From Rhizobium etli CFN 42 (GTDB lineage Bacteria > Pseudomonadota > Alphaproteobacteria > Rhizobiales > Rhizobiaceae): a DNA stretch of 64,000 nucleotides. This document shows, one piece after another, positions 1 through 64,000 of the stretch (positions are counted from its first letter, which is position 1; each line of letters starts with the position of its first letter). The notes beneath the pieces are model-generated. The model was not told the DNA's origin. It was given only the letters and a program-made list of their open reading frames with translations, and ran no database searches. The stretch lies in NCBI RefSeq assembly GCF_000092045.1, contig NC_007764.1, forward strand, positions 1 to 64,000. The letters run 5' to 3'. The position numbers were made by a program, and so were the translations under genes.

Positions 1-83
1 GTTTTCGACGCTCGTCCGGGCCGTCCGTGCTCGGATGATCGCCTGTGACGATGCCGAATTCGGAGAGGAGGATATGCCGGATG

Positions 84-407
84 TTAGCGGATGAGCCTTC
101 GTTCCAGGAACGCCTGCATGTCGCGACGCCCGTCCGCCACGCAGTAGACGACGACGTCGGTGCCCATAATACGGTAGATCATGCGCCAAGGCTTGTGGTG
201 CAGTTCGCGGTATTCGGAGATACCGATACTGGCCAGTTCCTTCGGAATATTTCCGCGGGCCGGGAATTCTTCGAGATCGACGCAGGCGCTTTCGATTTCG
301 GTCAGGATGCGCTCCGCCGTCTCGGCGCCGTCGCGGGCGGCAATGAAACGATAAAGATCCTCGACGTCGCGTTCCGCGTCCTCGGCGAGAAGAACACGGT
401 AACGCAT
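84..407 (-). CDS. ParE/RelE-family toxin
   Basis: Small 107-residue protein of the RelE/ParE superfamily, the toxic half of a type II toxin-antitoxin pair. Visible family features are an N-terminal beta strand followed by an acidic helix (LAEDAERDVEDLYRFI), a helical hairpin with the pattern PARGNIP in the middle, and the C-terminal strand pattern WRMIYRI followed by VVVYCVADGRRD. ParE relatives poison DNA gyrase and RelE relatives cut ribosome-bound mRNA; the target here cannot be told from sequence. Its ATG overlaps the antitoxin stop codon by one base (ATGA), so the two genes are translationally coupled with the antitoxin first. Confidence 0.85.
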   Translation of the reverse strand: MRYRVLLAEDAERDVEDLYRFIAARDGAETAERILTEIESACVDLEEFPARGNIPKELASIGISEYRELHHKPWRMIYRIMGTDVVVYCVADGRRDMQAFLERRLIR

Positions 408-688
408 CAGGACTGGTTGTCGGCCAGATGTTTGCGGATGCGCGCGAAGGATTCCGATGCAGGGCGCAGCTTGCCTTCCTCGACCTGTCGATTGGTGAGC
501 GCCAGCATCTTCAGGAGCGCCAGCGTCTCCTGCGTTTCTTCATATTGGCCGACATCCTGAAGGATCGCTTTGGCCTCGCCATGCAGGGTAATGACGACAG
601 GCCGCGGATTATCCTTCAGCGTCCGGATGATCTCGGGCGCATGCGCCTTGAGATAGCTGATCGGCTTGACCTGTTCTGACAGCTTCAT
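407..688 (-). CDS. Phd/YefM-type antitoxin
   Basis: 93-residue antitoxin partner of the adjacent toxin. The start is placed at the ATG preceding LSEQVKPISYLKAHAPEI, which has a GGAG ribosome site five to eight bases upstream; a longer open frame extends to 772 but would run through the promoter and operator. The N-terminal segment (MKLSEQVKPISYLKAHAPEI...PVVITLHGEAKAIL cut short here) is the Phd/YefM DNA-binding fold, and the C-terminal acidic/basic helix would wrap the toxin. Antitoxins of this family repress their own operon by binding a palindrome, and one is present just upstream (717-731). Confidence 0.85.
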   Translation of the reverse strand: MKLSEQVKPISYLKAHAPEIIRTLKDNPRPVVITLHGEAKAILQDVGQYEETQETLALLKMLALTNRQVEEGKLRPASESFARIRKHLADNQS

Positions 689-710
689 GCGGCTACTCCA
701 TTTTGACCAG

Positions 711-739
711 AATATAGACCATTGAATGGTCGATTGAAA
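711..739 (-). promoter_or_regulatory. Toxin-antitoxin promoter with palindromic operator
   Basis: A perfect 15-bp palindrome, GACCATTGAATGGTC, lies at 717-731. On the minus strand a TATATT -10 hexamer (711-716) follows immediately, and a weak TTTCAA -35 (734-739) sits 17 bp away, so the palindrome fills the spacer. This is the expected layout for autorepression by the Phd-type antitoxin. Promoter assignment is by eye. Confidence 0.55.
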
Positions 740-861
740 GATCCTCGCACATCGCGGCCCCATTTCCGGCATCTGAAGTCGCGTTTCAGCTGCGGCTGCT
801 TTTTCTCTTCAATGCCCGCGAAAGAGAATGGCATTTCTTATAATCGCATTTGTCTACTGAT

Positions 862-876
862 TTTATAGATTACATA
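862..876 (+). promoter_or_regulatory. TTTATAGA motif upstream of sulfur operon
   Basis: TTTATAGATTACATA lies about 30 bp before the first LLM gene. The same TTTATAGA core occurs at 10684 (before the FMN reductase) and 16390 (tauA/FAD-protein intergenic region). It may be a binding site for a sulfur-limitation regulator or part of a promoter; the function is inferred only from recurrence in front of related genes. Confidence 0.35.
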
Positions 877-904
877 TTGCAACCACCGGGCGGATTATGG
901 CGTC

Positions 905-1897
905 ATGACTTACCTCCTCAGCCTTCTCGACAAAAGCCCGATCGAAACCGGCCTATCCGCTGCCGACGCGCTCCGGGCGACCGTAAAGATTGCCACCCGG
1001 GCCGAGGAACTCGGTTATCACCGTTTTTGGGTCGCCGAACATCATAACATGTCCAACCTGGCGAGTTCCGCGCCGGAGGCGCTGATAGCCTATCTTCTCG
1101 CCAGGACATCGAGGATCCGGGTCGGCTCCGGCGGCGTCATGCTGCAGCACTACAGCGCCTACAAGGTTGCCGAGACCTTCAATCTCCTGGCATCGCTTGC
1201 GCCTGGCCGCGTTGATCTCGGCGTCGGTAAGGCGCCGGGCGGCTTTCCGCTGTCGACGCGCGCCTTGCAGCTTGCCGTCGATCCGTCCAGGAAGCCGGAT
1301 TTTGCGAGCCAGCTTTCCGACCTCAATACCTACCTTGCGGCCGATCCTGGTTACGACGGTGCGCATGCGACGCCTTTCCCGCCGACGGCTCCGGAGCGTT
1401 TCTTGCTCGGCGCCAGCGTCGAGAGCGCCGAACTCGCGGCCGAGAAAGGGTGGGAGCTCGTCTTTGCCGGACACCTGAACGGCGATCCAGACAATCTGCG
1501 CAAGACCTTCGAAGTCTATGAGCGGGCATCGGGCGGCAAGCGTCCCATCCTGGCGCTCGCTGCCTTCGCTGCCGAAAGCGAGGAATATGCCCGCGAGCGT
1601 GTCGGTAAGCTCAGGATCGTCAAGCTGTTCCTGCCGAACGATCAGACCGTCAATGTCGGCAGCGAGGAGCAGGCAGCCGAATTTGCCCGGCAGGCCGGCG
1701 TCACCGATTACCGCATCGAGGAGAAGGTGCCGAGCGTGCTGCACGGCACGGCAAAGCAGATCCGCAACGAACTGGACGAGTTCCATCGCCGCTACGGCGT
1801 CAAGGAATTCGTGCTCGACACGCCGGCGCTTTCGACCGCTGACCGCCTTGCCTCCATCGAGCTGCTCGCCGCCGAGCGCCTTTCCCTCGTCGCCTGA
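905..1897 (+). CDS. LLM-class flavin-dependent oxidoreductase (MsnO8/CmoO-like)
   Basis: 330-residue bacterial luciferase-like monooxygenase subunit. The opening MTYLLSLLDKSPIE, the pattern HRFWVAEHH near residue 40, and the GSGGVMLQHYS and GRVDLGVGKAPGG segments are typical of the MsnO8/YtmO group, which uses reduced FMN supplied by a separate reductase. It begins a run of same-strand genes: the DszA/NtaA-family monooxygenase follows after 24 bp, then an M20 deacylase, a GNAT acetyltransferase and an amino-acid ABC importer. That content matches the Bacillus S-alkylcysteine salvage operon, where the equivalent protein is CmoO (YtmO). The substrate is not readable from the sequence. The start is the first ATG after the upstream TTTATAGA motif; its ribosome site is weak. 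Confidence 0.8.
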   Translation: MTYLLSLLDKSPIETGLSAADALRATVKIATRAEELGYHRFWVAEHHNMSNLASSAPEALIAYLLARTSRIRVGSGGVMLQHYSAYKVAETFNLLASLAPGRVDLGVGKAPGGFPLSTRALQLAVDPSRKPDFASQLSDLNTYLAADPGYDGAHATPFPPTAPERFLLGASVESAELAAEKGWELVFAGHLNGDPDNLRKTFEVYERASGGKRPILALAAFAAESEEYARERVGKLRIVKLFLPNDQTVNVGSEEQAAEFARQAGVTDYRIEEKVPSVLHGTAKQIRNELDEFHRRYGVKEFVLDTPALSTADRLASIELLAAERLSLVA

Positions 1898-1921
1898 CCC
1901 TTTCCAAGGAGGATCGATCCC

Positions 1922-3271
1922 ATGGCTCAGAAACACGTCACGTTCGGCATCATGCTGCAGGGTCCGGGCGGCCATATGAATGCCTGGAAACATCCGAGCG
2001 GACCGGCCGATGCCAGCGTCAATTTCGATTTCTTCGTAACGACGGCGCGCAAGGCGGAGGCGGCCGGCATTGCTTTCGCCTTTGTCGCCGACGGGCTTTA
2101 TATCAACGAGCTATCGATCCCGCATTTCCTCAACCGGTTCGAACCGATCGCCATTCTCTCGGCGCTGGCCGCCTCCACTTCGAAGATCGGCCTCGTCGGC
2201 ACGGTCTCGACGTCCTACAGCGATCCCTTCACCATTGCCCGCCAGTTTGCCACGATCGATCTCATCAGCGGCGGCAGGGCAGGGTGGAACGCTGTGACCT
2301 CGCCACTCGAGGGTTCGGGGCGAAATTACAGCCGTGAACATCCCGAGCACGAGCTGCGCTACGAGATCGCCGAGGACTATATCGACGCGATCAAAGGTCT
2401 CTGGGATTCCTGGGACGACGACGCATTCGTGCGCAATCGCGAGACCGGCGTCTTTGTCGACAAGGCGAAGATGCATCGCCTGAACCATAAGGGCCGGTTT
2501 TTCCGCATCGAAGGCCCGCTCAATATCGGCCGTTCAAAACAGGGCCAGCCCGTCGTCTTCCAGGCGGGTGCTTCAGATTCCGGCATCAGGCTTGCCGGCA
2601 AGCATGCCGACGCCGTCTTCACCAATGGCGGGCCGTTCGAAGAGGCGCGAGGCTTCTATCGTCAGCTCAAGGATAGCGTCATTGCTCACGGGCGGCCAGC
2701 GGCGGAAGTCGGCGTTTATCCGGGCATCGGCCCGATCGTCGGCAAAACGGCTGAGGAGGCGGAAGCCAAGTATCAGGCGATCCGCAATCTCGTCACGATC
2801 GAGGAGGCGCTCCTCTATCTCGGCCGCTTCTTCGATCATCATGATTTCGGCGTCTACCCGCTCGATGAGCCTTTCCCTGACATTGGCGATATCGGCAGGA
2901 ACAATTTCCGCGCCACCACCGACCGCATCAAGAGGACGGCGCGCGAGAAGGGGCTGACACTTCGCCAGGTCGCGCTCGATTCCGCGACGCCGCGCACCGC
3001 CTTCATCGGCACGGCGGAGCATATTGCCGACGAGATCATCCGCTGGGTTGATCATGGCGCCGCCGATGGCTTCATTCTCGGCTTCCCCGTCATCGCCGAA
3101 GGCTTCGAGGACTTCGCCGCGCACGTCCTGCCGATCCTCACCGAGCGCGGCTATTTCGATCCGGTTCTCAAGGGCGAGACGCTGCGCGATCATCTGGGCC
3201 TGCCCTTCCGGGAAAGCCGCTACGCGGCCGGCGCCGATCAGGTCGAGCCGGGGAGGGCTGTCGGCGTCTGA
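1922..3271 (+). CDS. NtaA/SnaA/DszA-family FMN-dependent monooxygenase (CmoJ-like)
   Basis: 449-residue flavin-dependent monooxygenase of the NtaA/SnaA/DszA/SoxA branch of the luciferase superfamily, members of which oxidatively cleave C-S or C-N bonds using FMNH2. Family signatures include GIMLQGPGGHMNAWKHP at the N terminus, SGGRAGWNAVTSP near residue 120, and the late block FILGFPVIAEGFEDF. An AAGGAGG ribosome site lies 8 bp before the ATG. In Bacillus subtilis the homologous gene, cmoJ (ytnJ), sits with an N-acetyltransferase, an M20 deacetylase and a cystine-type ABC importer, all of which are the next genes here. I therefore infer a role in dealkylating an N-acetylated S-alkylcysteine. 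A different organosulfur or amine substrate remains possible. Confidence 0.82.
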   Translation: MAQKHVTFGIMLQGPGGHMNAWKHPSGPADASVNFDFFVTTARKAEAAGIAFAFVADGLYINELSIPHFLNRFEPIAILSALAASTSKIGLVGTVSTSYSDPFTIARQFATIDLISGGRAGWNAVTSPLEGSGRNYSREHPEHELRYEIAEDYIDAIKGLWDSWDDDAFVRNRETGVFVDKAKMHRLNHKGRFFRIEGPLNIGRSKQGQPVVFQAGASDSGIRLAGKHADAVFTNGGPFEEARGFYRQLKDSVIAHGRPAAEVGVYPGIGPIVGKTAEEAEAKYQAIRNLVTIEEALLYLGRFFDHHDFGVYPLDEPFPDIGDIGRNNFRATTDRIKRTAREKGLTLRQVALDSATPRTAFIGTAEHIADEIIRWVDHGAADGFILGFPVIAEGFEDFAAHVLPILTERGYFDPVLKGETLRDHLGLPFRESRYAAGADQVEPGRAVGV

Positions 3272-3289
3272 GGCGCCGAGCAAACCGCC

Positions 3290-4489
3290 ATGGACACCAT
3301 CGCTCAGAACACCCGCAGCAACGATCCAATCGAGAAGGGCATCGCTGCCTATCTTGATGAGATCATCGCGCTTCGCCACGATCTGCACCAATATCCCGAG
3401 CTGGCCTTTCAGGAGTTGAGGACCAGCAAGCTCGTGGCATCCCGCCTTTCCTCCTGGGGCTATGAGGTGGCGACCGGCATTGCAGGCACCGGCATCGTCG
3501 CCACCCTCAGACGCGGCGAAGGCGGGAAACGGATCGGTATCCGCGCCGACATGGACGCGCTGCCGATCGAGGAGGCGAGCGACCTTGCCTATGCCAGCAG
3601 CAATCCCGGCGTCATGCATGCCTGCGGCCATGACGGGCACACGTCGATCCTGCTGGCCGCCGCCCGCTATCTCGCCGAAAGCGGCAATTTCAGCGGCACG
3701 CTCAGGCTGATCTTCCAGCCCGCCGAGGAAATCGGCGCCGGCGCCCGCAAGATGATCTCAGAAGGGCTGTTCGAACGCTTTCCTGTCGATGCTGTCTTCG
3801 GACTGCACAACTGGCCGGGCGTTCCGGCGGGCCAGTTCGGCATCGTCACCGGTCCGGCCATGGCGTCTGTCGACCAGGCGGTCATCAGGATCGTCGGTAA
3901 GGGCGGTCACGGCGCTGAACCGCACCGCGCCGTCGATCCGGTGCTGGCTTCGGCTTCCTTCATCACCGCATTGCAGAGCGTCGTCTCCCGCAATGTCGAT
4001 CCCCAGGATATGGCGGTCGCCACCGTCGGCTCGATCCATGCCGGCTCCGCCTCGAATGTCATCCCCGAGAGCGTGGAGATGAAACTCACCATGCGGGCCT
4101 TCAGCGAGGAGGTTCGCCAGTTGCTGCAAGAGCGCATTCCGGCCCTTGCCCGCGCTCAGGCCGAAAGCTTCGGCGCCGAGGCGGATGTGAATTATCGCCT
4201 CGGTTTTCCGGCGCTGATCAATCACGCCAAGGAAACGGCATTTGCCCGCGATGTCGCTTACGAAGCACTCGGTCTCGCGGCGATCGAGAAGGACTTCCGT
4301 CCACGAACCGCAAGCGAGGATTTCGCTTTCATGCTGCAGGCCAATCCCGGCAGCTACCTCTTCGTCGGAAACGGCGACAGCGCGCCTCTCCACAGCGCCC
4401 ATTACGATTTCAACGACGCGATCATCGGGCCGGCGGCCCGCTACTGGGTCCGGCTCGCCGAAACCTTCCTCACTGACGACAACGGGTGA
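3290..4489 (+). CDS. M20-family amidohydrolase (N-acyl-amino-acid deacylase, SndB/HipO-like)
   Basis: 399-residue metallopeptidase-family M20D amidohydrolase. Metal-site motifs are visible: the ACGHDGH block at residues 111-117, preceded by GIRADMDALPI (83-93), and QPAEE at 143-147 carrying the catalytic glutamate. A late histidine lies in PLHSAHYDFND. Relatives remove acyl groups from N-acyl amino acids (hippurate, N-acetylcysteine, N-acetyldiaminopimelate). Lying between a CmoJ-like monooxygenase and a GNAT acetyltransferase, it most plausibly deacetylates the N-acetylcysteine product of the salvage pathway, as proposed for YtnL/SndB. The end overlaps the start of the GNAT gene. Confidence 0.85.
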   Translation: MDTIAQNTRSNDPIEKGIAAYLDEIIALRHDLHQYPELAFQELRTSKLVASRLSSWGYEVATGIAGTGIVATLRRGEGGKRIGIRADMDALPIEEASDLAYASSNPGVMHACGHDGHTSILLAAARYLAESGNFSGTLRLIFQPAEEIGAGARKMISEGLFERFPVDAVFGLHNWPGVPAGQFGIVTGPAMASVDQAVIRIVGKGGHGAEPHRAVDPVLASASFITALQSVVSRNVDPQDMAVATVGSIHAGSASNVIPESVEMKLTMRAFSEEVRQLLQERIPALARAQAESFGAEADVNYRLGFPALINHAKETAFARDVAYEALGLAAIEKDFRPRTASEDFAFMLQANPGSYLFVGNGDSAPLHSAHYDFNDAIIGPAARYWVRLAETFLTDDNG

Positions 4490-5049
4490 TGAACGATATG
4501 AGCGATACGTTTCTCTACACGACCCCTCTCGATCCCCGCGCCAAGCCGTTGATCGATGAGCTGATCCACGAATATGACAGCCGCTACGGCACCTATTTCA
4601 ATGCCGAAGGCGCTGCAGCCGAATTGAACCGCTATCCTCCCGAAGCTTTCGCGCCGCCTCACGGCAATTTTCTGCTGCTGATCCGCAATGGCGAAACCAT
4701 CGGCGGCGGCGCTTTCAAGCATTACGACGATCGCACGGCCGAGTTCAAACGCATCTGGACACGCTCGGACCTGCGCCGCCAGGGCCTTGCCCGCAAGGTG
4801 CTGGTGGAGCTGGAAGCTCAGGCGGCCCGCCAAGGTTATACGAGGATTTATCTGACGACCGGTTTCCGCCAGCCCGAGGCCGTCGGCCTCTATCTGAACT
4901 ATGGTTACACTGCTCTCTTCGACACGTCAGCTGATCCTGAGATCTACAAGAGCCTGCCCTTCGAGAAGGACATCACCCACCTCGTTCCGCCGGCCTTCGG
5001 AGCCGAGGCGGCCGAACCGCGCCTGCGCGTGGCCGGCGCAAATCTCTGA
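4489..5049 (+). CDS. GNAT N-acetyltransferase (SnaB/YtmI-like)
   Basis: About 186-residue GNAT-fold acetyltransferase. The acetyl-CoA binding loop is visible as RIWTRSDLRRQGLARKVL, with the RRxGxA core, followed by the C-terminal EAVGLYLNYGYTALFD strand-helix. The first ATG used overlaps the upstream TGA (TGATG), implying translational coupling; a GTG one codon earlier and an ATG three codons later are alternatives. The opening YTTPLDPRAKPLIDEL is like that of YtmI from Bacillus, which acetylates S-alkylcysteines before oxidative dealkylation. Paired with the M20 deacylase just upstream it suggests an N-acetylation/deacetylation protection cycle around the monooxygenase step. Confidence 0.82.
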   Translation: MNDMSDTFLYTTPLDPRAKPLIDELIHEYDSRYGTYFNAEGAAAELNRYPPEAFAPPHGNFLLLIRNGETIGGGAFKHYDDRTAEFKRIWTRSDLRRQGLARKVLVELEAQAARQGYTRIYLTTGFRQPEAVGLYLNYGYTALFDTSADPEIYKSLPFEKDITHLVPPAFGAEAAEPRLRVAGANL

Positions 5050-5079
5050 CAAGACGATAATCATAAAAGGGAAGCAAGA

Positions 5080-6855
5080 ATGGCACTGACGACGGATTTC
5101 GCGGGCATTGAGCCTGCCAGCAGAACGGCAGAACCGAAGCAGGACTATTCCCGTTACCGGATCGTGCCGGCGCGCCATCCCGAGCGGCTGGCGGGCACGA
5201 TATTTGCGGCCGTCGTCATCATCGCCGTGCTCTATTCCACCTTCACCAATCCGCGCTGGGGTTGGGGCGTCTTCGCCGAATGGTTCTTCGCCGAGCCGGT
5301 GCTCGTCGGCCTCGGCAGGACGTTGCTTCTGACCGCGCTTGCCGCCATATCCGGTTCCATTCTCGGAACGGCGCTGGCGCTTGCCCGCGTCTCCAAGTCG
5401 CCGCTGCTATCGGGGCTTTCCTGGGGCTATATCTGGCTGCTGCGGTCGATCCCGGTGATCGTGCTGCTGTTGATATTGAACAATCTCGGCTATCTCTACG
5501 AAACAATCGAGATCGGCATACCCTTCACCGATACGGTCTTTATCGACTATCCCACTGTGCAACTGCTGACGCCTTTTGCCGCCGCTTTCCTTGGCCTCAC
5601 GCTCAACCAATCGGCTTTCTTCGCCGAGATCGTCCGCGGCGGCATTCTTTCGGTGGATCATGGGCAGCTGGAAGCCGCCGCTGCACTCGGCCTGCCGCGC
5701 CGCCGTCAGGCTTTCCGTATTGTGTTGCCGCAGGCCATGCGCTCGATCCTGCCGACTGGCTTCAACGAACTCATCGGCTTGGCGAAGAGCACGTCCATGG
5801 TCTACGTGCTGGCGCTGCCGGAACTGTTCTACACTGTGCAGGTGATCTATCGCCGCAATCTCGAAGTCATTCCGCTGCTGATGGTCGCTACCGTCTGGTA
5901 TCTGATCATCATGACCGTGCTGTCGGTCGCCCAGCACTATATCGAGCGCTATTTCTCCAGAGGCGCCGTACGAAATCCGACGCCGCTGCCTTTCCAGGCA
6001 TTTTTTGAACGCTTCCGTCGTCCGCTGCCGGTGCTGGATAGCGCGGCCGACAAGGTGCGCAATCTCGGTTTCCATGATGCGACGGCTCTGCGGGCAGGCG
6101 GTGCGGTGCGCATCCACGGCATTTCGAAAAGCTTCGGCTCGCTGAAGGTGCTCGACGATGTCGAGCTCAACCTGCCCGCCGGCAGCGTGACCGCCATTCT
6201 CGGCCCGTCCGGCTCGGGTAAGTCGACGCTGCTGCGGTCGATCAATCACCTGGAGCGTGTCGACGAGGGCTTCATCTCCGTCGACGGCGATTTCGTCGGC
6301 TATAGCAGGAAGGGCGACACGCTCTATGAGCTCAAGGAAAAAGAGATCCTCAAACGCCGCGCCGATATCGGCATGGTCTTCCAGAGCTTCAATCTCTTCC
6401 CGCATCTGACCGTGCTCGAAAACCTCATCGAGGCGCCGATCGAGGTTCGTGGTGTCGATCGCGAGGAAGCTGTGCAGCTGGCGCAGGAGCTGCTGGCACG
6501 CGTCGGTCTCAGCGACAAGATCAATGCCTATCCGCGCCAGCTCTCCGGTGGCCAACAGCAGCGTGTGGCGATCGCCCGGGCGCTGGCGCTCCGCCCCAAG
6601 GTGCTGCTCTTCGACGAGCCGACCTCCGCACTCGATCCGGAACTCGTCGGCGAGGTGCTCGACGTCATCAAGGAGCTCGCCCGCACCGGAACGACGCTCG
6701 TCATCGTCACCCATGAAATCGGTTTTGCCCGCGAAGTCGCCGACACCGTCGTCTTCATGGAAAACGGCCGCATTCTGGAGGCCGGTCCGCCGGCCCGGAT
6801 CTTCACGCAAGCGGAGCATCCGCGAACACGCGAATTCCTCGCCAAGGTTCTCTAG
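5080..6855 (+). CDS. Polar amino acid ABC transporter, permease-ATPase fusion
   Basis: A single 591-residue polypeptide joins two components that are usually separate. Residues about 35-305 form a HisM/GlnP-type permease with several membrane segments and the [20 protein letters not shown] coupling loop. Residues about 340-591 form the ATPase: Walker [10 protein letters not shown] starts near residue 375, the Q-loop follows at [12 protein letters not shown], the LSGGQQQ signature starts near 488, and Walker B VLLFDEP near 508. One polypeptide could dimerise to form the whole membrane complex. The two following genes encode its binding proteins. By analogy with tcyJKLMN of Bacillus it would import cystine or S-alkylated cysteines, but substrate choice is inferred from neighbours only. 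Confidence 0.88.
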
Positions 6856-6945
6856 CGCCCGACTGCGCTGGTGAAATGCCGGGCCGCGACGGCTGCTCCG
6901 GTCAAGCGACAACAAACACAACCATAGGACGAAATGGAGAAGGGC

Positions 6946-7890
6946 ATGGCATTTACAAATAGAGCAAGGCTTCTCGTAGCGGGAGCCATCGCCATTGGCG
7001 CGATCGGTTTCGGTTCCGCTCAGGCGCAGCAGAAGTTCGATCTCAGCCCCGAACAGCCGAACCGGCTGCGGGTGGAAAAGAACGAGAAGCGCATCGCAGA
7101 AATCAAGGACTTCAAGTTCGTCGAGAGCGGTGTTTTCACCGTCGGCATCAGTACCAGCGGTAATCTGCCGCTGCACGACTATGCGTCCGACTCCAAAACC
7201 GTCATCGGTTATGACGTCGATCTGGCGCAGGCGATCGCCGACAGCCTCGGCCTGAAGCTCAACCTCGTTTCTGTTGCCTGGGCCGATTGGCCGCTGGGGC
7301 TGACATCCGGCAAGTTCGATGCGGTGATCTCGAACGTCACGGTGACGGAGGAGCGCAAGGAAAAGTTCGATTTCTCGACCTACCGCAAGGATGAGCTCGG
7401 TTTCTACGTCAGTGCCGACAACCCGATCACATCGATCAAGGAGCCGAAGGATATTGCCGGCTTGAAGGTCATCACCGATGCCGGCACCAACCAGGAGAAG
7501 ATCCTGCTCGAATGGGACCGGGAGAATGTCGCGGCCGGTCTGAAGCCGATCGAGGTGCAATATTACGACGATGATGCGGTGAAGGACCTCGCCGTCCAGT
7601 CCGGCAGAGCCGATGCCGTCTTCAGCGTCAACGCCACCCAGGCCTATGCGGCGGGGATCAACGGCAAGACCAAACTTGTCGGCACCGTCAGCGGCGGCTG
7701 GCCGATCACGGCCGAGATCGCAGTGACCACACGCAAGGGCAGCGGCCTGGCGGCGCCCGTCACCAATGTCGTCAACGATCTGATCGCCAGCGGCGCCTAC
7801 AAGAAGATCCTCGACACCTGGAATCTCGGTCCGGAGGCGATCGACAAGGCCCAGACCAACCCGCCCGGCCTGCCGAAGAGCGGTTCGTAA
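6946..7890 (+). CDS. Amino-acid ABC transporter periplasmic binding protein (first copy)
   Basis: Periplasmic binding protein of the polar amino acid family 3, about 314 residues. A signal peptide (ARLLVAGAIAIGAIGFGSAQA) is followed by a mature region starting QQKFDLSPEQPNRL. Typical core motifs are YDVDLAQAIADSLG, LTSGKFDAVISNVTVTEERKE cut here for length, and YYDDDAVKDLAVQSGRADAV. I prefer the ATG at 6946, which follows GGAGAAGGGC, over an ATG at 6934 that has only AGGA close by. It serves the fused permease-ATPase upstream and is closely related to the next gene, so the two look like a tandem duplication. Confidence 0.87.
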   Translation: MAFTNRARLLVAGAIAIGAIGFGSAQAQQKFDLSPEQPNRLRVEKNEKRIAEIKDFKFVESGVFTVGISTSGNLPLHDYASDSKTVIGYDVDLAQAIADSLGLKLNLVSVAWADWPLGLTSGKFDAVISNVTVTEERKEKFDFSTYRKDELGFYVSADNPITSIKEPKDIAGLKVITDAGTNQEKILLEWDRENVAAGLKPIEVQYYDDDAVKDLAVQSGRADAVFSVNATQAYAAGINGKTKLVGTVSGGWPITAEIAVTTRKGSGLAAPVTNVVNDLIASGAYKKILDTWNLGPEAIDKAQTNPPGLPKSGS

Positions 7891-7961
7891 TGTTTACGGG
7901 ACGGACGGCGGTTCAAGCCGGTCCGTTCCTGCCTTTCACTGCAAACGGAGACATATCGAAC

Positions 7962-8900
7962 GTGGCGACTTTTCTTTATATCCGCAGCTTTTTCTTCGCG
8001 GCGCTGACGGCAGCCTTGGCTGGCCTCAGTGCAGCCCATGCGGCCGATGATTTCGACCTCAGCCCGCAGCAGCCGGGCAGGCTTCATGCAGCAAGAAACG
8101 ATGCGGCGATCGCCGCGATTCCCAAGGATTTCAACTTCGTGACGCCAGGTAAGTTTACCATCGCTGTCAGTCCCGGCGGCCCGCCGCTTGCCACTTACGC
8201 CACCGATGCCAAGACCGTGGTCGGCGCGGATCCCGATTACGCCTATGCCATCGCCGACAACCTCGGCCTGACGCTGGAGATCGTCCCGGTCGCCTGGATC
8301 GACTGGCCGCTCGGCTTAACCTCAGGCAAATATGATGCCGTAATCTCCAATGTCGGGGTGACCGAGCAGCGCAAGGAGAAGTTCGATTTCTCCACCTACC
8401 GTCGGGGCCTGCACGGTTTCTTCGTGAAATCTGACAATCCCATCACCTCGATCAAGGAGCCGAAGGATGCGGCGGGCCTGAGGATCATCGTCGGCGCCGG
8501 CACCAACCAGGAGCGCATCCTGATCAAGTGGAGCGAAGAGGACGTCGCCGCGGGCCTGAAGCCGATCGAACTGCAATATTATGACGACGAGGCGGCGAGC
8601 CTTCTTGCGCTGCGTTCCGGTCGCGCCGATGTCATCGTTCAGCCGCACGCACAGCTCGTTTTCATCGCGGCGCGCGACAAGAACATCAAGCGCGTGGGCA
8701 CGCTGAGCGCCGGCTGGCCGGATCGATCGGACGTCGCGATCGCCACCCGTAAGGGTAGCGGACTCGCCGATGCGCTGACCATCGCCACCAATGGCCTCAT
8801 CAAGGACGGCACCTATGCGAGAATACTCGACCATTGGCATCTTTCCGAAGAAGCCTTGCCCGCATCCGAGACCAATCCACCCGGCCTGCCGAAATATTGA
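7962..8900 (+). CDS. Amino-acid ABC transporter periplasmic binding protein (second copy)
   Basis: Second family-3 binding protein, about 312 residues, plainly paralogous to the preceding one: both mature proteins begin FDLSPxQPxRL, contain WPLGLTSGKxDAVISN and KFDFSTYRxxxxGF, and end NPPGLPK. The frame is open from an ATG at 7890 that overlaps the upstream stop (TAATG). The signal peptide however starts near a GTG at 7962, preceded by GGAG, which reads VATFLYIRSFFFAAL and ends at SAAHA; I use that start. Two binding proteins sharing one membrane complex also occur in Bacillus (TcyJ and TcyK) and would widen substrate range. Confidence 0.82.
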   Translation: MATFLYIRSFFFAALTAALAGLSAAHAADDFDLSPQQPGRLHAARNDAAIAAIPKDFNFVTPGKFTIAVSPGGPPLATYATDAKTVVGADPDYAYAIADNLGLTLEIVPVAWIDWPLGLTSGKYDAVISNVGVTEQRKEKFDFSTYRRGLHGFFVKSDNPITSIKEPKDAAGLRIIVGAGTNQERILIKWSEEDVAAGLKPIELQYYDDEAASLLALRSGRADVIVQPHAQLVFIAARDKNIKRVGTLSAGWPDRSDVAIATRKGSGLADALTIATNGLIKDGTYARILDHWHLSEEALPASETNPPGLPKY

Positions 8901-8917
8901 TCAGCGGAAGACATGAG

Positions 8918-9952
8918 ATGAGCGGCGGCGATATATCGATCAGCCATATCGGCTTCCTCACCCCTGGCAACTATTCCGAAGATGATCCTTTGTCGGGACT
9001 GGAGCAGACGCTCCAGCAGTTGCAATATGGCGAAGAGCTGGGTTTCGACAGCGCCTGGGTCCGCCAGCGGCACCTGGAGCCGGGGATCTCGTCCGCCAGC
9101 GGCTTTCTGGCGGCGGCCACCCAGCGCACCAGCCGGATCGAGCTCGGAACGGCGGTCATTCCGATCGGCTATGAAAGCCCGTATCGGTTGGCCGAGGACC
9201 TTGCCACGGTCGATGTTCTCTCACGCGGACGGCTGAATATTGGCGTCAGCGCCGGCCGGCCGCCGCATGCCGAGCTGATCGGTCCACTCGCCTTCGACGG
9301 TGACTCGACGAGCTACGATTTCTCGCATGACCGCGTGCTGCGCTTTGCCGACAATCTGCGCGGCGCCTATCTCGGCGACGACGAGACCTTCATCAAGACG
9401 CCCTTCGGCCCACGGCGGCCGCGCCTGCAGCCCTATGCCAACGGGCTGATCGACCGGGTCTGGTATGGCGGCGGGTCGCAGCGCTCGGCCGGCTGGGCCG
9501 GCCGCAACGGCTTCAACCTGTTGACGGGCAATGTGATAACCGGGGAGGGGACCGACGATTTCTTCGTCGCCCAATCCAGGCTGATTGAAACCTATCGCGA
9601 CTCGGGCACGCAGCGCCGCGTCGCGCTCGGCCGCGTCATCGTGCCGTTCGACAGCGCCGATGCGCCAACGCGCCGGCGCTACCGCGATTATGCCGACGGC
9701 CGCCATCAGCGGACGCTTTCGCCGCAGGGCGAACGACGTACCTTGTTCGCCCGCGATATCGTCGGCAGATCGGAGGAAATATTGGAGCGGCTTTTCGCCG
9801 ATCCGATCCTGCCCGAGGTCAGCGAGTTGCGGCTGGAGCTCCCTTACGAGTTCGAGCACGAGGAATATCGCCAAATCCTCCACGACTTCGCCTCCAGAAT
9901 CGCCCCGGAGCTCGGATGGAAAGCGCAGCCGGGAATTCGGGCCGCTTCCTGA
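8918..9952 (+). CDS. LLM-class flavin-dependent oxidoreductase (third of the cluster)
   Basis: 344-residue luciferase-family monooxygenase. The start is the ATG giving MSGGDISISHIGFLTPGNY, 18 bp after the preceding stop; the longer open frame would overlap the upstream binding protein. Core features are GFDSAWVRQRHLEPG near residue 50, TSRIELGTAVIPIGYESP, and SRGRLNIGVSAGRPP. It is distinct from the two LLM enzymes at the start of the cluster and may act on a further S-substituted compound or on the released fragment. It would depend on the FMN reductase at 10725. The substrate is unknown. Confidence 0.78.
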   Translation: MSGGDISISHIGFLTPGNYSEDDPLSGLEQTLQQLQYGEELGFDSAWVRQRHLEPGISSASGFLAAATQRTSRIELGTAVIPIGYESPYRLAEDLATVDVLSRGRLNIGVSAGRPPHAELIGPLAFDGDSTSYDFSHDRVLRFADNLRGAYLGDDETFIKTPFGPRRPRLQPYANGLIDRVWYGGGSQRSAGWAGRNGFNLLTGNVITGEGTDDFFVAQSRLIETYRDSGTQRRVALGRVIVPFDSADAPTRRRYRDYADGRHQRTLSPQGERRTLFARDIVGRSEEILERLFADPILPEVSELRLELPYEFEHEEYRQILHDFASRIAPELGWKAQPGIRAAS

Positions 9953-10019
9953 TTGGCCGTCGGCAGACGACGGCACGCATTCCCCATCAATCCATCATCT
10001 TAGCAGGGAGCATTCGTCA

Positions 10020-10616
10020 GTGACCAAATCGGTGGAATATTTCTTTTCGATCGGCTCGCCCTGGTCGCACATCGGCTTCGATGCCTTTACCGAACTGGCG
10101 GCGAAGAATGACGTCGTCGTCACGCCCTATCTAACGACGGTGGTCGAGGAGAATGGCGGCATCTTCTCGCGCAACCGCCCGGAGATCCGCCGCGCCTACT
10201 GGACGCGGGACCTCAAACGCTGGGCGCGCGTGCGTGGCAAGGAATTGCGGCTGGAGCATCGGCCGGAGCTCAGCGATCCGACCCCGGCATCCCTCTTCGT
10301 GATCGCTGCCTATCTCGACGGGCAGGATTGGATTGGCGTCGCCCGCGCCTTGCAGCATGCTTTCTGGGGCGAGGCGCGGGATATCGGCAAGGCTGATATA
10401 CGCGAGGCGATCGTGACAGCAGCAGGTTTCGATGGCGCAGCGCTTCTCCGGCGGCAAGCCGACGATGACGTCCAGAACAAGTGGTCGGCAGACCGCGTGC
10501 ATGCGCGCGACAGCGGCGTCTTCGGTTTTCCCAGCTATGTCTACGACGGCGAGCTTTATTGGGGCCAGGACAATCTGCCTTTCCTGGAACGTCATCTCCG
10601 CGGCGACCGACCGTAA
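10020..10616 (+). CDS. DsbA-fold 2-hydroxychromene-2-carboxylate isomerase-like protein
   Basis: 198-residue thioredoxin-fold protein of the DsbA/kappa-GST family. The N terminus (VEYFFSIGSPWSHIGF) matches 2-hydroxychromene-2-carboxylate isomerases, which have serine instead of the CxxC cysteines and use glutathione as cofactor. The C-terminal segment GVFGFPSYVYDGELYWGQDNL is the cis-proline region followed by the GQDRL-like end of this family. The start is GTG at 10020, nine bases after GGGAG; the open frame extends much further upstream but overlaps the LLM gene. In a sulfur cluster a glutathione-dependent thiol-transfer or isomerase function is plausible; the exact reaction is not known. 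Confidence 0.75.
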   Translation: MTKSVEYFFSIGSPWSHIGFDAFTELAAKNDVVVTPYLTTVVEENGGIFSRNRPEIRRAYWTRDLKRWARVRGKELRLEHRPELSDPTPASLFVIAAYLDGQDWIGVARALQHAFWGEARDIGKADIREAIVTAAGFDGAALLRRQADDDVQNKWSADRVHARDSGVFGFPSYVYDGELYWGQDNLPFLERHLRGDRP

Positions 10617-10683
10617 GCTTCAAGACGAATGTTTTTTCAATCGAGCGCCGAAGGAGAGATGCACATTCCTTTAATCCAGTAAT

Positions 10684-10698
10684 TTTATAGACAATATT
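10684..10698 (+). promoter_or_regulatory. TTTATAGA motif upstream of FMN reductase
   Basis: TTTATAGACAATATT lies 26 bp before the FMN reductase ATG, in a 108-bp intergenic gap. It shares TTTATAGA and a following AT-rich stretch with 862-876, and both copies are followed by GCAACCA. This suggests a second promoter or operator inside the organosulfur cluster. The regulator is unknown. Confidence 0.35.
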
Positions 10699-10724
10699 CG
10701 AGGCAACCAGAGAGAGGAAAAACC

Positions 10725-11285
10725 ATGTCAGGTTTCAAACTCGTCGGCATTGCCGGCAGCTTCAACCGCCCATCGAAGACATTGGCGCTCGTCCGGCATG
10801 TCGCCGAACGCGCCAGCCTCAGATACGGCTTTTCGAGCAAAACCTATGATCTGCACGATGTCGGTCCGTCGCTGGGCGGCGCGCTGTGGCGCAAGGACCT
10901 CGACGAGCAGGCCAAGCGTGTCGTCGACGAGATCGTAAGGGCCGATGTGCTGATTATTGGTTCGCCGACTTACAAGGGATCATACCCCGGCCTTTTCAAG
11001 CACCTCATCGATCTGATCGATCCGCAGGAGCTTCGCGCGAAGCCGATCATCATTACAGCGACCGGCGGCGGCGACCGGCATGCCTTGATGGTCGAACATC
11101 AGCTTCGGCCGCTGTTCGGTTTCTTCATGGCCCATACGCTGCCGACGGCCGTCTATGCGTCCGACCGTGATTTTGCGGATTACGCGGTTTCATCCGATGC
11201 GCTTTCGAACCGCATCGGCGAAGTGGTCGGCGAATTGTCGGCCTTCTTTCCAGAGGCAAGACCGGCAGTAGCGGCGGCCGAATAA
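10725..11285 (+). CDS. NADPH-dependent FMN reductase (SsuE/MsuE-like)
   Basis: 186-residue flavodoxin-fold reductase. The FMN phosphate loop GIAGSFNRPSKT lies at residues 7-18, GSPTYKGSYPGLFKHLIDL in the middle is the SsuE/MsuE signature for flavin binding and dimerisation, and TATGGGDRHALMVEHQLRPL follows. Such enzymes supply FMNH2 to two-component LLM monooxygenases in sulfonate or alkylsulfur use. An AGAGAGGAAA ribosome site lies just before the ATG, and the gene has its own upstream TTTATAGA motif. It is the natural electron donor for the three LLM enzymes at 905, 1922 and 8918. Confidence 0.85.
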   Translation: MSGFKLVGIAGSFNRPSKTLALVRHVAERASLRYGFSSKTYDLHDVGPSLGGALWRKDLDEQAKRVVDEIVRADVLIIGSPTYKGSYPGLFKHLIDLIDPQELRAKPIIITATGGGDRHALMVEHQLRPLFGFFMAHTLPTAVYASDRDFADYAVSSDALSNRIGEVVGELSAFFPEARPAVAAAE

Positions 11286-11319
11286 GGCGCGTCACGAAAT
11301 TCGTTCTCAGGAGGCAGCG

Positions 11320-11508
11320 ATGAATGATGCAGGCCCGCAGGGATCAAGCGAACAGATCTGGAGCGTCTTTGAATTTGCTCGTCGATATCGGCTGGCCAAG
11401 CGCGAGGAGAACCGCCTGCTTATGCTGTACGGGCCGACTGCATCGCTGCGCGATCTTCTCGCCAATGCGCAACGTCATTCGTTGATTCCCCAACCGACCA
11501 GTTCCTGA
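11320..11508 (+). CDS. Small hypothetical protein (62 aa)
   Basis: 62-residue soluble protein, not recognised. It begins MNDAGPQGSSEQIW and has a basic-acidic central helix (FARRYRLAKREENRLLML). A CAGGAGG ribosome site precedes the ATG, and the gene is followed 12 bp later by another small gene with an equally strong site, which supports real translation. It lies between the FMN reductase and a serine hydrolase on the same strand. The segment ARRYRLAKREENRL could be a nucleic-acid or protein-binding helix, but no function can be assigned. Confidence 0.6.
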   Translation: MNDAGPQGSSEQIWSVFEFARRYRLAKREENRLLMLYGPTASLRDLLANAQRHSLIPQPTSS

Positions 11509-11520
11509 CAGGAGGTTCGC

Positions 11521-11685
11521 ATGAAGCTCGATTTCCGTTTCTGGCTGAAGGTTGCGATCGCCCGCTTCCGGCGCCAGCTGCGAAAGCCTGCAAACGCAGC
11601 GGTCACCCGCGACGAGGAGCAGGACCGGTCGGCGCGCGAATACGAACTTCACTATTGGGGCGCGATGCCGGGACTTTGGTATTGA
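11521..11685 (+). CDS. Small hypothetical protein (54 aa)
   Basis: 54-residue basic protein, MKLDFRFWLKVAIARFRRQL at the start and ending HYWGAMPGLWY. It has a perfect AGGAGG ribosome site seven bases before the ATG, directly after the preceding gene. The N-terminal half is an amphipathic or membrane-surface helix, the C-terminal end is aromatic-rich. I do not recognise it. Its close spacing and strong ribosome site argue that it is translated as part of a small-protein run (11320-11851). Confidence 0.55.
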   Translation: MKLDFRFWLKVAIARFRRQLRKPANAAVTRDEEQDRSAREYELHYWGAMPGLWY

Positions 11686-11698
11686 GGAGGGCGGCGGG

Positions 11699-11851
11699 AT
11701 GGCGATTGCTGTTGAGACCGGCGACCGTCGGCACGACACCAGAAGAGCAACGGGAAGCCTTATGTCGCAGTTCAGGCATGCGGCCGGGATCTGCACGGTC
11801 GCCGGTTCCTTCACCTTCCTCTTCGCCTTGGTGATCGGACTGATCAGATGA
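11699..11851 (+). CDS. Small membrane protein (50 aa)
   Basis: 50-residue protein with a polar N-terminal half and one predicted membrane helix at the C terminus (ICTVAGSFTFLFALVIGLI). The ATG follows a GAGGAGG ribosome site, and the stop overlaps the start of the following hydrolase gene (ATGA), so it is probably translated in a coupled manner. No family was recognised. Small single-span proteins in such operons may assist or anchor a partner, but nothing here shows a specific role. Confidence 0.55.
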   Translation: MAIAVETGDRRHDTRRATGSLMSQFRHAAGICTVAGSFTFLFALVIGLIR

Positions 11852-12429
11852 GCAAAGTCCTCATTCTCCCCGGATTGTTCGGCTCGGGAGAAGGGCATTG
11901 GCAACAGCACTGGCTACAGGATCAGCCGGGTAGCCGTTTTGTCGCTCAGGACGATTGGGATAATCCCAGCCTCGACAGCTGGTTGCCGCGACTGGAAGAA
12001 GCGCTTGAAGAGGCTGGCGAAGCCTATCTGGTCGCCCATAGTCTCGGATGCCTGCTCGCCGCTCGGCTGGCCGGGCGAAGCGCTGCCCGGCGCGTGAAGG
12101 GAGCATTGCTCGTTGCTCCCTGCGATCTGCCGGCCACGGAAATACTCCATCCCGGGCATATCGCGTTCGGCGGCATGCCGACGGCGCCTCTGCCATTTCC
12201 GAGCATCGTCATCGGCAGCATGAACGACGCCTACATGACGGTCGATCGGCTGACCTTGTTTGGCCGACTGTGGAAGGCGGAGACCAGGAATATCGGCCTT
12301 GCCGGCCACATCAACATCGCAAGTGGTTTTGGCCGCTGGCGAACCGGCTACCGGCTGCTGGATGCATTGAAGATGCGCACCGGCGATCGAAGGCGCAGCG
12401 TTTTCGCACGACCGGCTTTTGCCATGTGA
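11848..12429 (+). CDS. RBBP9/YdeN-family serine hydrolase
   Basis: 193-residue alpha/beta hydrolase of the RBBP9/YdeN (DUF1234-like) family. The opening KVLILPGLFGSGEGHWQQHW and WDNPSLDSWLPRLEEAL are characteristic, the nucleophile motif AHSLGC places Ser65, and the late AGHINIASGFGRW carries the catalytic histidine. These proteins are small serine esterases or hydrolases whose substrates are mostly unknown. It is translationally coupled to the small membrane protein upstream through an ATGA overlap. Confidence 0.82.
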   Translation: MSKVLILPGLFGSGEGHWQQHWLQDQPGSRFVAQDDWDNPSLDSWLPRLEEALEEAGEAYLVAHSLGCLLAARLAGRSAARRVKGALLVAPCDLPATEILHPGHIAFGGMPTAPLPFPSIVIGSMNDAYMTVDRLTLFGRLWKAETRNIGLAGHINIASGFGRWRTGYRLLDALKMRTGDRRRSVFARPAFAM

Positions 12430-12517
12430 ATGGAAGCGGAATGTCCGATATCATCGACGATCTCCTGCGCCTCAGCGAAGATCCGAATGCCGACCCAGGA
12501 GCCGGCGCCGGCAAACC

Positions 12518-12748
12518 ATGGAGCGCCTGGTGCAGACGTTGCTTGCCATGGCCGACGCCGAAATCGGGCCTGACGAGGCGCAACATCGCCATTCGATCAT
12601 GCATTTGACGACGATCATCCGCGACATGACGGGCAGGATCGCCGAGGCCGATGATACGACATTTGCGGCGATCGTCAGGGAGGCCGCGATGCTGATCCGC
12701 AGCCTGCAGCGGCGCCAAGCCGATGCGGCCAGATTCACGGTGCATTGA
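12518..12748 (+). CDS. Small hypothetical protein, possibly frameshifted from 12441
   Basis: 76-residue helical protein (MERLVQTLLAMADAEIG...), not recognised. Its own ribosome site is poor. A better initiation region lies at 12441 in another frame: GGAAGCGGA precedes ATG, reading MSDIIDDLLRLSEDPNADPG and continuing to about the ATG of this gene, after which that frame becomes unlike protein. The two halves could be one 100-residue protein broken by a frameshift, or two overlapping small genes. The next gene (ChaC-like) follows closely. Confidence 0.45.
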   Translation: MERLVQTLLAMADAEIGPDEAQHRHSIMHLTTIIRDMTGRIAEADDTTFAAIVREAAMLIRSLQRRQADAARFTVH

Positions 12749-12805
12749 AACGTGACCGATATCGCCGAGCATAGGCAGGTGATAATCCGGCGAAGCGAGG
12801 TTCGG

Positions 12806-13522
12806 ATGCTCAGTGCAACTAGTATGGCTCTCACGGGCGAGCTCGTGTCGCTCAGCCTTCGCCCCGAGCTCGATCCCGGCCCCGAGCCGCACCGGACACC
12901 GCTGACCGAGTTGGAGGTGGAGATGTTCGCCAGGCGGCTGCTCCAGGAATCCGTCGGCGCGCCGCTCTGGGTCTTCGCCTATGGATCATTGATATGGAAG
13001 CCGGACTTCGATGCCGTCGAGTGGCAGCGCGGCGCAGCCAGGGGTTGGCATCGGTCCTTCTGTCTGAAGATGACACGTTGGCGGGGAAGCCGGGCGCAGC
13101 CTGGCCTCATGATGGCGCTTGATCGCGGCGGACGCTGCAATGGCATCCTCTTCAGGCTTGCCGATGACGATCGCCTCGGCCAGATTCGACGCTTGATCCG
13201 CCGTGAGGTCGGCACGATCGAAGATGCGGCGACAGTTCGCTGGATTCCTGTCGAGACCGCACATGGCTTCGTGCGCGCGCTGGTCTTTTGGGCCGGCCCG
13301 AAAGGCGAGCGCGTTTCCCGCAGATTGCCGTTGGAGACGGTGGCGCGCGTGCTTGCCAGGGCCTGCGGACATGTGGGCTCCTGCGCCGAATATCTCTATC
13401 TGACGGTGAAGCATCTGGAAGAACGCGGCATTCGCGATCGCAATTTATGGCGCCTCCAGGAGCTCGTCGCAGCCGAACTCCTGTCGATCCATGGCCTGAA
13501 CGAGGTTGCGCCAAGCCGTTAA
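12806..13522 (+). CDS. ChaC-like gamma-glutamylcyclotransferase
   Basis: About 238-residue protein of the ChaC family, which cleaves glutathione to 5-oxoproline and Cys-Gly. The substrate-loop motif YGSL is at residues 59-62 in WVFAYGSLIWKPDF, and the middle and C-terminal features GRCNGILFRL, RREVGTIE and the HVGSCAEYLYLTVKHLEERG end are also typical. I chose ATG 12806, which has GAGG five bases upstream; a GTG at 12752 in the same frame would add 18 residues. Next to organosulfur genes and a tau-type importer it may recycle glutathione cysteine under sulfur limitation. It converges with tauC across a terminator. Confidence 0.82.
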   Translation: MLSATSMALTGELVSLSLRPELDPGPEPHRTPLTELEVEMFARRLLQESVGAPLWVFAYGSLIWKPDFDAVEWQRGAARGWHRSFCLKMTRWRGSRAQPGLMMALDRGGRCNGILFRLADDDRLGQIRRLIRREVGTIEDAATVRWIPVETAHGFVRALVFWAGPKGERVSRRLPLETVARVLARACGHVGSCAEYLYLTVKHLEERGIRDRNLWRLQELVAAELLSIHGLNEVAPSR

Positions 13523-13554
13523 GCGCCGTGCGTCCTTTCAGACCCACGGCGCTT
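13521..13554. terminator. Hairpin terminator between convergent chaC-like and tauC genes
   Basis: AAGCGCCGTG (13521-13530) pairs perfectly with CACGGCGCTT (13545-13554) across a 14-base loop, directly at the end of the plus-strand ChaC-like gene and 27 bp before the stop of the minus-strand permease. The U-tract is short, so this may act as a bidirectional or weakly rho-independent terminator. Confidence 0.6.
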
Positions 13555-13580
13555 TGACGTTTTGAATTGCTTGCATTCCC

Positions 13581-14435
13581 TCAGAGCTTGCCTTTCCAGG
13601 GCACGAGGCAGGTCTCCAGGAAACGGATGGCGGCCGAGAAGGTGAAGGCGCAGGCCGCGATGATGGCGATGCCGACAAAGACAACGTCGGTTGCCAGGAA
13701 TTGCGACGCCGACATGATCATGAAACCAATCCCGCGCGTCGAGGCGATCAATTCGGCCGCGACCAGCGTGCTCCAGCCGACGCCGAGCGCAATGCGGATG
13801 CCGGTAAGGATTTCGGGCAGGGCCGACGGCAGGACGATGTCGATGAAGAGCTGCAGCCGGTTGGCACCCAGCGAACGGGCGGCATTGACGCGCTCGATCG
13901 GCAGCGAACGAACGCCGGCCTGGGCTGAAAGGCAGATCGGCGCAAACATCGCCAGCACCAGCAGCGTGATCTTCGACGTCTCGCCAATGCCGAGCCAGAT
14001 GATCATCAGCGGCAGGTAAGAAAGCGGCGGAAGCGGCCAGTAGAACTCGATCGGCGCATCGAGCACACCTTTGGCCCAGCGGTTCAGGCCCATCAGCAGT
14101 CCGAGCGGAATGCCGGCGGTGATGGCGATGAGAGCCGCGACGACGATGCGGAACAGACTTGCAGCGACGTGTTCAGAAAGCGATGCACCGGCGTAACCAT
14201 CGCGATAGATGACGCCGATCTGCGTCAGCACCTCATCGGGACGCGGCAGGAAAAGGTGCGGGACGATGCCAAGGGCGGCGACGAGCCACCACAGCAGCAG
14301 GATTGCCAGGGCGGTGGCAACACTGATGGCCACCGTTGATCTCTCGCCGGCGCCGAAGCCGGCCATTTTCACCAGCTTGACCTGACGATCCTGGACATGG
14401 GCCGCAGCCGGCGAGGCCTGTATTACATCGCTCAT
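13581..14435 (-). CDS. tauC: Taurine/sulfonate ABC transporter permease (TauC-like)
   Basis: 284-residue inner-membrane permease of the TauC/SsuC family. After the start ([18 protein letters not shown]) come about six membrane segments and the EAA coupling loop containing [22 protein letters not shown]. The start is the ATG at 14435, which overlaps the stop of the ATPase gene by four bases (ATGA); the open frame continues upstream only as a shadow of that gene. It would pair with TauB-like ATPase and TauA-like binding protein to import taurine or another sulfonate. No tauD (taurine dioxygenase) lies in the window, so the imported compound must be processed elsewhere or by the LLM enzymes. Confidence 0.85.
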
Positions 14436-15220
14436 GCGGCGCTCCTCAAATCTTCGCTGCTGTGGAGAATGGCGCGGATCTCCTCGCGCAGCTCGGCAAA
14501 TTGCGGCGACGCCTTGATCGATCGTGCATCGCCCGTCTCCGCGAAGCGTCTGATGAAATCGAGATCGAAGCGGGCCACGACGCGCCCTGGCCGAGGCGAC
14601 ATAACCAGGACTTGTGTGCCGAGAAACAGCGCCTCTTCGATCGAATGGGTGATGAAGAAAACCTTCTTCGCCGTCTTGTCCCAGACCGAAACCAGCAGTT
14701 CCTGCATCTGCTCGCGGGTCAGACTGTCGAGCGCGCCGAAAGGCTCGTCCATCAGCAGGATATCGGGATTGGTCGCAAGCGCCCGGGCGATGCCGACCCG
14801 CTGGCGCATACCGCCCGACAGCTCGTAGGGAAAGGCATTGGCGAATTCGTCGAGACCGACCAGCCGCAGCAGTTCGAGCGCGCGCGTTTGCCGCTCCTTG
14901 CGGTTGACGCCGGCAAATTTCAAACCAAGGGCGACATTGTCGGCCACCGATTTCCAGGGCAGCAGCGCATCTTTCTGAAAGACGACGCCGCGATCGGCGC
15001 CCGGCCGTTCGACGGCGCGGCCGTCGAGCGTGATCCGGCCATCCGACAACGGAAGGAAACCGGCGATCGCGTTGAGAAGGGTTGATTTGCCGCATCCCGA
15101 GGCGCCGAGCGCGACGACGAAACCCCGTTCGGGGATATCGAAGGAAACGCGATCGAGCGCGTGGACGGTCCGCCCGTCCCGGGCTGCGAAGAAAACGCTG
15201 GCGTGATCGACTTTAAGCAT
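14432..15220 (-). CDS. tauB: Taurine/sulfonate ABC transporter ATP-binding protein (TauB-like)
   Basis: 262-residue ABC ATPase. Walker [10 protein letters not shown] is at residues 39-47, the Q-loop in [15 protein letters not shown], the signature in [15 protein letters not shown] and Walker B in [12 protein letters not shown]. The combination [19 protein letters not shown] is characteristic of nitrate/sulfonate/taurine importers. It overlaps tauC by ATGA and lies 58 bp downstream of tauA, with a strong hairpin in that gap that may reduce its expression relative to the binding protein. Confidence 0.88.
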
Positions 15221-15238
15221 GGTGCCACTCGCAAGTTT

Positions 15239-15270
15239 GATGCCGGCGCGACGATGGTCGCGCCGGCATC
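15239..15270 (-). other. Intercistronic hairpin between tauA and tauB
   Basis: A perfect 14-bp stem, GATGCCGGCGCGAC (15239-15252) and GTCGCGCCGGCATC (15257-15270), with a four-base loop occupies most of the 58-bp gap. Without a U-tract it is unlikely to be a full terminator. It more probably stabilises tauA mRNA or partially attenuates downstream expression, giving excess binding protein. Confidence 0.65.
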
Positions 15271-15278
15271 GGAGAGGA

Positions 15279-16292
15279 TCAGTTGCTGACGCTGGTAAGC
15301 GCGTCGGCGGTGACGAAGGCGCCGTAATTCGCCAGCACGTCGGACACCTTGCCCTGTTCCTTCAGGAACGATGCCGTGTCCTTCAGGATCTTGCCGGCGC
15401 CCGCCTTTTCGCCGCCACCGAGCCAGGCGTCCGATGCCTGGACCTCAGGAGTGAGCAGCGTCAGGTTCTTCAGAGCCGAGGCCTGCTGCTCGGCCGTTCC
15501 GCCGAGAAGCTTGGCGAGCGCCTTGGCGTTGTCGCTGTCGGGACCCCAGGCGGCCTTGTCCGAGGCGAAGGACGCATAGTATTTGGTGACGACTGAGGCA
15601 AAACCCTTCAGGAATTCCGGATTGTCGCCGGCAAATTTCGAGGTGGCAACCCAGGCCGAGAATGTCGGCGCGCCCTTGTCCGCCACATCCTTGGAGGTCA
15701 CCAGAACCTTGCCGTTCTTCTTGAGTTCGGTCAGCGCCGGATCCCAGACGAAACCGCCGTCAATATCGCCGCGGTTATAGCTCGCCACGATCTCAGGCTG
15801 GGGGATTGCGAAGACCTGGACGTCCTTCTCGGTCAGGCCAAGCGATTTGATCAGCGCCAAAAGCTGATAGTGGTCCGTGGAGACGGGCGCGGCGGCAAGC
15901 TTCTTGCCCTTCAGATCGTTGAGGCTTTCGATGCCCGAGCCGTTGCGGACGACGAGAGCCTCGTCGATGCCCGAGATGGAGGCGAGGTAGAAGGCCTTGA
16001 CCTCGAGCCCGCGCGATACCGCAGCCGCAAACGGGCTGGAGCCGACATAGCCGACCTGAACGTCGCCCGAGGCGATGGCCGCGAATATCTCGGCGCCGGA
16101 ATTGAACCTGCGGAAGTCGATGTCATACCCGGTCTTCTTGGCGAATTCGCCGTTGGCGATTGCCACGGAAGACGGCAGGGCGTCGGTTTGATAGCCGACT
16201 ACGACCTTCTTGTCCGCCGCCTCAGCGGCGATCGCCGTTGCGAGAGTGCCGACGCCGACGGCGATTGCGGCAAGCAAATTTCTGAAATTCAT
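15279..16292 (-). CDS. tauA: Taurine ABC transporter periplasmic binding protein (TauA-like)
   Basis: 337-residue periplasmic binding protein. A signal peptide ([20 protein letters not shown]) precedes the mature region beginning [19 protein letters not shown]. The conserved TauA features include [36 protein letters not shown] and [15 protein letters not shown], the last two contributing ligand contacts in the family. It leads the minus-strand tauABC unit and is divergent from the FAD/NAD(P)-binding gene at 16494. The shared 201-bp intergenic region carries the TTTATAGA motif seen in front of the other sulfur genes. Confidence 0.88.
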
Positions 16293-16389
16293 CTTGAGCC
16301 CCTTTGTTCGAGGGCCACCCGGCCCATTGATCTCACCTGCAAAAGGGTAATGGTTGATATGGGGCTGGCGGGAGGAATAACAAACTATA

Positions 16390-16404
16390 TTTATAGACTA
16401 TGAA
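16390..16404 (+). promoter_or_regulatory. TTTATAGA motif in the tauA / FAD-protein intergenic region
   Basis: TTTATAGACTATGAA sits in the divergent intergenic region. It lies inside a small palindrome, CTATATTTATAG (16385-16396). It shares TTTATAGA with 862-869 and 10684-10691, suggesting common control of tauABC, the FAD/NAD(P) protein and the LLM cluster. Confidence 0.35.
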
Positions 16405-16493
16405 GATAATTGTTTTCGTGATTCTGCCGGTTGAGCCATCCGCGTGGCGGTGAGTGACAAGAAGCGGCTTTACCGAGGTTCAGGGAGAATGCC

Positions 16494-17864
16494 TTGACAT
16501 ACGATGTTATCGTCGTCGGTTCCGGTTTTTCAGCGATCGCTGTGACCTGTAATCTCGTCGAACTGCTTCCCGCGTCGGCCAAGATAGCGGTCGTCGGCGA
16601 CGATGCCGGTTTCGGACGCGGGACGGCATATAGGACGGAGCTCTATCTCCATCGCCTCAACGTGCCGGCCGGCCGCATGAGCCTGCTGCCCCATCACCCT
16701 GACGATTTCGTCGACTGGCTGAAGGCCCATGGACGTCCTATGCAGGCCGGCGATTTCGCCTCGCGCAGCGATTACGGCCTTTATGTCAGGGATACGCTTG
16801 CGCGGCTGCTTCGAAAGCGGGATGGCCGTTGCCGGGTCGATTTCATCAAGGCCAAAGCAGCCGGGTGCGTGGAGCGTTACACCAGCACGCTCGCCTTTCA
16901 CCTCGGCAATGGCGACGAGGTCGCCGGGAAGAATGTGGTGCTTTGCCTCGGCGTCGGAAACGCCGACCTTCCGGTCGAACCGACTGGCGTTCCGTCTTCG
17001 CTGCGATCGCGGATCGTTGAGAACCCGTGGCGGCTCTCCTGGCTGAGGCGCGTCGCGCCCTCCGATGCGGTCTGTATTCTCGGCTCCGGCCTGACGATGA
17101 TCGATCAGGTTCTGGCACTTCGCGCCCATGGCCACAGAGGCAGGATCGACGTGCTTTCGCGACGCGGCCTGGCGCCGCTCGGCCATGCGAGGACGCCGCC
17201 CGCGCCGCTGCCGATCGACGTTCACACGCTTCCGGCTACGATCAGCGGCCTGTTGAAGATCTTGCGGGAAAAGAGCAGGTCGGTCGCCGACTGGCGGAGC
17301 GTGATGGACGGCCTGAGGCCGGCCACGCAGGCTCTCTGGCAGCGGCTTTCGTACGACGAGCGAGCACGGTTCCTGCGGCATGCGCTTCCCTGGTGGAACA
17401 TCCACCGTCACCGGGTCGCGCCTGACGTGTTCGCAGGGTTCGAGAAACTGGTCTTAGACGGAACCGTTCGCTTCCATGCGGGCTTCCTGAAATCGCTCGA
17501 GGCCGAAGATGACAGGCTGGTCGCCGGATACAGGGTCAGAGCCAAGCGCGAGATCGCCGAGATCAGGGCGGACTGGCTGGTCAACTGCACGGGTATGGAG
17601 CGCGCCGGCATCAGCCATTCGCCGCTTCTGAAGGAAATGAGCCGGTTTCAGCTTATTGTTCCCGATCCGCTTGGCCTCGGCATCCAGGTGGATGCAGCTT
17701 CCGAAGTGACGGCTCCGTCCCGGATCTCGCCGGCGCGGCTGTTTGCCGTCGGCGCCTTGACGGCGGGACAATTCTGGGAGATCACCGCCGTCCCCGACAT
17801 CCGGGTGCAGGCGAAGGCCGTGGCCGAAGAGATCGTCCGGCCGCGGCCCAATTCTGACGCGTAG
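16494..17864 (+). CDS. FAD/NAD(P)-binding oxidoreductase (COG4529-like)
   Basis: 456-residue flavoprotein. An N-terminal Rossmann dinucleotide motif reads VIVVGSGFSAIAVTCNL, the second nucleotide site is CILGSGLTMIDQVLALRAHG near residue 200, and the C terminus reads LFAVGALTAGQFWEITAVPDIRVQA. It resembles the YdhS/COG4529 group, related to N-hydroxylating flavin monooxygenases, whose physiological role is mostly undefined. The start is TTG at 16494, six bases after GGGAG. Divergent arrangement with tauA suggests coordinated expression and a part in sulfonate or taurine use, which is inference only. Confidence 0.75.
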   Translation: MTYDVIVVGSGFSAIAVTCNLVELLPASAKIAVVGDDAGFGRGTAYRTELYLHRLNVPAGRMSLLPHHPDDFVDWLKAHGRPMQAGDFASRSDYGLYVRDTLARLLRKRDGRCRVDFIKAKAAGCVERYTSTLAFHLGNGDEVAGKNVVLCLGVGNADLPVEPTGVPSSLRSRIVENPWRLSWLRRVAPSDAVCILGSGLTMIDQVLALRAHGHRGRIDVLSRRGLAPLGHARTPPAPLPIDVHTLPATISGLLKILREKSRSVADWRSVMDGLRPATQALWQRLSYDERARFLRHALPWWNIHRHRVAPDVFAGFEKLVLDGTVRFHAGFLKSLEAEDDRLVAGYRVRAKREIAEIRADWLVNCTGMERAGISHSPLLKEMSRFQLIVPDPLGLGIQVDAASEVTAPSRISPARLFAVGALTAGQFWEITAVPDIRVQAKAVAEEIVRPRPNSDA

Positions 17865-17921
17865 GCTGACAAACTTGGATCGGCACGGTGCTGTTGAATT
17901 GCCGGTCGCCGACAGCTACAG

Positions 17922-17940
17922 TATTTGGTAGGCCATAATA
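17922..17940. promoter_or_regulatory. GntR operator-like site upstream of the GntR gene
   Basis: TATTTGGTAGGCCATAATA lies 70 bp before the FCD-GntR start codon. It keeps the TGG-N4-CCA core and the flanking TAAT of the palindromes at 18858 and 18934, so it is a likely weaker autoregulatory site for this regulator. Confidence 0.5.
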
Positions 17941-18009
17941 CGATTCCCGAGTTCGGCTGACGCTAGCAAAGCTTTAGCCTGCGAAGTCAATCCAACACTG
18001 AGGTACAGC

Positions 18010-18705
18010 ATGAGCGGTGCTCTGAAGGACGCAGCAATCAGGGTCGAGCGTCCTGCGAAGACCTTGCGGGAACTGGCGCTCGACAAGGTCCGCGAGGCCA
18101 TCGTCAACGGATACTTCCGGCCCGGAGACCGGCTTGTCGAGCGCGACCTCTGCGCCCAGCTCGGCGTCAGCCGGACGGTGGTGCGCGAGGTTCTGAGGCA
18201 TCTGGAATCGGAAGGGCTAGTCGCCAATCTGCCGAACAAGGGACCGATCGTCGCCCAGCTGGATATCGAGGAAGCCAAACAGATCTATGAAATCCGCGGT
18301 GCGCTCGAAGGCATGGCGGCGCGGCTCTGCGCTGAACGCGGCAGCCCCGAGATCGTCGCCGCGCTCGAGGAATCCCTGAGCGCAATCCGCAACAGCTATC
18401 GCGATCAGGATATGGCGGGTGTGCTCGCCAATACTTCTTCCTTCTATCAAACACTGTTCACCATGGTCGACCGGCATGTCGCCTGGGGCGTCGTCAACCT
18501 GCTCACCGTTCGCATCAACCATCTGCGCTCGATGACAATCAAGACGGAGCGGCGCGGCATCGAGGGGCCGGCACAGATGTCGAAGATCGTCGACGCTATC
18601 CGCCGCGGCGACGGCGAGGGGGCCCAGCGGGCGGCGATGGATCATGTCGCCGCCGCCAGCGCAATTGCCGAAGCGGTGCTGTCCGCCCAGAAGCCTGCGG
18701 AATAA
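18010..18705 (+). CDS. GntR-family (FCD) transcriptional regulator
   Basis: 231-residue regulator. The N-terminal winged helix includes LGVSRTVVREVLRHLESEGLV (shortened: recognition helix around SRTVVREVLRHL), and the C-terminal helical FCD ligand domain starts near EIRGALEGMAARLCAERG, with its metal/ligand histidines expected in the later helices (MVDRHVAW, MDHVAAAS). GAGGTACAGC precedes the ATG. The gene is followed by a 272-bp regulatory gap and the long catabolic operon at 18978. Three sites with a TGG-N4-CCA core flank it, so it probably represses both itself and that operon until its ligand, perhaps the substrate, is present. Confidence 0.85.
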   Translation: MSGALKDAAIRVERPAKTLRELALDKVREAIVNGYFRPGDRLVERDLCAQLGVSRTVVREVLRHLESEGLVANLPNKGPIVAQLDIEEAKQIYEIRGALEGMAARLCAERGSPEIVAALEESLSAIRNSYRDQDMAGVLANTSSFYQTLFTMVDRHVAWGVVNLLTVRINHLRSMTIKTERRGIEGPAQMSKIVDAIRRGDGEGAQRAAMDHVAAASAIAEAVLSAQKPAE

Positions 18706-18766
18706 TTCCTTAAAACTCGTCGTATCGCATTAAACGATCACTGCAGGCCGCCGACAAGGCGCTGTC

Positions 18767-18786
18767 GCATCGACAATTGTCGATGC
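18767..18786. promoter_or_regulatory. Perfect 20-bp palindrome of unknown function
   Basis: GCATCGACAATTGTCGATGC is a perfect palindrome in the gap after the GntR gene. It differs from the TGG-N4-CCA sites. It could be an operator for another regulator or a small hairpin at the end of the gntR transcript. Confidence 0.4.
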
Positions 18787-18854
18787 CACTGCGCATAGGC
18801 AATTACATTCCCGGAACTCTACACTCCGAGCTTGACACCCGTCTTTGCTCGATG

Positions 18855-18873
18855 TGATGGTATGCCATAATGA
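18855..18873. promoter_or_regulatory. Second GntR operator-like site
   Basis: The core TGGTATGCCATAAT (18858-18871) repeats the right half of the palindrome at 18934-18953. A TTGACA hexamer lies at 18832-18837, about 20 bp upstream, so this site could overlap an upstream promoter of the operon. Confidence 0.5.
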
Positions 18874-18921
18874 ATAACATATAAGGCGGTATCCCCAATC
18901 TGCGTCCTCACAGAAACCAAC

Positions 18922-18953
18922 TTGACACCTGCATATTATGGTATACCATAATA
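18922..18953 (+). promoter_or_regulatory. Operon promoter overlapped by a perfect GntR palindrome
   Basis: A consensus -35 TTGACA (18922-18927) is followed by the perfect 20-bp palindrome TATTATGGTATACCATAATA (18934-18953). A CATAAT -10 (18947-18952) inside the palindrome gives a 19-bp spacer. A repressor bound here would block RNA polymerase. The first operon gene starts 25 bp downstream. TGGTATACCA-type symmetric sites are common for FCD-GntR regulators. Confidence 0.65.
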
Positions 18954-18977
18954 CCTAATAGAGAGATGAGGTGCTCC

Positions 18978-19580
18978 ATGGCCATTCAAATTCGCAAGAC
19001 GGGACTGCAGATCGAAACGACGCTGATCGAGGGCGGCAAGGCCGCGGCGGTGCCGCTAAAACTGTTTTCCGCTTTCGCGGTCGTGAAGAACCCCTGGGCG
19101 GGCCGCGGCTTTGTTGAAGACCTCAAGCCGGAAATCCATGCGGGCGCTCCGCTTCTCGGTGAGTTGCTGACCAAGATGATCATCGATGCGGTCGGTTCCG
19201 GCGATGCGGTCGAAGCCTATGGCAAGGCCGCCGTCGTGGGCCTGGATGGTGAGATCGAACATGCCTCCGCGCTCATCCACACGCTGCGTTTCGGCAATTT
19301 TTACCGCCATGCCGTCGGCGCCAAGTCCTATCTCGCCTTCTGCAACACCCGCGGTCCTGCCAATGCGCCGATCATGATCCCGCTGATGGATAAGGACGAC
19401 GAAGGCCGCCGGTCGCACTATCTCACCATCCAGACCTCGATCCCCGACGCGCCTGCCGCTGACGAGATCGTCGTCGCCCTTGGCGCTTCAGTGGGCGGGC
19501 GTCCGCATCACCGCATTGGCGACCGCTATCAGGATCTGAAAGATCTTGGGCAGGACGTGGCCAACCCTGCGGGCGTTTGA
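18978..19580 (+). CDS. DUF1185 'amino acid synthesis' family protein
   Basis: 200-residue protein of the DUF1185 family, annotated in databases as 'amino acid synthesis' without a proven reaction. Recognisable segments are PLKLFSAFAVVKNPWAGRGF near residue 30, VGLDGEIEHASALIHTLRFG in the middle, and ALGASVGGRPHHRIGDRYQD near the end. I place the start at ATG 18978, after GAGGTGCTCC, rather than an ATG four codons earlier. It is the first gene after the GntR-controlled promoter and overlaps or abuts the alpha/beta hydrolase gene, so it belongs to the catabolic operon. Its job there is unknown. Confidence 0.75.
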   Translation: MAIQIRKTGLQIETTLIEGGKAAAVPLKLFSAFAVVKNPWAGRGFVEDLKPEIHAGAPLLGELLTKMIIDAVGSGDAVEAYGKAAVVGLDGEIEHASALIHTLRFGNFYRHAVGAKSYLAFCNTRGPANAPIMIPLMDKDDEGRRSHYLTIQTSIPDAPAADEIVVALGASVGGRPHHRIGDRYQDLKDLGQDVANPAGV

Positions 19581-19596
19581 AGGGGTGGGCGCTGAG

Positions 19597-20439
19597 ATGC
19601 TGACAGCCGGATCGATCTCGGGCGCCGCTGCAGCGAAGGGCGCCGGTGACTTGCCGCGAAAGAAGACGCCAGGCGGAACGGCCTATCACGAGGCCGGCAG
19701 CGGCGAGCCGCTGGTTCTCATCCATGGCGTCGGCATGCGACTCGAGGCCTGGGCGCCGCAGATCGCGTTCCTGTCGGCCGGCCATCGCGTCATTGCCGTC
19801 GACATGCCGGGGCATGGCGAGAGCGCAAAGCTGCCTGCGGGCAGCCGCCTCGAGGAGTTTGTCGCCTGGTTCGGGCGCTTTCTCGACGAAATGGCGATCG
19901 ACAGGTTGAATGTTGCCGGCCACTCGATGGGTGCGCTGGTATCCGGAGGAGCGGCTGCGACGCTCGGCGAACGGATCAGCCGTGTCGCGTACCTCAACGG
20001 TGTCTACAGGCGCGATCCGCAAGCAAAGGCTGCTGTGCTCGCGCGGGCTGCGGCCATTCCGCTGACGGGCGTCGACAAGGAAGGGCCGCTGGCGCGCTGG
20101 TTCGGCGATGATGCAGACAGCGTCGTTGCGCGGGAACTGACGCGAGAATGGCTCAGTCGCGTCGATCCGGACGGCTATGCGGTTGCTTATGCCGCTTTTG
20201 CCGGCGGAGACGAGACCTATGCCGATCGCTGGAAAGACGTGGCTGGTCCGGCCCTGTTCCTGACGGGGTCCGACGATCCCAACTCGACACCTTTGATGGC
20301 AGAGCAGATGGCGGCGCTCGCGCCGAAGGGCTGGGTCCGCATCGTCGAAGGCCATCGTCACATGGTGAACCTGACCGCGCCTGATATCGTCAATTCGCTG
20401 CTCGCCGAGTGGCTGTCGTTCGGGGAGGATGAACGATGA
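19597..20439 (+). CDS. Alpha/beta hydrolase (TgnD-like candidate)
   Basis: 280-residue alpha/beta-fold hydrolase. The oxyanion motif HG is at residues 43-44 (LIHGVGM), the nucleophile motif GHSMG places Ser110, and the late histidine lies in VEGHRHMVNL. The start is ATG 19597; an upstream in-frame ATG at 19546 lies inside the preceding gene. The stop overlaps the flavin reductase start (ATGA). In the trigonelline pathway TgnD, an alpha/beta hydrolase, splits (E)-2-((N-methylformamido)methylene)succinate into succinate semialdehyde, methylamine, formate and CO2. That role is inferred here from the company of a reductase, an LLM oxygenase and two aldehyde dehydrogenases. Confidence 0.78.
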   Translation: MLTAGSISGAAAAKGAGDLPRKKTPGGTAYHEAGSGEPLVLIHGVGMRLEAWAPQIAFLSAGHRVIAVDMPGHGESAKLPAGSRLEEFVAWFGRFLDEMAIDRLNVAGHSMGALVSGGAAATLGERISRVAYLNGVYRRDPQAKAAVLARAAAIPLTGVDKEGPLARWFGDDADSVVARELTREWLSRVDPDGYAVAYAAFAGGDETYADRWKDVAGPALFLTGSDDPNSTPLMAEQMAALAPKGWVRIVEGHRHMVNLTAPDIVNSLLAEWLSFGEDER

Positions 20440-21371
20440 CAATCCAGACTGTCGATCCAAGAGCATTGCGCGATGCATTCGGAGCTTTTCCGACCGGCGT
20501 GACTGTCGTCACCGCCTGCGACGGGGAGGGGCATCCGATCGGCTTCACCGCGAACTCCTTCACATCCGTCTCGCTCAACCCGCCATTGCTGCTCGTCTGC
20601 CTTGCCAAGACCTCGCGTAATTTCGCCATCATGACCGGAGCGCCGCATTTTGCCATCAATGTGCTCTCGGAAACGCAGAAGGATGTGTCGAACACTTTTG
20701 CGCGGCCGGTCGAAGACCGCTTTGCGGTGGTTGAATGGGCCAAGGGTTCTGCCGGCTGCCCGATCTTCTCGAATGTCGCCGCCTGGTTCGAATGTGCCAT
20801 GGAAGAGGTCATCGAGGCCGGCGACCATGTCATTCTGATTGGGCGCATCGAGTCCTTCGACAATAGCGGGCGCAACGGTCTCGGCTATGCCCGTGGTGGT
20901 TATTTCACGCCGACGCTCGCAAGCAAGGCGGTTTCGGCGGCGGCCGAAGGTAATATCGAACTTGCGGCCGTCGTCGAACGACGCGGCGAGGTTCTGCTGC
21001 TGGGCGAGGATGTGCTCTCACTGCCAAGCATCGACGCCCATGACGGCAATCCGACCGAGGCGCTGGAACAATATCTGGAGACGCTCACCGGGCTGAAGAT
21101 CAGCATCGGCTTCCTCTATTCGGTCTATGAGGGCAAGAGCGATGGCAAGCAGCACATCGTCTATCACGCCGTTGCCGGCGACGGCGAGCCAGCCGGCGGC
21201 AGGTTCGTAAAGCCCGACGCCTTGGCTGCGGCAAAATTCAAGACCAGTTCGACCGCCGATATCGTCAATCGCTTTGCGATGGAAAGCTCGATCGGCAATT
21301 TCGGTGTCTATTTCGGTGACGAGACCGGCGGCACCATTCATCCCATTCCAGCCAAGGGCGCAAAAGCATGA
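20436..21371 (+). CDS. Flavin reductase with C-terminal Nudix-like domain (TgnA-like candidate)
   Basis: 311-residue protein with two parts. Residues 1 to about 165 are an HpaC-type flavin reductase (AFPTGVTVVTACDGEG, FTANSFTSVSLNPPLLLVC, HFAINVLSE), which reduces FMN with NAD(P)H for a partner oxygenase. Residues about 175-305 look like a degenerate Nudix fold (ELAAVVERRGEVLLLG, then LEQYLETLTGLKISIGFLYSV and GGRFVKPDAL) without an obvious catalytic Nudix box, so it may be a regulatory or ligand-sensing domain. It overlaps both neighbours by ATGA, including the LLM monooxygenase at 21368, which it most likely serves. TgnA is the reductase of trigonelline monooxygenase in Acinetobacter. Confidence 0.8.
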   Translation: MTIQTVDPRALRDAFGAFPTGVTVVTACDGEGHPIGFTANSFTSVSLNPPLLLVCLAKTSRNFAIMTGAPHFAINVLSETQKDVSNTFARPVEDRFAVVEWAKGSAGCPIFSNVAAWFECAMEEVIEAGDHVILIGRIESFDNSGRNGLGYARGGYFTPTLASKAVSAAAEGNIELAAVVERRGEVLLLGEDVLSLPSIDAHDGNPTEALEQYLETLTGLKISIGFLYSVYEGKSDGKQHIVYHAVAGDGEPAGGRFVKPDALAAAKFKTSSTADIVNRFAMESSIGNFGVYFGDETGGTIHPIPAKGAKA

Positions 21372-22408
21372 AGTTCTCCCTCTTCGTCCATATGGAACGC
21401 CTCGACGCCAGCCAGAGCCATAAAAGCCTCTACGACGAATTTGTTGCGCTCTGCGAGATCGCCGACAAGGGCGGCATGCATGCGATCTGGACGGGCGAGC
21501 ATCATGGCATGGATTTCACCATCGCGCCCAACCCGTTCGTCACCATTGCCGATCTCGCGCGCCGCACTTCGCGAGCAAGGCTCGGGACGGGGACGGTGAT
21601 CGCTCCCTTCTGGCATCCGATCAAGCTCGCCGGCGAAGCGGCCATGACCGACATTATCTGCGACGGAAGGCTCGATATCGGCATTGCCCGCGGCGCCTAT
21701 TCCTTCGAATACGAGCGCCTGCTGCCGGGTCTCGATGCCTGGGGTGCCGGCCAGCGCATGCGCGAGCTCATCCCGGCGGTCAAGGGCATATGGGCTGGCG
21801 ACTACGCCCATGACGGCGAGTTTTTCAAATTTCCCGCGACAACCTCGGCGCCGAAGCCGCTGCAGCAGCCGAACCCGCCGATCTGGGTTGCCGCGCGCGA
21901 CCCGAACTCGCACGAATTTGCCGTCGCCAACGGCTGCAACGTTCAGGTCACGCCGCTCTGGCAGGGCGATGACGAGGTCCAGTCGCTGATGGACCGCTTC
22001 AACGATGCCTGCGCCAAGAACCCCGATGTTGAACGGCCGAAGATCATGCTGCTGCGCCACACCTATGTCGGCTCCTCCGAAGACGACGTCGCCCAGGCGG
22101 CCCATGAACTCAGCGTCTACTACAACTACTTCTTCGCCTGGTTCAAGAATGAGAAGCCGGTGACCCAGGGCCTGATCGAACGGATTCCGGACGAGCAGAT
22201 CCGAGCCAACGCCATGCTGTCGGATCAGGTCATGCGCACCAACAATGTCGTGGGAGACGCCGAGACCGTCATCGACCGGCTCAAAGCCTATGAAGCCCTC
22301 GGCTATGACGAATATTCCTTCTGGATCGACACCGGCATGAGTTTCGAGCGCAAGAAGGCGTCGCTCGAACGCTTCATCGCCGAGGTCATGCCGGCATTTC
22401 AGGAGTAG
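21368..22408 (+). CDS. LLM-class flavin-dependent monooxygenase (TgnB-like candidate)
   Basis: 346-residue luciferase-family monooxygenase. MKFSLFVHMERLD opens the first beta strand, WTGEHHGMDFTIAPNPF near residue 40 lines the flavin site, and ARLGTGTVIAPFWHPIKLAGE and GRLDIGIARGAYSFEYERL are family-typical. It is translationally coupled to the flavin reductase. TgnB is the oxygenase that opens the pyridinium ring of trigonelline; ring-opening of other N-heterocycles (for example pyridine) is done by related LLM enzymes, so the ring type is an inference. The aldehyde dehydrogenase starts 4 bp after its stop. Confidence 0.82.
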   Translation: MKFSLFVHMERLDASQSHKSLYDEFVALCEIADKGGMHAIWTGEHHGMDFTIAPNPFVTIADLARRTSRARLGTGTVIAPFWHPIKLAGEAAMTDIICDGRLDIGIARGAYSFEYERLLPGLDAWGAGQRMRELIPAVKGIWAGDYAHDGEFFKFPATTSAPKPLQQPNPPIWVAARDPNSHEFAVANGCNVQVTPLWQGDDEVQSLMDRFNDACAKNPDVERPKIMLLRHTYVGSSEDDVAQAAHELSVYYNYFFAWFKNEKPVTQGLIERIPDEQIRANAMLSDQVMRTNNVVGDAETVIDRLKAYEALGYDEYSFWIDTGMSFERKKASLERFIAEVMPAFQE

Positions 22409-22412
22409 GACC

Positions 22413-23876
22413 ATGCGGCGTTTCCAGCATTACATCGATGGCGAATTCTCGGATGGCGAAGCTTCCTACCCGAGCATCGATCCGGCGACCGGCGCAGCCT
22501 GGGCGGAGATGCCGGAAGCGCGCGAAGGTGATGTCGACCGGGCCGTGAATGCTGCCGAGAAGGCGCTCTACGAGGGTCCCTGGGCGAAGATGACGGCCAC
22601 GCAGCGAGGCAAGCTGCTCTATAAGCTCGCCGATCTCGTTGCCGCCAACGCGCAGGTGCTCGCCGAGCTCGAGACCCGCGACACCGGCAAGATTATCCGC
22701 GAGACATCGGCGCAGATCGCCTATGTCGCGGAATATTACCGCTATTATGCCGGCATATCAGATAAGATCGAAGGCTCCTACCTGCCAATCGACAAGCCTG
22801 ACATGGATGTCTGGCTTCGCCGCGAGCCGATCGGCGTCGTCGCCATGGTCGTGCCATGGAACAGCCAGCTCTTTCTGTCAGCGGTCAAGATCGGCCCGGC
22901 GCTCGCCGCCGGCTGCACGATGGTGGTGAAGGCCTCGGAAGATGGGCCGGCGCCGCTTCTCGAATTTGCGCGTCTCGTGCATGAGGCAGGCTTTCCCGCC
23001 GGCGTCGTCAACATCATCACCGGGTTCGGCCCCTCCTGCGGGGCGGCCCTCGGCCGTCACCCGAAGGTCGCCCATGTCGCCTTCACCGGCGGCCCGGAAA
23101 CCGCCCGGCACGTCGTGCGCAACTCGGCCGAAAACCTCGCTTCCACCTCGCTTGAACTCGGCGGCAAGTCGCCCTTCATCGTCTTTGCCGACGCCGATCT
23201 CGAAAGCGCCGCCAACGCCCAGGTCGCCGGCATCTTCGCCGCGACGGGACAGAGCTGCGTCGCCGGCTCGCGGCTGATCGTCGAGCGCAGCGTCAAGGAC
23301 AGGTTCGTCGCGCTGCTGCGGCAGAAGGCGGCAGCAATCCGGATCGGCGCGCCGCTCGACATGGCGACCGAAGTCGGCCCGCTTGCCACCAAGCGCCAGC
23401 AGGACAATATCGGCGTTCTTATCGAGAGATCGATCGAAAGCGGCGCCCGCCTCGTCACCGGGGGACGCAAGATCGACGGCGAAGGCTATTATTTCCCGCC
23501 GACGATCCTCGATTGCGACGATGTCGCTTCGCCCTCGCTGATCGAGGAATTCTTCGGGCCGGTCCTCTCCGTCGTCTCCTTCGAGACCGAGGCCGAGGCG
23601 CTGAAGCTGGCCAACGATACCCGCTACGGCCTGGCTTCCGGCATTTTCACGCAGAACCTCACCCGTGCGCACCGGCTGATGAAGGCCATCCGCGCCGGGA
23701 TCGTCTGGGTCAACACCTACCGCGCCGTATCGCCGATCGCGCCCTTCGGCGGCTTCGGCCTGTCGGGCCACGGCAGGGAAGGCGGCATGGCCGCGGCGCT
23801 CGATTATACCCGTACCAAGACGATCTGGCTGAGGACCTCCGACGATCCGATCCCCGATCCCTTCGTGATGAGGTGA
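22413..23876 (+). CDS. Aldehyde dehydrogenase (TgnC-like candidate)
   Basis: 487-residue NAD(P)-dependent aldehyde dehydrogenase of full length. Catalytic Glu248 lies in LELGGKSP and nucleophile Cys282 in GQSCVAGSR; the glycine motif FTGGPETARHV contacts the cofactor. It resembles betaine/hydroxymuconic semialdehyde types. Placed directly after the reductase-oxygenase pair, it would oxidise the aldehyde or hydroxylactone formed by ring opening, as TgnC oxidises (Z)-2-((N-methylformamido)methylene)-5-hydroxybutyrolactone. It is followed after 4 bp by the NIPSNAP gene. Confidence is high in the family and moderate in the substrate. Confidence 0.85.
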   Translation: MRRFQHYIDGEFSDGEASYPSIDPATGAAWAEMPEAREGDVDRAVNAAEKALYEGPWAKMTATQRGKLLYKLADLVAANAQVLAELETRDTGKIIRETSAQIAYVAEYYRYYAGISDKIEGSYLPIDKPDMDVWLRREPIGVVAMVVPWNSQLFLSAVKIGPALAAGCTMVVKASEDGPAPLLEFARLVHEAGFPAGVVNIITGFGPSCGAALGRHPKVAHVAFTGGPETARHVVRNSAENLASTSLELGGKSPFIVFADADLESAANAQVAGIFAATGQSCVAGSRLIVERSVKDRFVALLRQKAAAIRIGAPLDMATEVGPLATKRQQDNIGVLIERSIESGARLVTGGRKIDGEGYYFPPTILDCDDVASPSLIEEFFGPVLSVVSFETEAEALKLANDTRYGLASGIFTQNLTRAHRLMKAIRAGIVWVNTYRAVSPIAPFGGFGLSGHGREGGMAAALDYTRTKTIWLRTSDDPIPDPFVMR

Positions 23877-23880
23877 CGCG

Positions 23881-24204
23881 ATGTTTTACGAAGTCCGCAC
23901 CTATCGGCTGAAGAACGGCACGATCCCGCAATATCTCAAGGTCGTCGAGGAAGAAGGGATCGAAATCCAGAAGAGCCATCTCGGCACGCTGGTCGGCTAC
24001 TTCTTCTCCGAGATCGGCACGATCAACGAGATCATCCACATCTGGGCCTTTACGAGCCTGGACGACCGCGACGCGAGACGCCAGCGGCTTCTGGCCGATC
24101 CGCGATGGCAGGCCTTCCTGCCCAAGATCCGCGACCTGATCGAGGTGGCGGAAAACAAGATTATGAAGCCGGCAAGCTTCTCTCCCCGGAGCGAGGCGCG
24201 CTGA
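23881..24204 (+). CDS. NIPSNAP-family protein
   Basis: 107-residue dimeric alpha-beta barrel protein of the NIPSNAP family, visible in MFYEVRTYRLKNGTIPQYLK, the GYFFSEIGTINEIIHIWAF strand pair and DRDARRQRLLADPRWQAFLPK. Family members often accompany oxygenase pathways but their biochemical role is mostly unproven; some may be ring-opening or isomerisation helpers. It is the last gene before the ABC importer of the operon. It is not among the trigonelline pathway enzymes I can name. Confidence 0.85.
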   Translation: MFYEVRTYRLKNGTIPQYLKVVEEEGIEIQKSHLGTLVGYFFSEIGTINEIIHIWAFTSLDDRDARRQRLLADPRWQAFLPKIRDLIEVAENKIMKPASFSPRSEAR

Positions 24205-24253
24205 CGGCATAAGCCATAACCCGTAGGACAAACCAAAACAGGGATAAGGGAAC

Positions 24254-25264
24254 ATGAAAACGACATTTGCTTTCGCGGCGGTTGCCGCATTTATGGCGGT
24301 CTCCGCGCCGGCGCACGCTGACAGCATGGTCTTCTCGAGCTGGGGCGGAACGACCCAGGATGCGCAGAAGGCGGCGTGGGCGAGCCCCTTCACCGAAAAG
24401 ACCGGCATCACCGTCGTGCAGGACGGCCCGACCGACTACGGCAAGCTCAAGGCCATGGTCGAGGCCGGCGAAGTCAACTGGGATGTCGTCGACGTCGAAG
24501 GCGACTATGCCGCCCAGGCCGGCAAGAACGGCCAGCTCGAGAAGCTCGACTTTTCCGTCATCGACAAGTCGAAGCTCGATCCGCGATTCGTCACCGATTA
24601 TTCGGTCGGCAGCTTCTATTATTCCTTCGTCATCGGCTGCAATGCCGATGCCGTCAAAGCCTGCCCGAAGACGTGGGCCGACCTGTTCGACACCGCGAAA
24701 TTCCCCGGCAAGCGCACCTTCTACAAGTGGTCGGCTCCCGGCGTGATCGAAGCGGCGCTGCTTGCCGACGGTGTGCCTGCCGACAAGCTTTATCCGCTCG
24801 ATCTCGACCGCGCCTTCAAGAAGCTCGATACGATCAAATCCGATATTATCTGGTGGTCGGGCGGCGCCCAGTCGCAGCAGTTGCTGGCCTCCGCCGAAGC
24901 GCCTTTCGGCAGCGTCTGGAACGGCCGTATGACGGCGCTTGCGGCGACCGGCATCAAGGTGGAAACCTCCTGGGAGCAGAACATCACCGCCGCCGATGCG
25001 CTCGTCGTGCCGAAGGGCGCGCCGAATGCCGAGGCTGCCATGAAGTTCATCGCGCTGGCAACCTCGGCCGAACCGCAGGCTGCCCTTGCAAAGGCTACGG
25101 GATATGCGCCCATCAATATTGACTCGGCCAAGCTGATGGACCCGGAGACGGCCAAGACCCTGCCGGACCAGCAGACGGCAAGCCAGGTGAATGCCGATAT
25201 GAATTATTGGGCAGAGAACCGCGATGCCATCGGCGAGAAGTGGTACGCCTGGCAGGCGAAATAA
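24254..25264 (+). CDS. Polyamine-type ABC transporter periplasmic binding protein
   Basis: 336-residue PotD/PotF-type binding protein. A signal peptide (FAFAAVAAFMAVSAPAHA) is followed by DSMVFSSWGGTTQDAQK, the family start. NWDVVDVEGDYAAQAGKNG and SDIIWWSGGAQSQQLLASAE are ligand-side segments. Binding proteins of this cluster recognise cationic small molecules such as putrescine and spermidine, and related ones bind quaternary-ammonium compounds, which would suit trigonelline. It is followed by two permeases and an ATPase, so it is a complete importer. GGGATAAGGGAAC precedes the ATG. Confidence 0.86.
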   Translation: MKTTFAFAAVAAFMAVSAPAHADSMVFSSWGGTTQDAQKAAWASPFTEKTGITVVQDGPTDYGKLKAMVEAGEVNWDVVDVEGDYAAQAGKNGQLEKLDFSVIDKSKLDPRFVTDYSVGSFYYSFVIGCNADAVKACPKTWADLFDTAKFPGKRTFYKWSAPGVIEAALLADGVPADKLYPLDLDRAFKKLDTIKSDIIWWSGGAQSQQLLASAEAPFGSVWNGRMTALAATGIKVETSWEQNITAADALVVPKGAPNAEAAMKFIALATSAEPQAALAKATGYAPINIDSAKLMDPETAKTLPDQQTASQVNADMNYWAENRDAIGEKWYAWQAK

Positions 25265-25378
25265 GTTGAAACTCGAGATGAACAGGCACGGCGAAGATCG
25301 CCGTGCCCCACGGCGCCGGTGCCAATCGGTTGCATTCGGCGCGTGCCCCGCGGAAATTGACGGGTGGGAAGGACTGTC

Positions 25379-26251
25379 ATGTCGACGTATAGCGACGCCT
25401 CCGGCGCAATCATGCCTCTGCCAAAGATACGCAGGGCAACAGGTTTTGGCGGGGTCGTTCCGGCTCTTGCCTTTGTGGGCATCTTCTTTGTCGCGCCGGT
25501 GGCGATACTGCTGCTGCGCAGCGTCCTGGAGCCCGTTCCGGGCCTTGGAAATTATGCCCAGCTGATCGGCTCTGCCACCTATCTCAAGATTTTCGCCAAT
25601 ACTTTCATCGTCTCAGGCTTCGTCACCGCGATTTCGCTGGCGATCGGATTTCCCGTCGCCTGGGCGCTGGCGATCATGCCCGGTCGGCTGAGCTCGGTGA
25701 TCTTTGCGATTCTGCTGCTGTCGATGTGGACCAACCTGCTGGCCCGCACCTATGCCTGGATGGTGCTGCTGCAACGGACCGGACTCATCAACAAGATGCT
25801 GATGGGAATGGGTCTGATCGATCAGCCGCTGGCGCTCGTCAACAATCTGACCGGTGTCACGATCGGCATGACCTACATCATGCTGCCCTTCATCATCCTG
25901 CCGCTCTACGGCGTGATCAAGAAGATCGATCCGTCGACGTTGCAGGCGGCCGCCCTTTGCGGCGCCAACCGCTGGCAGTGCCTGACGCGTGTTCTGCTGC
26001 CGCTGGCCATGCCCGGCATGGCGGCCGGCGCCCTGATGGTCTTCGTGATGTCGCTCGGCTATTTCGTCACGCCCTCGCTTCTTGGCGGCACCGCCAACAT
26101 GATGCTGGCAGAACTGATCGCGCAGTTCGTGCAGTCGCTGGTCAACTGGGGAATGGGCGGCGCGGCGGCGCTGGTGCTCCTGGTGGTGACGCTCTCGCTT
26201 TATGCTGTGCAGCTGCGTTTCTTCGGCAACCAGAATCCGGGAAGGCGTTGA
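25379..26251 (+). CDS. Polyamine-type ABC transporter permease 1 (PotB-like)
   Basis: 290-residue inner-membrane permease. After a short cytoplasmic leader (MSTYSDASGAIMPLPKIRRA) there are about six membrane segments and the EAA coupling loop LQAAALCGANRWQCLTRVLLP. The start is ATG 25379, six bases after GGAAGGA; the frame opens five codons earlier. A 114-bp gap separates it from the binding protein gene. It pairs with the next permease as a heterodimer. Confidence 0.85.
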   Translation: MSTYSDASGAIMPLPKIRRATGFGGVVPALAFVGIFFVAPVAILLLRSVLEPVPGLGNYAQLIGSATYLKIFANTFIVSGFVTAISLAIGFPVAWALAIMPGRLSSVIFAILLLSMWTNLLARTYAWMVLLQRTGLINKMLMGMGLIDQPLALVNNLTGVTIGMTYIMLPFIILPLYGVIKKIDPSTLQAAALCGANRWQCLTRVLLPLAMPGMAAGALMVFVMSLGYFVTPSLLGGTANMMLAELIAQFVQSLVNWGMGGAAALVLLVVTLSLYAVQLRFFGNQNPGRR

Positions 26252-26252
26252 T

Positions 26253-27053
26253 ATGTTGCTCAATTTCGACCGTCTCGGCTGGTGGAAATATGTCCTGCTG
26301 GCGATCACGCTTCTGACCGCAGCCTTTCTGCTGCTGCCGATCGTCTTCATCGCGGCCCTGTCCTTCGGCTCCTCGCAATGGCTGATCTTTCCGCCGCCTG
26401 GCTGGACGCTTCAATGGTACAGCGAGCTTTTTGCCGATCCGCGTTGGGTGGAATCGGCTTTGACGAGCTTCAAGATCGCGGTCATCGTCACCATCCTGTC
26501 GGTGCTGCTCGGGCTGGTGACGTCCTTCGGGCTGGTGCGCGGTTCGTTCATGTTCCGCGATGCGCTGAAAGCGTTGTTCCTGACCCCGATGATCCTGCCG
26601 GTCGTGGTTCTCGCGGTTGCCCTCTACGCCTTCTTTCTCAGGATCGGCCTTGGCGGCACCCTGACGGGCTTCGTCATTTCGCACCTCGTGCTGGCGCTGC
26701 CCTTCTCGATCCTCTCCATATCCAGTGCGCTGGAGGGCTTCGACAAGTCGATCGAGGATGCGGCCGTGCTGTGCGGCGCCTCGCCTTTGGAAGCGAAGAT
26801 CAGGGTCACGCTTCCGGCGATCAGCCATGGGCTGTTTTCGGCCGCTGTCTTTTCGTTCCTGACCTCCTGGGACGAGGTGGTGGTGGCGATCTTCATGTCC
26901 AGCCCGACCCTGCAGACGCTGCCGGTAAAGGTGTGGGCGACGCTGCGGCAGGACCTGACGCCCGTTGTCGCTGCAGCATCGACCCTTCTCATCCTGTTGA
27001 CGATCATCTTGATGGCGCTGGTTGCCGTCGTGCGTAAGGTACTGAAACAATGA
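26253..27053 (+). CDS. Polyamine-type ABC transporter permease 2 (PotC-like)
   Basis: 266-residue permease, starting one base after the stop of its partner (MLLNFDRLGWWKYVLLAITL). Six hydrophobic segments and the coupling loop EDAAVLCGASPLEAKIRVTLP are visible, as well as the family-typical FSFLTSWDEVVVAIF. The stop overlaps the ATPase start by four bases (ATGA). The open frame extends upstream into the preceding gene but that part is shadow. Confidence 0.86.
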   Translation: MLLNFDRLGWWKYVLLAITLLTAAFLLLPIVFIAALSFGSSQWLIFPPPGWTLQWYSELFADPRWVESALTSFKIAVIVTILSVLLGLVTSFGLVRGSFMFRDALKALFLTPMILPVVVLAVALYAFFLRIGLGGTLTGFVISHLVLALPFSILSISSALEGFDKSIEDAAVLCGASPLEAKIRVTLPAISHGLFSAAVFSFLTSWDEVVVAIFMSSPTLQTLPVKVWATLRQDLTPVVAAASTLLILLTIILMALVAVVRKVLKQ

Positions 27054-28129
27054 GCGAACCATTCCTTCAGATCCGCGGAATACGTAAGGAATACGGCCCT
27101 GTGGTTGCCGTGCACGACGTCAATCTCGATGTCCGGCGCGGTGAATTCCTGACTTTCCTCGGCCCTTCCGGATCCGGCAAGAGCACGACGCTCTACATCC
27201 TGGCCGGCTTTGAAAACCCGACCAAAGGCGACATCACCCTCGAGGGCAGGACGCTGCTCGTCACGCCGTCGCACAAGCGCAATATCGGCATGGTGTTCCA
27301 GCGCTACACCCTGTTTCCGCATCTGACGGTGGGTGAAAACATCGCCTTTCCGCTGAAGGTCCGACGCAAGGCGAAGGCCGAGATCGACAGCAAGGTGAAG
27401 GAGATGCTGCGCCTCGTCCGGCTCGAAGGCTTCGAGGATCGCAAGCCGGCGCAGATGTCAGGCGGTCAGCAGCAGCGTGTCGCTCTTGCCAGAGCCCTTG
27501 CCTATGATCCGCCGGTGCTTCTGATGGACGAGCCGCTGTCGGCGCTCGACAAGAAGCTGCGCGAGGAAATCCAGCATGAAATCCGCCGCATCCACCAGCA
27601 GACCGAAGTGACGATCCTTTACGTCACGCACGACCAGGAAGAGGCGCTGCGGCTCTCCGACCGCATTGCCGTCTTTTCCAAGGGCGTCATCGATCAGATC
27701 GGAACAGGTCCGGAGCTCTACGCCAATCCCAAGACCCGTTTCGTTGCCGAATTCATCGGCGACAGCGACTTCATTTCATGCGACTTGGTGTCGTCCTCCG
27801 ATGGACAAGCCACCATTGCGCTCGGCGGCGGAACCATCTTCAATCAGATTCCGGTGCATGGAAAAGGGGCGTCCGGCGCAAGGGCGGCGCTGATGCTGAG
27901 GCCGGAGCGCATCCGGCTGTCGCGCGCGAGAGCCGCAGGCGCAGGTCTTGCCGCGACCGTCAGCGACATTACCTTTCTCGGCAACAACATCCACGTCTCC
28001 ACAGAGACGGCGACAGGCGAGGCGCTTTCCGTTCGCTTGCCGTTCGGTCATGAGGCTATTGCCGGTCTCAACCGTGGAGATATAGTCCATCTCGATTTCG
28101 ATCCCGGCGCCGCTCACGTATTCTGTTGA
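27050..28129 (+). CDS. Polyamine-type ABC transporter ATP-binding protein (PotA-like)
   Basis: 359-residue ABC ATPase with C-terminal TOBE domain. Walker [10 protein letters not shown] is at residues 38-46, followed by the Q-loop in GMVFQRYTLFPH, the signature [15 protein letters not shown] and Walker B LLMDEPLSALD. The TOBE region includes LMLRPERIRLSRA. It completes the binding-protein/permease/permease/ATPase set of the operon. The succinate-semialdehyde dehydrogenase gene begins 10 bp after its stop. Confidence 0.88.
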   Translation: MSEPFLQIRGIRKEYGPVVAVHDVNLDVRRGEFLTFLGPSGSGKSTTLYILAGFENPTKGDITLEGRTLLVTPSHKRNIGMVFQRYTLFPHLTVGENIAFPLKVRRKAKAEIDSKVKEMLRLVRLEGFEDRKPAQMSGGQQQRVALARALAYDPPVLLMDEPLSALDKKLREEIQHEIRRIHQQTEVTILYVTHDQEEALRLSDRIAVFSKGVIDQIGTGPELYANPKTRFVAEFIGDSDFISCDLVSSSDGQATIALGGGTIFNQIPVHGKGASGARAALMLRPERIRLSRARAAGAGLAATVSDITFLGNNIHVSTETATGEALSVRLPFGHEAIAGLNRGDIVHLDFDPGAAHVFC

Positions 28130-28139
28130 AAGTTGTCCC

Positions 28140-29594
28140 ATGAAACTCAATGATCCCTCGTTGTTCCGTCAGGCATGCCCCATCGCTGATCGCTGGATCG
28201 AAGCGGAAGGTCGCGCGTCGGCCATGGTCCGCAATCCGGCGACAGGGGAGGTGCTGGGTTCGGTCCCTGATTTCGGTGCGGCGGAAACGGAAGAAGCCAT
28301 CGCCGCCGCAGTCGTTGCTCAGAAGCTTTGGGCGAAGAAGACCGCCGGTGAGCGCGCAACCGTGCTCAAGACATGGCACCGCCTGATGATCGAAAACCGC
28401 GACGATTTGGCGATGATCCTGACGCTAGAACAGGGAAAACCGCTTGCTGAAGCCAAGGGGGAAATCACCTATGGTGCGAGCTTCATCGAATGGTTCGCCG
28501 AGGAGGCACGACGCATCAACGGCGAGATCGTACCGGGACATCAGCCGGACAAGCGGATCCTCGTGCTGCGCCAGCCGGCCGGCGTGGTGGCGGCGATCAC
28601 GCCCTGGAATTTTCCGAATGCGATGATCACCCGCAAGATCGGCCCCGCGCTTGCCGCCGGCTGCGCCGTCGTTCTCAAGCCGGCGCTGCAGACGCCGTTC
28701 TCCGCCATCGCGATCGCCGTCCTCGCTGAGCGCGCCGGCCTGCCGGCGGGGCTCCTCAACATTGTCACAGGTGACGCAGCCGCAATCGGCGGGGCGCTGA
28801 CCGCCAGCCGCGACGTCCGGGTCCTGACCTTCACCGGCTCCACCCGGACGGGCGAGCTGCTTTATCGGCAATGTGCGCCGACGATCAAGAAGCTCGGCCT
28901 CGAGCTCGGCGGCAATGCACCCTTCATCGTGTTCGACGACGCCGATCTCGACGCGGCTGTCGAAGGCGCCATCATCGCCAAGTTCCGCAACAACGGTCAG
29001 ACCTGCGTCTGCGCCAACCGGCTTTATGTCCAGGACGGCGTCTACGAGGCATTTGCAGCCAAGCTCGCGGAGGCCGTTTCAAAGTTGAAGGTCGGCAACG
29101 GTCTGGAGCGTGACGTCGTGCTTGGCCCGCTCATCGACGACAATGCGGTTGCCAAGGTCGAAAGCCATATTCAGGATGCCGTGGCAAAGGGTGCCGGGAT
29201 CGTAACGGGAGGCAAGCGCCACGCGCTTGGCGGCCATTTCTTCGAGCCGACCATTCTGCGTGACGTTGCCGCCGGCATGCAGGTGGCGCGTGAAGAAACG
29301 TTTGGACCTCTTGCGCCGCTTTTCCGGTTCCGCGACGAGCAGGACGTCATCGAGCAGGCAAATGACACCGAGTTCGGCCTTGCCTCCTATTTTTACGCGC
29401 GCGATCTATCGCGGGTCTTCCGCGTGGCCGAAGCGCTCGAATATGGAATGGTCGGGGTCAACACCGGTCTTGTCTCCACCGCGGAGGCGCCATTCGGCGG
29501 CGTCAAGATGTCGGGTCTCGGCCGCGAAGGCTCCAGGCACGGATTGGACGAATATACCGAGCTCAAATATGTATGCCTGGGCGGCATTGCCTGA
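28140..29594 (+). CDS. NAD(P)-dependent succinate-semialdehyde dehydrogenase (GabD/TgnE-like)
   Basis: 484-residue aldehyde dehydrogenase of the GabD type. Glu255 is in LELGGNAP and the nucleophile Cys289 in GQTCVCANR; a second cysteine two residues later is typical of succinate-semialdehyde dehydrogenases. FTGSTRTGELLYRQ and the C-terminal GREGSRHGLDEYTELKYVCLGG also match GabD. It converts succinate semialdehyde to succinate, the entry to the TCA cycle. That is the last step of the trigonelline pathway (TgnE) as well as of GABA and pyridine breakdown. Its place at the end of the operon supports a C4 dicarboxylate end product. Confidence 0.86.
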   Translation: MKLNDPSLFRQACPIADRWIEAEGRASAMVRNPATGEVLGSVPDFGAAETEEAIAAAVVAQKLWAKKTAGERATVLKTWHRLMIENRDDLAMILTLEQGKPLAEAKGEITYGASFIEWFAEEARRINGEIVPGHQPDKRILVLRQPAGVVAAITPWNFPNAMITRKIGPALAAGCAVVLKPALQTPFSAIAIAVLAERAGLPAGLLNIVTGDAAAIGGALTASRDVRVLTFTGSTRTGELLYRQCAPTIKKLGLELGGNAPFIVFDDADLDAAVEGAIIAKFRNNGQTCVCANRLYVQDGVYEAFAAKLAEAVSKLKVGNGLERDVVLGPLIDDNAVAKVESHIQDAVAKGAGIVTGGKRHALGGHFFEPTILRDVAAGMQVAREETFGPLAPLFRFRDEQDVIEQANDTEFGLASYFYARDLSRVFRVAEALEYGMVGVNTGLVSTAEAPFGGVKMSGLGREGSRHGLDEYTELKYVCLGGIA

Positions 29595-29651
29595 TCCTCA
29601 ACATATGCGTTCCAGCGCCACCCGCCTTTCAGGCGAGACGCTGTAGCGCTT

Positions 29652-30476
29652 ATGCAGGGGCAATCAAAGATCGGCATGCCTCTCGTCAGCATTGCCATGT
29701 ACCTGACATCCCGGCCGCTCGCCGAGGCGACGGCCGAACTCTGGTCGTTTCTCCGGCGCTACCTCCTGCATGCCGGCCTCATGGGGTTGCCTGAAACGCT
29801 CGACCAGTCGGTTGCATATGACGAAGCCTGGCTGAGGCCGGATCTGCTTCTGTCGCAGACATGCGGCTATCCTTTTGCCACGAGCCTGCGCGGCCGGGTG
29901 CGGCTGGTGGCCACGCCCGTCTATAGCCATCCCGACTGCGATGGGCCGCTGATGCGCAGCTTCATCATCGTTCGGAAGAATTCGTCCCTTCGCGTGCTGG
30001 AGGATCTGCGCGGCACGACAGCTGCGATCAACAGCCATAACAGCAAATCCGGGCGCAATCTCTTTCGCGCCGCCGTCGCTCCGCTTGCGCGCAACGGCCG
30101 CTTGTTTGAGCGGATCATCGAAACAGGCAGCCACGGCGGCAGCATTGCCGCCGTTATCGAGGGCAGGGCGGAAAGCGCGGCCATCGATTGTATCACTCTC
30201 GAGAATATCCGCCGCTTCGATTCCGCCAAGGTCGAGGGCATCCGGATCATCGCCGAAACGCCCAAGGCGCCCGGTCTGCCGTTCATCTCATCAGGCGGCG
30301 CATCGAGCCAAACAATCCTCCTCCTCCGAGGAGCGTTGCATGCGGCCATCAGAGAGCCGTCCTTGGCGGCCACGCGCGCCACGCTCGGACTCGTTGATAT
30401 CGCGCTGCTCTCCGAAGCGGATTACGAGCCGCTCATCTCATTTGCCGGCGATGCATTGTCGCAGCTGAGAGCTTGA
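29652..30476 (+). CDS. PhnD/SsuA-type substrate-binding family protein, no signal peptide
   Basis: 274-residue protein with the fold of phosphate/phosphonate binding proteins (COG3221): [20 protein letters not shown] at the start, [21 protein letters not shown], and a middle block [21 protein letters not shown]. No signal peptide is visible; the sequence begins [18 protein letters not shown]. It could be a cytoplasmic sensor or enzyme-like homologue, or its true start may be elsewhere. It follows the succinate-semialdehyde dehydrogenase by 57 bp and ends the module. Its ligand is unknown. Confidence 0.72.
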
Positions 30477-30525
30477 GCCGTTCTGATGCGTAACAGTCCG
30501 GCGAATGGCCTCTGGTCTGGCGCGA

Positions 30526-30699
30526 GCCCCCGACCGCTGCGATAATGCTGATTTCCACGGCTAATTCCGGAGCCGCAAGTCTTGCTTCGACTGCGGGACG
30601 CGCTGGCGTACGGCCCGATGGCACCCAGGCGTCCCAGACCGCATTCATCTCTCCGAAGCGGGACATATCTGCAAGCCAAGTCGTCGCGCTGAGGATACG
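30526..30699 (-). pseudogene. RidA/YjgF-family C-terminal fragment
   Basis: The minus strand encodes about 58 residues that look like the second half of a RidA (enamine/imine deaminase) protein: [20 protein letters not shown], then [21 protein letters not shown] and an EISIIAAV end. No N-terminal half or start codon is found upstream in any frame, and after the end the frame runs on into unrelated sequence. It is a truncated remnant facing the catabolic operon, occupying most of the 350-bp gap between the PhnD-like gene and the next toxin-antitoxin pair. Confidence 0.7.
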
Positions 30700-30774
30700 T
30701 GGTCTTGGTGCCAGGGCCGCCGCTGCGCCCCGACCCCATTCTGAGGATCGGGTGTTTGAGGGCAAGCGTGATCA

Positions 30775-30806
30775 ATATTGACAATATGTGCTACGCCACC
30801 CATCAT
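30775..30806 (+). promoter_or_regulatory. Promoter and operator of the ParD/ParE-like pair
   Basis: A 13-bp palindrome ATATTGACAATAT (30775-30787) overlaps a consensus TTGACA -35 (30778-30783); CATCAT (30801-30806) is a possible -10 with a 17-bp spacer. The antitoxin start follows 24 bp later. An antitoxin dimer bound to this palindrome would repress its own operon. Confidence 0.5.
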
Positions 30807-30829
30807 AAGACGAAACGAAAGGGTTGCCG

Positions 30830-31081
30830 GTGGCATCGGGTAGCATTCATGTGAAGGTCAGTGGGCAGTTGCAGGATCATATCCAGCAGCAGGTTGGCGA
30901 TGACGGCCTTTATGAGAACGCCAGCGAGTATATTCGCGCGCTCATTCGCCGCGACTTGCAGACCCGTAATGAAGCCTGGGACATGCTGCAAAGAGAGATC
31001 GCGCCCGCGATGCGGGCCGAAGACAGCGAATTCGTCGCGGTTACGGCCGAAGACGTCATCCGCCGTAACAAGCGTCGATAA
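30830..31081 (+). CDS. ParD-like antitoxin
   Basis: 83-residue antitoxin of the ParD/CC2985 type with an N-terminal ribbon-helix-helix: IHVKVSGQLQDHIQQQV forms the DNA-binding strand and first helix, and YENASEYIRALIRRDL the second helix. The C-terminal tail (RAEDSEFVAVTAEDVIRRNK) would bind the toxin. I prefer the GTG at 30830, six bases after AAAGGG, over a TTG two codons upstream. The toxin gene follows after five bases. Confidence 0.82.
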   Translation: MASGSIHVKVSGQLQDHIQQQVGDDGLYENASEYIRALIRRDLQTRNEAWDMLQREIAPAMRAEDSEFVAVTAEDVIRRNKRR

Positions 31082-31086
31082 GCCTG

Positions 31087-31437
31087 ATGGTGGCCTATCG
31101 ATTTTATCCGCGCGCTGACGACGCGCAGGACAAGCTTTGGCGCGACACGGTTGAGGCGTGGGGTGAGAAGCAGGCGGATGCCTATATTCTCGGACTGCAC
31201 GCCTATTTGCAGCGGCTGTGCGAGGATCGGTCGATCTGGCGACAGCTTCCGCAACGTCTGGCGGTTCCGGCAGACATCAAGCGTTCAGCCTATTTCGGTC
31301 GTTGCGAACATCATTATGTGTTCTTTCGCGAGCTTAAGAACGGCGATCTTGGTGTCATGAGCATGCTTCACGAGCGGATGAATCTGCCGGTCCGGCTCAA
31401 GGAGGATCTGGCGGCTCTCTCAAACGAACAACCGTGA
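31087..31437 (+). CDS. ParE-like toxin
   Basis: 116-residue toxin of the RelE/ParE superfamily, paired with the ParD-like antitoxin. Features are the N-terminal strand VAYRFYPRADDAQDKLW, the helix EKQADAYILGLHAYLQRL, and the C-terminal strands HHYVFFRELKNGDLGVMSML ending HERMNLP, typical of ParE. Relatives inhibit DNA gyrase. The gene ends 55 bp from the end of the minus-strand sugar transporter operon. It is unrelated in detail to the toxin at 84-407. Confidence 0.8.
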   Translation: MVAYRFYPRADDAQDKLWRDTVEAWGEKQADAYILGLHAYLQRLCEDRSIWRQLPQRLAVPADIKRSAYFGRCEHHYVFFRELKNGDLGVMSMLHERMNLPVRLKEDLAALSNEQP

Positions 31438-31492
31438 GGAGCGGCATCTTCGGTCGGTGGGATTGCTCCTCGAGGAGGGGCTTTAACCGGAC

Positions 31493-32470
31493 TCAGAACC
31501 GGTGTTCCGCTCCCTCCACCGGATCTGCCCAGACCGCCATGCCAGGCGCAAAAGGCGTTTCGCCTTCGGCGCGCACGACCATTTCGCCGAGGTCGGTGAC
31601 ATCGAGATAAAGGATCGCATCGGCGCCGAGCCGTTCCACATGGCGGATTCTGCCTTGCCACTGGCCCGGCCCTTCCGAAAGCCTGATATGTTCTGGACGG
31701 ATGCCGTATGTCGTGCAGTTCATTCGCCGTGCCGTCTCGCCGCTATAGAGGTTCATCTTCGGGCTGCCAATGAAGCCGGCGACGAAGGGCGTGGCGGGAT
31801 TGCGGTAGAGCTCCATCGGGCTGCCGATCTGCTCGACGGCGCCACCGTTCAAAACGACGATCTTGTCGGCCATCGTCATCGCCTCGACCTGGTCGTGGGT
31901 GACATAGATCATCGTCGAGTTCAGACGGGCATGGAGTTCCGAGATCTCCAGGCGCATCTGCGCCCTCAGCGAGGCATCGAGATTGGAGAGCGGCTCGTCG
32001 AACAGGAAGACCTTGGGATCGCGCACGATGGCGCGCCCGATGGCGACGCGCTGCCTCTGGCCGCCGGAAAGCGCTTTCGGTTTTCTCTGAAGCAGATGCG
32101 TGAGCTGCAGCGTTTCGGCCGCCGCCGCAACCTTTTCGGCGATCTCGGTCTTCGGGCGGCGGGCGAGCGAAAGCCCGAAGCCGATATTCTCGGCAACCGT
32201 CATATGCGGGTAGAGCGCGTAGCTCTGGAACACCATGGCGATGCCCCGCTCGGAAGGTTCGGCATAGGTCACGTCCTTGCCGCCGATGGTCAGCCTACCC
32301 GAGGTCGTCTCTTCCAGACCAGCGATGATGCGCAGCAGCGTCGACTTCCCGCATCCCGACGGGCCGACGAAGACGACGAATTCGCCGGAGGCAACCTCAA
32401 GATCGACTCCTTTGATGACTTCGAGTGCGCCGAAGCTCTTGCGAACCTGTTTGAGAGTGAGCTCAGCCAT
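31493..32470 (-). CDS. Sugar ABC transporter ATP-binding protein (UgpC/MalK type)
   Basis: 325-residue ABC ATPase with C-terminal TOBE domain. Walker [10 protein letters not shown] is at residues 36-44, the Q-loop in [14 protein letters not shown], the signature [15 protein letters not shown], Walker [13 protein letters not shown], and the TOBE region contains [13 protein letters not shown]. It energises the two permeases immediately upstream on the same strand. It is somewhat shorter than the usual 350-370 residues because the regulatory C terminus is abbreviated. As the last gene of the rhamnosidase operon it probably powers uptake of a rhamnose-containing glycoside. Confidence 0.88.
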
Positions 32471-32474
32471 TCTG

Positions 32475-33302
32475 CTACCCTTTGACTCCGCCTGATGTCA
32501 TGCCTGCGACGATCTGGCGATTGAAGAAGATGAAGACGATCAGCGGCGGGATCGTCACGAGGAGGATGTTCATGAAGAGCAGATTGTACTGGCTCGAATA
32601 CATGCTCTGGAAATTGTAAAGCGTCAGCTGCACCGTCACGTTCTCCTTGCCCGGCAGGTAGTAGAGCGGATTGGTGAAGTCGTTGAAGATCGCGATCGAC
32701 TGGACGACGATATTGGTCACGGTCACCGGCTTCAGCAGCGGCAGGACCACCCGGAAGAAGATCTGCCTGGGCTTGGCGCCGTCGATCAGCGCCGCCTCGT
32801 CGAGGTCGCGCGGGATGGTCGAGATAAACGACCGATAGAGCAGGACCGAAAAGGAGAGATTATAGGCGACCTGGATCAGGATCATTCCGGTCATGGTCTT
32901 GAAGAGGCCGATGTCCTGCAAAAGGCCGATGGTGGGAACAACGGCCGGCGGCATCATCAGGCCCATGAACAGCGCAGCGAAAGCCACGCGGTTCCACGCC
33001 GTCTTACGGCGCTGCATCACATATCCGACCATCGCCGACAGCAGGATCAGGATCGCGACGGAAACGACCGTGATCAGCGTCGAATTGAAATAGGCAAGCA
33101 CGAGCTGATAGTCGCGCGCCTTGAAGACGGCGACGAGATTGTCCCAGAACAGCCAATGCTCAGGAAGTTCGAAATCGAGCCGGGAAGCCTCCGATTTGGA
33201 TTTCACCGCCTGCAGGGCGACGAAAACGAAAGGCATGACGAAGACGACGGCCGCGACGGCAAGGGCTATCGCGCCCGTCAGATAGGGGCGGACGCTTCTC
33301 AT
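32475..33302 (-). CDS. Sugar ABC transporter permease 2 (MalG type)
   Basis: 275-residue inner-membrane permease starting [20 protein letters not shown]. Six membrane segments are visible, and the coupling loop reads [21 protein letters not shown]; the C terminus [15 protein letters not shown] is a hallmark of MalG-type permeases. The start is ATG 33302, which overlaps the stop of permease 1 by four bases; the longer open frame to 33734 is a shadow of that gene. The ATPase follows after 4 bp. Confidence 0.87.
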
Positions 33303-34177
33303 TCCTCGACCTCGCGCCGGTTGAACCACAGGGTGAAGGGCAGGATGATTACGGCAATCAGCGCGAACAGAATGACGTTTCCGGCCGTCGACAGCCCATA
33401 AAAACCAGCCTGGTACTGTTTGTAGATGACCGAGGCGATCACATCGGAGGAGAAACCGGGTCCGCCCCGGGTCATGGCCCAGATCAGGTCGAAAGAACGG
33501 AGCCCGCCGATCAGCGACAAGGTCACCACGATGACGGTGGCGGGACGCACGAGCGGCAGGGTGATCCGAAAGAATTGCTGGAGCCGCGTGGCGCCGTCGA
33601 TCCTCGCCGCCTCGTAATAATCGGGGCTGATCGCAGCAAGACCGGCGATGAAAATCAGGGTGGCGAGGCCGACACCCTTCCAGACATCGACCAGGGCCAC
33701 CGAAAAAAGCGCGAGCGCCGGATTGGTCAGCCATCCCGGCCCAGGCATTCCAAGCGTCTCGAGCGTAACATTGATGATGCCCTTGGTCGGATGCATCATC
33801 ACCGTGAAGGTGATGCCGATGCCGATGGTCGAGACCAGCACGGGAAAGAAGACCAGCGTGCGCAGGAAGCCCCGGGCGAAGATATTGCTGGTCAGCAGCA
33901 CGGCGAGCAGCAGGCCGCAGACCGTCTTTAAGCCGGATGTCGTCACGGCATAGATCAGGGTGTTGACCAGCCCCTTGACCAAGAATGGCTCGGAAAAGAA
34001 CTGCTGGAAATTTTCAAGCCCGATAAATTGCGCCGTCGAGAGATCCCAACGCGTCAGGCTGTACCAGAGAGACGATATGGTCGGAAAAAGGAACAGCACG
34101 CCATAAATGATGGCGGCGGGAATGAAAAACCACAGCGGGTAGGGCGATTTGCGCGGGTGCGGGCGTGTCTCGGTCAT
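33299..34177 (-). CDS. Sugar ABC transporter permease 1 (MalF/UgpA type)
   Basis: 292-residue permease beginning MTETRPHPRKSPYPLWFFIP. About six membrane segments and the coupling loop YYEAARIDGATRLQQFFRITLP are clear. It forms a heterodimer with permease 2. The 62-bp gap from the binding-protein gene contains a hairpin (34196-34221), consistent with higher expression of the binding protein than of the membrane components. Confidence 0.87.
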   Translation of the reverse strand: MTETRPHPRKSPYPLWFFIPAAIIYGVLFLFPTISSLWYSLTRWDLSTAQFIGLENFQQFFSEPFLVKGLVNTLIYAVTTSGLKTVCGLLLAVLLTSNIFARGFLRTLVFFPVLVSTIGIGITFTVMMHPTKGIINVTLETLGMPGPGWLTNPALALFSVALVDVWKGVGLATLIFIAGLAAISPDYYEAARIDGATRLQQFFRITLPLVRPATVIVVTLSLIGGLRSFDLIWAMTRGGPGFSSDVIASVIYKQYQAGFYGLSTAGNVILFALIAVIILPFTLWFNRREVEE

Positions 34178-34195
34178 GACTACCTCTTCAGGGGA

Positions 34196-34221
34196 AACCT
34201 CGCCCCGTCAGGAGCGAGGTT
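34196..34221 (-). other. Intercistronic hairpin between binding protein and permease genes
   Basis: AACCTCGC (34196-34203) pairs with GCGAGGTT (34214-34221) over a ten-base loop. It lies in the short gap after the binding-protein gene and has no U-tract. It may stabilise the upstream message or partly attenuate transcription. Confidence 0.5.
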
Positions 34222-34239
34222 AGCTGGCCCGAACGACCG

Positions 34240-35520
34240 CTACCAGTTGGGCAGGCCGAGCTGCTTGGCCTGTTTGCGCACATCCTCGTCATAGAGCTTC
34301 GCTGCCTCGGCGGGCTGGCGGATGCCGGAACCGACTTCGACGGTGATCTGCTCGAGAGCCGGGCCCTTCACCGGTGATACGAATTCCAATGCCGGGGTCG
34401 TCTTTCCCTTGGCCTCGAAATAGGGGAGCATGTCCTTTACGGCAGGCGGCACGTCGGCAGGCAGATCGCAGCCGTCGATCAGCGGAGGCCCCTGCACGGT
34501 GTTGGTTTCCACCATGATCTTGCAGCCTTCGACGCTTCCGGCGAAATCCACGAATTTCTTCGCTTCCTCAGCGTGCTGGCTGGTCAGCGGAATATAGAGG
34601 GCGGGCGGCATCCAGACGGTCAGGCCGTTCGTCTGCGCATCGTCGCTCGGCTGCGCGAAGAAACCGACATCTGCAAGGTTCTCGGGATAATTCTGCTTTA
34701 TCGCGCCGATGGCGAAGCTCAGCATCGGATAATGCGCCGCTTCGCCGGTCGCCACCATTCTGAGGCCGTCGTCATAGCTTGCCGCGCCGAAATCCTCGTT
34801 CATCAGGCCGGCGTCGTGAACATCCTTCAGCCGTTCGAAGCCTTTTGTGGCGGCGGGCGTCTCCGCATATTTCGCCTTGTTGGCGGTATAGTCGGCGGCG
34901 AAGTTCGGCACGACGGCATGCAGATTGTAATAGTCGGCCAGAACGAACAGCTGCGATGTCCAGGTATCGCGATAGGTCTGCGCCACGGCGACCTTGCCCG
35001 AAGTCTTGACCTTGGCATTGTTGGCCATGAAATCCGCCCACGTCTTCGGAACGGTGAGGCCGAGGTCCTGATAGATCTTCCTGTTGTAGAGGATGCCACC
35101 CGCCATCGCCGTGCCGAAGGGAACGCCGTAGAGCTTGCCATCGGCACGGACGACCGACTTGAAGCCTTCATCCACCTTCACCTGCGACTCGAGACCGCTC
35201 AGATCGACAAGTGTCTGCGCCGGCTTCAGCGCCTGTAAGAGAGAGCCAGAATTATAGAGGAACACATCGGACATCTCCCCCGTCGCCAGGCGCGTCTTGA
35301 TGATGTTGTCACCCTCGCCGCCGCCTGCCCGCGGCTCGATTTCGATCGTCACGTCGGGCACCTTGGCCTGGTAGGCCGCAACGAGTGCTTCGGCTGCCGC
35401 GACCGTGTCGGGGTTGTTGTCGATCAGGAAAGACAGCGTGCTTTCTGCATGCGACGGGCTGGCCTTGAAGGCCAGAAGCGCGGATGCGCCGGCAAGAATG
35501 AGCTTTATCCGATGTGTCAT
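34240..35520 (-). CDS. Sugar ABC transporter periplasmic binding protein
   Basis: 426-residue family-1 extracellular solute-binding protein. A signal peptide (RIKLILAGASALLAFKASPSHA) is followed by ESTLSFLIDNNPDTVAAAEAL. The block NIIKTRLATGEMSDVFLYNSG and the C-terminal region EAAKLYDEDVRKQAKQLGLPN are typical of sugar-binding proteins of this class. I start at ATG 35520; the frame opens at 35646 but the extra residues lack a signal sequence. It lies 37 bp downstream of the rhamnosidase gene, so rhamnosides or rhamnose oligosaccharides are the likely ligands. Confidence 0.86.
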   Translation of the reverse strand: MTHRIKLILAGASALLAFKASPSHAESTLSFLIDNNPDTVAAAEALVAAYQAKVPDVTIEIEPRAGGGEGDNIIKTRLATGEMSDVFLYNSGSLLQALKPAQTLVDLSGLESQVKVDEGFKSVVRADGKLYGVPFGTAMAGGILYNRKIYQDLGLTVPKTWADFMANNAKVKTSGKVAVAQTYRDTWTSQLFVLADYYNLHAVVPNFAADYTANKAKYAETPAATKGFERLKDVHDAGLMNEDFGAASYDDGLRMVATGEAAHYPMLSFAIGAIKQNYPENLADVGFFAQPSDDAQTNGLTVWMPPALYIPLTSQHAEEAKKFVDFAGSVEGCKIMVETNTVQGPPLIDGCDLPADVPPAVKDMLPYFEAKGKTTPALEFVSPVKGPALEQITVEVGSGIRQPAEAAKLYDEDVRKQAKQLGLPNW

Positions 35521-35557
35521 GACGTTCCTCCTCTGAACGGTGTGACCTATATGCTCC

Positions 35558-37879
35558 TCAGTAATCGGGTAGCGAAAAGACCAGCCGATGCGTGCCCGGG
35601 GGAAGAACCGCCTCCTCGATGACAGGCTCCCCGTTGAGTGACACATTCCGGTGCCGCCGGCCGGGCCGGAAGCGGCCGACGCAACCCTCCGGAAGCGTCA
35701 GCGCATAGGTGACTTCGCTGCCGGTGCAGTGCCAGCCGGCCTCGATGCGCCCCTGGCTGATATCGTGATAGGCCGAAACCGGTGAAAGCGACGGGATTGG
35801 CGCCGGGTCGATGATCACTTCGGCAAAGCCGGGTGCGGCCGGGCTCGGCGAAATGCCGGCGACACATTCGAACAGCCACTGGCAGACCGCCCCGTAGGCA
35901 TAGTGGTTATAGCTGTTCATGTCGGGTTCGTAGATGGTGCCGTCGGGCGCCATGGAATCCCAGCGCTCCCAGATCGTCGTTGCCCCCTTCGAGACCTGGT
36001 AGAGCCAGCCCGGCACATCCTCCTGCAGGAAGACTTTTTCGGCGAGGTCGTCCATTCCGAGTTTCGTCAGGGCCGGCAAAAGGGCCGGCGTGCCGATGAA
36101 ACCGGTGCCGATCTTGTAGTCGGCATCGATGACCACCTGCCTGAAATGTCGCCGGGCGGCCGCATGATGCTCACCCGGTATCAGGTCATACAGGAAGGCC
36201 AGCGCATAGGATGTCTGATCGTTATGGGCGAGCCGCCCGGCCGGCGTGATGAACTCGTTGGCGAAAGCCAACCTGATCTTGTCAGCGCGGCCTTTCATCT
36301 GTTCTTCCAGCGCTTGTTCGCCGAGTACGCCTGCGATCTTCGCGAGAAGATCCGTCGAGATGAAGTGGTAGAGGGTGGCTGCACAATCGTCGGCAATCGT
36401 CGGGCGCGGCTTTCTGTTATCACCGACGGGCTGCAGCCAGTCGCCGAAGGTGAAGCCGCGGGCGCCCCACTGCGAGGGTGGATGGACGATCGGCCCGTTT
36501 GAGATGGACCAGACGAAATCGACCCAGCGCACCATCGAGCCCAGGCACTCCGAAAGTACGGACCGGTCGCCGTAATGGGTGTAGAGGACCCAGGGGATCA
36601 CGACAATCGCATCACCCCAACCGGTCGAGCCGGCATAGCCCGGGAAATTGCCGGGGTGCAGACGCGTCGGGTCGGGCGAGAAATGCGAGACGGCGCCGTC
36701 CTCGCGCTGGTCGGCCATCACATCGCGCAGATATTTCTTGAGGAAGGACTGGCTGTCGCTCAGCCAGCAGGCCGTCCCGGCAAACACTTGGGCATCACCC
36801 GTCCAGCCAAGCCGTTCGTCGCGTTGCGGGCAATCTGTAGGCACTTCGATGAAATTGGCGCGCTGCGACCAGATGGTATTCTCAACCAGGCGATTGACGA
36901 GAGGATTGCCCGAGGTGAAGCCGCCGGCCGGTTCCGGCACCGAGGAGATCGGGATCGAGGCGATTTCAAGAATCTCCGCATCGCCGTTGATCGTCACCCT
37001 GGCATAACGGAAGCCGTGAAAGGTGAAATGGGGCGCATAGGTCTCGTCGCCGTCTCCGCTGAGCGTATAGAGGGTATGCGCGGCAGCCGCGCGATAGTTG
37101 CGATTGTCGAAATGGCGATCGGGACCGAGCACTTCCGAATGCTCGACCCGCACTTCGGTGCCGGCGACGCCATGAACCGTATATCTGACGTAACCCCCGA
37201 CATTCTGGCCGAAATCATAGATGGTCCTGCCTTCATGATCGGTCCAGCTTCCGATAGGGGCGAGCGGCTGCAGTTCCCGCACCGCTGCCGTCTCATGCGC
37301 GACGAGCAGTCCTTTGTCGAACGGCAATCGCTCCGTACCGTGCGTTTCCGCGGCAGTTTCCAGACGTGCGTCGTAAATCTCGCCGAAATAAATCCCCGAC
37401 TTCAGGATCGGCAGAGGACCGCTTTGCCAAGTTGTATCGGTGGAAAGCAGGGGACCGCTGGTGCCCACCAAATCCGCAATGGCGCCGATCCTGTCGCCCC
37501 AGCAGTTAGGAATAGCCTTGGCGCCCCACATGATGGGCGAGCGGTACCATCCGTCGGCGAGCCAGATTTCTATCCGGTTGGGACCGGGTCTCAGCAGTTT
37601 CGAGATGTCGTAACGCTGATAGGCAATGCGGGCGTCGTAATTCGTCCAGCCGGGCGTCAGCACATCGTTCCCGACGCGGGTGCCGTTGATGAAGCAGCGA
37701 TAGAGGCCGAGCGCCGAGATGAAGAGTTCGATCGGAAGGCCGGTGCCGTCATGATCGAAGGTCTTGGAGACGAAGCTTGCGGCCGTTCCCTGGCCGCGGT
37801 CCGACAGCGGTGCGATCATCTCTCCGGACCAGGCGCGCGAAACGAGATTGCCGTCGATGGCTGCCGGCTGAAAGTTCAT
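35558..37879 (-). CDS. GH78 alpha-L-rhamnosidase
   Basis: 773-residue glycoside hydrolase of family GH78, removing terminal alpha-L-rhamnose from glycosides or polysaccharides. An N-terminal beta domain (GLYRCFINGTRVGNDVLTPG, YDARIAYQRYDISKLL) precedes the (alpha/alpha)6 catalytic barrel with the signature CPQRDERLGWTGDAQ around residue 350, containing the acidic catalytic residues. The C-terminal beta domain ends GTHRLVFSLPDY. No signal peptide is seen, so it likely acts in the cytoplasm on imported rhamnosides, for example flavonoid or cell-wall fragments. The start is ATG 37879, preceded by GGGAG; the frame extends to 38023 through the operator. Confidence 0.85.
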   Translation of the reverse strand: MNFQPAAIDGNLVSRAWSGEMIAPLSDRGQGTAASFVSKTFDHDGTGLPIELFISALGLYRCFINGTRVGNDVLTPGWTNYDARIAYQRYDISKLLRPGPNRIEIWLADGWYRSPIMWGAKAIPNCWGDRIGAIADLVGTSGPLLSTDTTWQSGPLPILKSGIYFGEIYDARLETAAETHGTERLPFDKGLLVAHETAAVRELQPLAPIGSWTDHEGRTIYDFGQNVGGYVRYTVHGVAGTEVRVEHSEVLGPDRHFDNRNYRAAAAHTLYTLSGDGDETYAPHFTFHGFRYARVTINGDAEILEIASIPISSVPEPAGGFTSGNPLVNRLVENTIWSQRANFIEVPTDCPQRDERLGWTGDAQVFAGTACWLSDSQSFLKKYLRDVMADQREDGAVSHFSPDPTRLHPGNFPGYAGSTGWGDAIVVIPWVLYTHYGDRSVLSECLGSMVRWVDFVWSISNGPIVHPPSQWGARGFTFGDWLQPVGDNRKPRPTIADDCAATLYHFISTDLLAKIAGVLGEQALEEQMKGRADKIRLAFANEFITPAGRLAHNDQTSYALAFLYDLIPGEHHAAARRHFRQVVIDADYKIGTGFIGTPALLPALTKLGMDDLAEKVFLQEDVPGWLYQVSKGATTIWERWDSMAPDGTIYEPDMNSYNHYAYGAVCQWLFECVAGISPSPAAPGFAEVIIDPAPIPSLSPVSAYHDISQGRIEAGWHCTGSEVTYALTLPEGCVGRFRPGRRHRNVSLNGEPVIEEAVLPPGTHRLVFSLPDY

Positions 37880-37897
37880 CAAGTTCTCCCGACGAGT

Positions 37898-37927
37898 TGT
37901 AGAACGTTCTCCATATAACGTTCTACA
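37898..37927. promoter_or_regulatory. LacI-type operator between rhamnosidase and regulator genes
   Basis: A perfect inverted repeat with 11-bp arms: TGTAGAACGTT at 37898-37908 and AACGTTCTACA at 37917-37927, separated by 8 bp. Each arm contains the CG-centred AACGTT core expected for LacI-family regulators. It starts 18 bp upstream of the rhamnosidase ATG and about 95 bp before the divergent regulator, so it could control both. Confidence 0.7.
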
Positions 37928-38021
37928 TTTTTTTCGGAAGCGCAATAGAAATTTCGTCGCCAGTCTGCCATGGTGGTTCTGCGAGCGATTGTGACGGCCC
38001 GCAGAGTAGCCCAGAGATTTC

Positions 38022-39080
38022 ATGTCGATCGAAGAGAAGAAAAGACTAAAACGAAATGATCGCGTGACGATCCGGACAGTGGCAACGCATGCAGGCGTAT
38101 CGGTTGCCGCGGTCTCGAAGGTGATGCGAAACGCCTACGGCGTCAGTGAAGCGTTACGGGCGAGAGTGACCGACGCTATTGAAGTGCTTGGATATCGTCC
38201 CTCACGCGCGGCGCGCGGATTGCGGGGCCGCAGTTTCACCATCGGCGTGCTTTTGATCGACATCCGCAATCCCTTCCTTCCGGAGGTGATTGCCGGCGTG
38301 AATGGCGTGCTGGCGCCTTCGCATTACCAAGCGATGATCGGCGTCAGCGATGCGCGCGTGCAATTGGAGACGTCGCTGATCGAGTCGATGATCGACTATA
38401 AGATGGACGGCCTGATCCTGGTTGCGCCGCGCCTGCCCTCTGACATCATCGCAAAATTCGCGGCTCAGATACCGATCGTCGCGGTCGGTTATCACGATGC
38501 GGGCGCCACGGCCTTCGATACGGTCAATGCCGACGACCAGCGCGGAGCCGAGCTTGCGGTGGAAGCGTTGCTTGCCTGCGGCTATCGCGACATCGAAATG
38601 CTGAGCCTCGGCGAGCGTGAGGGGCACCAGGTCTCCGTCGTCCGTCAGCGTGAGATCGGCTTCCGCCGGGCGATTCAGCGTGCCGGATTGGGGTCGTCTG
38701 CGCCGATCACGAAAATTCCGATTGCCCCGCCAAAGCGGGAGGAAACGATGCGAAAGTTCCTGTCGAGGAAGAACAGGCCGCGCGCCGTGTTCTGCTGGAG
38801 CGATCTCGACGCCATCACCCTTCTGAGCCTGGCGATGGAAATGGGTGTGCGTGTGCCCGAGGACCTTGCCGTCGTCGGATATGACAATTCGTCGACCGCC
38901 GCGCTCGGCCTCGTCAATCTCGCAAGCATCGATCAGTCGGGCAGGGAGCTCGGTCAGGTTGCCACCCGGACGCTGATTTCGAGAATAGAGGGCCGCACCG
39001 GTGCCGAGCATATTTTCCAAATGCCGTCGCTGGTCAGCCGCAACAGCCTGACCCGATCCGGCAAGGCTCCGGTTGCCTAG
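38022..39080 (+). CDS. LacI-family transcriptional regulator
   Basis: 352-residue LacI/GalR regulator. The DNA-binding domain reads TIRTVATHAGVSVAAVSKVM with the hinge YRPSRAARGLRGR. The ligand domain follows, with IGVLLIDIRNPFLPEV, the VGYHDAGATAFDTVNADD block and the C-terminal VVGYDNSSTAALG. It is divergent from the rhamnosidase/ABC operon and shares its control region, so it most probably represses that operon in the absence of an inducer derived from the rhamnoside. The start codon has a weak ribosome site but is the first ATG in frame after the operator. Confidence 0.87.
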   Translation: MSIEEKKRLKRNDRVTIRTVATHAGVSVAAVSKVMRNAYGVSEALRARVTDAIEVLGYRPSRAARGLRGRSFTIGVLLIDIRNPFLPEVIAGVNGVLAPSHYQAMIGVSDARVQLETSLIESMIDYKMDGLILVAPRLPSDIIAKFAAQIPIVAVGYHDAGATAFDTVNADDQRGAELAVEALLACGYRDIEMLSLGEREGHQVSVVRQREIGFRRAIQRAGLGSSAPITKIPIAPPKREETMRKFLSRKNRPRAVFCWSDLDAITLLSLAMEMGVRVPEDLAVVGYDNSSTAALGLVNLASIDQSGRELGQVATRTLISRIEGRTGAEHIFQMPSLVSRNSLTRSGKAPVA

Positions 39081-39132
39081 GGCGAGGGTTGGAAAGGCCG
39101 GCAGCCCATGTGCGCTTGCCGGCCTCGCAGTC

Positions 39133-40044
39133 TCAGGCGGCCTTGCCGAATTTCGAGGGACGCGTGGCGGCAGCCTTCTCGACCATGGCGGTGACTTCGG
39201 TGCGCCGTGCCCCCGAAAGCGGCAGGCGCGGCATGCGGACGCGTTCGGAGCCACGGCCCATGATCTGCTCGGCGAGCTTGATGGATTGCACGAGGTCATG
39301 CTCGGCATCGAGATGCAGAAGCGGCATGAACCAGCGGTAGATCCTGCGGGCCTCTTCCCAGTCGCCGCGTTCGGCCGCAGCAACGAGCTGCACGGATTCC
39401 TCAGGGAAGGCGCTGGTCAGGCCGGAGACCCAGCCCTTGGCGCCGAGCATGAGGCCCTCGAGCGCGACGTCGTCGAGGCCGGCAAAGATATCGAAACGGT
39501 CGCCGAAGGCGTTGATGAGATCGGTGAAGCGGCGCGGATCTGGCGCACTTTCCTTGACCGCCTTGATATTCGGCACGTCGGCAAGCACCTTCAGCACGTC
39601 GACGCCGATGTTGACGCGGTAGGCGGGCGGGTTGTTGTACAGCATGATCGGCAGCGAGGTCGCCTCAGCGACAGTGCGGAAATGCGCGATCAGTTCTTCC
39701 GGCTTCGGCACATAGACCATGGCCGGCAGCAGCATCAGGCCATCGGCGCCGAGTTTTTCGGCGTCGCGAGCATAGGCGACCGCACGGCGCGTGTCGAATT
39801 CGGAGACGCCCGTCACGACGGGAACGCGACCGTTGACGACCTCGACGGCGGCTTTGAGGATTGTGCGCTTCTCATCGGGGTCGAGCGAATTGTTTTCGCC
39901 GCATGTGCCCATGACGATTAGTCCGTTGACGCCGTCATTGACGAGCGCGTCCTGAACGCGCTGGGTCGAAGGCAGATCCACGGAAAGATCTTCGTTGAAT
40001 TGCGTCGTTACGGCGGGAAATACGCCCTTCCATCCTGTCGTCAT
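39133..40044 (-). CDS. DapA-family lyase/dehydratase (dihydrodipicolinate synthase superfamily)
   Basis: 303-residue class I aldolase-type barrel. The pocket motif is GTCGEN (46-51), a variant of GTTGE, tyrosine is at 136 in MLYNNP and the Schiff-base lysine is probably Lys164 in KAVKES. Such proteins include dihydrodipicolinate synthase, N-acetylneuraminate lyase, and 2-keto-3-deoxy-sugar-acid dehydratases or aldolases. Next to a GntR regulator and an IlvD/Edd-type sugar-acid dehydratase, a 2-keto-3-deoxy acid lyase or dehydratase (as in the arabinonate pathway) is favoured. The start is ATG 40044, giving MTTGWKGVFPAVTTQF; the frame extends upstream through the promoter. Confidence 0.83.
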   Translation of the reverse strand: MTTGWKGVFPAVTTQFNEDLSVDLPSTQRVQDALVNDGVNGLIVMGTCGENNSLDPDEKRTILKAAVEVVNGRVPVVTGVSEFDTRRAVAYARDAEKLGADGLMLLPAMVYVPKPEELIAHFRTVAEATSLPIMLYNNPPAYRVNIGVDVLKVLADVPNIKAVKESAPDPRRFTDLINAFGDRFDIFAGLDDVALEGLMLGAKGWVSGLTSAFPEESVQLVAAAERGDWEEARRIYRWFMPLLHLDAEHDLVQSIKLAEQIMGRGSERVRMPRLPLSGARRTEVTAMVEKAAATRPSKFGKAA

Positions 40045-40084
40045 CGATTGCACCCCGTTGAAGTCAGCCGTGTTATATACAAAC

Positions 40085-40092
40085 TGTCGACA
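40085..40092. promoter_or_regulatory. Candidate GntR operator (TGTCGACA)
   Basis: TGTCGACA, flanked to give TTGTCGACAG on the minus strand, lies near the middle of the 130-bp gap between the DapA-family and GntR genes, next to an AT-rich TTATATAC stretch that may be a promoter -10. A symmetric T-GT-AC-A pattern suits GntR-type regulators. The evidence is short and only suggestive. Confidence 0.3.
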
Positions 40093-40174
40093 AGACTCAA
40101 CCGGCTTTGTGAGAGCCGTTGCGGAAACTGGCCGAAACACAATAGAAGGCTTTTCGAACGAAAGGGCGGGATAC

Positions 40175-40879
40175 ATGCAGAACGACGCGGAAAATGTGCG
40201 AGTGCGCGGCTCGGGCACGCAGAGTGTCTATGTGACGCTGCGCCGGGAAATCCTGTCTATGGCGCTGGAACCCGGCAGCCCGCTCGATGAGGTCCGGCTG
40301 TCGGAGCGTTTCGGGATGTCGAGGACGCCCATTCGCGAGGCGCTATTGCGGCTTGCCGCCGATGGCTTGGTCACAACCTTGCCGAACCGAAACACGATCG
40401 TTGCGCCGATCGATTTCGCAAGCCTGCCCACCTATTTCGAAGCGCTGACGCTGATGTACCGGGTGACGACGCGCGGGGCGGCCCAACGGCGAAACGACGC
40501 GATCATGGAGACCATCCGCCGGCACCAGAAGGACTTCGCCGGCGCGGTTGCCAAGCGCGACGCCTATGCGATGATCGAGGCGAACCGCGAATTCCACGTG
40601 GCGATCGCCGAGCTTGCCGGCAACTCCTATTATACGACCTTCTTTGCCAAGCTGCTCGACGAGGGCCGGCGCATCCTTCGCCTTTATTACTCTGCCTTCG
40701 ATGACCGCCTGCCGCGCCAATATGTCGACGAACACGAGGAAATCATCGCCGCGATCGAGGCCGGTGACGCCGAGCAGGCCGACCGGCTGGCAATAGCCCA
40801 CGCCGGCCAGATCGTCCGTCAGATCCAGGACTACCTCGCCCGCGACCTTGACCGGCCGGTGGCGATCGGCCTGTCCTGA
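40175..40879 (+). CDS. GntR-family (FCD) transcriptional regulator of sugar-acid genes
   Basis: 234-residue FCD-type regulator. The winged helix contains LSERFGMSRTPIREALLRLA, and the FCD domain has REFHVAIAELAGNSYYTTFF and later histidines such as EHEEIIAAIEAGD and AIAHAGQIV. The start is ATG 40175, downstream of AAAGGGCGGG; the frame opens earlier in the intergenic region. It is divergent from the DapA-family gene and 600 bp upstream of the dehydratase-RraA pair, so it probably regulates sugar-acid use. Confidence 0.84.
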   Translation: MQNDAENVRVRGSGTQSVYVTLRREILSMALEPGSPLDEVRLSERFGMSRTPIREALLRLAADGLVTTLPNRNTIVAPIDFASLPTYFEALTLMYRVTTRGAAQRRNDAIMETIRRHQKDFAGAVAKRDAYAMIEANREFHVAIAELAGNSYYTTFFAKLLDEGRRILRLYYSAFDDRLPRQYVDEHEEIIAAIEAGDAEQADRLAIAHAGQIVRQIQDYLARDLDRPVAIGLS

Positions 40880-41119
40880 GGGAGGCCGGGCTTGCCGCAT
40901 GGCGCCGGCCACGGACTCGGGCTGGAAATCCATGAAAAGCCAATATTGTTCGCGGCACTGACACGCCGCTTGCCGCCGGCATGTGTTTTTCCAATGAACC
41001 GATGATCGTCTTCCCCCGATAAATTCGGGATCCGCCTGGAGAACCCTATCTACATGACCGCGGACGCTCCGCGCTGGTTCACCGACCCGGCGGCCGGACC
41101 GACCGAGCCGTTCTCCTGA
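40880..41119 (+). pseudogene. M24-family metallopeptidase remnant (C-terminal part)
   Basis: Three frames together spell the end of an M24 (Xaa-Pro dipeptidase-like) protein. HGAGHGLGLEIHEKP starts at 40898, GMCFSNEPMIVFP at about 40978 in another frame, then after a C-run shift DKFGIRLENPIYMTADAPRW and FTDPAAGPTEPFS up to TGA at 41117-41119. Histidine and glutamate metal ligands of the family are recognisable in HGAGHGLGLE and NEP. At least two frame disruptions and the missing N-terminal half make it non-functional. It directly follows the GntR stop. Confidence 0.7.
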
Positions 41120-41141
41120 GCGGGCGCCGTCCGCCCGCTCA
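41117..41141. terminator. Bidirectional hairpin holding both pseudogene stop codons
   Basis: TGAGCGGGCG (41117-41126) pairs perfectly with CGCCCGCTCA (41132-41141) around a five-base loop. The first TGA is the stop of the plus-strand M24 remnant and the last TCA is the stop of the minus-strand remnant, so the hairpin is the old bidirectional terminator of two convergent genes. A strong U-tract is absent. Confidence 0.6.
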
Positions 41142-41390
41142 GGCAGCTGCACCTCGTTTTTGAATGCCGACAGCGCTTCCGGACTTGAGCTTGACCTCGA
41201 TGACCGGAACGGTGACCTTGGCGCGGCGCACCGGCAGGACGAAGGTCAGTTCATCCTCGGCGACGGGGAATTGAGTGTTCGCCCAAAGGTATTGGCCGAA
41301 GGGCACAGCCAGGGTGACCTCGCTGGCGTCATGCAGGAATTGCGCATATTCGATCTTGCCCGCCAGCGCAACCAGGCCGCCGGGGCAGGC
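41139..41390 (-). pseudogene. C-terminal fragment of a glycoside hydrolase, probably alpha-L-fucosidase (GH29)
   Basis: The minus strand, read down from about 41390, encodes some 84 residues in one frame without a start codon: PGGLVALAGKIEYAQFLHDA, then VPFGQYLWANTQFPVAEDEL and a beta-rich end LPVRRAKVTVPVIEVKLKSG before TGA at 41139-41141. KIEYAQFLHDASE followed by a VPVIEVKL strand is like the C-terminal beta-sandwich of GH29 alpha-L-fucosidases. That family call is from memory and less certain than the fact that this is a 5'-truncated gene. Confidence 0.5.
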
Positions 41391-41484
41391 TTGAGGAATT
41401 GACGGGCGCCTGTATCTTTCTGGCCTCAGACGCTTCGAGGTACATCAATGGTCAAAGACTTTATGAAGACGGAGGCGTATCGGC

Positions 41485-43227
41485 ATGTCCTTGAAAATCA
41501 GTAAGACACCGGGGGAACTCCGCTCAGCCCGCTGGTTCGCATCCGAAGACCTGCGCGGCTTCGGCCATCGCTCGCGCCTGATGCAGATGGGTTATGACGC
41601 CGGCGACTGGGCCGGCAAGCCGTTGATCGGCATCCTGTCCACCTGGTCCGACCTCAACCCTTGCCACGCCCATTTCAAGCATCGCGTTGAAGACGTGAAG
41701 CGTGGAGTGCTGCAGGCGGGCGGCTTTCCGGTGGAAATGCCGGCGCTGGCGCTGTCGGAAAACTTCATGAAACCGACCACCATGCTCTACCGCAACCTCC
41801 TGGCGATGGAGACCGAAGAGCAGATCCGCGCCCATCCCGTCGATGGCGTGGTGCTGATGGGCGGATGCGACAAGACCACGCCAGGCCTCATCATGGGAGC
41901 GCTCAGCGCCGGCGTGCCGATGATCTACCTGCCGGCGGGGCCGATGCTGCGCGGCAATTATGCCGGCCAACATCTCGGTTCCGGTTCGGACGCCTGGAAA
42001 TATTGGGACGAGCGGCGCGCGGGTACGATATCGGACAAGGAATGGATCGGCATCGAGGCCGGCATTGCGCGCTCCTACGGCCATTGCATGACGATGGGAA
42101 CCGCCTCGACCATGACCGCAATCGCCGATGCGATGGGGCTGACACTGACGGGCGCCTCATCCATTCCCGCGCCTGACGCCAACCACATCCGTATGTCGGC
42201 GCAAACAGGTCGTCGGATCGTCGAGATGGTCTGGGAAGACCTGACGCCGGATCGTATCGTCACCCCGGCAGCCGTCCGCAATGCCGCGACGGTCGCGATG
42301 GCGACCGGCTGTTCGACGAATGCGGTCATTCATCTCCTGGCCATGGCGCGTAGGGCAGGGGTGGCGTTGACGCTCGACGATCTCGATGCGCTGGGCCGAA
42401 CCACGCCCGTCATCGCCAATATCCGCCCTTCCGGAAAGATCTATCTGATGGAGGATTTCTACTATGCCGGCGGTCTTCTGGCGCTGATGTCGCAGATCCG
42501 CGAGCGGCTCGATCTGGACGCCTTGACGGTTTCGGGGGAAGCGCTGGGCGCGGCGCTGGCCGATGCAAAGATCTATAATGACGACGTGATCCGGCCGCTT
42601 TCCAACCCGATCTATCCGGAGGGCTCGCTTGCCGTGCTCAAGGGCAATCTGGCGCCCGACGGCGCGGTGATCAAGCCGGCGGCCTGCGACCCGCGCTTCC
42701 ATGTGCATCAAGGGCCGGCGCTGGTCTTCGACAGCTATCCCGACATGAAGGCGGCCGTCGAGGACGAGACACTCGATGTGACGCCGGATCACGTAATGGT
42801 GCTTCGCAATGCCGGGCCGCTCGGCGGTCCCGGCATGCCGGAATGGGGCATGCTGCCGATGCCCAAGGCGCTGCTGAAGCAAGGGCATCGCGACATGCTG
42901 CGGCTGTCGGACGCGCGCATGAGCGGCACCAGCTATGGCGCCTGTGTTCTGCATGTGGCGCCCGAAGCCCATGTCGGCGGCCCCCTCGCCTTGCTGCGCA
43001 ATGGCGATATCGTCAGGATCGACATTCCCAACCGCCGCCTTGACATGCTGGTCGACGAGGTCGAGCTGATCCAGCGCCGCGCCGCATGGATGAAGCCGGC
43101 GGATCGCTTCGGCCGCGGTTATGGCTGGATGTACGCTTCCCATGTCAGCCAGGCCGACAAGGGCTGCGATTTCGATTATCTGCTGCCGGAATTCGGTCCG
43201 GCAGCGGGAGAACCGGACATTTTCTAG
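41485..43227 (+). CDS. IlvD/Edd-family sugar-acid dehydratase (arabinonate/xylonate dehydratase-like)
   Basis: 580-residue dehydratase. Three iron-sulfur cluster cysteines are in place: Cys60 (SDLNPCHAHF), Cys128 (GGCDKTTPG) and Cys201 (SYGHCMTMGTASTM). The magnesium/substrate region DARMSGTSYG is near the C terminus. Length and motifs fit the pentonate/hexonate dehydratases such as L-arabinonate dehydratase more than the branched-chain amino acid enzyme IlvD. It would convert an aldonic acid to its 2-keto-3-deoxy acid. The RraA-family aldolase follows 10 bp downstream and the DapA-family lyase lies nearby. GACGGAGGCG precedes the ATG. Confidence 0.86.
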   Translation: MSLKISKTPGELRSARWFASEDLRGFGHRSRLMQMGYDAGDWAGKPLIGILSTWSDLNPCHAHFKHRVEDVKRGVLQAGGFPVEMPALALSENFMKPTTMLYRNLLAMETEEQIRAHPVDGVVLMGGCDKTTPGLIMGALSAGVPMIYLPAGPMLRGNYAGQHLGSGSDAWKYWDERRAGTISDKEWIGIEAGIARSYGHCMTMGTASTMTAIADAMGLTLTGASSIPAPDANHIRMSAQTGRRIVEMVWEDLTPDRIVTPAAVRNAATVAMATGCSTNAVIHLLAMARRAGVALTLDDLDALGRTTPVIANIRPSGKIYLMEDFYYAGGLLALMSQIRERLDLDALTVSGEALGAALADAKIYNDDVIRPLSNPIYPEGSLAVLKGNLAPDGAVIKPAACDPRFHVHQGPALVFDSYPDMKAAVEDETLDVTPDHVMVLRNAGPLGGPGMPEWGMLPMPKALLKQGHRDMLRLSDARMSGTSYGACVLHVAPEAHVGGPLALLRNGDIVRIDIPNRRLDMLVDEVELIQRRAAWMKPADRFGRGYGWMYASHVSQADKGCDFDYLLPEFGPAAGEPDIF

Positions 43228-43237
43228 GAGGACATGT

Positions 43238-43957
43238 ATGACGACACTTTCGGACAGTACGCGCGACAAACTCATGCGGGTCAGCGTCGCCACGATCAGC
43301 ACGGCGCTCTTCAAGCGCGGCCTGCGCAACCAGACCATCCAGGATGTGCAGCCGGTCGCTCACAAAGGCCGCAATATGGTCGGTCCGGCCTATACCCTCC
43401 GCTACATTCCGGCGCGCGAAGACCTGAACAAGCTCGAGGTTTTCCGCAATCCGGAACACCCGCAGCGCGCCTGTGTCGAAACCTGCCCCCCGGGCGCCGT
43501 GCTGGTGATGGACAGCCGCAAGAATCCGCGCGCCGCTTCCGCCGGCTCGATCCTCGTCACCCGGCTGATGGTGCGCGGCGTGGCGGGTGTCGTCACCGAT
43601 GGCGGTTTCCGCGACAGCCCCGAAATAGCGGGGTTGGCCATCCCTGCCTATCACAACCGCCCCTCGGCGCCGACGAACCTGACGCTGCACCAGGCGCTCG
43701 ACATCAATGTGCCGATCGGTTGCGGCGACGTGGCGGTCTGGCCCGGCGATATCATGGTCGGCGACGACGAAGCGGTGATCGTCATTCCGGCCGAACTCGC
43801 CGACGAGATCGCCGAGGAGGCCGTGGAAATGACCGCCTATGAGGATTTCGTCACCGAGCGCGTGCAGGCCGGCCAATCGATCATCGGTCTCTATCCGGCG
43901 ACGCAGCCGCGCAATCTTGAGGAATTCGCCGCCTGGCGCGCCAAACACGGCCGTTGA
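43238..43957 (+). CDS. RraA-family protein (4-hydroxy-2-oxoacid aldolase-like)
   Basis: 239-residue member of the RraA/HMG-aldolase family. VSVATISTALFKRG opens the domain, GSILVTRLMVRGVAGVVTDGGFRD carries the catalytic arginine and aspartate, and GCGDVAVWPGDIMVGDDEAVIVIP is the metal-binding signature. Related enzymes cleave 4-hydroxy-4-methyl-2-oxoglutarate or similar compounds; RraA itself inhibits RNase E. After a sugar-acid dehydratase an aldolase acting on a keto acid is the sensible reading. ATG 43238 follows AGGAGG closely; the longer frame overlaps the dehydratase. Confidence 0.84.
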   Translation: MTTLSDSTRDKLMRVSVATISTALFKRGLRNQTIQDVQPVAHKGRNMVGPAYTLRYIPAREDLNKLEVFRNPEHPQRACVETCPPGAVLVMDSRKNPRAASAGSILVTRLMVRGVAGVVTDGGFRDSPEIAGLAIPAYHNRPSAPTNLTLHQALDINVPIGCGDVAVWPGDIMVGDDEAVIVIPAELADEIAEEAVEMTAYEDFVTERVQAGQSIIGLYPATQPRNLEEFAAWRAKHGR

Positions 43958-44112
43958 CCGGCGCTCGAGCTCGCGAATCTGGCCGCCATGCAGGGCGCGC
44001 CGCACACGGGGAAGGCGATCCCGATTTCCTCCAGCAAGGCGCCGGCGAGTTTTAGTAGCCTCGTCTCCTTATCTTGTAGACTGCGGCTGGAGGTAGATTG
44101 ACAACGTGCGGC

Positions 44113-44325
44113 CGATACGCGGGCTTTCAGTCCCAATCGGTCAGGAATAGGACGTGGCACCGGGCACTCTCGACTGTAAGTGAATTGATAAAACGCGGCG
44201 CCATGTCGCAGATAAAAGAACGCGCCGCCGAGAATCTTGATCACCTTGCGGGGCGGCATAGAAAGAAGCGGCAGGCCACTGATGACAGCACCAATGGATC
44301 CGTGGTTGGCGATCTTTGCGGCGTC
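44113..44325 (-). pseudogene. Phospholipid N-methyltransferase (PmtA-like) fragment
   Basis: The minus strand encodes about 70 residues resembling the C-terminal part of PmtA, which methylates phosphatidylethanolamine toward phosphatidylcholine in rhizobia: AVISGLPLLSMPPRKVIKIL, GAFFYLRHGAAFYQFTYS and CPVPRPIPDRLGLKARVS. The SAM-binding N-terminal domain is missing, and the open frame both before and after is unrelated to PmtA. The remainder of the 490-bp gap (43958-44446) holds no recognised gene. The surrounding minus-strand frame (44112 down to 43958) is open but unidentified. Confidence 0.65.
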
Positions 44326-44446
44326 TGTCGGCCCATTTAGATGAGCGGAATCGATTTCGTTGAATTGAATGATATTTTTATCTGCAAGGTTCAGCGAATC
44401 TTTCACATTGACTGAAAATCACCGACTGCTGACATCGAAACGCACC

Positions 44447-44824
44447 TCAACAAGCATCATACCGACCGCGAGCGTGTTGAATGTTCTTCCGATTGCTATC
44501 CGCCCACATGACGAGAGCCATGACTGGCGCAAGAAGTGTTCGCCCCACGTCCGTCAACTCATAGTCCACGCGCGGCGGAATAGTGGGAAATAAGGTCCGC
44601 TTCACCAACCCGTCGCGTTCTAACCCGCGCAAGTTAATGGTCAGCATCCGTTGTGAAATCCCGTCGATCCGACGCCGCAATTCATTGAACCGAACAGGTC
44701 CGTCCTTGAGGGTTGCGATGATGTACAGGGTCCATTTGTCGCCGACGAGATCGAGGATTTCCCGAACCATCTTGCAGTCGTCACCCTGGCTGGGGGTAGG
44801 AAAATCGATGTCACTAAGTGTCAT
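44447..44824 (-). CDS. HxlR-family transcriptional regulator
   Basis: 125-residue winged-helix regulator of the HxlR type. MVREILDLVGDKWTLYIIATL, RFNELRRRIDGISQRMLTINL and the wing VDYELTDVGRTLLAPV are diagnostic. The start is ATG 44824 (MTLSDIDFP), seven bases after AAGG; an ATG at 44845 is an alternative. It is divergent from an azoreductase gene with an 86-bp gap, the common arrangement for redox- or quinone-responsive HxlR regulators of such flavoproteins. Confidence 0.86.
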   Translation of the reverse strand: MTLSDIDFPTPSQGDDCKMVREILDLVGDKWTLYIIATLKDGPVRFNELRRRIDGISQRMLTINLRGLERDGLVKRTLFPTIPPRVDYELTDVGRTLLAPVMALVMWADSNRKNIQHARGRYDAC

Positions 44825-44910
44825 GAAAGTGCCTTCTTGCGGCATAGCGGTCGGTCACCTTAATAGTGTTGGTAACAAGAGTGTACCACCCTGTTCACAT
44901 CGGAGCAATC

Positions 44911-45531
44911 ATGACCAACATCCTCATCGTCACATCGAGCCCTCGTGGCCCGGAAGGTCTATCCACCCGGTTTGCGACCGAGATCGCCGAAGGCCTGAAG
45001 ACTGCGCTGGGCGGCACCCTTTCAAGGCGTGATCTGGCAGCCAACCCACCGCCGCATATCGCGCAAGCCTATATTGGCGGCCGCGTCGTTGGGCCCGAGA
45101 CCCGCACCCCCGAACAGGCCAAGGCGGTCGGCCTTGCCCAGGAGCTGGTCGACGAGGTGACGGCGGCTGACGTGATCGTCCTGGGTTCGGGCATGATCAA
45201 TTTCGGCCCGTCGTCGCAGCTGAAGGCCTGGTTCGATCATATCACCTGGCCGGGCGTGACCTTCGGTTACAGCGCAGCCGGCAAGCCGCAGGGATTGCTG
45301 ACCGGCAAGAAGGTGTATCTGGTCACTGCCTCAGGCGGGGTCTTCTCCGAAGGTGACTGGGCCGCCTTCGATTTCCAGACCGGCTATCTGCGCCACCTCC
45401 TCAGCTTCATTGGCCTGACAGACATCCAAATTATCCGCGTGGAAGGCACCGTCTTCGGTCCCGAGGCGGCCAAGGCTGCCATAGCAGCCACCGAAGCCCA
45501 GGTTCGCGCGGTGTTGGAAAAGGCCGCCTGA
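44911..45531 (+). CDS. azoR: FMN-dependent NADH:quinone/azo oxidoreductase
   Basis: 206-residue flavodoxin-fold enzyme of the AzoR family. The phosphate loop is at [14 protein letters not shown], the flavin region at [21 protein letters not shown], and [16 protein letters not shown] marks the C-terminal half. AzoR enzymes reduce quinones and azo compounds by two electrons and give protection from electrophiles. The start is ATG 44911, eight bases after GGAG. The divergent HxlR gene probably regulates it. Confidence 0.86.
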
Positions 45532-45570
45532 AAACGGCGCCCTCCAAGCCTTAAGACAAAGGAAAATGCT

Positions 45571-46215
45571 ATGAAGATCGCTCTCTTTGGCGGGACCGGG
45601 CCAACCGGCAAGCACATTATCGAAGAGGCGCTGCGGCGAGGATACGCGCTGTCTGTCTACACGCGTGACGCCACAAAACTTTCGGCCGTCGATGGCAAGA
45701 TCGACGTCATCGTCGGCGACCTGAGCAATCGCGAGGCGATCAGGGCATGCATCGCGGGCGCAGACGCGGTGATCAGCGCGCTTGGGCCAAACAGCCTGAA
45801 ATCCCGCGACAAACGGCCGATCATGCCCGGCGTCGGCGCAATCATCTCGGCTATGGAAGAGCTGAACGTTCGCCGCCTCATCCAGATCTCGACGGCTGCC
45901 CATCGTGATCCGAAGGACGGATTCGACTTCAAGTCGCAGGCATTCGTTCTGTTGTTCAAGCTGATCGTTCATAACGCCTATGATGACATCAAGGCGACGG
46001 CCGAACTGGTGAGCAAATCGCACCTCGATTGGACACTGGTTCGGATTCCCAACCTGAAGGATGGTCCCGCGACAGGCCGGGTGGACGCAGGCTGGTACGG
46101 CAAGTCGAAGCTCGGAATGAAGCTGTCACGCGGGAACCTTGCGAAATTCCTGGTCGATCAGGTGACAGCCACAGAGTTCGTGCGCGCCGCACCGGGGATA
46201 GCCGACGGAAACTGA
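45571..46215 (+). CDS. NAD(P)-binding NmrA/SDR-like oxidoreductase
   Basis: 214-residue atypical SDR with the dinucleotide motif IALFGGTGPTGKHIIEEALR at the N terminus, DVIVGDLSNREAIRACIAGADAV in the middle, and a C-terminal substrate region. It belongs to the NAD(P)H-binding/NmrA-like group that reduces quinones or flavins or senses redox state. It follows the azoreductase by 39 bp and is probably co-transcribed. Substrate is unknown. Confidence 0.82.
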   Translation: MKIALFGGTGPTGKHIIEEALRRGYALSVYTRDATKLSAVDGKIDVIVGDLSNREAIRACIAGADAVISALGPNSLKSRDKRPIMPGVGAIISAMEELNVRRLIQISTAAHRDPKDGFDFKSQAFVLLFKLIVHNAYDDIKATAELVSKSHLDWTLVRIPNLKDGPATGRVDAGWYGKSKLGMKLSRGNLAKFLVDQVTATEFVRAAPGIADGN

Positions 46216-46316
46216 TGGAACATTCGACCCGGCGTGACGCCCCGAAAGGTTGCATGCGGTTCGGCAGCATTCAGCAGCGCCAGACATAAACGCTCTTTAC
46301 GAGGCAAGAGACATCC

Positions 46317-47241
46317 ATGACACCCAAGGGATTTACGACGGCGGATGTGCCGGACCAGTCAGGCAAGTGCTTTATCGTCACCGGCGCCAATACGGGAATA
46401 GGCTTCGAAGTGGCGAGTGCGCTTGCGGCGCGGCGCGCAAGAGTGCTGCTCGCCTGCCGCGACGAGGCCAAGGCGAAAGCGGCGATGAACCTTATTCGTC
46501 AGAAGACCTCTGGTGCCGATCTCGCCTTCCTGCCGCTTGACCTGGCGGATCTGGAAAGTGTGCGGCGGGCGGCTGAACTGGCTGCCAGGGAGCCGCGTAT
46601 CGACGTGCTGATCAACAATGCCGGCGTAGGGGCCGGCGCTGAAGCTTACGGCGCAGGATTTCGAACAGACATTCGGAGTTAATCACCTCGGTTGCTTTGC
46701 TTTCACCGCGCTCATGCTGCCCAAGCTCGCGGAGACGCCGGGATCGCGGATCGTCGTCACGAGCAGTGGACAACACAAGGGCGCGAAAATCGAATGGGAC
46801 GATCTTAACGCTCAAAAGAGCTACAAATGGCTTCCGCGTTATGCCGCCAGCAAGCTCGCGAATCTTCTCTTCGTATTTGAACTGGATCGGCGGCTGAGGG
46901 CGGCTGGAGCGCCGGTAACGGCGGTCGCATGCCATCCAGGGCTCGTCGGATCGAACCTCGCCCGCGGCAGTTGGTGGGGCAACATGGCAATGACCATGAT
47001 CGGCTTGCTGTTCGCCAACCCGGCTATGGGCGCCTGGGGTGCGCTGCACGCAGCGACCTGGAAAATAAAGCCTGGCGGCTACTACGGACCAACGGGATTG
47101 TCCGGGTTGCGAGGTCCGTCCGGTGAGAGTGTTATCTCCGAGGAGGCAAGGGATCCGCTGCTGGCCGAACGACTGTGGGATGTGTCTGTGACAATGACCG
47201 GGATTGATCCTGGCTTGCCTCCCGTCAATCGACGGGCCTGA
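46317..47241 (+). pseudogene. Short-chain dehydrogenase, frameshifted
   Basis: An SDR of about 305 residues is split by one frameshift near 46636. The first frame (46317-46682) gives IVTGANTGIGFEVASALAAR and LINNAGVGAG, the cofactor and active-site NNAG motifs. The second frame continues from LKLTAQDFEQTFGVNHLGC through SRIVVTSSGQHKG, the catalytic YAASK near 46840, and ends at 47241. The two parts align end to end as one retinol-dehydrogenase-like SDR, so only a small indel separates it from being intact. A sequencing error is possible but a neighbouring gene is also frameshifted. Confidence 0.75.
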
Positions 47242-47322
47242 CGGACAGACGAAAGGTCCCGAACCCGCCTTCAAGCGGCTCACCCCCGGAATGTTCGGCT
47301 CAATGACCAGAAGGATCGCATC

Positions 47323-47970
47323 ATGCTGCAAATCGAGCTTTATACCGAGATCACCTGCCCCTGGTGCATCATCGGACACCACCGTCTGGACAAAGTTCTG
47401 GCGGAACGCTTCCCTGAGCTGGAGGTGGATATCCGCCAGCATCCGGTCCTCCTGCTTCCCGATGGGCCGGCGGAGGGCCTGTACATTCCTGACCTGCTCC
47501 TCAAGCGCTACGGCGTGACGGATCCGAAGGCATCGTTCGCCCGGCCCGAGGCGGAAGCGCGCGCGTCCGGCCTCGATCTCGACCTGAGCCGGCAGCCCTG
47601 GACTTACAGGACGCAGGCAGCGCATGGTCTCATCCTTGCGGCGCAAGCACGTGGAACACAACATCAGCTCGCGGTCGCGATCACCCATACGCATTTCTTG
47701 GAAGCAAAGAACATCTCCGACCCCGACGTCCTCGCGGATGTCGCCGCGGCCTACGGCCTCGAGCGCGAAGAGGCCCGTGCAATCGCACTCGATCCAGAGC
47801 AGCACCGACGTGTGGAGCAGGAAGCTGTCCGATCGATGGCGGCCGGGGTACTCAGTTCCGTACTTCGTCTTCGGCCGACGCATCGCAATCAACGGCGGAC
47901 GCAGCGAAGACGAGATTGCAGCCGCTATCCGTGAGGCCGCTGATGTCAATCTGTCTGCCCAACAAAGCTT
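47323..47970 (+). pseudogene. DsbA-family (FrnE-like) oxidoreductase, frameshifted
   Basis: A FrnE/2-hydroxychromene isomerase-like DsbA protein begins at 47323 (MLQIELYTEITCPWCIIG, with a CPWC active site) and runs well to about residue 172. The end of that frame becomes arginine-rich and unlike protein, while another frame carries the expected finish, SVPYFVFGRRIAINGGRSED followed by an AAAIREA helix. The frameshift lies near 47840-47850. No clear stop follows in the corrected frame before the next gene, so the extreme end is also altered. Confidence 0.7.
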
Positions 47971-48010
47971 ACGCAATTTCCGCTCGATCGTTCGCCATCC
48001 CCATGCTTCA

Positions 48011-48904
48011 TCAAACCAGCATCGACTGCTGGGCGGAGATACCCGCCGTCGCGCCCTGCGATATTGCCGTGGTGACGGAGGCCATCGCTGGGTTTGCAAG
48101 ATCGCCGGCGGCGTAGATGCCGGGCATGCTGGTTTCGCGACGCTCATCGACCTTGAGCGCGATGCCGAAGGGCGTATTGACCGTGGCGAGGCCCAGTGAT
48201 TCGTGCAGGCTTGCGGACGGCTTGTTGCGTGGATGCGCGAACAGGATATCGACCCCGGCATTGCGGCCGCTCTCGAGATTAACGGTGGTGATATGCCCCC
48301 GGTGATTGGTGATTTCGACGATCCGGCCGTCGATGACAGGTATGTTGCGGCGCGCCAAATCGGCCTGGATATCGGGTGCAATGTCGTGACCATTTGCGAA
48401 GACCGTCAACGTGTCGGTCCAATCGTGGTACAGCCTGACATAATTGTGCGACTGCGGGCCGGACCAGACGAGGCCCCAATGCTGGTCGGCGACTTCAAAG
48501 CCGTCGCAATAGGGGCAGGGCACGATGGACGTGCCCCAGCTTTCGGCAAAGCCCGGAACATCAGGCATTTGATCGGCAACGCCGTAGCTCAGGATCAGGC
48601 GGCGCGCCCCAAGGCTTTCGCCATCGCCAGTAAGGACGGAGAACTTGTCGATGGCGCCGGAGATGCTGTCGGCTCGGGCATTGACCAGCTTGACCGTGGA
48701 ATAACGCGTCAGTTGCTGCCGCGCCTCAGCCAGGATGTCCAGCGGTGGCTTGTGATCGTGGCCGAGCAGGCCATGCGAGTGGCCAGCGAAGCGATTGCGC
48801 GGCAGGCCGGTATCGAGAACGGTGACCTTGCGGCGGGTACGGCCGAGCTGCAGGGCGGCGGCGAGACCGGCAAAACTGCCGCCGATGATGATGACGTCAT
48901 CCAT
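48011..48904 (-). CDS. Thioredoxin-reductase-like NAD(P)/FAD oxidoreductase
   Basis: 297-residue flavoprotein. An FAD motif IIIGGSFAGLAAALQLGR opens the protein, the redox-active pair CPYC places Cys130 and Cys133, and GIYAAGDLANPAMASVTTAI ends the FAD domain. This matches the thioredoxin-reductase-like group adjacent to TetR regulators that lacks a known thioredoxin partner. The NADP-domain GxGxxG motif is not obvious (GLVWSGPQSHNYVRLYHD), so cofactor or activity may differ from classical TrxB. It is divergent from a TetR gene, which probably controls it. Confidence 0.82.
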   Translation of the reverse strand: MDDVIIIGGSFAGLAAALQLGRTRRKVTVLDTGLPRNRFAGHSHGLLGHDHKPPLDILAEARQQLTRYSTVKLVNARADSISGAIDKFSVLTGDGESLGARRLILSYGVADQMPDVPGFAESWGTSIVPCPYCDGFEVADQHWGLVWSGPQSHNYVRLYHDWTDTLTVFANGHDIAPDIQADLARRNIPVIDGRIVEITNHRGHITTVNLESGRNAGVDILFAHPRNKPSASLHESLGLATVNTPFGIALKVDERRETSMPGIYAAGDLANPAMASVTTAISQGATAGISAQQSMLV

Positions 48905-49067
48905 GGTGATAAGCTCCGTGCTGTGGATGGAGGAGGATTGAGCTGGGGCTGGCGCGAAATTTTGTCCAGCGATCGCATTCGATATCGCCGGGCGGCCGGG
49001 GGATATTTGATTTAGAGGACAGGTTGAAATCCCCCCCGTTGGCTTGCATATTTTGGATACTGCATGT

Positions 49068-49091
49068 TATCGTAATTCAATAATAACGATA
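49068..49091. promoter_or_regulatory. Candidate TetR operator
   Basis: TATCGT (49068-49073) and ACGATA (49086-49091) form an inverted repeat across 12 bp in the 208-bp gap between the thioredoxin-reductase-like and TetR genes. GATACTG also occurs twice, at 49056-49062 and 49088-49094. The site ends 21 bp before the chosen TetR start. Confidence 0.45.
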
Positions 49092-49112
49092 CTGTCAAGG
49101 ATCTTAATTGTC

Positions 49113-49757
49113 GTGAACGAACAAAGCCAGGGTCGACGCGGCCGGCCCACCAACCAGGCGCTTGGCCAAACGATACTCGACGCAGCGTACGAGCTCTTTG
49201 TGGAACTGGGTTTTCAAGCGACGACATTGGACAAGGTTGCCCAGCGCGCGAAGATATCCAAGCTCAGCATCTATCGGCACTTCGAGAACAAGGAGGCGCT
49301 GTTCAGCGCTGCCATGGCGGCCCGCTGCCATCAGTTTGCACCACAGGCCCTTTTTGAAGGCGTCGACGGTTCGGCCGAAGATCAGCTCATGACGGTGGGA
49401 TCGTCCCTGCTTCGCACGCTGTTGAACCCGGACGTCCGCAGTGTCGAAGCCATGGTCATGGCCGACAAGACGAATCAAAAGTCGATAAGCAAGCTTCATT
49501 ACGAAGCCGGCCCGGCCTATGTCATCGCCCAAATCGAGGCCCTGTTGCGTCAGTTGCACGCGAAGGCGATGCTGAACGTGCCCGATCCTCTCCAGTCCGC
49601 CCGCTTGTTTGGCGCGCTTTTCAAAGGATCCGATCTCCTCATTATTGCGCGCTTCGATGAGGCGAGAGCAGAGGACGACAACGAAATCGAATCCTATTGC
49701 CGGTCGGCCGTCGCCATGTTCATCGCTGCGCACGGTGGCGACAACGCGGGCGGATAG
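49113..49757 (+). CDS. TetR-family transcriptional regulator
   Basis: About 214-residue regulator. The helix-turn-helix lies in LDAAYELFVELGFQATTLDK and AKISKLSIYRHFENKEALF, the classical TetR N-terminal motif, followed by a helical ligand domain. I place the start at GTG 49113 (VNEQSQGRRGRPT), after the presumed operator; an ATG at 49044 would run through it. It is divergent from the thioredoxin-reductase-like gene and 34 bp upstream of a methyltransferase gene. Confidence 0.84.
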   Translation: MNEQSQGRRGRPTNQALGQTILDAAYELFVELGFQATTLDKVAQRAKISKLSIYRHFENKEALFSAAMAARCHQFAPQALFEGVDGSAEDQLMTVGSSLLRTLLNPDVRSVEAMVMADKTNQKSISKLHYEAGPAYVIAQIEALLRQLHAKAMLNVPDPLQSARLFGALFKGSDLLIIARFDEARAEDDNEIESYCRSAVAMFIAAHGGDNAGG

Positions 49758-49791
49758 CCTGGCAAAGAACGGATCAGAAAGAGGACATGAG

Positions 49792-50655
49792 ATGGCAGAG
49801 AAAAATATTTATCAGGTCGCCGACTGGAATGGCCAAAGCGGGGAGCGCTGGGTCGCTTACCAGGCCCGGCTCGATGCCATGCTGGCGGTGTTCGGCCAGG
49901 CCGCGATCGAAGCCGCCGCGCCCGCCATGGGCGAACGCGTGCTGGACGTCGGCTGCGGCGCGGGGGCGTCTAGTCTGGATCTGGCCGTCCGCGTCGGCCC
50001 GGGGGGCCATGTGCTGGGCGTGGACATATCCGAACCGCTGATCGGCAGAGCGCGCGCGCTAGCGCCGCAGGATACGCCGGCCCTGTTCCAGGTGGCCGAC
50101 GCCAGCAGCATCGAGTTGCCCGAGGGCGCGTTCGACATCCTGTTCTCGCGCTTCGGAGTGATGTTCTTCGACGATCCTACGGCGGCGTTCGCTCATATGC
50201 GCCGTGCGCTCAAGCCGGGCGGGCGGGTCGCTTTCGTCTGCTGGCGCGGCATGGCCGAGAACGATTGGGTCTGCCTGCCGATGGGCGCGATCAAGGGCAT
50301 CGTCCCGCCGACCGCGCCGCCCGATCCCGAAGCGCCCGGCCCATTCTCGTTCGGCGACCGGGGGCGGGTGGCGCGCATCCTGACGGCGGCCGGCTTCGCC
50401 GATATCACTATCGAGCCCTTCGATGCTTCTATCCCGTTGGGCGAGGGCGGGACGCGGGACGCGGCGATCGACGACGCGCTGGAGATGACACTCGAGGTCG
50501 GCCCGCTGTCGCGCGCGCTCGCTGATCAGCCCGACGACGTCCGCGCCCGCGCCTCGGTCGCGGTTCGTGCCGCCTTCGCGGACCGCCCCGGCGAGCGGTC
50601 GGTGATGATCGACGGCGCGGCGTGGATCGTCACGACGCGCAATCCGGCAAGCTGA
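49792..50655 (+). CDS. Class I SAM-dependent methyltransferase
   Basis: 287-residue methyltransferase. The SAM-binding glycine motif LDVGCGAGASSLDLAVRVG is near residue 45, followed by GVDISEPLIGRARAL and the MRRALKPGGRVAFVCWRG motif. It resembles the UbiE/COQ5-like small-molecule methyltransferases, including a SmtA-type C-terminal region. ATG 49792 follows GAGGACATGAG. Codons here are unusually rich in GCG and CGC compared with the flanking genes, hinting at recent transfer. The substrate is unknown. Confidence 0.8.
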   Translation: MAEKNIYQVADWNGQSGERWVAYQARLDAMLAVFGQAAIEAAAPAMGERVLDVGCGAGASSLDLAVRVGPGGHVLGVDISEPLIGRARALAPQDTPALFQVADASSIELPEGAFDILFSRFGVMFFDDPTAAFAHMRRALKPGGRVAFVCWRGMAENDWVCLPMGAIKGIVPPTAPPDPEAPGPFSFGDRGRVARILTAAGFADITIEPFDASIPLGEGGTRDAAIDDALEMTLEVGPLSRALADQPDDVRARASVAVRAAFADRPGERSVMIDGAAWIVTTRNPAS

Positions 50656-51135
50656 CAGGGATTAACAGGGGGGAGACGCCCCGTCTCGATGGCTCGGCGT
50701 CGGCCGTGGCGATCGACCCCGCACCGCTTACGGCCGGAACGCAGAGGAGGTAGGGCGGCGGGCTTTTCTCCCAGGTCGCACCGCTGCCATTGATTTAGAT
50801 CGCGCTCATCGGCGACTACCTCTGGAACGAAACTAACCGCCCCCTCGCCAGAGCTATGGGAAGAGAGAAATTTCCATGAGCCCCTGCAACCCCAATCACG
50901 ACGAGTTTGCGATCATGTCCGGTCAGCGCGGCGAATAACGCCTTTATCGGCAATCATCGCAGAGCACCTCGCAACATCTGGCAGGACGCGCAGGCGGCAC
51001 AACGCCGCCTGCTGGGGGATACGTCCCGCGGCCTCGTTCCATTGGGGGAGGAACGCGACCGAAGAGGTTTGCCACGCATGCCAAGTGTCAGTCGGCGCGC
51101 GGGACTGTATGGCGGATAATTTGCGGCATCGCGCG
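50656..51135. other. Gap without a recognised gene
   Basis: About 480 bp between the methyltransferase and the RND transporter. Short open frames exist on both strands (for example a 20-codon frame from 50876 with a GAGAGAAATTTCC leader), but none resembles a known protein or has a convincing start. A GATTTAGATCGC stretch near 50795 resembles a common rhizobial intergenic repeat fragment. I see no clear terminator or RNA gene. Confidence 0.4.
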
Positions 51136-54100
51136 TCATCTCTGACCTTGTCCTCGCCTCGATTGCTCGGGATGGAAGGCGATAGCCGCGTGATCGTTGG
51201 AGGCCTGTGGCTCCTCGTCATCGGTCTTATCGTGCGGGTCGGACCAGTGCACGAGACGTTTCAGCCACTCGTGCAGGTCGTCGACGAAGGTGAAAATGAC
51301 CGGGATCACGATAAGGCTGAGCAGCGTCGACATGATCACGCCGCCGATCACCACGATTGCCATCGGCTGTCGAAAGCTTGAATCGCCACCCGTCAGGCTG
51401 AGAGCCGCCGGAAGCATACCGAATGCCATGGCAATGGTGGTCATGACGATCGGCCGAGCGCGTTTGTGGCAGGCATCCACCAGGGCGTCAAACCGCGACA
51501 TGCCCTGGTGGCGCGACATGATCGCATATTCGATGAGAAGGATAGAGTTCTTCGTCACCACGCCCATCAGCATGAGCAGGCCGATGACGGCCGGCATGGA
51601 GAAGCTGGTTCCAGTCACGACGAGCGGTACCAATGCCCCGCCAAGGGAGAGCGGCAGAGCCATCAGCAGAGTAAGCGGCTGAAGGAAGTCGTGGAAGAGC
51701 ACGACGAGAACCGCATAGATGCAGAACACGCCGATCGCCATTGCGAGCGCGAAGCTTTGGAAGAGTTCCGAGCTGCGCTGAAGCTCGCCCTGTTCAACAA
51801 GCGTGACGCCCGGCGGCAGATGCCGAAGTGCCGACAGCGCCTGTGCCTCGCGGTTGACGTCGCCGAGGATGCGGCCGTTGAGTTCGACGGACACCGTTAC
51901 ATTGCGCATGCGGTCGATTCGATCGATTTCGGAGGGGCTGCCGCCGATCCTCACATCGGCGATCGATCCGAGATCGACATTGCCGTGCGTTCCCGCCACG
52001 CGCATGTTCTTGATGTCGTCCAGATTGGTGCGCGTCTCGGGCGAGAAGCGGACGACGATGGGAATCTGCCGCTGAGGCAAGTTGAGCTTCGGCAGATCGG
52101 AGGAATATTCCCCGTTCGTCGCCACGCGCACCGCCTCGGCGACGGCGCTCGACGTGACTCCGAGTGCGGCGCTGCGCGCAAAGTCGGGTGTGATCTGGAT
52201 CTCGGGCGCCTGCCGGGCCGCCGTCGACGTCACCGCGCCGATGCCCTTCAGTGAGCGGAGCTGTTCCTCGAGCGCCGTGCTGGCGCTGTCGAGGACATTT
52301 GCGTCGTCGCCTGCCAGTGTGATCTCGAGTTTCGTGCCATTGCCGCCGCCGCCGACCTCGACGCGCACGCCAGGGAGGACGGAGAGCGCCTGTCGGATGT
52401 CGCTTTCGATTTCCGATTGCTTGCGGCCGCGCTCGTCGACGGGCGGCAGCACGGCAACGAGCGTCGCCGATCCGACATCGCTCGTGGTGCTGGCATCGGG
52501 GCCGCCGCCCGAGGAGGTTGAACCGACGGCGGAAAAGACATGCGTGACGTCAGGAAGCTTGCCGACAATATCCGCGGCCCGCCTTGCCGTTGCATCCGTC
52601 TGCTCGATGGTGGCGCCCGGCTGCATGGTCAGCGTGATCTGGGTTCGTGCGTCGTCGGACGCGGGCAGGAAGCCCGATTTCAGCAGGGGGATGGTCGCAA
52701 GCGAGAGCGCCACGACGACGGCGGTGACGGCCACGGTCGTCTTCCGGCGGTTCATGGCGGCCTTCACGATTGCTATATAGGCACGCATGATCCGGCCATC
52801 CTTCTCTTCCGTCGGATGGGCCTTCATGAAATAGGCGGCCATCATCGGCGTCAGCAGGCGCGCGACCACGAGCGAGGCGAGCACCGCAACGGCGGCGGTA
52901 ATGCCGAACTGGCGGAAAATAAGGCCCGGTATGCCCCTCATGAAGGCCGTCGGCAGGAAGACCGAGACCAGCGTGAAGGTGGTTGCGATGACGGCTAGCC
53001 CAATCTCGTTGGCTGCTTCGAGGGCGGCATCGATCGGCCGTTTGCCCATCTGCAGGTGGCGGGCGATGTTCTCGATCTCGACGATTGCATCGTCGACAAG
53101 GATGCCGACCACCAGCGACAATGCAAGCAGCGTGACGATATTCAGGCTGAAGCCGGCGAAATACATGATGAGGAAGGTCGGTATGACAGACAGAGGCAGC
53201 GCCACGGCCGACAGGATCGTCGCTCGCCAGTCCCGCAGGAAAAGCCAGACGACGATGATCGCCAGGATCGCACCTTCGTAGAGCATGTGCATCGAACCAT
53301 CGTAATTGCCGATGATCGGTCCGATCGTGCTGTAAGCCTCGTCAATCTGCACGTTGGAATGCTTGGCTGCGAACTGTTTGACCGCCTGGTCGACGGCGGC
53401 AGCAACACCGCTGTCGGAAAAGCCGTTCGAGCGCTTGATCTCGACCGCGATCACCGGCTTGCCGTCGAGATAGGCCATCGAAGAGCGTTCAGCGAAGCTG
53501 TCGGTGACGGATGCGACGTCGTCGAGGCGAACCTGCTGGCCGTTCGCCAGGGGGATTTTCAGCCCCTTCAGCGCTTCGACCGACGGCAGGGCGCCAAGCG
53601 TGCGCAAGGTCTGGCGGGTGCCGCCGATCTCACCGAGGCCGCCTGACGTATCCGTCTGCACCGCTTTCAGCTGCGATGATACGGTGGCCGCGGTGACGCC
53701 GAGCGACGCCATCGTTCCGGCATCGAGATCCACATGGACCTCGCGGTCGATGCCGCCGATGCGGTTCACTTGCCCGACGCCGGGCACCGACAGCAGCGCC
53801 TTGGTCAGATCATTGTCGACGAACCAGGAAAGTTCGGTCTCGTTGAGAGCGGTCGAGCGGACGGCATAGGTGACCAAAGCGGAGCTCTGTACCGTGACCT
53901 TGCTGACGCTCGGTGTTTCCATCTGCGCCGGCAGGTCACCCTTGACGCTGTCGACGGCATTGCGAACTTCGTTCAGGGCCGTTTCGCTGTCTTTTTCCAG
54001 CTTGAAGGACACCTTGATCGACACGGTGCCGTCGGTGATCGTCGTCGTGATGTGGTCGAGATAGCTGAGTGCGGCGAGACTATCCTCGATCTTGCGGGCG

Positions 54101-54288
54101 ACCTCGGTTTCGAGCTGCGCCGGTGCCGCACCTTCGAGCGTGGCGGTGACATTGATCGTGGGAAGGTCCATATCGGGGAAGTTCTGGATCGGCAGCTGCT
54201 TGAAGGCCAGGAGGCCACCAACGGTCAGCATCAAAAACAGCAATATCGCCGGTACGGGATTGCGGATCGACCAAGCTGAGAAGTTCAT
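51136..54288 (-). CDS. RND multidrug efflux transporter, inner-membrane subunit (AcrB/MexB type)
   Basis: 1050-residue HAE1-family RND pump. The N-terminal membrane helix NPVPAILLFLMLTVGGLLAF and motif LPIQNFPDMDLPTINV open the protein; the proton-relay aspartates appear in LVVGILVDDAIVEIEN in the central helices. A second half repeats the architecture with ITAAVAVLASLVVARLLTPM cut here and ends near LVHWSDPHDKTDDEE. Length is normal for the family. It would export drugs, solvents or plant phenolics with the adaptor and the outer-membrane channel at 57802. Its start overlaps the adaptor stop (ATGA). Confidence 0.9.
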   Translation of the reverse strand: MNFSAWSIRNPVPAILLFLMLTVGGLLAFKQLPIQNFPDMDLPTINVTATLEGAAPAQLETEVARKIEDSLAALSYLDHITTTITDGTVSIKVSFKLEKDSETALNEVRNAVDSVKGDLPAQMETPSVSKVTVQSSALVTYAVRSTALNETELSWFVDNDLTKALLSVPGVGQVNRIGGIDREVHVDLDAGTMASLGVTAATVSSQLKAVQTDTSGGLGEIGGTRQTLRTLGALPSVEALKGLKIPLANGQQVRLDDVASVTDSFAERSSMAYLDGKPVIAVEIKRSNGFSDSGVAAAVDQAVKQFAAKHSNVQIDEAYSTIGPIIGNYDGSMHMLYEGAILAIIVVWLFLRDWRATILSAVALPLSVIPTFLIMYFAGFSLNIVTLLALSLVVGILVDDAIVEIENIARHLQMGKRPIDAALEAANEIGLAVIATTFTLVSVFLPTAFMRGIPGLIFRQFGITAAVAVLASLVVARLLTPMMAAYFMKAHPTEEKDGRIMRAYIAIVKAAMNRRKTTVAVTAVVVALSLATIPLLKSGFLPASDDARTQITLTMQPGATIEQTDATARRAADIVGKLPDVTHVFSAVGSTSSGGGPDASTTSDVGSATLVAVLPPVDERGRKQSEIESDIRQALSVLPGVRVEVGGGGNGTKLEITLAGDDANVLDSASTALEEQLRSLKGIGAVTSTAARQAPEIQITPDFARSAALGVTSSAVAEAVRVATNGEYSSDLPKLNLPQRQIPIVVRFSPETRTNLDDIKNMRVAGTHGNVDLGSIADVRIGGSPSEIDRIDRMRNVTVSVELNGRILGDVNREAQALSALRHLPPGVTLVEQGELQRSSELFQSFALAMAIGVFCIYAVLVVLFHDFLQPLTLLMALPLSLGGALVPLVVTGTSFSMPAVIGLLMLMGVVTKNSILLIEYAIMSRHQGMSRFDALVDACHKRARPIVMTTIAMAFGMLPAALSLTGGDSSFRQPMAIVVIGGVIMSTLLSLIVIPVIFTFVDDLHEWLKRLVHWSDPHDKTDDEEPQASNDHAAIAFHPEQSRRGQGQR

Positions 54289-55388
54289 CAGTTTTTCTCC
54301 GCAATCTTCACGAGGTCATTGTCAGAGAGGAACGCGCCGCCCGAGGTCACTACCTTCGACGAGCGGTCGATGCCGGAAACGATTTCCACCTCGCCGTTGT
54401 TGCGGCGGCCTGTTTCCACCCTGACCCTTTGCACCCGCTGATCGACGCCTGAAGTGAAGAGGTAGCTGATCCCGTCCCGGAACACGATCGCCGTCTCGGG
54501 TACGGTCAGCGCCGAAGAGGTCTGCAGTTCGATGTTGCCGGTGACATAGAGACCTGTGCGCGGACGGACATCCGCGGGAAGCGCGACATAGACGATTGCG
54601 CGGCTGGTATCGGTGCTCACCGCAGGTCCAACAAGTCGCACCTTGCCGTCGATGACCTGGCCCTCCGGACCGCTGATCTTGACCCTCATGCCCTCCGAAA
54701 TGCGCGGGAGATAACGGGCTGAAACTTCGGCCTGCCATTCCACACGCTGCTGGCGCACCATGCGAAATAACTCCGTGCCCGCGGAGACGACTGCGCCGAG
54801 ATCGGCGGACCGCGAGGTTATCAGGCCGTCATCAACGGCGGTGACAGTGGTCTGCGCAAGCTTGATCTTTTCGCTGCCGAGTGCGGCCTCTTCGGATGCA
54901 AGGCTTGCCGTCGCCGTCTGCTCGTCGGCCAGGTATTCGACGATCTTTTCGTCGGAAAGCGCGCCGGAAGAACGCAGCTGCCGTGCCCGGTCAGCATTGG
55001 CCTTGGCCTTCGAAAGACTTGCCTTGGCGTTCTCGACGGCCGCCTCCTGCTTGCGAAGATCGGCCATCACGCTTTCCTGGGAGAGCCGAACGAGCGTCTG
55101 TCCCTTCGTGACCACGGAGCCGACGTCGGCCAGGACATCGGTTATCCGCAGGCCGCTCGTTTCGGAGGCGATGACCGCTTCCTGCCAGGGTTTCAGCCAC
55201 CCACTCGCCGGAACGGTCTCGGGCCAGTCCCGTTGCGCCGGCGTCGTCAGAGAGACGGTGAGAGCCGTTGCCGTGGGTTGTTCCGCCATGGCAAAACGCA
55301 CGGGGGAGACAAGAGCTGCCGCAACAAATGCAGCGGCAAGTATTTTGGAGGGTCTTCTCAACAAAGCATTCCTTGTGGTCAAAGGCAT
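54288..55388 (-). CDS. RND efflux periplasmic adaptor subunit
   Basis: 366-residue membrane-fusion protein. A signal-like N terminus (RPSKILAAAFVAAALVSPVRFAMA) precedes the lipoyl/barrel-sandwich segment GLRITDVLADVGSVVTKGQT and a helical hairpin QEAAVENAKASLSKAKANAD. Beta-barrel motifs such as ISGPEGQVIDGKVRLVGPAV follow. The start is ATG 55388 preceded by AAAGG; the frame opens at 55511 but that region carries the shared regulatory element. It bridges the RND pump and the outer-membrane channel. Confidence 0.86.
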   Translation of the reverse strand: MPLTTRNALLRRPSKILAAAFVAAALVSPVRFAMAEQPTATALTVSLTTPAQRDWPETVPASGWLKPWQEAVIASETSGLRITDVLADVGSVVTKGQTLVRLSQESVMADLRKQEAAVENAKASLSKAKANADRARQLRSSGALSDEKIVEYLADEQTATASLASEEAALGSEKIKLAQTTVTAVDDGLITSRSADLGAVVSAGTELFRMVRQQRVEWQAEVSARYLPRISEGMRVKISGPEGQVIDGKVRLVGPAVSTDTSRAIVYVALPADVRPRTGLYVTGNIELQTSSALTVPETAIVFRDGISYLFTSGVDQRVQRVRVETGRRNNGEVEIVSGIDRSSKVVTSGGAFLSDNDLVKIAEKN

Positions 55389-55495
55389 CTGTGGCCTTTG
55401 CGATCCGCGCGAAGAGGACGAAGGACTGCCCCTCATGTCGAGGCGATCCGTCCTGGTCCGCATCCATGTCATGGCAGGATAAGTAACGGGGCGAA

Positions 55496-55538
55496 CGTTA
55501 AGCGCGGTCAAGTTCGTGTTAAGTTAGGTAAAACTTGG
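55496..55538 (-). promoter_or_regulatory. Response-regulator operator-like element upstream of the adaptor/RND genes
   Basis: Read on the minus strand, this 43-bp element matches 57711-57753 at 30 of 43 positions. Shared blocks are TTTTACC, AACTT, ACCGC and TTAACG, with TTWAC-like pentamers recurring about every 10-11 bp, the pattern of OmpR-type response regulator sites. It lies about 107 bp before the adaptor start and could also affect the divergent response regulator gene. Confidence 0.6.
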
Positions 55539-55578
55539 CCGGTCGAGCGTGTCTGTGCTGTATGGCTTGCCCGGATTC

Positions 55579-55626
55579 GAGCATGATGCCGAAAAGTGTA
55601 AGCGGTTTTCGGACGACATCATGCTC
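55579..55626. repeat. REP-like palindromic element
   Basis: GAGCATGATG (55579-55588) pairs with CATCATGCTC (55617-55626), with inner symmetric pieces CCGAAAA and TTTTCGG. This sequence type (GCATGATGCCGAAAAGTG...TTTTCGGACGACATCATGC, split here) recurs in rhizobial genomes between genes, so it is probably a repetitive extragenic palindrome rather than a specific operator. Confidence 0.7.
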
Positions 55627-55640
55627 TAACTCTTAAATGT

Positions 55641-55689
55641 AGAACAGGATGCAGATTTTAGGCCGAGCCGGCCTAAATCATCCTGTTCT
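55641..55689 (+). repeat. Long interrupted hairpin just before the response regulator gene
   Basis: Outer arms AGAACAGGATG (55641-55651) and CATCCTGTTCT (55679-55689) pair perfectly, and inner arms TTTAGGCC (55657-55664) and GGCCTAAA (55670-55677) add eight pairs around a five-base loop. It ends 17 bp before the response regulator ATG, so a transcript from upstream would fold it in the leader, close to the ribosome site. Confidence 0.6.
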
Positions 55690-55706
55690 AATGACGGACA
55701 ACGCAA

Positions 55707-56393
55707 ATGAACAAGGTTCTCCTCATCGACGACGATGCCGAGCTGACGACGCTTCTGCAGGAATATCTGGTGGAGGAAGGATATGATGTCGCAACGGATA
55801 CGGATGGTCGCGCCGCCATCGCCGCGGCTGCCGGCAATACGGTCGATATCATCGTGCTCGACATCATGATGCCGCGGATGAACGGCATCGAGGTCCTGCA
55901 GCGGATCAGGAAGCTGAGCCAGGTGCCCGTCCTGATGCTGACCGCAAGGGGCGACGACGTGGACAGGATATCGGGCCTCAATCTCGGCGCCGACGACTAC
56001 GTGCCGAAACCATGCTCGCCCGGCGAACTGGCGGCAAGGCTGCGGGCGATCCTGCGCCGTGCGGGTCAGCCGGCGGCGGGCGCATCGACCGACACGATCA
56101 CGGCGGGACAGCTCGTAATCCACTCCGGCAGCAGAAGCGCCGAATGGCGCGGTGAGGCTTTGGAACTGACCGGCACCGAATTCGGCCTGCTCGAAGTTCT
56201 CGCCCGCAGCGCCGGCCAGTTGGTATCGAAGCAGGATATTTCGAAGCGGGCATTCGGAAAACCGCTCACGCCGTTCGATCGCCGTATCGACGTCCACATC
56301 AGCAGCGTTCGCCAGAAACTCGGGCTGCGGGAGGACGGGCAATCCTGGATCCAGTCCGTCCGCGGTCAGGGTTATCAACTGCTGTTGGATTGA
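55707..56393 (+). CDS. OmpR-family response regulator of the efflux system
   Basis: 228-residue two-domain response regulator. The receiver has the acidic pair in LIDDDAE and phosphorylation site Asp52 in IIVLDIMMPRMNG; the switch lysine is in DDYVPKPC. The C-terminal winged helix contains ELTGTEFGLLEVLARSAGQL and IDVHISSVRQKLG. It resembles CpxR-type regulators. It is paired with the sensor kinase that begins three bases after its stop, and probably binds the TTWAC elements at 55496 and 57711 to activate the tripartite pump genes. Confidence 0.88.
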   Translation: MNKVLLIDDDAELTTLLQEYLVEEGYDVATDTDGRAAIAAAAGNTVDIIVLDIMMPRMNGIEVLQRIRKLSQVPVLMLTARGDDVDRISGLNLGADDYVPKPCSPGELAARLRAILRRAGQPAAGASTDTITAGQLVIHSGSRSAEWRGEALELTGTEFGLLEVLARSAGQLVSKQDISKRAFGKPLTPFDRRIDVHISSVRQKLGLREDGQSWIQSVRGQGYQLLLD

Positions 56394-56395
56394 CC

Positions 56396-57685
56396 ATGCC
56401 CCGGCTTTTCTGGAAATTCTTCAGGATTATTTGGCTGACGCTGGCGGCAAGCCTTGCTGCCATTATCCTCATCGTCAAACTCCTTCAGGCGGTTCCCTTC
56501 GCAAGCGAGCTGGAACATGAGCGGCGGACGCTGGTGCTGAACCTGACTGCAAACATTCTGGCCGAGGACGGCGAAGCCGCCGCGGCGCGCTTCGTGAGCA
56601 CAAGCGAGAAGACACAGCCGCTCGGCCTGACCCTGTCGAAGCATGACGACGCCGACGCCTGCGGCGAGAACAACACGGTCATCACCCGTTCCGTGCCGAA
56701 GGATGGGGTCTGCTATTGGCTTTCCGTATCGGCTCCGGCCGGTTCCACCTTCGACAGCCTTGGCCCATTTCTACCGTGGCTCACCATCCTGGTCGCCAGC
56801 ACGATCGCGGCTGGCGCACTGGCGCGATACCTCATTCGTCCCGTCGTGCATCTGCGCGATGGCTTGAGCGCGCTTGCCCATGGCCGCTTCGACTTCCGCA
56901 TCGGCGACAAGATGGCCGGGCGAAAGGATGAAGTCACCGCACTTGCCTATGATTTCGATGCGAGCGCCGCCCGGCTTCAGGAGCTCCAGGATGCGCAACA
57001 GAGGCTGTTCCATGACGTCTCCCACGAACTGCGCTCGCCTTTGTCCCGCCTGCAGGCGGCTGTTGGCGTGCTTCGACAAAGCCCGGCTAAACTCGGCGTC
57101 ATGCTGGACCGTATGGACCGGGAGGTCGAACGGCTCGATACGTTGGTGGGGGAGGTTCTGACCCTTGCGAGGTTGACGGCGGGATCCGGCCGGCCGCTGA
57201 AGACACAGACCCTCGACATCATCGAGCTCCTCAACGAAATTCTCGGCGACGCGGCATTCGAAGCCCATGCGCGCGAGGTGGAGATCACGACGAGCGTTGA
57301 CGGCATCTTTCGGGCCGAGGTGGAAGGGGAACTGATCTATAGGGCGCTCGAAAACGTCGTCCGCAACGCCGTGAAATATACGGCCGAGCATTCGCGCGTA
57401 ACGGTCGCCTGCGAGACGATGGCCGATCGCCTCAGGATCTGCGTCACCGATCAGGGGCCAGGCGTCGGGCGGGATGAGCTCGAACGGATTTTCCAGCCGT
57501 TTTCCCGCGGCAAGGATGCCATGCCGCGCGGCGGATATGGTCTCGGCCTTGCTATCGCCAGGCAGGCGATCGAGCGTCACGGCGGGCGTGTGCATGCCTC
57601 GCTACCGGAAGCCGGCGGCCTGGCGATCACGCTCGAGCTTCCGAGGCGGCCGATGCCTTATGGTGCGACCGGCGCTGAAAGCTGA
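56396..57685 (+). CDS. Sensor histidine kinase of the efflux system
   Basis: 429-residue membrane kinase. An N-terminal membrane helix (FFRIIWLTLAASLAAIILIV) and a second one near residue 130 (LPWLTILVASTIAAGALARY) flank a small periplasmic domain with two cysteines; a HAMP linker follows. The dimerisation/phosphoacceptor site is His210 in FHDVSHELRSPLSRLQ, and the ATPase domain shows the N box VVRNAVKYTAEH, then DQGPGVG and GGYGLGLAIARQ. The start is ATG 56396, just after the regulator stop. The pair probably senses a toxic compound or envelope stress and switches on the pump. Confidence 0.87.
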   Translation: MPRLFWKFFRIIWLTLAASLAAIILIVKLLQAVPFASELEHERRTLVLNLTANILAEDGEAAAARFVSTSEKTQPLGLTLSKHDDADACGENNTVITRSVPKDGVCYWLSVSAPAGSTFDSLGPFLPWLTILVASTIAAGALARYLIRPVVHLRDGLSALAHGRFDFRIGDKMAGRKDEVTALAYDFDASAARLQELQDAQQRLFHDVSHELRSPLSRLQAAVGVLRQSPAKLGVMLDRMDREVERLDTLVGEVLTLARLTAGSGRPLKTQTLDIIELLNEILGDAAFEAHAREVEITTSVDGIFRAEVEGELIYRALENVVRNAVKYTAEHSRVTVACETMADRLRICVTDQGPGVGRDELERIFQPFSRGKDAMPRGGYGLGLAIARQAIERHGGRVHASLPEAGGLAITLELPRRPMPYGATGAES

Positions 57686-57710
57686 TCCTTATCGTGCCGC
57701 TAGCACGCAT

Positions 57711-57753
57711 ACGGATTTTACCCAACTTTACAGTTTCTTAACCGCCATTAACG
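57711..57753 (+). promoter_or_regulatory. Response-regulator operator-like element upstream of the outer-membrane channel gene
   Basis: This segment contains TTTTACC, AACTTTACAG, CTTAACCGCC and ATTAACG in series, with TTTAC/TTAAC units 10-11 bp apart. It is the counterpart of 55496-55538 and lies 48 bp before the GTG start of the channel gene. A common regulator for both efflux promoters is the simplest explanation. Confidence 0.6.
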
Positions 57754-57801
57754 CTGGTCTGGCTAAGCCTGACGGACGATCCCGGTTCAGAAGGCTTGCC
57801 C

Positions 57802-59253
57802 GTGAGTACGTCGCTTCGCACAAGAATTTCATCCCTCCGCTACGCCGCATCCGCACTGACACTTCTTCTGGCAGGTTGCGTCAGCGGTCCGGATCACGTC
57901 CCCCCGCAAATGCCGCTTCCCGCGAATTTCGAAGAGGGGGGCAAGAAGAGCAACGGTCATGTCGTGACGGCAGAGTGGTGGACGGCCTATCGCGACAAGC
58001 CGCTCGACGGTCTGGTGACCCATGGCCTTCGCGAGAACCTCGATGTGCTGCAGGCGCTCGAAAACATCAATTCGGCCTCCGCCAACGTCACGATCGCGGG
58101 CGCCGGCGGTCTGCCGAGCCTGACCGTCGGTGCGTCGCACACACTGTCCGGCGAGAAGGGCCGGCTGCGCACGACGGTCGGCACCACGAACACATCAGGC
58201 GGCGAAGCCAGCCTGTCCTGGCTGCTCGACTTTTTCGGCCAGTATCGTCGTTCCAGGGAAAGTGCAATCGCCTCGCTCGGGGCCGCGTATGCGACGGCCG
58301 ACAATGCCAAGCTCACCTTCCTCAAGGACCTTGTCGAGAGCTATATCGACGCCCGCTATTATCAGGAGCGCATCGCGCTTTCGCAAGCGAATCTGAAATC
58401 CCGCCAGCAGACGTATGAACTCACGCAGCTGCAGTTGAGGGCTGGTGCTGCCTCCCGCCCTGACGTCGTTCAGGCCGAGGGCCTCGTGAAGTCGACGAAG
58501 TCGGAAATTCCCGGCCTTCAGCAGAGCTTCACGGAATCGGCCCATCACATCGCCACGCTCATCGGAATGCCGGCATCCTCGCTGATGGGTGAGCTGCAGA
58601 AGCGTGCGGGCCAGCCGGTCTTTCGCGGCGATCTTCGCGCCGGTATTCCGGCCGACCTCATCCGGAACCGTCCCGATATTCGCATGGCCGAACGCGAACT
58701 GGCGGCCGCCGTTGCCGATATCGGCGCGGCCGAAGCCCAGCTCTATCCGTCAATCACCTTGTCCGGCTCGATCTCGCCGAGCTGGGTCAAATCGTCTGGC
58801 GCCAGCGGCGGAAGTCTGACCAGCTGGTCGTTCGGGCCATCGCTCAACCTGCCGATCTTCGATGGCGGCACGTTGCGCGCCAATGTCGAGATCGAAAAAT
58901 CCGACGCCAAAGCTCAATATCTCGCCTGGAAAGCGGCGGTGCTGAACGGCGTCGAAGAAGTCGAAAACGCGCTGACGGCCGTTCGTCGCGACACGCAGAC
59001 GCTGGAGCCGCTGCGCCGGCAGGTGCAGACGGCGCAGGAATCGCTCGCGCTTTCGACCACCAGCTACAAGGATGGCGCCTCGTCGCTGCTCGATATCCTG
59101 GACGCGCAGCGTTCGGTCTCCGATGCTCAGGCAAGCCTTGCCGCCACGGTGCAGCAGGTTGCCAAGGACTATGTGGATCTTTACGTCGCCATCGGCGCCG
59201 GCTATCTGGAACCGCAGCATGTCGCCGCCAAACCGACCACAAAGTCGGGCTAA
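57802..59253 (+). CDS. Outer-membrane efflux channel (NodT/OprM family lipoprotein)
   Basis: 483-residue TolC-like channel. The signal peptide ends in a lipobox (ALTLLLAGC), so the protein is a lipoprotein as in OprM and NodT. Two related halves contain coiled helices (for example QRSVSDAQASLAATVQQVAK) and the family motif RNRPDIRMAERELAAAVADI. I use GTG 57802, seven bases after AGAAGG; an in-frame TTG two codons earlier is an alternative. It completes the RND tripartite pump encoded on the other side of the two-component system. Confidence 0.87.
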   Translation: MSTSLRTRISSLRYAASALTLLLAGCVSGPDHVPPQMPLPANFEEGGKKSNGHVVTAEWWTAYRDKPLDGLVTHGLRENLDVLQALENINSASANVTIAGAGGLPSLTVGASHTLSGEKGRLRTTVGTTNTSGGEASLSWLLDFFGQYRRSRESAIASLGAAYATADNAKLTFLKDLVESYIDARYYQERIALSQANLKSRQQTYELTQLQLRAGAASRPDVVQAEGLVKSTKSEIPGLQQSFTESAHHIATLIGMPASSLMGELQKRAGQPVFRGDLRAGIPADLIRNRPDIRMAERELAAAVADIGAAEAQLYPSITLSGSISPSWVKSSGASGGSLTSWSFGPSLNLPIFDGGTLRANVEIEKSDAKAQYLAWKAAVLNGVEEVENALTAVRRDTQTLEPLRRQVQTAQESLALSTTSYKDGASSLLDILDAQRSVSDAQASLAATVQQVAKDYVDLYVAIGAGYLEPQHVAAKPTTKSG

Positions 59254-59261
59254 TCTGCACT

Positions 59262-60098
59262 CTAACGTCCGGCACTCGCCAAAATGCGGTGCGCGAGCTT
59301 CAGATGCGGCAGGTCGAGCATGCGGCCGTCGAGCTGGATGACGCCGGCGTCGGGACTGGCGGCAAAGGCTGCGGTGACCTTCTCCGCCCAGGCGATTTCG
59401 AAGGCATCCGGCGTGAAGGCGTGATTGATCGTTTCCACCTGGCTCGGATGGATGGCCATCATGCCGGAGAAGCCGTCGCGCCGGGCGCGGCCGACATAGG
59501 CCCGCAGACCATTGAGATCACGAAAATCGGGATAGACGGTATCGATCGCCGGAACGGCCGCGGCGTGGGCTGCAAATAGCGTGAGCGAGCGAGCAAGCTC
59601 GTAAGGCGGCGTATAGCGGCCATCCGTCCTGCGCGCGGTCGTAGCTCCAATCGCGGCCGGCAGATCCTCAGCGCCCCAGGTCAGGCCGCAGAGATTATCC
59701 GAGACCTCGCGGTAGCTGCCGATTTCGAAGATCGCCGATGGCGTTTCGGTTGCGATCGGCAGGATGAGAATGGTAGCGGCGAGGGCGCTTGCAAGCTTCA
59801 GCACGGAAGCGGCGCCCTCGGCCTTCGGCAGCATGAGCCCGAAAGGCTGAAGGCCGCTTAGAGCGGCAAGGTCGCCTTCGAATTCCGGCGAGGCGAGAGG
59901 ATTGATGCGGATGAGAAGCTTGGTCTCGCCGGGACGGCGCTGCACGAATTCATGTACGCTGTCGCGGGCCTTTGGTTTGTTCGGCGGCGCAACCGAATCC
60001 TCCAGATCCAGGATGACGGCATCGGCGCCCGAGGCGAGCGCTTTTGCGAAACGTTCCGGCCGATCGCCGGGCACGAAGAGCAGCGAGCGCAGCCTCAT
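59262..60098 (-). CDS. HpcH/HpaI-family CoA ester lyase (CitE-like)
   Basis: 278-residue lyase of the CitE/HpcH family. The start MRLRSLLFVPGDRPERFAKA and the acidic DAVILDLEDSVAPPNK motif (magnesium site), followed by IRINPLASP and LPKAEGAASV, are typical. Such enzymes cleave citramalyl-CoA, malyl-CoA or related hydroxyacyl-CoA esters. Lying downstream of a MaoC hydratase and an acyl-CoA carboxylase, it may cleave the hydrated, carboxylated acyl-CoA. ATG 60098 follows AGAGGAAACC and overlaps the MaoC stop (ATGA). Confidence 0.84.
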   Translation of the reverse strand: MRLRSLLFVPGDRPERFAKALASGADAVILDLEDSVAPPNKPKARDSVHEFVQRRPGETKLLIRINPLASPEFEGDLAALSGLQPFGLMLPKAEGAASVLKLASALAATILILPIATETPSAIFEIGSYREVSDNLCGLTWGAEDLPAAIGATTARRTDGRYTPPYELARSLTLFAAHAAAVPAIDTVYPDFRDLNGLRAYVGRARRDGFSGMMAIHPSQVETINHAFTPDAFEIAWAEKVTAAFAASPDAGVIQLDGRMLDLPHLKLAHRILASAGR

Positions 60099-60547
60099 GA
60101 CGGTTTCCTCTTCAGCATCGCCGTGCGCAGGCACTGGCAGACGACCTCGTCGCGCTGGTTCAAGGTGACATGCCGGAAGGTGACGAGGCCGGCATCGGGG
60201 CGGGAGTTCGAGCGGCGCAACTCCGTCACCTCGGTTTCGACCCGCAGCGTATCGCCGATGAAGACCGGTTTCGGCATCGTCACCTTGTCATAACCGAGAT
60301 TGGTGACGAGCGTGCCGAGCGTCGTGTCGCCGACCGAAAGGCCGACGGTGAGCGCAAAGGTGAAGGTGCCGTTGACGACGATCCGGCCGAATTCGGTGCC
60401 GGCGGCATAATCGGCATCGAGATGCAGCGGCTGCGGATTGTGGGAAAGCGTGGTGAACAACAGGTTGTCGGTCTCGGTGACCGTGCGGCGGATCTCATGA
60501 GCGATGCGGTCGCCGACCGCCCATTCGTCGAAATAGCGGCCGGCCAT
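60095..60547 (-). CDS. MaoC-family acyl-CoA hydratase/dehydratase
   Basis: 150-residue hot-dog-fold protein. The hydratase motif is visible in RTVTETDNLLFTTLSHNPQP followed by LHLDADYAAGTEFG, with the catalytic aspartate/histidine pair in TDNLLFTTLSHNPQPLH. The start ATG 60547 overlaps the carboxylase stop by one base (ATGA), and its own stop overlaps the lyase start. It would hydrate an unsaturated CoA ester formed after carboxylation, such as 3-methylglutaconyl-CoA or mesaconyl-CoA. Confidence 0.85.
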   Translation of the reverse strand: MAGRYFDEWAVGDRIAHEIRRTVTETDNLLFTTLSHNPQPLHLDADYAAGTEFGRIVVNGTFTFALTVGLSVGDTTLGTLVTNLGYDKVTMPKPVFIGDTLRVETEVTELRRSNSRPDAGLVTFRHVTLNQRDEVVCQCLRTAMLKRKPS

Positions 60548-62412
60548 CACTCCTGCTCCTTGATGACGGTGACGACCAGCTGGTTTTCCGAAACACGGAC
60601 GCTGGAGGAAACCTGCAATTTCCCGACGATGCCGTCGAAGGGCGCGCGCAGCGCATGTTCCATTTTCATCGCTTCCACAGTCAGCAGACGGTCGCCCTTG
60701 GTGACACGGTCGCCTTCGGCGACATCCACCGAGATGACGAGGCCTGGCATCGGCGAGAGGATCGCGCCATCGCCCGCGCCGTGATTTGCCTCGATTTCGC
60801 CCGCATGGGGAAGGCCGATCGGCCAGGCATTGCCCGCGTCGAAAAGCACTGTCGCCTCGTCCATCTCGACGGCATTTGCTTCGAGATCGGCGCGCGCGCG
60901 TCCCCAATGAAGGTGACCGTCGATGCGCAGGCGCACGCGGCTGTCGCCTGGCCCAGCGATGCGGAAGCCGGTCAGCGCGGACCAGGGATCGCCATGTGCA
61001 GCCTTCGAAAGTGCCGTGGCCGCCCTGTCGATGACGCTTTCATCGGGCTCCCTTGTTACAAGGCTTTCGCCGTGTCGGTCGAGGAAGCCGGTGTCGATCC
61101 GTGCGGCGCGAAAATCCGGCTCGATGGCGATGCGGGCGAGAAGGCCGGCATTGGATCTGACCGGCCAGACCTCGATCTCGGCGCAGGCGACTGCGAGCTT
61201 CGAAAGCGCTGTCTCGCGGTTCGGCCCATGCGCGATGATCTTGGCGATCATCGGATCGTAAAAAGCGGTGATCTCATCGCCCTCAACGACGCCGCTGTCG
61301 ACGCGGACGGTTCTGGGGAGTTTGAGATGTTCGAGCCGGCCAATCGAGGGCAGGTAGCCGGCGCCAGGATTTTCGGCATAGAGCCGGGCTTCGAAGGCCC
61401 AGCCGCTCATGACGATCTCATCCTGGCTTTTCGGCAGCGGCTCGCCGCTCGCGACCTTCAGCTGCCAGAGCACCAGATCCTCGCCGGTGATTGCTTCAGT
61501 GACCGGATGCTCCACTTGCAGGCGCGTGTTCATCTCCATGAACCAGATACGATCGGGATGCAGGCCTTGGGAAGCGTCGGCGATGAATTCGATGGTGCCG
61601 GCGCCGACATAGTTCACCGCTTTTGCCGCCCTCACCGCCGCATCGCAGATCGCAGCGCGGGTAACGGCATCGAGCCCTGGGGCAGGGGCTTCCTCCATGA
61701 CTTTCTGATGGCGGCGCTGCAGCGAGCAGTCGCGCTCGAAGAGGTGGACGCAGTTGCCATGCTGGTCGGCGAAAACCTGCACCTCGATGTGGCGCGGATT
61801 GGCGATATATCGTTCGATCAAAACGCGATCGTCGCCGAAGGAGGCCGCTGCCTCACGGCGGCAGGAGACGAGAAGCTCGCTGAAATCCTCACGCCGGTCG
61901 ACACGGCGCATGCCCTTGCCGCCGCCGCCGGCAACCGCCTTGATGAGCACGGGATAACCGGTGGCATCGGCCTCGGCCGCCAGCCTTGCTTCGCTCTGGT
62001 CCGGCCCGAGATAGCCGGGGGTCACCGGCACGCCGGCTGCCTGCATCAGTTCCTTCGCGGCGTCTTTAAGCCCCATCGCCCGGATGGCAGCCGGCGGCGC
62101 GCCGACCCAGAGAATGCCGGCCTTCTCGACCGCTTCGGCAAATTCGGCATTCTCCGAAAGAAAACCGTAGCCCGGATGGATTGCGGCCGCGCCGGTTTTG
62201 CGGGCTGCTTCGAGGATGCGTGCCTCAGACAGATAGCTTTCGCGGGCCGGCGGCGGCCCGATGGCGACCGCTTCGTCCGCCTCCCGCACGAAGGGCAGGC
62301 CGGCGTCGGCCTCGGAGTAGACGGCGATCGTGCGGATGCCGGCAGCCTTTGCCGTGCGGATGATGCGGCGGGCGATTTCGCCCCGGTTGGCGATGAGCAG
62401 GCTTTCCATCAT
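60547..62412 (-). CDS. Acyl-CoA carboxylase alpha subunit, biotin carboxylase plus biotin carrier (methylcrotonyl-CoA carboxylase-like)
   Basis: 621-residue biotin-dependent carboxylase subunit. The N-terminal biotin carboxylase starts LLIANRGEIARRIIRTAK, the ATP-grasp glycine loop is KAVAGGGGKGMR, and EMNTRLQVEHPVTEAITGED is the metal-binding signature. The C-terminal carrier domain has biotinyl Lys583 in EAMKMEH. It matches MccA/AtuF-type subunits that pair with the beta subunit just upstream to carboxylate 3-methylcrotonyl-CoA, geranyl-CoA or similar. ATGs at 62412 and 62409 are both possible; GAGG lies just before them. Confidence 0.88.
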   Translation of the reverse strand: MMESLLIANRGEIARRIIRTAKAAGIRTIAVYSEADAGLPFVREADEAVAIGPPPARESYLSEARILEAARKTGAAAIHPGYGFLSENAEFAEAVEKAGILWVGAPPAAIRAMGLKDAAKELMQAAGVPVTPGYLGPDQSEARLAAEADATGYPVLIKAVAGGGGKGMRRVDRREDFSELLVSCRREAAASFGDDRVLIERYIANPRHIEVQVFADQHGNCVHLFERDCSLQRRHQKVMEEAPAPGLDAVTRAAICDAAVRAAKAVNYVGAGTIEFIADASQGLHPDRIWFMEMNTRLQVEHPVTEAITGEDLVLWQLKVASGEPLPKSQDEIVMSGWAFEARLYAENPGAGYLPSIGRLEHLKLPRTVRVDSGVVEGDEITAFYDPMIAKIIAHGPNRETALSKLAVACAEIEVWPVRSNAGLLARIAIEPDFRAARIDTGFLDRHGESLVTREPDESVIDRAATALSKAAHGDPWSALTGFRIAGPGDSRVRLRIDGHLHWGRARADLEANAVEMDEATVLFDAGNAWPIGLPHAGEIEANHGAGDGAILSPMPGLVISVDVAEGDRVTKGDRLLTVEAMKMEHALRAPFDGIVGKLQVSSSVRVSENQLVVTVIKEQE

Positions 62413-62418
62413 GCCGCC

Positions 62419-64000
62419 TCACATCCGGAACACGCCGAAGCGCGGCCCTTTCGGGATCGGCGCATTCAGGCAGGCGGAGAAAGCAAGGCCGAGCACGTCC
62501 CGCGTCCGACTGGGATCGATGATGCCGTCGTCCCAGAGGCGGGCGGTGGCATAATAGGGATTGCCTTCGGCCTCGTAGCTGGCGCGGATCGGCGCCTTGA
62601 AAGCCTCCTCTTCTTTGACAGGCCAATTCTCTCCGCGCGCCTCCAGCGCGTCGCGGCGGATGGTGGCGAGCACGGAAGCCGCCTGTTCGCCGCCCATGAC
62701 GCTGATGCGGCTGTTCGGCCAGGTGAAGAGGAAACGCGGGCGATAGGCGCGGCCGCACATGCCGTAATTGCCCGCGCCGAAACTGCCGCCGATGATGACG
62801 GTGACCTTCGGCACGGTCGCCGTCGCGACCGCCGTCACCAGCTTTGCCCCGTCCTTGGCGATGCCGCCGGCCTCATAGCGGCCGCCGACCATGAAACCGG
62901 AGATATTCTGCAGGAACAGCAACGGCACGCGGCGCTGACAGGCGAGCTCGATGAAATGCGCACCCTTCAGCGCGCTTTCGGAAAAGAGCACGCCATTATT
63001 GGCGATGACGGCGACCGGCATGCCCCAGATGCGGGCGAAGCCGCAGATCAGCGTGGAGCCGTAGAGCGGCTTGAACTCATGCAGTTCCGAGCCGTCGACG
63101 ATCCTGCCGATCACCTCGCGCACGTCATAGGGCGAGCGCACGTCATCGGGGATGAGGCCAAGGAGATCGTCCGCATCGAGTTTCGGCGGCCGCGGAGGCT
63201 GGATGTCGATATCGACAGATTTGACGCTGTTGAGGCTGGCGACGATGTCGCGCATGAGGAGGAGCGCATGTTCGTCATTCTCGGCGACATGATCGACAAC
63301 GCCGGAGCGGCGGCCATGGGTCTCGGCGCCGCCGAGCTCTTCGGCCGAGATGATCTCGCCGGTGGCGGCTTTGACCAGTGGCGGACCTGCGAGGAAGATC
63401 GTGCCCTGATTGCGCACGATCACCGTCTCGTCGGACATGGCCGGCACGTAGGCGCCACCGGCCGTGCAGCTTCCCATGACGCAGGCGATCTGCGCAATGC
63501 CTTCGGCCGACATCTGCGCCTGATTGTAGAAGATCGCGCCGAAATGGTCGCGGTCGGGAAAGACCTCGGCCTGATGCGGAAGATTGGCGCCGCCGCTATC
63601 CACCAGATAGAGGCAGGGCAGCCGGTTCTGCAGGGCGATTTCCTGCGCCCTGAGATGTTTCTTGACCGTCATCGGGAAATAGGCGCCGCCCTTTACGGTC
63701 GCGTCATTGGCGACGATCATCACCTCGCGGCCGCAAACGCGGCCGATGCCCGATATGATACCGGCGCCCGGCGCCTCGTTGCCATACATGCCGTTGGCCG
63801 CCAGCGTGCCGATCTCCAGGAAGGGGCTGCCGGCATCGAGCAGGAGCTGAATGCGGTCGCGCGGCAGGAGCTTGCCCTTGCCGGTATGGCGCTCGCGCGC
63901 CGTCGGCGATCCGCCCTCACGCGCTTTCGCAGAACGCTCGTAGAGTTCGTCGATAAGCGCTCGGTTCTTGGCGGTATTGGCTTTGAAGCTTTCGCTGTCG
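62419..64000 (-). CDS. Acyl-CoA carboxylase beta subunit (carboxyltransferase), 5' end outside window
   Basis: Carboxyltransferase subunit of a biotin-dependent acyl-CoA carboxylase, open to the window edge, about 527 residues seen. The part before the internal ATG at 63789 is in frame and conserved ([20 protein letters not shown], then [20 protein letters not shown]), so the real start lies beyond 64000. VNGLYGN-like [18 protein letters not shown], the crotonase-fold oxyanion segments [20 protein letters not shown] and [20 protein letters not shown], and [15 protein letters not shown] match methylcrotonyl-CoA carboxylase beta. It is 6 bp from the alpha subunit gene. Confidence 0.9.

Follow-up and report, generated by a model that had tools for sequence, protein, structure and literature searches.

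Does the run of catabolic genes on this Rhizobium etli plasmid serve the uptake and breakdown of trigonelline (N-methylnicotinate), a betaine common in legumes, and does the ABC importer encoded among them belong to that pathway? In the window, the 64,000-nt stretch of R. etli CFN 42 DNA analysed here, a first-pass annotation had read an alpha/beta hydrolase, a flavin reductase, an LLM oxygenase, an aldehyde dehydrogenase, an ABC importer and a succinate-semialdehyde dehydrogenase (SSADH) as the rhizobial counterpart of the trigonelline (tgn) genes of Acinetobacter baylyi. All of these genes were found, intact and on the + strand, together with two that had been overlooked, the PF06684 gene tgnF and a NIPSNAP-family gene (Table 1). 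In all, positions 18010–29594 hold a GntR regulator, homologues of six of the six A. baylyi tgn pathway proteins, and a polyamine-type ABC importer, the genes for which together span 24254–28129. Judging from these sequences, the stretch is very probably an operon for trigonelline uptake and breakdown, a reading to which we assign a probability of roughly 0.93. The pathway itself is already known in other bacteria; what the comparison suggests is that an importer hitherto studied for GABA belongs to it.

Table 1. Features of the putative trigonelline operon and its 3′ flank (positions in the window; identities are to the proteins of A. baylyi DSM 14961, locus L058)
Feature	Position	Strand	Identity (%)	Remarks
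GntR/FCD regulator, TgnR/GtsR-like, probable repressor	18010–18705	+	43	PF00392 and PF07729; 94% identical to the pRL10 regulator
Imperfect candidate operator copy, ATGGTATGCCAT	18857–18868			1 mismatch
Sigma-70-like promoter, TTGACA-16-TACCAT	18922–18949	+		Second hexamer within the candidate operator
Candidate operator palindrome, ATGGTATACCAT, 12 bp	18938–18949			Inside a 20-bp perfect palindrome, 18934–18953
tgnF, PF06684 'amino acid synthesis' protein	18978–19580	+	71	ORF opens at 18966; start per Mim1
tgnD, alpha/beta hydrolase (MFMS hydrolase)	19597–20439	+	49	GHSMG nucleophile motif; ORF opens at 19546; start per Mim1
tgnA, flavin reductase, 311 aa, C-terminal extension	20436–21371	+	42	PF01613 at 16–158
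tgnB, LLM ring-opening oxygenase	21368–22408	+	73	Clade support 100/100
tgnC, aldehyde dehydrogenase (MFMB dehydrogenase)	22413–23876	+	70	GQSC and ELGGK motifs
NIPSNAP-family gene	23881–24204	+		PF07978
gtsA, periplasmic binding protein of the importer	24254–25264	+		85% identical to 4EQ7; GABA-contact positions kept 8/8
gtsB, permease	25364–26251	+		Likely start 25379 per Mim1 annotation
gtsC, permease	26253–27053	+		ORF opens at 26202; start per Mim1
gtsD, ATPase with TOBE_2 domain	27050–28129	+
tgnE, succinate-semialdehyde dehydrogenase	28140–29594	+	59	TIGR01780, 705.6 bits (cut-off 646.35)
PhnD-like ORF	29652–30476	+		PF12974

The regulator, TgnF, TgnD, TgnA, TgnB, TgnC and TgnE each had a syntenic counterpart in A. 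baylyi, which supports the proposed kinship of the two loci. They share the order TgnF-TgnD-TgnA-TgnB-TgnC ... TgnE, a GntR regulator and a candidate operator before tgnF, and the hydrolase gene occupies the same place in both clusters; TgnA and TgnD are well diverged from the A. baylyi proteins. According to excerpts of PMC7913881, A. baylyi TgnF and a PF06684 protein are homologues, and TgnF enhances the oxidation of SSA by TgnE. In A. baylyi, however, the regulator gene is divergent, and the place taken in R. etli by the NIPSNAP gene and the ABC importer is occupied by a cytosine-type permease together with a 388-aa gene that has no Pfam match; no transporter of the A. baylyi kind was found in the R. 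etli operon. Loci with the same core differ in their transporter, which was therefore not treated as defining for tgn. The gene arrangement recurs in distant genomes and so is not due to chance.

On plasmid pRL10 of R. leguminosarum 3841, every gene from GntR to SSADH was found in the same order at 93–98% identity; this gts operon was reportedly published by White et al. in 2009, a study cited in PMC7449393, as a GABA transport operon, with its enzymes left unassigned. The trc region of S. meliloti pSymA, said to have been described by Boivin and by Goldmann in 1991, likewise matched the R. etli operon from GntR to SSADH, importer included, at 63–88% identity, and no second LLM match was found on that plasmid. 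The best PDB match of TgnA, 3RH7, is identical to the pSymA protein. The S. meliloti operon adjoins nifB, whereas that of R. etli lies on contig C5 (250,948 bases). Excerpts of PMC4207669 state that wild-type S. meliloti grows on trigonelline while a strain lacking pSymA does not. Papers on the GntR gene SMa0789 place it in the symbiotic network alone and state that insertions in it reduced competitiveness under NCR247.

The first-pass annotation had also proposed a dedicated importer. An ABC importer is indeed encoded in the operon, but it is of the Gts/Atu4243 GABA-binding type. Its binding protein has the same contact residues as 4EQ7/4EUO, which we take to be the GABA-binding protein Atu4243, and the GABA site is complete. 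A role in trigonelline uptake is thus drawn from gene linkage and not from the importer's sequence. In 394 Rhizobiaceae genomes, each of the 48 such binding proteins found had a tgn-type LLM gene no more than 5 kb away. The LLM rows used for this count were the 56 with at least 62% identity; the 20 dropped from the total of 76 comprised 19 at 37–44% identity and G1018, which reached 73% over 193 residues only. This linkage makes trigonelline a likely native substrate and inducer of the importer system. It also tells, as does the failure of gene and domain calls to reveal a GABA transaminase in the operon, against an arrangement in which the enzymes act on trigonelline while the importer truly serves GABA, the two having only the SSADH end of the pathway in common. 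That arrangement is favoured by the likeness to 4EQ7 and by excerpts of PMC7449393 and PMC3907764, in which Gts/Atu4243 transports or binds GABA specifically (the latter describes Atu4243 as highly GABA-specific and the mechanism of derepression as unknown); we consider it unlikely, though deserving of serious attention.

We lean, then, towards the Rhizobiaceae Gts/Atu4243 importer being natively one for trigonelline. Its aromatic pocket, with Arg and Asp, would accept GABA as an open-chain mimic, and trigonelline, or an intermediate formed by ring opening, would relieve repression by the GntR protein (GtsR/Atu4232) at a single operator conserved from alpha- to gammaproteobacteria. If so, a substrate and an inducer can be named for a well-studied importer. 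SMa0799-803, which appear as putrescine uptake in excerpts of a symbiosis screen (PMC7268258), would have to be read differently, their putrescine role in S. meliloti symbiosis then being a trigonelline role. The operon brings together three lines of research, on the Acinetobacter tgn enzymes, on the genetics of trigonelline use (trc) in rhizobia and on GABA importers of the Gts/Atu4243 type. A literature search at the level of titles and excerpts found no paper linking the three.

The substrate of the enzymes was approached through the LLM oxygenase. Of the 119 distinct LLM sequences, 46 were chosen as rows for a tree; the long branches L042, L134 and L135 were left out, as were many Burkholderiaceae and Acinetobacter sequences that are nearly identical. 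Rather than grouping with enzymes for other heterocycles, an outcome that the first-pass annotation had reckoned against itself, the window LLM fell with that of A. baylyi in one 33-row clade (support 100/100), separate from three other LLM kinds. The A. baylyi protein was taken as TgnB because it was the sole good candidate in that genome: DSM 14961 has only one close LLM, and its other three matches reached no more than 30% identity and had no other tgn protein match in their short flanks. PMC11354265 gives the UniProt entry of TgnB as Q6F9F6. Seven of the 120 nearest proteins listed were named trigonelline monooxygenase by one source, a weak indication; many of the 120 bore an alkanesulfonate-monooxygenase-like name.

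Contig C7 of the same genome carries a paralogous cluster with the same enzyme classes but outside the TgnB clade, so the substrate cannot be read from the enzyme classes alone. This cluster was considered as a true tgn operon and rejected on account of its position in the tree and of the operator, for which the closest match upstream of its PF06684 gene has five mismatches. Its presence lends something to the idea that the window's enzymes break down some other N-heterocycle akin to trigonelline, be it a different N-methylpyridinium or a derivative of nicotinate, and that trigonelline itself is used poorly or secondarily. So do the several clades that LLMs of this family form with similar neighbours, and so does an operator site with one mismatch that precedes the PF06684 gene in at least one cluster with another LLM kind (L039). 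We nevertheless judge that idea improbable, given that the window LLM lies inside the A. baylyi clade and not the others, and that the S. meliloti operon sits where published genetics places trigonelline use. A Rut pyrimidine or aromatic hydroxylase pathway, resembling tgn in enzyme classes only, can be given next to no credence: the family matches to RutF (91.3 bits, cut-off 254.75), RutD (51.4, cut-off 238.5) and p-hydroxyphenylacetate hydroxylase reductase (176.1, cut-off 340) were weak, and the LLM falls in a clade with the A. baylyi protein. Among the NCBIfam families listed for TgnA, TgnB, TgnC and TgnD (Rut, hydroxylase and others), none was matched at its cut-off.

The operon had been placed behind a GntR-family promoter. 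The GntR gene is there, but the promoter is sigma-70-like and lies 3′ of that gene, overlapping the palindrome. Promoter matches of this pattern numbered one against 0.5 expected from shuffles, so this match is weak by itself; operator sites in the window numbered two against 0.04 expected. With up to two mismatches, ATGGTATACCAT was found 5′ of tgnF in 79 of 80 related loci (3/80 for the reversed control), and it is therefore a candidate for an operator common to three proteobacterial classes. In A. baylyi, it occurs with one mismatch before tgnF and exactly before tgnE. The best sites at clade loci L029, L031, L032 and L043 had four to six mismatches, within upstream DNA of only 68–164 bases; together with the site-bearing L039, these loci count against the operator as a strict mark of tgn. 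The site at L047, which has another LLM kind, showed five mismatches. If genuine, the 12-bp candidate could be used to find more members of the regulon.

The TgnA–E steps from trigonelline to succinate are said to have been established for A. baylyi by Perchat et al. in 2018. Ring opening by TgnA/TgnB in that species is also stated in excerpts of other papers. Carried over to R. etli by orthology, the steps would run as follows. Trigonelline would be brought in by the ABC importer; TgnA would reduce flavin, and TgnB, with O2, would break the C5–C6 bond of the pyridinium ring to give MFMB. TgnC would oxidise MFMB to MFMS, and TgnD would cleave the latter into CO2, methylamine, formate and succinate semialdehyde, to be oxidised to succinate by TgnE with the help of TgnF. 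The GntR protein, bound to the palindrome over the second hexamer, may repress the promoter until trigonelline or an intermediate lifts the repression.

The range first annotated ran to 30476. Neither pSymA nor pRL10 nor any of the 80 related loci gave a match to the PhnD-like ORF at its end, which is thus probably not a pathway member. Its DNA is kept in closely related plasmids of R. etli and R. phaseoli.

Inspection of the operon (all genes on the + strand) showed it to encode, in order, a GntR/FCD regulator, a PF06684 protein (TgnF), an alpha/beta hydrolase (TgnD), a flavin reductase (TgnA), an LLM monooxygenase (TgnB), an aldehyde dehydrogenase (TgnC), a NIPSNAP protein, the binding protein, two permeases and ATPase of an ABC importer, and a succinate-semialdehyde dehydrogenase (SSADH, TgnE). 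The genes listed in the first-pass annotation were all present; it had omitted those for the PF06684 and NIPSNAP proteins and had included a further ORF 3′ of the SSADH gene. This ORF is intact and PhnD-like, apparently lacking a signal peptide when inspected by eye. Its DNA is conserved in closely related plasmids of R. etli and R. phaseoli, while no match was detected on Sinorhizobium meliloti plasmid pSymA, on R. leguminosarum 3841 plasmid pRL10, or among the 80 loci from the LLM scan described below. The 6.53 Mb genome comprises seven contigs, the window being the first 64,000 bases of C5 (250,948 bases); C5 and C7 are taken to be p42c and p42f. A DNA comparison gave 98.9% identity between the operon and a plasmid of R. 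etli Mim1.

Features and their coordinates (positions in the window, except for the last row)
Feature	Position	Remark
Operon, GntR to SSADH	18010-29594	+ strand
tgnB (LLM)	21368-22408	+ strand
Binding-protein gene	24254-25264	+ strand
Perfect 20-bp palindrome TATTATGGTATACCATAATA	18934-18953	between GntR and tgnF
Imperfect 12-bp palindrome copy	18857-18868	
PhnD-like ORF	29652-30476	3′ of SSADH
Taurine/NMT1-type ABC importer and PF13454 FAD/NAD(P)-binding protein	13581-17864	directly 5′ of the regulator; also on pRL10
LLM-family match	983-1249	31% to the tgnB query, short stretch
LLM-family match	9026-9268	27% to the tgnB query, short stretch
Second cluster, same genome (L009, G000:C7:196001-214000)	4106-14605	positions within L009

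The proposal that this is a trigonelline catabolic operon is strongly supported (probability about 0.93) by synteny with Acinetobacter baylyi, by the LLM clade and by rhizobial counterparts. The pathway is already known, and the operon is a further instance of it; the points worth pursuing are the proposed reassignment of the importer and inducer, and the shared candidate operator.

Named genomes were scanned with the LLM of an Acinetobacter junii plasmid match, and the best 80 of at least 548 stretches encoding a relative included the A. baylyi DSM 14961 cluster. Its order is GntR (divergent), PF06684, hydrolase, reductase, LLM, aldehyde dehydrogenase, a cytosine-type permease, a gene with no Pfam match, SSADH and a carboxymuconolactone decarboxylase family gene; the window operon, in contrast to this permease, has an ABC importer. 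Identities between the two were 43% for the regulator, 71% for TgnF, 49% for TgnD, 42% for TgnA, 73% for TgnB, 70% for TgnC and 59% for TgnE. None of the three other LLM matches in the A. baylyi genome exceeded 30% identity over the scored range; the ∼1.5 kb of flank examined around them contained no match to the remaining tgn proteins. The tgn pathway chemistry beyond ring opening and the TgnF effect was reportedly described by Perchat et al. in 2018. The first step, according to PMC8269262, is ring opening by TgnA/TgnB, and the same paper describes better growth of Ruegeria pomeroyi on trigonelline than on homarine. The place of the PF06684 protein in the pathway is likewise already published, since part of PMC7913881 describes TgnF as homologous to HcdD of this family and as stimulating, in A. 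baylyi, the TgnE-dependent oxidation of succinic semialdehyde.

The first-pass annotation had named grouping of the LLM and hydrolase with enzymes of other heterocycles as a result that would refute the proposal. For the LLM this was not the case: in a tree of 46 rows chosen from 119 distinct sequences, the LLM being the only protein treed, the window and A. baylyi LLMs lay in one 33-row clade (support 100/100).

In S. meliloti, the operon from GntR to SSADH is present on pSymA at 63–88% identity. Its end lies ∼3 kb from nifB, and nifA and nifH are found further on; no second LLM match was found on this plasmid. PDB entry 3RH7, presumably SMa0793, is identical to the pSymA reductase. Growth on 10 mM trigonelline distinguishes the wild type, which grows, from a pSymA-deleted strain, which does not, as stated in a section of PMC4207669. 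The operon was also found on pRL10 at 93–98% identity, with eleven genes from PF06684 to SSADH. This count fits pRL100242-252, which we take to be the ‘gts operon’. White et al. in 2009 reportedly assigned to that operon two monooxygenases, a hydrolase and two dehydrogenases and raised the possibility that it degrades ‘a more complex precursor to GABA’; on the present evidence, that precursor is trigonelline. The Gts GABA transport system is credited to those authors in an excerpt of PMC7449393. The pRL10 operon also has a sulfonate-like LLM neighbourhood upstream.

The best PDB match of the binding protein was 4EQ7 (also 4EUO), at 85% identity; both are titled ‘substrate binding protein (Polyamine)’ and are presumably the Atu4243 GABA-binding protein. 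In the nearest relative, whose protein is 95% identical to 4EQ7, the locus (L173) contains the importer together with the genes from tgnF through SSADH, and the C58 locus is probably arranged likewise. The GABA contacts of the related Pf622 sensor, as listed in a portion of PMC12999171, are W9, T13, F100, Y102 (engineered from F), W202, R205, D228 and Y264. The window protein carries W, T, F, Y, W, R, D and Y at these positions, 4EQ7 being identical there. Judged by its sequence, the importer is of the GABA type. A survey of 394 genomes of the source genome's family (taken to be Rhizobiaceae) detected the binding protein (E 1e-100 or better) in 48, one each, although second copies may be overlooked because scoring was limited to five candidates per genome. 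In every one of the 48, an LLM of the tgn type (62% or more) was encoded no more than 5 kb away, while eight of the 56 genomes with such an LLM lacked the importer at E 1e-100. In all 30 loci of a subset of the 48, the window's own included, a TgnC-type dehydrogenase lay immediately upstream of the binding protein, within ∼1.2 kb. This linkage suggests that the importer belongs to the tgn pathway; a general-role GABA importer should sometimes occur alone. A betaine would suit the five aromatic residues, Arg and Asp of the binding site, and trigonelline is similar in structure to cyclic inhibitors of GABA uptake such as those of the nipecotic acid and arecaidine type.

A passage of PMC7268258 places SMa0799-803 (potABCD2, putrescine uptake) among the systems that a TnSeq screen found to be required for symbiosis. 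Gene order and locus tags would make this the importer of the pSymA operon, the mapping resting on these because the pSymA record has no annotated gene in the stretch. Symbiosis is reportedly unaltered in R. leguminosarum gts mutants, which counts against a large symbiotic role for the importer.

The only sigma-70-like promoter found has its second hexamer within the 20-bp palindrome, 0.5 such promoters being expected by chance. When the best match to ATGGTATACCAT was sought in the 200 bases 5′ of tgnF at the 80 loci (the best 80 of at least 548), it was present with up to 0, 1, 2 and 3 mismatches in 24, 67, 79 and 80 of them, versus 0, 0, 3 and 20 for the reversed sequence and 0, 0.2, 0.6 and 4.6 for base-shuffled controls (five rounds). 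The loci span Acinetobacter, Burkholderiales, Xanthomonas, roseobacters and rhizobia. They should not be counted as 80 independent cases, because selection was by similarity to a single LLM, the loci are related to one another, and two genomes are sampled twice (Caballeronia arvi LMG 29317 and Paraburkholderia tagetis RG36). With up to two mismatches, this candidate operator was also found 5′ of 58 of 83 GntR-type matches (many being the intergenic region common with tgnF) and 18 of 36 SSADH genes, and 5′ of none of 84 LLM or 28 binding-protein genes. The S. meliloti site has one mismatch. The site does not mark the clade strictly, since it was missing from four more divergent clade clusters (within the 68–164 upstream bases examined) and present in L039, a cluster of another LLM kind. 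In the R. etli genome itself, the exact 14-base form occurs solely at the operon; sites with up to two mismatches numbered five, the same as for the control.

Three LLM kinds lay outside the clade. One is 61–62% identical (L033, L034 and a second Caballeronia copy), another 45–52% (L035, L036, L038, L039, L046 and L047), and the third is the C7 (p42f-like) kind, whose long branch (1.84) was flagged by the tree program as possibly misplaced; it fell outside the clade in both trees, represented in one by close relatives. The second R. etli cluster (L009) encodes a reductase, aldehyde dehydrogenase, LLM (42% to the window LLM), hydrolase, amino-acid-type ABC importer and PF06684 protein, and a cluster of this kind, with additional CMD and NIPSNAP genes, is present on A. 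fabrum pAt (L050). Four Caballeronia loci (L090, L094, L095 and L097) carry two tgn-like clusters back to back across a common intergenic region; one cluster is of the A. baylyi kind, and the other has a 61% LLM from a different clade. Finally, three TgnB-like LLMs labelled Salmonella enterica (P0122, P0123 and P0125), 94% identical to a protein of genome G205, sit amid a run of Pantoea and Serratia matches and possibly come from mislabelled contigs.
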